From an uncultured Actinomycetes bacterium (GTDB lineage: Bacteria > Actinomycetota > Actinomycetes > Nanopelagicales > Nanopelagicaceae), in NCBI GenBank assembly GCA_903922745.1, contig CAIXVA010000084.1, positions 1 through 19,736 of the forward strand: a stretch of 19,736 bases of DNA. The letters run 5' to 3'. Below are positions 1 through 19,736 of this stretch, piece by piece. Under the pieces are notes generated by a model, which did not search any database, was not told the origin of the DNA, and saw nothing but the letters and a program-made list of their open reading frames with translations. A program made the position numbers and the translations under genes. The stretch's first letter is position 1; each line of letters starts with the position of its first letter.

Positions 1-603
1 CTTAAATTACATGGAACAAATGTAATTGGTGAAGCACAAAAAGAATCCTCAGCGGTATTGCTGATGCGAAGTATGCAACCTAATGTCTTGTTAATAGATA
101 TGCATTTTTCTAGTGAACATTCCATTTCAATAGCCAACACAATCCGCAGAGAATCACCTTCTATTGGTGTTGTAATGCTCGTCGCATGTGCCGATCTTCG
201 CTTACTAGGTGAAATGATTAGTGAGATTCCCTTTGGAGCCAAGGTTGTATTAAAAAAGAGTATGAACAACGTCGCAGCCTTATGTGATGTCATATCTGAA
301 TCACGGATTTTGGTCGCCGAATCCCCCGTTACTTGGGTAAATGGAAATGTTTCATTACCTGAAAAAGCATTACAAAACTTAATGTCTCACTTAACGGATG
401 TTCAGATTGAGACTTTGCGCCTCGTGGCTGATGGCTTAACAAATGCTGAGATAAGTAGAATTCGATTTGTAAGTGAAAAAGCAGTGGAACAGATAGTTTC
501 TCGTATTGCTCAGGTATTGAATGTGCAGCCAGATAGATCTAAAAACCTGCGAGTTCAATTAGTTGGTGAGTACTTCAAATGGATAGGCGCGCCTAGACAC
601 TAA
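1..603 (+). CDS. LuxR/NarL-family response regulator, 5'-truncated by window edge
   Basis: This is the C-terminal part of a DNA-binding transcriptional regulator. The frame is open from base 1, and the residues before the first possible start (VIGEAQ, then ESSAVLL) look like the early part of a receiver domain, so the true start lies upstream of the window. The receiver-like part has hydrophobic strand LLID (D at 97-99, the likely phospho-acceptor position) and a VLKK segment where NarL-type receivers have their conserved lysine. It is divergent, with no typical MPxMDG loop after the Asp. A LuxR helix-turn-helix follows at about 385-540 (LTDVQIETLRLVADGLTNAE, then VSEKAVEQ). By family it would bind DNA as a dimer. 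Its target is unknown; the neighbouring DnaX-like and lysozyme genes, 41 bp downstream, are candidates by proximity only. The family call is solid, and phosphorylation is uncertain. Confidence 0.8.
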   Translation, partial: LKLHGTNVIGEAQKESSAVLLMRSMQPNVLLIDMHFSSEHSISIANTIRRESPSIGVVMLVACADLRLLGEMISEIPFGAKVVLKKSMNNVAALCDVISESRILVAESPVTWVNGNVSLPEKALQNLMSHLTDVQIETLRLVADGLTNAEISRIRFVSEKAVEQIVSRIAQVLNVQPDRSKNLRVQLVGEYFKWIGAPRH

Positions 604-608
604 CTCTC

Positions 609-636
609 CTGATCTACCAGCGGGCACAGGTAAAGT
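609..636 (+). promoter_or_regulatory. Putative promoter for the DnaX-like/lysozyme pair (leaderless)
   Basis: A TAAAGT box at 631-636 (actinobacterial TANNNT -10 form) ends 8 nt before the ATG at 645. A weak -35-like CTGATC lies at 609-614 with a 16-bp spacer. No Shine-Dalgarno sequence precedes the ATG, so transcription would start at or just before the start codon. The -35 match is poor, and read-through from the LuxR gene is the alternative. Confidence 0.35.
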
Positions 637-644
637 TCGCAGCT

Positions 645-902
645 ATGGAGCTGAAGGAAATTCGCGCGCAGTGGAATCAGGTGCTTGATGCACTTGAGTC
701 GACCAATCGCGTTGCATGGATTGCCTACTTCGATGCTCGTTTGTCATCCTATGAAGAGGGCGTTTTGACCTTAGATTTTTCGGATAGTCGCAAATTCGCA
801 ACTTCCCACGAATACTCCGAAACTAGGCCAAACCTCAAATCTGCTTTGGTAGATGCCATTGCATCGACTCTTGGAATAAGTGTTGAGATCTCGGAACAAT
901 GA
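645..902 (+). CDS. Small stand-alone protein resembling the DnaX (pol III gamma/tau) C-terminal domain
   Basis: An 85-residue soluble protein with no signal peptide. Its pattern (W10 then NQVLDALE, NRVAWIAYFDARL, an EEGVLTLDF strand, a charged F-containing helix, then LKSALVDAIASTLGISVEI) matches my recollection of the last domain of actinobacterial DnaX: W..VL..V, R..W, G..L.L.F, L..A....G..W.I. In DnaX that domain follows the ATPase and clamp-loader domains, all absent here, so the protein cannot load clamps. The stop codon shares ATGA with the ATG of the following lysozyme gene, implying translational coupling. The ATG at 645 is chosen because no other start lies in the short open stretch above it (from 597). 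It could instead be a DnaX gene remnant or a distant fold relative; the similarity is from pattern memory and was not searched. Confidence 0.6.
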   Translation: MELKEIRAQWNQVLDALESTNRVAWIAYFDARLSSYEEGVLTLDFSDSRKFATSHEYSETRPNLKSALVDAIASTLGISVEISEQ

Positions 903-2518
903 AAATCAGATCTTCACTTCTTTCAATAGCTCTTGTGCTTGCGGTAATAACTGCGCCTAACTCTGCTGCGGTTGCATCGACGTTATCAATGTCATTGCGA
1001 CAGACCCCAAGTTCATCTGAACTTTTAATAACTCTGTATGGATCGCTTAAGCCCAACAAATCCGGCACAGTAATCAAGATTCAAGTTGATACCAACGGGT
1101 CTTGGAGTACTACAAGGTTTAATACAAAAGTATCAAAGGTTGGTACATGGAAAGTAACCGCTCTGGCAACTGCGCTTGAAGCAAAGGTGCGTTATCGCGC
1201 AGTTGCAGTTGTAGGCAATAAGAGCATCTACTCACCTATTCGGGCAATCGAAATAAAGCAGCAACCTGAAATCTCAAATGTAGATCCTGCATTATTTATC
1301 GATTTATTGGGTCCTGGCGGCCGAATACATGGCGCCGACATAAGCCGCTGGCAACATCCCAATGACAAAGCAATTGACTTCACCAAAATGTATGCAGCAG
1401 GAGTTCGATTCGTTTTTATTAAAGCCTCTGATACTAGAGACTCTGCAGATCAACTATCTGTTAAGTATGCGGCAATGGACCATAACGCTGCACAAGCTGC
1501 TGGAATCTTTACTGGCTTTTATCATTACGCAGTATTACCTGATGTTACAGATCCAGAGGATATAAAAAGGGATGCGCTAGCACAGGCCCAAAAAGTTGTC
1601 TGGCGGTTAGCAGCTATGGGCGGATACGGCGAGAAAGATTTGCCATATGCACTAGACCTTGAGAATAAATGTGTTCGGCTCTCTACTTCTGGTGCTTGTC
1701 AGAAATATGCAACTAGAAGCGCTGTGACATTGTGGGCGACTACTTTCCTTGCGTCAGTAAAAGAGAAAACGGGTAGAACTCCTATTGTGTATTCATATGC
1801 AAATTTTCTTGAAGGTTCCATGGTTCGCTCAACTGAACTTGCTCAATATCCATTGTGGTTGGCCCAATATGCAATTGATCCAGCAAATCCAATTAATCAA
1901 CCCGGATTAAAAGCTGGCGGTTGCTATGTGCATTCTTGGACCGGTGCCAACTGTGATTCTCAATGGACTGTCTGGCAGTACACATCGTGTGGAATTGCAG
2001 ATAAATATGGCGTACCGGGAGCCCGATTAGATTTGAACATATTTAGAGGAACGCCATACGCATTTCTTGATTTGGCTAAAGGATCCTGGGCGCCAACATT
2101 GTTGGATTTAATGCCGCTGCAAGAAGCTTCAACTATTGCTGTATTAGATCAATCGGCAAGTACAACCAATAAGTTGGTTACCTTCAAAGTTTCTGTAGTA
2201 CGTCCAAACGGTTCGCCCGTTGTAACTGGTGGAGTTAAGTTGGTCTTTGATAAGACAACCGTGCCTGATCCAGAGCCAATTCAAACAATTTTGCGCGAAA
2301 CAAGCGGTGTGTGGACTTTAGCCATCAAGGGCGTTCCAGCTGGAACATTTGTAGGAAAAGTTCTATATCAAGATGTCTCCGGAACGCATGCAGATTCAAC
2401 TTTTCCAGTCACTTTTACCGTGGCACAAGGCCCAACACCTACCCCAAAACCGACACCTTCACCCACTGCAACTAAAAAGCCAACTACTGATGGTTGCAAA
2501 GGGCAGATTAAGAATTAA
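899..2518 (+). CDS. Secreted GH25 lysozyme with flanking Ig-like domains and Pro/Thr tail
   Basis: A 539-residue exported N-acetylmuramidase of glycoside hydrolase family 25, predicted to cleave the MurNAc-GlcNAc bond of peptidoglycan. A Sec-type signal peptide (two basic residues, hydrophobic core, AVA-type cleavage site near 26) is followed by a beta-rich domain at about 28-120. The GH25 domain spans about 143-395: GADISRW (D147), FVFIKASD, GFYHY, the LDLE acidic pair D253/E255 (catalytic region), and WQY at 359-361. A second Ig-like beta domain lies at about 403-510, and a Pro/Thr/Lys-rich tail ends in DGCKGQIKN. There is no LPXTG motif or C-terminal membrane helix, so it is probably secreted or wall-bound. 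Translation is probably coupled to the upstream small gene through ATGA. The 3' end overlaps convergent glpD by 11 bp. The role could be wall remodelling or attack on other bacteria; the sequence does not decide. Confidence 0.88.
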   Translation: MKIRSSLLSIALVLAVITAPNSAAVASTLSMSLRQTPSSSELLITLYGSLKPNKSGTVIKIQVDTNGSWSTTRFNTKVSKVGTWKVTALATALEAKVRYRAVAVVGNKSIYSPIRAIEIKQQPEISNVDPALFIDLLGPGGRIHGADISRWQHPNDKAIDFTKMYAAGVRFVFIKASDTRDSADQLSVKYAAMDHNAAQAAGIFTGFYHYAVLPDVTDPEDIKRDALAQAQKVVWRLAAMGGYGEKDLPYALDLENKCVRLSTSGACQKYATRSAVTLWATTFLASVKEKTGRTPIVYSYANFLEGSMVRSTELAQYPLWLAQYAIDPANPINQPGLKAGGCYVHSWTGANCDSQWTVWQYTSCGIADKYGVPGARLDLNIFRGTPYAFLDLAKGSWAPTLLDLMPLQEASTIAVLDQSASTTNKLVTFKVSVVRPNGSPVVTGGVKLVFDKTTVPDPEPIQTILRETSGVWTLAIKGVPAGTFVGKVLYQDVSGTHADSTFPVTFTVAQGPTPTPKPTPSPTATKKPTTDGCKGQIKN

Positions 2519-4169
2519 CCTCAAGTAGCTGATCTAGAGCGGCAATTTCACGATCAACTAATTCTGTGTATTGCGCAACAGACTCTTTTCGTTCCTTCGC
2601 ACTCCACCCAAGAACTGGAGCAATTAGTGCTGCAACTTCATCTGCAAGATGCACGCCATGATTGACCGCTTCGAAAGACAAGCGAGTACGGCGAGAAATT
2701 ACATCATCTACTGATCGTGCACCTTCGTGAGAAGCCGCATAGAGAACTTCAGCCTTTATATACGGCAGGTTCATATCCAATTTGTTAGCTAATTTAGGTT
2801 GTTCCTCAATTATTTCAAGGATCTCGCTAATTAATGAACCATGGCGATTTAGTAAATGTACAACAGTCTCTACATCTAGCCCAGATTCTTGAGCTATACG
2901 CTCTTTCTGTTGCTCTAATGCGAAGTAGCCATCTGCCCCTACTAAAGGAAGTTTTTCAGTCACAGAGTCTTGAGTTAATTTACGTAGTTCAATTACTGCT
3001 CGATCAACTACATCTTTGCCCATGACTCGATATGTCGTGTACTTGCCGCCGGCAATCGATACAAAGCCAGCAGCTGGTCGATCTACGGTGTGCTCACGGG
3101 AAAGCTTTGTTGTTGTTGCGCTCTTGTTGTTTGCAACTAATGGACGCAATCCTGCATAAACGCCGATAATTTCATCTGCTTGTAACTTTGGTTCGAGAAC
3201 GCGATTGGCTTGATCCAATATGTATTGAACATCTGCGCGAGTAGCAAATGGCTCTGCACGATCACCCTCATACGGAGTATCTGTTGTGCCAACAATCCAC
3301 TTGTCTCCCCATGGAATTATGAACAGCACAGAAATCGGAGTCTTTAAAATAATTCCGGCATCAGATTTAATCGCAGATCCAGGAAGGACAATGTGTGCGC
3401 CCTTACTCATTGTCACGTGATATCCAGGAGTTAATTCAAAGCGCTCATGTAATTGATCGCTCCATACACCGGCACACATGATCGTCGCCCCTGCTTTAAT
3501 AGCAATCTTTTTTCCTGATGCTAAATCAAGAGCATTTACCCCAACTACACGCTTGCCTTCACGGATCAATGATTCAGCAGAAACTTGGGTGGCAATGATT
3601 GCACCGTGGCGTGCTGCGGTTCGTGCAACTGCCATTGTGTGGCGGGCATCATCAACTTGGGCATCAAAGTATTTGATTGCACCTGTGACTATGTCATGAC
3701 GAAGTGACGGTGCAATTTCATTAATCTGTTTTTGACTTAGGTGTTTATGCCACGGCAACGCGCGTTGAAATCCACGTAATGCATCATAGAGAGCTAAACC
3801 TGCTCCAACATAGGTGCGTTCTTTAAACTTTTCAGTTAGTGGAAATAAAAATCCCACTGGCTTAACAAGATGTGGGCACAATGTTGAAACCATTAACTCA
3901 CGCTCGTGCAAAGCTTCTCGTACTAATTTGAAATCATATTGTTCAAGATATCTAAGACCACCATGAATTAACTTGCTAGATCTGCTCGATGTTCCAGCAG
4001 CAATATCTTGCGCCTCGATAAGGGCGACTTTTAATCCGCGAGAGGCGGCATCTAAGGCAGCACCCACACCGTTGACTCCCCCGCCAATAACGAGGATGTC
4101 GAATTGTTCTGTGCCTAATTGGGAAATGGCAGAGTCACGCTGGTCTGGGCCAAGTTGTGACAAGAACAT
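2508..4169 (-). CDS. glpD: Glycerol-3-phosphate dehydrogenase (FAD, quinone-linked)
   Basis: It oxidises sn-glycerol 3-phosphate to dihydroxyacetone phosphate and passes electrons through FAD to membrane quinones, feeding glycerol into glycolysis. At 553 residues it is the usual GlpD length. The N-terminal dinucleotide-binding motif (GGGVNGVG, about residues 29-36) is followed by the GlpD signature [17 protein letters not shown] (about 61-77), [13 protein letters not shown], and an AGLRPL segment. The C-terminal DAO_C region carries [17 protein letters not shown]. The ATG at 4169 is supported by GGAG (complement of 4181-4184), 11 nt upstream. It diverges from glpK across 64 bp, so the pair can be controlled together. 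No GlpF or GlpR is visible. The last 11 bp overlap the end of the convergent lysozyme gene. Confidence 0.95.
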
Positions 4170-4233
4170 ATGCGTTGCATCTCCGTATCCAGTGAGTACG
4201 CTAAGCCTAACTTACGGCGAGGGGTTGCGCGCA
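4170..4233. promoter_or_regulatory. Divergent glpD/glpK promoter region with symmetric -10
   Basis: The 64-bp gap holds TACGCTA at 4197-4203. Read on + it gives TACGCT (4197-4202) for glpK, with TTGCAT at 4175-4180 as a possible -35 (16-bp spacer). Read on - it gives TAGCGT (4203-4198) for glpD; no good -35 is visible on that strand. Both implied transcripts leave roughly 20-25 nt leaders holding Shine-Dalgarno-like sequences: GAGGGG at 4219-4224 for glpK and GGAG (complement of 4181-4184) for glpD. No clear operator palindrome is seen. Confidence 0.45.
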
Positions 4234-5733
4234 GTGTCATACATCGGGGCATACATCGGCAGTTTGGATCAGGGCACTAGTAGCACTCGATTCATGATCT
4301 TTGACCATGCAGGCCAGGTTGTTGGGCAGCACCAACTAGAACATCGACAAATTCTTCCGCAAGCAGGGTGGGTCGAACATGATGCCGCTGAAATTTGGGA
4401 GCGAACTCAAGAAGTTATTGCTGGCGCTCTGAAGCAAGCGAACATATTGGGCTCAGATTTAGCAGCAATTGGGCTGACCAACCAACGTGAAACAACCGTG
4501 GTGTGGGATGTAACAACAGGTCAACCGCTATCTAATGCAATTGTTTGGCAAGACACCAGAACAACAGATTTCTTGGCCACTTTGTCAGATGAGCAACAGC
4601 AAATGATTCGCCACGCAACCGGATTAACAATCGCACCGTACTTTGCTGGCAGCAAGATGAATTGGTTTCTCAAAAATGTTCCTGCAGCAAAGACCGCCAA
4701 TGCGCGATTTGGAACGGTCGATTCATGGCTGTTGTGGAATTTATCCGGAGGTGTCCGCGGTGGCGTGCACGCAACTGATGTAACAAATGCAAGCCGCACA
4801 TTATTGATGAACCTTGAAACTTTGGATTGGGATGACGAACTCCTTTCTATCTTTGGAGTTTCACGATCTGCCCTACCTGTCATTAAATCTTCTTCGGAAA
4901 CCTATGCGCTTACAGATCCTCATGGTCCATTTGGCACAGCAATTCCGATTGCCGGAATCTTGGGCGATCAACAAGCTGCAATGGTTGGTCAGGTGTGCTT
5001 TGAACGTGGCGAATCAAAGACAACATATGGCACTGGAAACTTCGCGCTACTAAATACTGGAACTGAAATCGTTCGTTCAAAAAATGGTCTGCTGACTACC
5101 GTTTGTTTTAAATTAGGTGATGCACCGGCCCATTACGCATTAGAAGGATCAGTTGCTGTCACGGGTTCTGCAATCCAATGGCTTCGGGATCAATTGGGAA
5201 TTATTTCAAATGCTGCAGAAACTGAAAGCTTGGCATCTTCAGTAACAGATACCGCGGGAGTTTATTTCGTCCCCGCATTTTCTGGTTTATTTGCTCCGTA
5301 TTGGCGGACGGATGCACGCGGCGTGATTGTTGGGTTAACTCGCGCCGCAACAAAGGCACATCTTGCGCGAGCAGCACTGGAAGCTATTTGCTATCAAACA
5401 CGCGATGTTATGGATGCAATGGTTGCTGACAGCGGCGTTCCAATGAAGGAAATGCGTGTTGATGGAGGAATAACAGCTAACTCTTTGTGTATGCAGATGC
5501 AGGCAGATGTAATGGGAATCGACATTACTCGCCCATTAATTGGTGAAACTACAGCGCTCGGTGCTGCGTACGCTGCCGGATTAGCTGTTGGCTTTTGGTC
5601 TTCAACTGATGAAGTTCGAAAGCAATGGAAACAATCTCGTCGTTGGAGCTCTGAAAGCACAGCCGAACAACGCGCAGTTGGTTATGCAGGTTGGAAGAAA
5701 GCTGTTGAGCGAACCTTGAATTGGGTTGATTAA
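4234..5733 (+). CDS. glpK: Glycerol kinase
   Basis: It phosphorylates glycerol with ATP to glycerol 3-phosphate, the substrate of the divergent glpD product. It is an FGGY-family kinase of 499 residues, close to E. coli GlpK (502). Visible motifs are [15 protein letters not shown] near the N-terminus (ATP loop, D12), [16 protein letters not shown] (glycerol-binding), [25 protein letters not shown] and the C-terminal [19 protein letters not shown]. The GTG at 4234 is chosen because GAGGGG ends 9 nt upstream and it gives a family-like N-terminus; the frame stays open further upstream, but that stretch is antisense to glpD. The N-terminus has four extra residues (SYIG then AYIG), explained by a 12-bp tandem duplication. 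The stop overlaps that of the convergent alpha-galactosidase gene by 4 bp. Confidence 0.95.
4238..4259 (+). repeat. 12-bp tandem duplication at the glpK 5' end
   Basis: CATACATCGG occurs at 4238-4247 and again at 4250-4259, exactly 12 bp apart and in frame, encoding YIG twice. Removing one unit gives [16 protein letters not shown], a normal GlpK N-terminus, so the unit looks like a slip duplication that has since drifted slightly. Confidence 0.7.
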
Positions 5734-7832
5734 GCCTTACTTATTTCGATCAAGAAGGCATTCGCGGGAGCCAGAATTGGCGCAGTCACACCAATTGAAG
5801 CAAGAGCTGAACCTGACAGAGTGATTCCAGACATCCAGTCAGGTGGAGTAATTAACATAAAGCGCGGCTTACCTGCTGGATATACAGCTTTGATTACATA
5901 GTTTGCTGTTTCAGCTAATCCAGGAAACTTAAGTGGTGATGGGTGAATTGCAACTGTTGGAGTTAACTGAACATAAGCAAAAATTGCACGAGATGCATCA
6001 TGCGCAATCACGCCATGTAAATATGCGTGTGGTTCTGGGTAATCTACGCGAACCATCTTTCCTGAATGAAGCAGTCCACGATTGTTCTTGTAGTACTGCG
6101 CCCATGTTGCAAGATGCTTACGTTCTTCAGCTGTAGCTTCGGTGATACTCCATTCGATCCCCGCATGGCCAAATAAAGCTGTTGTTGCGCGCATAGAAAG
6201 TTCTAATGTACGACCTGTTTGGTGTCCATGAGTTGGCCCAATGTGAGTTCCAAGTAATTCAGGTGCAATAACTTGAGCTGTCCAACGCTGAATAGTTTGG
6301 CGCTCTAACGCATCATTGTTATCACTTGTCCAGAAGCGATCAACGTAATCAATCACGCCTAAATCAATACGTGCTCCACCTGATGCGCATGATTCAATTT
6401 CAAGTCCTGGATGACGCTTTTTAAGCTCTGCAAATAAACGATAGATCGCTTGTGTTTGGCGATGGATCCCGCCCGAACCTAGGTGACCAGCATCGACTAG
6501 AACGCGGTTGTGATCCCACTTGATGTAGGCAATGTTGTGCGCAGCAAGGACAGCAGAGGTTTGTTCCAGCACATGATTGAACGCACCTTCGTGACCAATA
6601 TCTAGAACTAGTTGATGGCGCCACAGTGGTGGAACACGATCTGCTTCGTGCAATATCCATTCAGGGTGGGCGCGATATAAATCTGAATCTGGGTTAACCA
6701 TTTCGCCTTCAAACCACAGACCAAACTCGATTCCCTTGTCATTGATGTATTTAATAATTGGTGACAAACCATTTGGCCAAACAGCCGGATCGATAACCCA
6801 ATCGCCAAGACCAGCGCGATCATTGCGACGGGAATGGAACCAACCATCATCTAAAACAATTCGCTCGATTCCAACTTCGGCTGCTACATCGACTAGCGCT
6901 TTGATCTTTTCCTCATCATGATCAAAGTACAGCGCTTCCCACATATTAAAAGTCAGTGGTCGTTCTCTCTTTGGATGAACTGCGCGAGCTCGAAGGTATG
7001 AATGGTAGGCAGCGCTTATTCCATCTAAACCTTCTGCTGAATACACAGAAACCAACGCAGGTGCTTCATATGTTTCACCTGAAGCCAGTGTCAATTCACC
7101 AGGTAGCAATAGTTCGCCAGCACCAATTGATTGTGAACCATCAAAGAGTTTTTCAACCAAATAATGTGAGTTACCGCTCCAGGCGATGCTGGTTGCCCAA
7201 GCGCTACCGGATTGAAATGATGTCTGCGAAGTTAGTGCAATATCTGCAATCGAAAAATTGTGTCCGCTGCGACCTTCTCTGGATTCGCGCACCCAAGTGC
7301 CAGTTGCGATCTCTTTGCGCTGCGGATTGCGTTCATTAGACCAACGTCCGGCAAAATCTAAGGTTTGCGTCGCTTCCTTTGGAAGAGGTAACCAATGAAT
7401 AAATTCGTTGAGGCAGTAATCGGTTTCAGCTAAATTCTTAACTATTGCTCTTTGAAATAAAACACCATTGTTATCAAGGTCAAAAGTAATGACAACTTCA
7501 AGCTCTGCATGAAGATCGCGAAAAATGACCACAACGTGGTTTTTCTGATGATGAAAATCGGTGACTTCAAACTTTGTTGACCATGCTTTTCCATTACGGT
7601 GTCCAGATAATGTTGGGCGGCCTAAGAATCCGCGAGAACTCTCGCGCATGATTCCGGGAAACTGTGGTTGATCCCAAGAGCTGTTTGCAATCGATGGTCG
7701 AATCGCAGTTTGCACAGATGCGAGATCTCCATGCACGGGTGCTCCCCAGTGTTGGATTACAAGGGCCCCATCAATAACCTCAAGCAACAGAGATGATGAA
7801 GGTGCGCTCAATAGTGCGGATTGCTTGCTCAC
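5730..7832 (-). CDS. GH36 alpha-galactosidase, cytoplasmic
   Basis: It hydrolyses terminal alpha-linked galactose from oligosaccharides or glycosides (melibiose, raffinose or galactosyl-glycerol types). At 700 residues it has the standard bacterial GH36 layout: an N-terminal beta-sandwich (about 1-290), a (beta/alpha)8 barrel and a C-terminal beta domain. Barrel motifs are [10 protein letters not shown] (296-305), VLDDGWF (326-332), [23 protein letters not shown] (438-443; D440 the expected nucleophile), [12 protein letters not shown] and WTSDNNDA (501-508; D504 the expected acid/base). There is no signal peptide, so the substrate must be imported intact. The start is the GTG at 7832; a TACTCT box 6 nt upstream suggests a leaderless mRNA. 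It diverges from galTEK, which would process the released galactose. Substrate preference cannot be read from sequence alone. Confidence 0.93.
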
Positions 7833-7867
7833 AAAGGTAGAGTAACGACACTATGGGCGAGAGTAAA
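7833..7867. promoter_or_regulatory. Compact divergent alpha-galactosidase/galT promoter, leaderless on both sides
   Basis: Only 20 bp (7833-7852) separate the two start codons. They contain TAGAGTA (7838-7844). On - this gives TACTCT, 6 nt before the GTG at 7832, with TTTACT (complement of 7862-7867, inside galT) as a good -35 at 17 bp. On + it gives TAGAGT (7838-7843), 9 nt before the ATG at 7853; its -35 region (about 7815-7820, TGCGGA) is poor. Neither start has a Shine-Dalgarno sequence. The two polymerase sites overlap almost completely, so they should compete. Confidence 0.5.
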
Positions 7868-8965
7868 AAACTAAAAGCAGGCGTCATCAGAAATGATCGC
7901 CACATGGCCGATGGTCGAACTATTCGCTATTACGACACCGGTGGCCAAGCGCGAAATGTTGAAGATGCCCGGCCACGGGAAGAACAACCAGGAATTGGTG
8001 AACTTCGCCTAGATCCACTGGTCAATGAATGGGTTGCAATGGCAGCTCATCGTCAAGGACGAATCTTCTTGCCACCAAAAGAGCTATGCCCTTTGTGTCC
8101 TACCACGGGTGATTTACTCACTGAAATTCCTGAATCAGATTTTGAAGTTGTTGTCTTTGATAATCGCTCGCCATCACTTCGCCCACCTGTTGGTGATTGG
8201 GCACTTCCTGACATGGTTGGACCTGATACTGATTTAGGAACTGCTGCCGGTAAGTGTGAAGTAATTTGCTTTACCGCAGAACACGGAAAAGCATTTAAGG
8301 ATCTCACCCCACAACGTGTTCGCACCTTGCTTGAGGCATGGATTGATCGCACCGCCGAACTGTCACAAGAAAGCTTTATTGAACACATTGCTCCCTTTGA
8401 AAACCGCGGCGAAGAAATCGGTGTGACTCTGTCTCACCCACACGGTCAGATCTATGCCTATTCATATATTCCACCTCGCGTTGAAAAGATGTTAACTGCA
8501 GCCAATAAGTACAAAGAACAAACTGGCAAAGTTTTATTTGACGAAATTGTTGCCCGTGAGATTAGAGATAAAGAGCGCATCATTGCTAGAAATGATCGTT
8601 GGATCGCATTTGTTCCATACGCTGCCCGTTACCCATTTGAAATTCACATCACTCCCCTGAACCCAGTTGCAGATCTGACTGGTTTAACAGATGCAGATCG
8701 TGATGCTTTCCCAGAGATCGCACTTGAAGTTACACGCAGATTGGATGGCGTCTTTGGAATTGAAATGGCTTACATCGCTGCCTGGCACCAAGCACCTGTG
8801 CGTGTTGGTCGAGATGTGATGCGCCTGCATTGGCAGATCACAAGTGTTCGTCGCGCCCCTGGAAAATTAAAGTATTTGGCTGGTTCTGAATCTGCGATGG
8901 GTGCATTCATTATGGATATGCGCCCAGAACAATCTGCAGCCCAGTTGCGCGAAGTAGTTTTGTAA
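7853..8965 (+). CDS. galT: Galactose-1-phosphate uridylyltransferase
   Basis: This Leloir pathway enzyme exchanges galactose 1-phosphate with UDP-glucose, giving UDP-galactose and glucose 1-phosphate. It has 370 residues, near the family norm. CPLC (C79, C82) is the first part of the zinc site. HPHGQ (195-199) holds the nucleophilic histidine of the HIT-type active site, preceded by FENRGEEIGVTLS. FEIHITPL and AAWHQAPV are further family segments. The ATG at 7853 is used; an in-frame ATG at 7904 would remove a short non-conserved N-terminus and is less likely given the promoter position. The stop TAA shares its last A with the ATG of galE (TAATG), so galT and galE are probably translationally coupled. 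First gene of galTEK. Confidence 0.95.
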   Translation: MGESKKLKAGVIRNDRHMADGRTIRYYDTGGQARNVEDARPREEQPGIGELRLDPLVNEWVAMAAHRQGRIFLPPKELCPLCPTTGDLLTEIPESDFEVVVFDNRSPSLRPPVGDWALPDMVGPDTDLGTAAGKCEVICFTAEHGKAFKDLTPQRVRTLLEAWIDRTAELSQESFIEHIAPFENRGEEIGVTLSHPHGQIYAYSYIPPRVEKMLTAANKYKEQTGKVLFDEIVAREIRDKERIIARNDRWIAFVPYAARYPFEIHITPLNPVADLTGLTDADRDAFPEIALEVTRRLDGVFGIEMAYIAAWHQAPVRVGRDVMRLHWQITSVRRAPGKLKYLAGSESAMGAFIMDMRPEQSAAQLREVVL

Positions 8966-9918
8966 TGCGGGTTTTAGTAACTGGCGGTACTGGCTACATC
9001 GGTTCGACTGCAGTTGAAATATTGCTCACCCAAGGCTTTGAAATCTCAATTTTAGATGATTGCAGCATGGGCCATGCCGACACGGTCCCTGCTGGTGTGC
9101 GTTTTGTTCAAGGTTCACTTCTCAATAGCAGCGAAGTTGCCGACGCCCTAACCGGTTGCGATGCGGTCATGCACTTTGCGGGCAAATCATTAGTTGGCGA
9201 ATCTGTTGAAAAACCTGATCTCTATCATTCAGTAAATGTTGATGGAACTCGCATTTTGTTGGATGAAATGCGCAAGCAATCGATTACAAAGATTGTTTTC
9301 TCATCATCTGCAGCTACATATGGAGAGCCAAAGGTTGTTCCTATCCTTGAAACTTCCGAGACAATTCCAACTAACCCATATGGTGCGACAAAGCTTGCCA
9401 TTGATCACATGATCACGGCAGAAGCTGCAGCCCAAGGAATATCTGCAGCCTCATTACGTTACTTCAATGTCGCTGGTGCTTTAAAGGCAGAACGTGGATG
9501 GCTGGCAGAGCGACATAGCCCTGAAACTCATCTGATTCCTAATGTTTTGCGCAGCACAACAGATAGCCCTGTGAAAATATTTGGTACTGATTGGCCAACT
9601 GCCGATGGCACGTGTGTTCGTGACTATGTTCATGTCATTGACTTGATTGATGCACATATCAAGGCTCTCCACTCGCTCGGTACACATGGCCATGAGATCT
9701 ATAACCTAGGCAGCGGTTCTGGTTACTCAGTGCGCGAAGTTGTTTCTGCAGCAAGTGCTGCCACTGGACATCAGATTCCATTTATTGATTCTCCGCGTCG
9801 TGCGGGTGATCCTGCGGTTTTGATCGCAGATATATCAAAGGCCAACTCAAAGCTTGGGTGGCAACCAACGCGAGATTTAAACACAATGGTTTCAGATACC
9901 TTGAAATCAATGGCATAG
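8965..9918 (+). CDS. galE: UDP-glucose 4-epimerase
   Basis: It interconverts UDP-galactose and UDP-glucose, regenerating the UDP-glucose used by GalT, and it also supplies UDP-galactose for surface polysaccharides. It is a 317-residue extended short-chain dehydrogenase/reductase. The NAD-binding TGGTGYIG lies at 6-13, SSSAATYGEP at about 113-122, and the catalytic YGATK pair Y139/K143. RYFNVAGA, a SPETHLIPNVL segment and DGTCVRDYVHV are typical of GalE and distinguish it from other sugar-nucleotide epimerases. It starts inside the galT stop codon and ends 2 nt before galK, so the three genes form one tight operon. Confidence 0.94.
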   Translation: MRVLVTGGTGYIGSTAVEILLTQGFEISILDDCSMGHADTVPAGVRFVQGSLLNSSEVADALTGCDAVMHFAGKSLVGESVEKPDLYHSVNVDGTRILLDEMRKQSITKIVFSSSAATYGEPKVVPILETSETIPTNPYGATKLAIDHMITAEAAAQGISAASLRYFNVAGALKAERGWLAERHSPETHLIPNVLRSTTDSPVKIFGTDWPTADGTCVRDYVHVIDLIDAHIKALHSLGTHGHEIYNLGSGSGYSVREVVSAASAATGHQIPFIDSPRRAGDPAVLIADISKANSKLGWQPTRDLNTMVSDTLKSMA

Positions 9919-9920
9919 CA

Positions 9921-11057
9921 ATGAGCTCTATCGAAGAAAAGTTTCTCGAAACTTTTGGTGCTGAACCGGATCTAGTTGCTGCGGCCCCTGGTCGGGTTAA
10001 TTTAATCGGCGAACACATCGATTACAGCGAAGGCTTTGTTCTCCCCTTTGCAATTAAAGATAGAACTTTGGCCGCTGTGCGAAAGCGTGATGATTCAACT
10101 GTTCGTATTGCATCTGTTCAGCGTCGCAACAAAATTGTCACGGTAGATATCAATAATGTTAAACCAGGACTCAAGGGTGAATGGGAGCGATATGCGCTCG
10201 GCGTCCTATGGTCGATGGGCGTAAAAAGTGGAGTCGATCTTATGATTGATGGGCATGTTCCACTTGGCGCCGGACTTTCTTCTTCTGCGGCTCTTGAATG
10301 TTCTGTGGCAACTGCGATGAATCACTTGTTTGACATGGGATTTAATCTAGAAGAGCTTGCACGTTTAACTCAAAAAGCAGAAAATCAATATGTCGGAGTC
10401 CCCTGCGGCATTATGGATCAATCTGTTTCGCTCATGGCAACCCGCGGGTCTGCGCTATTGCTGGACTGCCGAGATCTTTCAACTCGAAATATTTCATTTG
10501 ATGTTGCATCGCACGGATTAGAGCTTCTAATAATTGATACTCAAGCCCACCATGCTTTAACCGATGGAGGGTATGCCGAACGCCGAGCATCGTGTGAGTC
10601 TGTTGCAGCTAAATTGGCTGTTAAATCTATGCGTGAATTAACGATGGCACAGTTAGATGCTGCTCGAGGTCAACTCGCAGATACCGAATACATCCGTGCC
10701 CGACATGCTGTCAGTGAAATGAAGCGAGTTCTAGATTGTGTAGAAGCGTTAATCAATGGTGATTTTGTAAAAGTTGGCCAGCTAATAAATGCCTCGCATG
10801 TTTCGTTACGCGATGATTACACCGTTTCTTGTCCCGAACTAGATACTGCTGTTGATGCTTCGTTGGCTGCAGGAGCACTTGGCTCTCGCATGGTCGGTGG
10901 TGGTTTTGGTGGCAGTGCAATCGCCCTGATTCAGGCTTCAAAAACAACCCAAACAATTCGAGCAGTTGAAAGTGCTTTTGCAGATAGAAAATTCAAGGCA
11001 CCGCGATTTTTTACTTCACTGCCAAGTCAAGGCGCAGAGCTTCTTTCTAGACGCTAG
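9921..11057 (+). CDS. galK: Galactokinase
   Basis: It phosphorylates alpha-D-galactose at C1 with ATP, the entry step of the Leloir pathway. It is a GHMP-family kinase of 378 residues (E. coli 382). All three motifs are present: the galactokinase signature PGRVNLIGEHIDYSEG (23-38), the ATP loop PLGAGLSSSAAL (114-125) and MVGGGFGGSA (324-333). GIMDQ at 163-167 holds the expected catalytic Asp (D166). The ATG at 9921 is chosen because it gives the normal N-terminus 2 nt after the galE stop; the frame is open further upstream, but that is inside galE. No galactose mutarotase (galM) or sugar transporter follows. The next gene is convergent after 16 bp, with no obvious terminator hairpin. Confidence 0.95.
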   Translation: MSSIEEKFLETFGAEPDLVAAAPGRVNLIGEHIDYSEGFVLPFAIKDRTLAAVRKRDDSTVRIASVQRRNKIVTVDINNVKPGLKGEWERYALGVLWSMGVKSGVDLMIDGHVPLGAGLSSSAALECSVATAMNHLFDMGFNLEELARLTQKAENQYVGVPCGIMDQSVSLMATRGSALLLDCRDLSTRNISFDVASHGLELLIIDTQAHHALTDGGYAERRASCESVAAKLAVKSMRELTMAQLDAARGQLADTEYIRARHAVSEMKRVLDCVEALINGDFVKVGQLINASHVSLRDDYTVSCPELDTAVDASLAAGALGSRMVGGGFGGSAIALIQASKTTQTIRAVESAFADRKFKAPRFFTSLPSQGAELLSRR

Positions 11058-11073
11058 CTTTTAAATTCAATAC

Positions 11074-11310
11074 TTACAGCGGATTAATTGACAGTACTTC
11101 TACTCCGCCAATTGCACCCAAAACATTGAGCAAATCTGTTGGATCGCTACCCGGAATTGCAACTGTAATGTCGTCATAACCCTTGCCATCTTCGGCCTTT
11201 AGTACTTCGAGCGCACGGATGTCTCCCCCTGCTGCGCCAATTGCAGATGCAAGTAGTCCTAATGAACCTGGACGATCTGGAATAGCTACATTTAATTGGA
11301 AGAGTGCCAT
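11074..11310 (-). CDS. Small ACT-domain protein
   Basis: A 78-residue protein that consists of a single ACT domain, the beta-alpha-beta-beta-alpha-beta fold used as an amino-acid or small-ligand sensor. ALFQLNVAIPDRPGSLGLLASAIGA gives strand 1, the DRPGSL ligand-binding turn (residues 12-17) and helix 1. DIRALEVL, DITVAIPG and VEVLSINPL give the remaining strands. It carries no catalytic domain, so it may act as a ligand-binding regulator. AAGG lies 7 nt before the ATG. It is 23 bp downstream of the Rieske gene on the same strand and probably co-transcribed with it and with tRNA-Asn. The ligand and partner are unknown. Confidence 0.82.
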   Translation of the reverse strand: MALFQLNVAIPDRPGSLGLLASAIGAAGGDIRALEVLKAEDGKGYDDITVAIPGSDPTDLLNVLGAIGGVEVLSINPL

Positions 11311-11333
11311 GAGAAAACCTTATCCCTAAATTG

Positions 11334-11717
11334 TTACGCGAGGATTACCCAGTCGCCTTTAATGGCAACTTTTACCGAAGGCAGCGGGTTGGTCGCTGGG
11401 CCTGACACGACAGCACCGGCTTTAAATGGATTAAAGCTGGCATTGTGAACTGGGCACACAAGTAACTTTCGCGTTGGAAAGTACTGCGTTAATCCGCCCT
11501 GATGAGTACAGATCGTTTGATAGGCAAACACACCGGTCTTTGTGCGAAACAGCAGAGCGGGCGCTCCATTGCTTAGTTGAAAGGAATATGTAGCGCCAAC
11601 CTTGATCTTGCTCAACTTAATAATCTGGTTATTTGCCGCGACTGCGCGTGAACCGAACAGGGTTGTGCTCGCCCCGATCAGGGCCATGCGAAGTGCTGAT
11701 CTACGTGTGAGCTTCAT
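11334..11717 (-). CDS. Tat-exported Rieske-type [2Fe-2S] protein
   Basis: A 127-residue exported electron carrier. The N-terminus has a twin-arginine signal (TRRSALR at 4-10, hydrophobic stretch, AVAA near 25-28), so the folded protein with its cluster would be exported by Tat. The Rieske ligands are C70-T-H72 (CTHQGG) and C88-P-V-H91 (CPVHNASF). Respiratory Rieske proteins also have a disulfide from CTHLGC and CPCHGS; here both extra cysteines are missing (G and V), which resembles ferredoxin-type Rieske domains. The chosen ATG at 11717 is 3 nt past the tRNA-Asn 3' end; a longer open frame (to 11744) would lie inside the tRNA. The redox partner is unknown. Confidence 0.85.
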   Translation of the reverse strand: MKLTRRSALRMALIGASTTLFGSRAVAANNQIIKLSKIKVGATYSFQLSNGAPALLFRTKTGVFAYQTICTHQGGLTQYFPTRKLLVCPVHNASFNPFKAGAVVSGPATNPLPSVKVAIKGDWVILA

Positions 11718-11720
11718 ATG

Positions 11721-11792
11721 CTCCCTGACTTGGATTCGAACCAAGAACCTGTCGATTAACAGTCGACTGCTCTGCCGTTGAGCTATCAGGGA
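11721..11792 (-). tRNA. tRNA-Asn (anticodon GTT)
   Basis: The - strand folds as a complete cloverleaf. The acceptor TCCCTGA pairs with TCAGGGA, the D stem is GCTC/GAGC, the anticodon stem GTCGA/TCGAC encloses loop CTGTTAA (anticodon GTT), and the T arm is CTTGG-TTCGAAT-CCAAG. The discriminator base is G (11721), as expected for tRNA-Asn. CCA is not encoded. The tRNA lies 3 nt upstream of the Rieske start codon. Confidence 0.97.
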
Positions 11793-11810
11793 TTAACGGT
11801 GCAAGCGCAA

Positions 11811-11838
11811 ACTCTAGCGCACACACGGGTTTGGACAA
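11811..11838 (-). promoter_or_regulatory. Promoter for tRNA-Asn and probably the Rieske/ACT genes
   Basis: On the - strand, TTGTCC (complement of 11833-11838) is followed by a 16-bp spacer and TAGAGT (complement of 11811-11816), 18 nt before the tRNA 5' end. Both boxes fit actinobacterial sigma-70-type promoters. No other promoter is evident before the Rieske gene. Confidence 0.6.
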
Positions 11839-11857
11839 AAACTAACGGCTGCCCAGA

Positions 11858-13699
11858 CTAAAGGCTGCCTAGCGCCAAATCATGCAGAGATCTGCGGGCA
11901 CTTTCCAGCGCAACTAATTGGGCAAATGCCGCCGTGTATTCGATCTCATTTTCTACTGGATTCAAGCGCTGTAGTGATGATTTGAGTTCGGCGATAGAAC
12001 GAGAAATTGCCACCTCTCGCAAACGAGCCACGATGCTTGCAACGTATGAAGCAGATGGCTTTCCATCGGCGCGGATAGGTTCAACTGTTAACTCAGTAAA
12101 CAACGCTTTCACGTTCTCGTCAGCAATATTGTCTGGTGCGATTCTTTCTACAGAATCAATAGCCAATCGCAAGGCAATATAGGCAGGATGTGTGAATGCT
12201 CCGGCTTCAATTGAACTCCATAAATCATCCACGAAAAGTGATGGCTCTTGCAACTTCGCCTTTAAGACTTCGCGTTCCAAAATTAGTCGTGCTTCATTGG
12301 GGTCTGGTCTGAAATTTGGTTGAACAGTTGTTTCTTCAACCGCTGATTGTTGTGCGGGCGCTGTTTTGACTCCGCGAGAGACGGCCTTAGTTACAAGTTC
12401 CACCTCAACGCCAAGCCACCCTGCAAGAAGCCTGGTGTATTCAGGACGCAATGACTTGTCTCGAATCTGCGCAACTAATGGTGCTGCGGCATTTAGCGCG
12501 TTAACTCGACCTTCGGCTGAATCTAACTTGTGATGTTTTAATTCTGCGCGGATTGCAAACTCAAATAAAGGAACACGACGTGCAATTAAATCCCGCAGTG
12601 CAAGATCGCCCTTTTCTTGGCGAAGCTCGCAAGGATCCAATCCATCTGGTTCAACAGCAACAAATGTTTGTGTAACAAACTTTTGATCCTCACTGAATGC
12701 ACGTAGCGCTGCCTTTTGCCCTGCAGCATCACCGTCGAATGTAAAGATAACTTCACCACGGAATGCATCATCATCCATTAGTAATCTGCGCAAAATTCGA
12801 ATGTGGTCTGCGCCAAATGCGGTACCGCACGTTGCAACGGCTGTTGTAATACCAGCAAGGTGAGCTGCCATCACATCTGTGTAACCTTCAACAATGACTG
12901 CTTGACGCTTTTTAGCGATCTCTTTCTTTGCAACATCTAACCCATATAAGACTTGGCTCTTCTTATAAATCGGAGTTTCAGAGGTATTTAAATACTTTGG
13001 ACCTTGATCATCGGCATCACTGGCTAGCTTTCTAGCACCAAATCCAACAACATCACCTGAAATATCTTTGATGGGCCACATCAACCGATTACGGAACTTA
13101 TCGATTGGACCACGTTGACCCATCTTTGAAAGTCCAGCTAGCTCTAGCTCGTCAATTGTGTAACCAAGTGCACGTAAATGTTTTGTTAGTCCATCCCATT
13201 CATCGGGTGAATACCCAACACCAAACTGTTCGCAGGCTGCTCGATCAAAGCCGCGCTTTGTGAGCAAATCGCGACCATGCGCAGCACCTGGCGAAGAATT
13301 AAGTTGCTCTTGATAAAACTTTGCGGCCTCTACATGTGCTGCTATTAATCTATTACGAGTACCTGAAGTAACTACGGGTCCTGTGCTTGAACCTTCGTCA
13401 TATCGGAGGGTATAGCCGATGCGATCTGCAAGACGTTCGATAGTTTCTGTAAAAGTTAAGTGATCGATCTTCATCAAAAATGCAATTACATCTCCGCCAG
13501 TTTGGCAGCCAAAGCAGTGAAAATATCCCTTACTTGGTGTCACATGAAATGAGGGCGACTTTTCATCATGAAATGGACACAGACCCTTTTTCTGTCCGCC
13601 GCCTGCATTTTTTAACTGAACATAATCTGCAACAACTTCATCGATGGGTGCACGATCTCGGATGTATGCAACATCCTCATCTCTAATGCGACCGCTCAT
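11858..13699 (-). CDS. dnaG: DNA primase
   Basis: It synthesises the RNA primers for replication, acting with the DnaB helicase at the fork. At 613 residues it is full length for actinobacterial DnaG. The N-terminal CHC2 zinc ribbon has C41, H44, C62 and C65 (CPFHDEKSPSF, then FHCFGC). The catalytic core has the Toprim glutamate motif EGYTDVM (E271) and the metal-binding FDGDAAG (D322, D324). A C-terminal helicase-binding region follows. The ATG at 13699 is 9 nt after the dgt stop, with TAAGG overlapping that stop as a likely ribosome site. It is the last gene of the glyS-dusB-(DUF218)-dgt-dnaG run. dgt next to dnaG is a familiar actinobacterial arrangement linking the dNTP pool and replication. 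Confidence 0.96.
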   Translation of the reverse strand: MSGRIRDEDVAYIRDRAPIDEVVADYVQLKNAGGGQKKGLCPFHDEKSPSFHVTPSKGYFHCFGCQTGGDVIAFLMKIDHLTFTETIERLADRIGYTLRYDEGSSTGPVVTSGTRNRLIAAHVEAAKFYQEQLNSSPGAAHGRDLLTKRGFDRAACEQFGVGYSPDEWDGLTKHLRALGYTIDELELAGLSKMGQRGPIDKFRNRLMWPIKDISGDVVGFGARKLASDADDQGPKYLNTSETPIYKKSQVLYGLDVAKKEIAKKRQAVIVEGYTDVMAAHLAGITTAVATCGTAFGADHIRILRRLLMDDDAFRGEVIFTFDGDAAGQKAALRAFSEDQKFVTQTFVAVEPDGLDPCELRQEKGDLALRDLIARRVPLFEFAIRAELKHHKLDSAEGRVNALNAAAPLVAQIRDKSLRPEYTRLLAGWLGVEVELVTKAVSRGVKTAPAQQSAVEETTVQPNFRPDPNEARLILEREVLKAKLQEPSLFVDDLWSSIEAGAFTHPAYIALRLAIDSVERIAPDNIADENVKALFTELTVEPIRADGKPSASYVASIVARLREVAISRSIAELKSSLQRLNPVENEIEYTAAFAQLVALESARRSLHDLALGSL

Positions 13700-13708
13700 G
13701 TTCGTACC

Positions 13709-14923
13709 TTACCGATTAGCAAGTAGTCGTGCATGCAAGGCATAGGCACCCGGGTCAGTAAGGGCGGCAACTTGGTCAATTATCACGCGCATTTTCGCGA
13801 TCTCATCACTCGCCTCATTCCAGGGCTTCTGGAAGTACGAATCAAGTTCGCCGGGATATTTCAACAGCATCTCTACTAGCTCACCAACGATTACCTGTTG
13901 CTTTGCATATCTATCTTGAGAATGAGCCGCATTAATTAAGTAATGTCCCGCAATTGCCTTTAAGAAATCTACTTCGACTTTTTGTTCACGTGGAATTTCT
14001 AGATCTGCGCTGTAGCGTGAAAGTGGGCCATTGCCATGGATTGTGCGAGTTTGAACTTCGGCAGCTAAAACAAATCGTCCAATTAACTGGCTAGTTGAAT
14101 CTTTAAGTCGTGCAAGGCTGCGATGGCTGCCATCGTAATAATGCGGCCAAGCCGAGAGCGCAGAAAGTCTTGCATGCGCATCGAGTGCCTCTTGCTCTGT
14201 TGCATCACTTTTGTAATCACTTGTCATAACTGTGAATAGCTGTGAAAAATCTTGTTCAAAATTCTTAACTGATACCTGCCCAGCAAAGATTGCATCCTCT
14301 AAATCATGGACAGAGTATGCACAGTCATCAGACCAATCCATGATTTGCGCTTCAATACATTTCTTGCCCGCCGGTGCTTGTTGGCGCATCCATGTAAATA
14401 TTTCTACATCATCGTCATAGACACCAAACTTACGAGGATTTTCAGACCTAGGCCATGGATACTTTGTTGCACCATCTAATGAAGCACGGGTTAAGTTAAG
14501 TCCAATACTTTTACCGTTGGTATCAATGGTCTTTGCTTCTAGGCGTACCAACAATCTAAAACTTTGTGCATTTCCTTCAAAGCCACCAAAGTCCTGTGCA
14601 ATCTCGGCCAATGCTTCTTCGCCATTATGGCCAAAAGGTGGATGGCCTAAATCGTGGGCAAGACATGCGGTGTCTTGCAGATCTGGATCTGCCCCTAATG
14701 ACTCCCCTAATTCGCGACCAATCTGTGCGCACTCCAATGAATGTGAAAGTCTGGTGCGTTGAAAGTCATTTTCCCACGGCACTGCTACTTGAGTTTTAGC
14801 AGCTAATCGTCGAAGTGAGGCTGAATGAATTACACGTGCACGGTCGCGCATGAATTCGGTGCGGCCTGCGCGCTTTGCCGGCTCATCTAAAAACCGTTCT
14901 TGGTCAAAGGCGCTGTAACTCAT
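13709..14923 (-). CDS. dgt: dGTPase-like deoxynucleotide triphosphohydrolase
   Basis: An HD-superfamily enzyme that hydrolyses dGTP (and often other dNTPs) to the deoxynucleoside and triphosphate, adjusting the dNTP pool. It has 404 residues, matching the shorter Dgt-like subfamily. The N-terminal RRLAAKTQV segment and the metal-binding histidines H61 (LSHSLE) and H90/D91 (CLAHDLGHPPFGHNGE) are clear. A later acidic pair in DWSDDCAYSVHDLEDA probably completes the site. The gene starts inside the stop of the upstream DUF218 gene (ATGA overlap) and is followed after 9 nt by dnaG, so it should be made together with primase. Substrate range is inferred from the family. Confidence 0.92.
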   Translation of the reverse strand: MSYSAFDQERFLDEPAKRAGRTEFMRDRARVIHSASLRRLAAKTQVAVPWENDFQRTRLSHSLECAQIGRELGESLGADPDLQDTACLAHDLGHPPFGHNGEEALAEIAQDFGGFEGNAQSFRLLVRLEAKTIDTNGKSIGLNLTRASLDGATKYPWPRSENPRKFGVYDDDVEIFTWMRQQAPAGKKCIEAQIMDWSDDCAYSVHDLEDAIFAGQVSVKNFEQDFSQLFTVMTSDYKSDATEQEALDAHARLSALSAWPHYYDGSHRSLARLKDSTSQLIGRFVLAAEVQTRTIHGNGPLSRYSADLEIPREQKVEVDFLKAIAGHYLINAAHSQDRYAKQQVIVGELVEMLLKYPGELDSYFQKPWNEASDEIAKMRVIIDQVAALTDPGAYALHARLLANR

Positions 14924-15573
14924 GGCAATACCTTAGTAACAATATCTGCGCCAGGTAAGTGATCACTTACTTGTACGCCCCGCCTGCCAACTGTTATGTA
15001 CACCAAATATGCGCCAGCTTCACGAAGTAGGTATTTATAGCCGCTATTAGCAACTGTATTGGGGCCTGTTTTCACCGGTGAACAAGTACTAATAACTCCT
15101 TGATCATTTGCCATCGTCATTGCGCGCTTGCAGTGATAGGGATCAGTAACAATGATGACATCGCTGACATATCGTTTTTTCATAATGGCTGCATACGCTT
15201 TTGTGCTAACTAAAGTATCGCGACCTTCTTCAATGGCAGTTATTTTCTTTGCAGGTATTCCATGTGTACGTAGCCAATATTTGCCAGATGCCGCTTCTGT
15301 TGTTCGGTCCCCTGGAGCGCCTGCACCAACAGTAATAATTGCAGGTGCATATCCAAGATCATAAATACGCTTTGCTTCAATTAAGCGCGCTTCAAGTGCT
15401 TCACCTGGTCTTCCATTTAGTTGCGCCGTCCCTAAAACAACAATGACATCTGCTTGCCGGACAACAGGGTTCTTGGCAGCGCGCCACACTTGCGAGACAC
15501 CATAGGCAGGAGCAATTAGGGCAACAAGCAAAACTAATGTGATTGTGCGACGGATCCATCTAAATAAAAACAT
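14920..15573 (-). CDS. DUF218 (YdcF/SanA-like) membrane-anchored protein
   Basis: A 217-residue protein with one N-terminal membrane helix (about residues 9-27) and a single DUF218 domain. Characteristic segments are ADVIVVLGTAQ, the GEALEARLIEAKRIYDLG helix, ITVGAGAPGDRTTEAA, EEGRDTLVSTKAYA and VIIVTDPYHCKRA. In E. coli SanA affects envelope barrier function and YdcF binds S-adenosylmethionine; the family's biochemical activity is not settled, so no reaction is assigned. Its ATG follows the dusB stop directly (TAAATG), and its own stop overlaps the dgt start by 4 bp, so it is embedded in the operon. The domain probably faces outside, judging from the positive residues before the helix. Confidence 0.85.
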   Translation of the reverse strand: MFLFRWIRRTITLVLLVALIAPAYGVSQVWRAAKNPVVRQADVIVVLGTAQLNGRPGEALEARLIEAKRIYDLGYAPAIITVGAGAPGDRTTEAASGKYWLRTHGIPAKKITAIEEGRDTLVSTKAYAAIMKKRYVSDVIIVTDPYHCKRAMTMANDQGVISTCSPVKTGPNTVANSGYKYLLREAGAYLVYITVGRRGVQVSDHLPGADIVTKVLP

Positions 15574-16740
15574 TTATCCGCCTGAAAACGCATCCTCTAG
15601 TTCAACGTGAACTAGTTCATCAGGATCATTGAGCCAGCCATCTGGCAATGTGGGCGGACGACCATGACTTGTGCGACCACGTGGCTTGTCGCCTACTTCT
15701 GTTGGATACGGTTGATCTTCTAGCTGATCTAATAAATTGCGCATCTCTTGCAAAGAAGAAACCATTCCAAGATCATGTCTTATCTCGCGTGGAACGCGGA
15801 AACCCTTTAAATACCAGGCCATGTGCTTTCGCATATCTCGCATTCCACGATCTTCAGACTCTAAGTACTCAGTAATTAAAATTGCATGGCGGAACATAAC
15901 TTCGCGAACCTCGTGCAATGTTGGCGTGATCTGCTTTCCTTCACCCTTAAGTGAAGAGACAAGATCAGTGAACAGCCATGGTCGCCCCAAGCATCCGCGT
16001 CCAACTACGACACCTGCGCATCCGCTTTGTTCCACCATGTCGATTGCATCGCGTCCGGACCAAATGTCGCCATTGCCTAAAACAGGTACTCCAGTTGGCT
16101 TTAAGTGCTCAACAAGTCGCGCTATTGCAGACCAATCGGCTTTGCCTTCATACATTTGCGCCGCCGTACGTGCGTGTAATGCAACCCAAGCAACACCTAA
16201 ATCAGCAGCAGATTTGGCCGCTTCTAAATACGTTTCATGATCACTATCAATACCAATGCGCATCTTTACGGTTACTGGGATTCCAAAAGGTTTCGCTGCC
16301 TCAACAGCTGCGCCAACAATATTGCTAAATAGTTTTCGCTTAAAGGGAAGTGCTGCTCCCCCACCTTTGCGAGTTACCTTTGGTACTGGGCAGCCAAAGT
16401 TCATATCGATGTGATCAGCTAAATTTTCTTTTCCGATCATAGTTACAGCAGCACGCATAGTTGTTGGATCAACGCTATACAACTGGACAGAACGTGGCCA
16501 CTCATCTTTGCCAGGAACAATCATTCGCAATGTTTCTGGACGACGTTCAATTAATGCGCGCGCAGTAACCATTTCAGATACAAATAATCCTGCTCCTTGT
16601 TCGCGGCACAGCGTGCGAAATGGTGCATTAGTTATTCCGGCCATGGGCGCTAGAACAACCGGTGGATCTATGTAGTGATCACCGCTTGCTAATGGAAGTA
16701 GAAGTGGTTTTAGCAACCTAGTAAACGAGGTGCTAACCAT
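15574..16740 (-). CDS. dusB: tRNA-dihydrouridine synthase
   Basis: A flavin enzyme that uses NADPH to reduce uridines in the tRNA D-loop to dihydrouridine. It has 388 residues. [17 protein letters not shown] (26-42) is the FMN-binding start of the TIM barrel. MNFGCPVPK (113-121) carries the catalytic C117. [32 protein letters not shown] and the [10 protein letters not shown] segment complete the barrel. A C-terminal basic extension with [11 protein letters not shown] is usual in actinobacterial homologues. The ATG at 16740 gives a 31-bp overlap with the end of glyS. A TTG at 16716 would reduce the overlap to 7 bp and remove only 8 non-conserved residues, so the start is uncertain. Assignment to DusB rather than another Dus is from general similarity. 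Confidence 0.92.
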
Positions 16741-18089
16741 GCCTCGACCTGATCTAGGCCGATGCGCTCTTGCGCCATTGTGTCGCGATCGCGAATTGTT
16801 ACTGCATTGTCTTCGAGTGTTTCAAAGTCAATAGTGATGCAGTACGGAGTACCGATTTCATCTTGACGACGGTAACGGCGACCAATTGCCCCAGCATCAT
16901 CAAAATCAATATTCCAGTTCTTGCGAAGCTGTGTTGCAAGATCGCGCGCCTTAGGAGATAGATCTGCGTTGCGCGACAATGGAAGAACTGCAGCTTTAAT
17001 TGGCGCAAGGCGATGATCGAGCTTTAGTACCGCGCGCTTTTCCATCTCGCCCTTGCTGTTTGGTGCTTCATCTTCTGTGAATGCATCCATCAAGAAAGTA
17101 AGTGTGCAGCGATCAACTCCTGCTGCAGGCTCGATAACAAATGGTGTCCAACGCTCGCCCTTTTCCTGATCAAAGTACGAAAGATCTTTACCTGAGGCTG
17201 CAGAGTGAGCCTTTAGATCAAAGTCGGTGCGGTTTGCAATACCTTCAAGCTCGCCCCATTCGGTGCCGGCAAATTCAAACTTATATTCGATATCTGCAGT
17301 GCGCTTTGAATAGTGTGACAACTTCTCTTTTGGATGATCGTAAATACGTAGACGTTCTGGGTTAATACCAAGATCTACATACCAAGCCATGCGAGTATCA
17401 ATCCAGTACTGATGCCAGTCTTCATCGCTACCAGGGACTACAAAGAACTCCATTTCCATCTGCTCAAATTCACGAGTACGGAAAATAAAGTTTCCAGGTG
17501 TGATTTCGTTTCGGAAAGATTTACCAATTTGGCCAATACCAAATGGTGGCTTCTTGCGTGACGTTGTCATTACTTGATCAAAGTTAATAAAGATTCCTTG
17601 CGCTGTTTCTGGGCGCAAATAAGCAAGACCTGATTCATCTTCTACTGGTCCAAGGAAAGTCTTAAGCAATCCACTGAACTGTTTAGGAGTAGTGAACTGC
17701 CCCTTGTTTCCACATGCAGGACAGTTAACTTCAGTTAGGGATTCTGGCTTCTTCTTATGCTTTGCTTCATAAGCTTCTTCAAGATGGTCGGCACGGTAAC
17801 GCTTATTACAAGCGGTGCACTCAGTCAGTGGATCACTAAATGTTGCAACGTGTCCTGATGCTTCCCATACTTCTTTTGCCAAGATCACACATGAGTCCAG
17901 ACCAACAACATCTTCGCGGCCCATGACCATGGACTTCCACCACTGGCGCTTCACATTATTTTTTAACTCAACACCTAATGGACCGTAATCCCATGATGCA
18001 CGAAGTCCGCCATAAATTTCAGATGATGGGTAAACAAAGCCACGACGCTTTGCAAGTCCTACGATATTTTCTAAACGGTCCGTTGCCAC
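16710..18089 (-). CDS. glyS: Glycyl-tRNA synthetase (single-chain, dimeric type)
   Basis: It charges tRNA-Gly with glycine and is essential for translation. It is the homodimeric class II form (also called GlyQS) found in actinobacteria, not the alpha2-beta2 form. The N-terminus has [20 protein letters not shown] and the [13 protein letters not shown] segment. An inserted zinc-ribbon-like part has CTACNKRY and CPACGNKG. Motif 2 is [14 protein letters not shown], and the C-terminal anticodon-binding domain follows [14 protein letters not shown]. The GTG at 18089 (459 residues) is preferred over the ATG at 18101: GGAG lies 6 nt before the GTG and actually overlaps that ATG. It heads the run that continues into dusB, the DUF218 gene, dgt and dnaG. 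Confidence 0.95.
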
Positions 18090-18154
18090 AATAATCTCCA
18101 TCCGGCTGGCTGTCGGCGGTCAGCAACATGTGTTACTTCCGTGTGATTATTTTA
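18090..18154 (-). promoter_or_regulatory. glyS leader with -10 box and ribosome site
   Basis: A strong -10-like TAAAAT (complement of 18149-18154) overlaps the stop codon of the upstream small gene; no good -35 is seen. It would give a leader of about 50 nt that ends in GGAG (complement of 18096-18099), 6 nt before the GTG. That ribosome site decides the glyS start. The leader contains only a weak GC-rich hairpin and no T-box features. Confidence 0.45.
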
Positions 18155-18436
18155 CTCGCTGTAAGGCTTTTCATATGCACCGGGCTCGTCGATTGCTTGT
18201 GCCAGGATCGGAATTGCATTCATTTTTACGTTGGTATTGCTCAACGCCCTGCGGTATGACCCAACGTTTTCCCATTGGGTTGTCAGAGACCACAGGGTTA
18301 TTTCATCGAGATTTTGGCCGTACTCCCCATTCTTAAAGCCTGCGCACTGAGAAAAAGCATCAAGTGCGGTACTTAATTGCGCCTCAAAATGAGCAGCATC
18401 GGCCAATGGAACTGTGAAGCGAGCTATTGCGAACAT
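18152..18436 (-). CDS. Small ABM-like (antibiotic biosynthesis monooxygenase family) protein
   Basis: A 94-residue protein of the dimeric alpha/beta-barrel ABM type. MFAIARFTVPLADAAHFEAQLSTALDAF gives the first strand and helix, GEYGQNLDEITLWSLTTQWENV two strands, and GSYRRALSNTNVKMNAIPILAQAIDEPGAYE the closing helix. Small ABM proteins range from heme-degrading enzymes to quinol monooxygenases, and many have no known substrate, so no reaction is given. I recall similar small proteins beside glyS in other actinobacteria. The ATG at 18436 is preferred to the in-frame start at 18514, which would lie inside the divergent transporter gene. TAGGCT ends 7 nt upstream, so the mRNA is probably leaderless. 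glyS follows after 62 bp. Confidence 0.75.
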   Translation of the reverse strand: MFAIARFTVPLADAAHFEAQLSTALDAFSQCAGFKNGEYGQNLDEITLWSLTTQWENVGSYRRALSNTNVKMNAIPILAQAIDEPGAYEKPYSE

Positions 18437-18472
18437 AGCCCCGAGCCTAATCGGATACCCTAAAACAATGAA
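18437..18472. promoter_or_regulatory. Divergent ABM-like/ZIP promoter region, leaderless on both sides
   Basis: The gap itself is 31 bp (18437-18467). On +, TACCCT (18456-18461) ends 6 nt before the ATG at 18468. On -, TAGGCT (complement of 18444-18449) ends 7 nt before the ATG at 18436, with TTCATT (complement of 18467-18472) as a weak -35 at 17 bp. TACCCTA (18456-18462) also gives a second - strand box, TAGGGT. No zinc-uptake operator could be recognised by eye. Confidence 0.45.
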
Positions 18473-19205
18473 GTCAGCGATCTTTTTTGCCTCACTAACC
18501 GTGCTGGCCACCACATTGGGTGGAGTCCTTGCGTTTCGCTCAAAAGACCGCTTTCACCTTGTTCTTGGTCTGTCTGCAGGATTACTTATGGGTCTAGTTG
18601 GGTTTGATCTACTTCCTGAAGTTTTTGCAATGAATACCGACCACTTTGCTGGTGTGCCAATTGTTTCAATCGCCATTTTGGCAGGATTTTTAATTTTGCA
18701 CATCGTCGAACGAGGATTTGGCTCGCACGAACCTGCTGAATCGCATTACGGACATGATCACGATCATCATTCAGTGTCTGGAGTAATTGGCGCACTTGCA
18801 ATGGGTGGCCATGTATTTCTCGATGGCGTTGGCCTAGGTGTTGCATTTCAAGTTAGCTCTTCGCTAGGTCTTGCAGTGTTTATCGCAATTGTTGTTCATG
18901 CATTTAGTGATGGCCTAAATACTGTCTCAATGTTAATTAAGAGCGGACATTGGACAAAGTCAAGCAAGTACTTACTAGGTATAGATGCGATTGCTCGAAT
19001 TGGCGGAGCAACAGTAGGAACTTATTTGGCATTAAACGATAAGTACATGGCTTTATACCTTGCACTATTTTCAGGTTTTGTTATTTACATTGCGACATCT
19101 CATATCTTGCCCGAAGCACATTCTCGTCATGCATCCAAGTGGACATTAGCTGCAACGGCATTTGGTGTATTGATTATGTGGGGCGTTGTAGCAGCAACTG
19201 CTTAA
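18468..19205 (+). CDS. ZIP-family metal transporter
   Basis: An integral membrane protein of 245 residues predicted to move divalent metal, most likely zinc, into the cytoplasm. About seven to eight hydrophobic segments are visible, starting at residues 4-22, 31-50 and 64-80. A cytoplasmic-type loop rich in His and Asp (HYGHDHDHH, 93-101) separates segment 3 from segment 4, as in ZIP proteins. The metal-site helices carry H115 with D119 (HVFLDGVGLG) and H144 with D148 (HAFSDGLNT), in place of the HNxPEG and HxxxE of classical members, so ion choice is uncertain. The ATG at 18468 gives a normal first helix; an in-frame ATG at 18414 would lie inside the divergent gene. Confidence 0.85.
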   Translation: MKSAIFFASLTVLATTLGGVLAFRSKDRFHLVLGLSAGLLMGLVGFDLLPEVFAMNTDHFAGVPIVSIAILAGFLILHIVERGFGSHEPAESHYGHDHDHHSVSGVIGALAMGGHVFLDGVGLGVAFQVSSSLGLAVFIAIVVHAFSDGLNTVSMLIKSGHWTKSSKYLLGIDAIARIGGATVGTYLALNDKYMALYLALFSGFVIYIATSHILPEAHSRHASKWTLAATAFGVLIMWGVVAATA

Positions 19206-19228
19206 TTACGACTTACCGCTAGCTCTTC

Positions 19229-19255
19229 ATTTGGAATCGCTACGCTTTTCCAAAT
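19229..19255. repeat. Inverted repeat across the uppS 3' end
   Basis: ATTTGGAA (19229-19236) and its complement TTCCAAAT (19248-19255) form an 8-bp stem with an 11-nt loop that contains the uppS stop codon. It sits between convergent genes and could be a weak bidirectional terminator, but the stem is AT-rich and has no T-tract on either side. Chance is possible. Confidence 0.25.
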
Positions 19256-19736
19256 CTTCTATCTCTTGCTGAATACTCTTCAATTGCTTTCCACAAAGTC
19301 TTGCGGGTTACATCTGGCCACAAGACATCCATGAAAACAAACTCGGCATAAACACTTTGCCAAGGCAAAAAGTTGCTCGTGCGCTGCTCACCAGATGAGC
19401 GTAAAAACAGGTCTACATCACTCATAGTTGGAGAATCAAGGTACTTAGCAAATACCTTGTCGGTAATCGCGTCAGCTTTGATTTTGCCGCGCTTAACATC
19501 GCGTGCAAGCTCTGCTGCGGCATCGACGATCTCTGCTCGCCCACCATAATTAACACACATATTCAAAGTTAACTTCTTATTTTTCTTTGTTAATTCTTCA
19601 GCCTCTACTAACTCATTAATAACACTGTTCCACAAGCGCTTGGGACGTCCAATCCAGCGGATTCGAACTCCCATTTCATTCATCTGATCGCGGCGTCTGC
19701 GAATAACATCTCTGTTAAAGCCCATTAAGAACTTGA
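19240..19736 (-). CDS. uppS: Isoprenyl (undecaprenyl-type) diphosphate synthase, 5'-truncated by window edge
   Basis: A cis-prenyltransferase that condenses isopentenyl diphosphate to make the long polyprenyl carrier lipid used for peptidoglycan and polysaccharide synthesis. The frame stays open to the window edge, and the residues before the internal Met at 19725 (KFLMGFNRD) belong to the conserved domain, so the N-terminal part with the HxMDGNxRW motif lies outside. Visible are [50 protein letters not shown] (the substrate and Mg-binding region) and [10 protein letters not shown]. The stop codon lies within an inverted repeat, and the ZIP gene converges from the other side after 34 bp. uppS near glyS is usual in actinobacteria, where recO often comes next. 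Product chain length cannot be told. Confidence 0.93.

Follow-up and report, generated by a model that had tools for sequence, protein, structure and literature searches.

A galactoside-plus-glycerol gene module of freshwater Nanopelagicales and its possible role in galactosylglycerol catabolism

A block of six contiguous genes in the window, the whole 19,736-nucleotide stretch of DNA that was analyzed, appears to be the core of a galactoside-plus-glycerol module of the Nanopelagicales whose main substrates, we infer, are most likely mono- and especially digalactosylglycerol. We give this reading a probability of about 0.45, somewhat short of an even chance. Digalactosylglycerol is alpha-Gal-(1,6)-beta-Gal-glycerol, and mono- and digalactosylglycerol are the deacylated head groups of MGDG and DGDG, the main lipids of plastids and cyanobacteria. 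Breakdown of digalactosylglycerol calls for precisely these activities: alpha-1,6-galactosidase, beta-galactosidase, the Leloir pathway, and glycerol kinase and dehydrogenase. It therefore fits the genes that accompany the GH36 gene of the block. More tentatively, it is possible that freshwater Actinobacteria hold a complete intracellular digalactosylglycerol pathway, made up of a near-obligate alpha/beta-galactosidase pair, the glycerol and galactose genes, and an AcbH-like importer, which is kept or lost largely as a unit.

The window is contig 84 of a 1.16-Mb draft genome (G000, 79% complete) of a Ca. Planktophila-like bacterium (acI, Nanopelagicales), with Ca. Planktophila and further freshwater actinobacterial genomes as its closest named matches. 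The acI bacteria are among the commonest groups of lake bacteria. Open reading frames and profile matches agree with the first-pass annotation on the six genes and their coordinates, which together with the spacer between GH36 and galT are as follows.

2508..4169, minus strand: glpD, FAD-dependent glycerol-3-phosphate dehydrogenase, 553 aa (from the ORF list; Pfam DAO and DAO_C; NCBIfam GlpD 349 bits, just below the cut-off of 360)
4234..5733, plus strand: glpK, glycerol kinase (TIGR01311, 698 bits, cut-off 590)
5730..7832, minus strand: GH36 alpha-galactosidase, 700 aa (Melibiase 384 bits, with the GH36 N- and C-terminal domains)
7833..7852, no strand: GH36/galT divergent spacer, 20 bp, with a near-symmetric TAGAGTA/TACTCTA box, a candidate shared -10 element of a putative promoter
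7853..8965, plus strand: galT, galactose-1-phosphate uridylyltransferase (TIGR00209, 148 bits, cut-off 102)
8965..9918, plus strand: galE, UDP-glucose 4-epimerase (TIGR01179, 342 bits, cut-off 262)
9921..11057, plus strand: galK, galactokinase (TIGR00131, 308 bits, cut-off 227)

The Leloir set is complete, with GalK, GalT and GalE each above its own TIGR cut-off, and the glycerol pair is present, GlpK above its cut-off and GlpD with full Pfam domains at 349 of the 360 bits set by the NCBIfam model. The start of glpK is either GTG at 4234 or TTG at 4225, both in frame; homology begins at 4249, and the mechanical ORF, which opens at 3973, extends too far upstream. The galK start is an ATG inside a longer mechanical ORF. 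The glpD and glpK genes diverge, glpK and GH36 converge with a 4-bp overlap, and GH36 and galT diverge across the 20-bp gap. These alternating directions rule out a single operon, in line with the caveat of the first-pass annotation that the glp and gal genes do not form one, and mean that the block comprises several transcripts. The earlier statement that the window lacks a transporter also agrees with our scan, in which no sugar transporter was found among the 11 window ORFs covered by profiles; the ORFs at 11858-18101, which were named by eye, and the ORF at 19240-19725 lie outside that scan.

The product of the GH36 gene scores 384, 119, and 28 bits against the Melibiase, N-terminal, and C-terminal domain models of Pfam, each with a cut-off of 27. 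Its residues D440 (IKWDHNR) and D504 (WTSDNND) align with two aspartates of AgaA, which we take to be the catalytic nucleophile and acid/base. Inspection of the N-terminus by eye bears out the earlier view that the protein has no signal peptide. By its domains and aligned aspartates, the gene encodes a GH36 alpha-galactosidase, which is predicted to hydrolyze alpha-galactosides. It resembles the GH36 enzymes AgaA/AgaB and AgaSK of the Protein Data Bank in its full-length three-domain match, AgaA-aligned aspartates, and lack of a signal peptide, whereas those enzymes have sucrose or raffinose genes as neighbors and the window gene has glycerol genes.

The first-pass annotation had stated that the beta-galactosidase needed for digalactosylglycerol is missing. 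This does not hold for the genome: G000 carries a LacZ fragment on another contig (C218) that spans approximately the first 390 residues before it is cut by the contig end, so the idea that no beta-galactosidase is available can be discarded. Alpha-galactosidase, beta-galactosidase (as this contig-edge fragment), and the galactose and glycerol routes are thus all found in G000. Among relatives, a protein of ∼1000 aa lies beside GH36 at eight loci (L046, L048, L057, L058, L059, L061, L064, L065), where it sits between GH36 and the gal genes except at L057 and L059, whose contigs end inside it. A profile scan identifies the L046 copy as a LacZ-type GH2 beta-galactosidase, and the copies at the other loci are its homologues by clustering. 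All five copies inspected by eye lack a signal-peptide-like start and look cytoplasmic. At the Planktophila loci examined, LacZ is found at a distance from the block, and in many cases its neighbor is polyphosphate kinase.

The distribution of these genes was scored in 111 genomes of the order (cut-offs of 1e-60 for GH36, 1e-150 for glpK, 1e-100 for LacZ, and 1e-80 for xylA). Both GH36 and LacZ are present in 44 of them, just one of the two in 4, and neither in 63 (phi 0.93); a single genome (G102) has GH36 without LacZ, and three (G098, G120, G138) have LacZ without GH36. Glycerol kinase is found in 44 of the 45 GH36 carriers and in 24 of the 66 genomes without GH36 (phi 0.62). Xylose isomerase (xylA), a sugar gene unrelated to galactose and the sole control, gives a phi of 0.31 with GH36 and 0.30 with LacZ. 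LacZ therefore shows the tightest coupling to GH36 among the three genes compared (LacZ, glpK, and xylA). Because the genomes are related and the drafts incomplete, association p-values in this sample and in the genus sample described below, which share genomes, overstate the evidence.

Within Planktophila, LacZ is present in 28 of 34 genomes with GH36 vs 4 of 27 without it, with LacZ or glpK matches cut at contig edges scored as present, the broken LacZ of G044 scored as absent, and GH36 matches of 27-35% identity left uncounted (the second matches of G003 and G053, the match of G024, and a piece in G025). G045 was scored as lacking glpK despite a 60-residue glpK end at a contig edge; with this fragment counted, glpK would be found in perhaps 12 of the 27 genomes without GH36 and in 4 of the 7 that are at least 90% complete. 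Six of the 34 carriers have no LacZ (G008, G010, G020, G023, G027, G032), and only G010 among them is at least 90% complete; that class was set by completeness alone and holds 21 genomes, including G010 with 6% contamination. In 9 of the 34 carriers, the GH36 found is a second, distant type (51-53% identical). It is accompanied by LacZ in all nine and, in genomes that have both on one contig (G018, G039, G051), is separated from glpK by ∼12-13 kb.

A tree of 54 of the 61 Planktophila genomes (G016, G034, and G050 were dropped, and a sequence to place G009, G029, G056, and G058 was lacking) contains seven groups without GH36, and intact LacZ and the importer binding protein are both missing from all seven. 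Glycerol kinase is absent as well from three of them (G049 with G054; G042 with G059; G044), kept in two (G024; G033 with G026), and mixed in the remaining two (G045, G055, G014, and G028; a group centered on G057, G047, and G001 that takes in G048 and G031, both poorly placed). Exceptions are G019 (56% complete) and G025 (71%), which keep LacZ without a counted GH36, and, off the tree, G029 and G056, which do the same. G024 retains a GH36 remnant between galT and glpK, with ∼15 recognizable codons and an early stop, and the LacZ of G044 is in pieces, so that these two are cases of loss; the other GH36-less groups may reflect gain instead. Erosion of the locus down to galT alone is seen in G001, G030, G031, G049, and G054.

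The first-pass annotation had suggested looking for a sugar ABC transporter near the block in relatives, and importer genes do adjoin GH36 in two of them. At L049, genes for a sugar-binding protein and two permeases come after GH36; at L064, the gene after GH36 is a permease, the one importer gene visible there, which is cut by the contig end and is 77% identical to one of the L049 permeases. G000 has a homologue of the L049 binding protein (G000:C79:823-2142, 47% identical), and both proteins match AcbH almost full-length at E ∼1e-80. This match is the likeness to the AcbH/GalHFG importer of Actinoplanes, from which the present case differs in that the AcbH-like importer genes adjoin GH36 in the two relatives. 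Scored by its binding protein (cut-off 1e-30), the importer is present in 24 of the 34 Planktophila GH36 carriers and in 2 of the 27 genomes without GH36.

Taken as a route for galactosylglycerols, the module would work as follows. The AcbH-like ABC importer, coupled to GH36 by its distribution in the genus and by the two neighborhoods, would take up the galactoside as its putative ligand. The cytoplasmic GH36 enzyme, for which the family and the aligned catalytic residues are observed, would then cut off the alpha-1,6-linked outer galactose of the presumed substrate, and the LacZ-type beta-galactosidase, observed as a gene at another site of the genome and by co-distribution, would split the beta-galactosylglycerol that it is predicted to receive. 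GalK, GalT, and GalE, families observed here whose reactions are established, would convert galactose to glucose 1-phosphate; GlpK and GlpD, likewise observed and of established reaction, would convert glycerol to dihydroxyacetone phosphate. Beta-galactosylglycerol itself needs the same enzymes as digalactosylglycerol, less the alpha-1,6-galactosidase. Floridoside or isofloridoside may be side substrates that enter at the GH36 step.

The genes of the module are presumably co-regulated. The sequence of the GH36/galT spacer was sought at 18 LacZ, importer, and variant loci, in a scan that also took in the window and one further GH36/galT locus, and the 18 loci contain no match within 4 mismatches. 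A look-alike of the spacer, GTTAGAGTAACCGC, precedes the LacZ gene of L059.

Across relatives, glpK directly adjoins GH36 in 60 of 80 named loci, the best 80 of 245 candidates, which were ranked by similarity to the window GH36 so that near relatives are over-represented; galT lies on the other side of GH36 in 56 of these 60 and a contig end in 4. Three further loci of the best 80 have glpK elsewhere in the locus. Strain IMCC19121 (L015) is one carrier of the block; attempts to bring such strains into stable laboratory culture are reported to have failed (PMC5301498). The outer flanks dnaG, dgt, and GH25 are conserved to much the same degree as the block itself, and given this and the excess of close relatives, conserved order alone is weak evidence. 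Variation between loci carries more weight. Of the 45 carriers in the order sample, 35 have glpK at most 10 kb from GH36, in two gene orders and in six sampled genera (g1, g2, g4, g7, g10, g11); among the 44 carriers with both genes, glpK is 10-20 kb away in 3 and on another contig in 6, draft contigs hiding the distance. At L054, L061, and L064, the gal-GH36 side is inverted relative to glpDK and the outer neighbors differ, with galT and galE absent from the loci and glpD, glpK, galK, and GH36 still together; L061 and L064 have glpD-glpK-galK-LacZ-GH36 in one cluster. On a GH36 tree of uncertain root, the window-type clade is separate from a clade of LacZ-linked and inverted types, so that the glp linkage occurs in both (L039, labeled glpK-linked there by default, is actually not). 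The co-localization of glp and gal genes with GH36 thus extends far beyond G000, and their proximity is more than the local accident that the first-pass annotation had allowed for.

Alpha- and beta-galactosidase genes that cluster with gal genes but have no glycerol link are known, for example in lactobacilli. The loci L046, L048, L058, and L065 are like these in that GH36, a LacZ-type enzyme, and Leloir genes stand together; the present bacteria differ in the linkage or co-distribution of glpK and glpD and in their AcbH-like importer. GH36 and gal genes do occur without neighboring glpDK (L039, L046, L048, L058; L065 was left out of this count because the contig stops at its GH36), and glpK and galT remain adjacent in many Planktophila genomes without GH36, and also without LacZ. 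Glycerol use is therefore separable.

This separability favors the strongest alternative, which we regard as quite possible, though we would not bet on it: general galactoside scavenging beside a separate use of glycerol. GH36 and LacZ would then act on assorted alpha- and beta-galactosides brought in as galactose or galactosides by the importer, galTEK would take the galactose, glpDK would serve free glycerol, and the genes would be neighbors through shared history and streamlining, in line with the similarly constant dnaG, dgt, and GH25 flanks. A broad taste for alpha- and beta-galactosides would pair GH36 with LacZ too. AcbH is described in the title of Licht et al. 2011, as cited in PMC7682106, as preferring beta-D-galactopyranose exclusively, and a table of four acI strains excerpted from PMC5301498 names transporters for raffinose/stachyose/melibiose and for galactose oligomers. 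Both count against the galactosylglycerol reading, the first because it also fits plain galactose uptake and the second because it fits general galactoside use. The galactosidase-gal clusters that have no glycerol link, the position of LacZ far from the block in Planktophila, and the lack of galT and galE at L054, L061, and L064 also weigh against it. General scavenging accounts less readily for the nearly one-to-one occurrence of GH36 and LacZ even though they lie at different places in Planktophila, for glpK in all but one of the 45 GH36 carriers, and for the glp-galK-LacZ-GH36 cluster with other flanks at L061 and L064.

The first-pass annotation had read the block as a module dedicated to alpha-galactosyl-glycerol, in which GH36 alone would release galactose and glycerol from floridoside or isofloridoside for the Leloir and glycerol steps. 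What stands of this proposal is the co-localization of GH36 with the glp and gal genes and the coupling to glpK; the exclusivity for alpha-galactosyl-glycerol is not supported, and GH36 is separable. The stoichiometry fits, GH36 is coupled to glpK, and a characterized GH36 enzyme run in reverse makes isofloridoside, according to an excerpt of PMC8509150. However, floridoside needs no beta-galactosidase and so leaves the pairing of GH36 with LacZ unexplained: a dedicated route would keep GH36 and glpK independently of beta-galactosidase, yet 44 of the 45 carriers have LacZ. Supply from red algae and chrysophytes would also need to account for the retention of GH36 in 45 of the 111 genomes. A substrate that combines the two linkages, or else a mixture, better matches the LacZ coupling, and we consider a dedicated floridoside route unlikely, while these bacteria may still use floridoside itself. 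Least probable of all is that glp and GH36-gal are functionally unconnected chance neighbors of an ancestor, kept because streamlined genomes seldom rearrange, since, for all the conserved synteny of the whole region, linkage to glp is seen in two gene orders and in two GH36 clades, glpK tracks GH36 even at 10-20 kb, and GH36, LacZ, the importer, and glpK are jointly absent from three separate groups.

Parts of the galactosylglycerol reading have precedents. An excerpt of PMC5574706 reports alpha-galactosidase in all three acI clades, with expression in acI-A and acI-C, and the PMC5301498 excerpt gives alpha- and beta-galactosidase/glucosidase in only two of four acI strains, a pattern that agrees with the GH36/LacZ pairing found here; these excerpts do not tie the enzymes to glycerol or galactosylglycerol. 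A literature search on bacterial use of galactosylglycerol, digalactosylglycerol, or floridoside and on acI galactosidases gave no link to acI among the matches listed, and the sole related idea among them is an older proposal for the E. coli lac operon (Egel 1979, 1988, quoted in PMC8333865; also quoted in PMC11896792), seen there as quotation, that LacZ acts on galactosylglycerols from galactolipids. The likeness is a beta-galactosidase acting on galactolipid head groups; the present case differs in adding an alpha-galactosidase and glycerol kinase, which would extend the route to digalactosylglycerol, and in its planktonic freshwater host. Galactoside modules themselves are already known, and what appears new, judged by the matches listed, is one with a glycerol arm.

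If the GH36-LacZ pair together with glpK is a sign that galactolipid head groups are used, the membranes of lysed phytoplankton would become a named food source of the acI bacteria. Whether a lineage carries the module would then predict whether it depends on this source.

The 20-bp spacer that separates the divergent GH36 alpha-galactosidase and galT genes (window 7833-7852) is near-invariant in relatives; among the 42 divergent GH36/galT loci listed, the largest departures from its sequence are seen at L039 and L076. Within the spacer lies TAGAGT followed by A, which becomes TACTCT when read on the opposite strand. TAGAGT with its following A is present at 23 of the 24 Planktophila loci with an adjacent GH36 gene, compared with 13/31 galT upstream regions that lack an adjacent GH36. 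We suggest that GH36 and galT may both be driven by one symmetric -10-like box, a candidate promoter, and that the transcripts of the two genes from this shared box may be near-leaderless.

In five genomes (G001, G049, G054, G030 and G031; loci L129, L131, L134, L165 and L166), galT is left at the locus without galK, galE, GH36 or glpDK, where the absence of galK and galE is scored at the locus only. We note that, among the loci of the best 80 of 245 candidates, four that bear this freshwater block (L025, L027, L028 and L035) have Bifidobacterium breve or Streptomyces griseus as record titles, which look like wrong names for lake metagenome bins.

The window also contains the following features:

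899-2518, GH25 lysozyme-like protein with an N-terminus that is signal-like by eye
11334-11792, small ORF encoding a Rieske domain, start codon TTG at 11744
11720-11792, tRNA-Asn gene, overlapped by the Rieske-domain ORF
18152-18514 and 18414-19205, overlapping pair of ORFs in opposite directions, one short and the other for a ZupT-like metal transporter

The GH25 gene overlaps the end of glpD, and its position is retained in many relatives, including some from which glpDK and GH36 are missing. Because the Rieske-domain ORF, begun at this TTG, runs over the tRNA-Asn gene, its true start is probably further inside. In the NCBIfam profile scan, the ZupT-like ORF scored 51 bits against a cut-off of 252 and the short ORF opposite it had no match; the start assigned to one or other of these ORFs is probably wrong.

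In some Planktophila, ppk (polyphosphate kinase) is adjoined by a LacZ-type beta-galactosidase gene (G015, G036 and G005; loci L122, L123 and L125), and in others by the distant second GH36 (G039, G051 and G018; loci L121, L135 and L137). Galactosidase genes thus appear to use the flank of ppk as a landing site.
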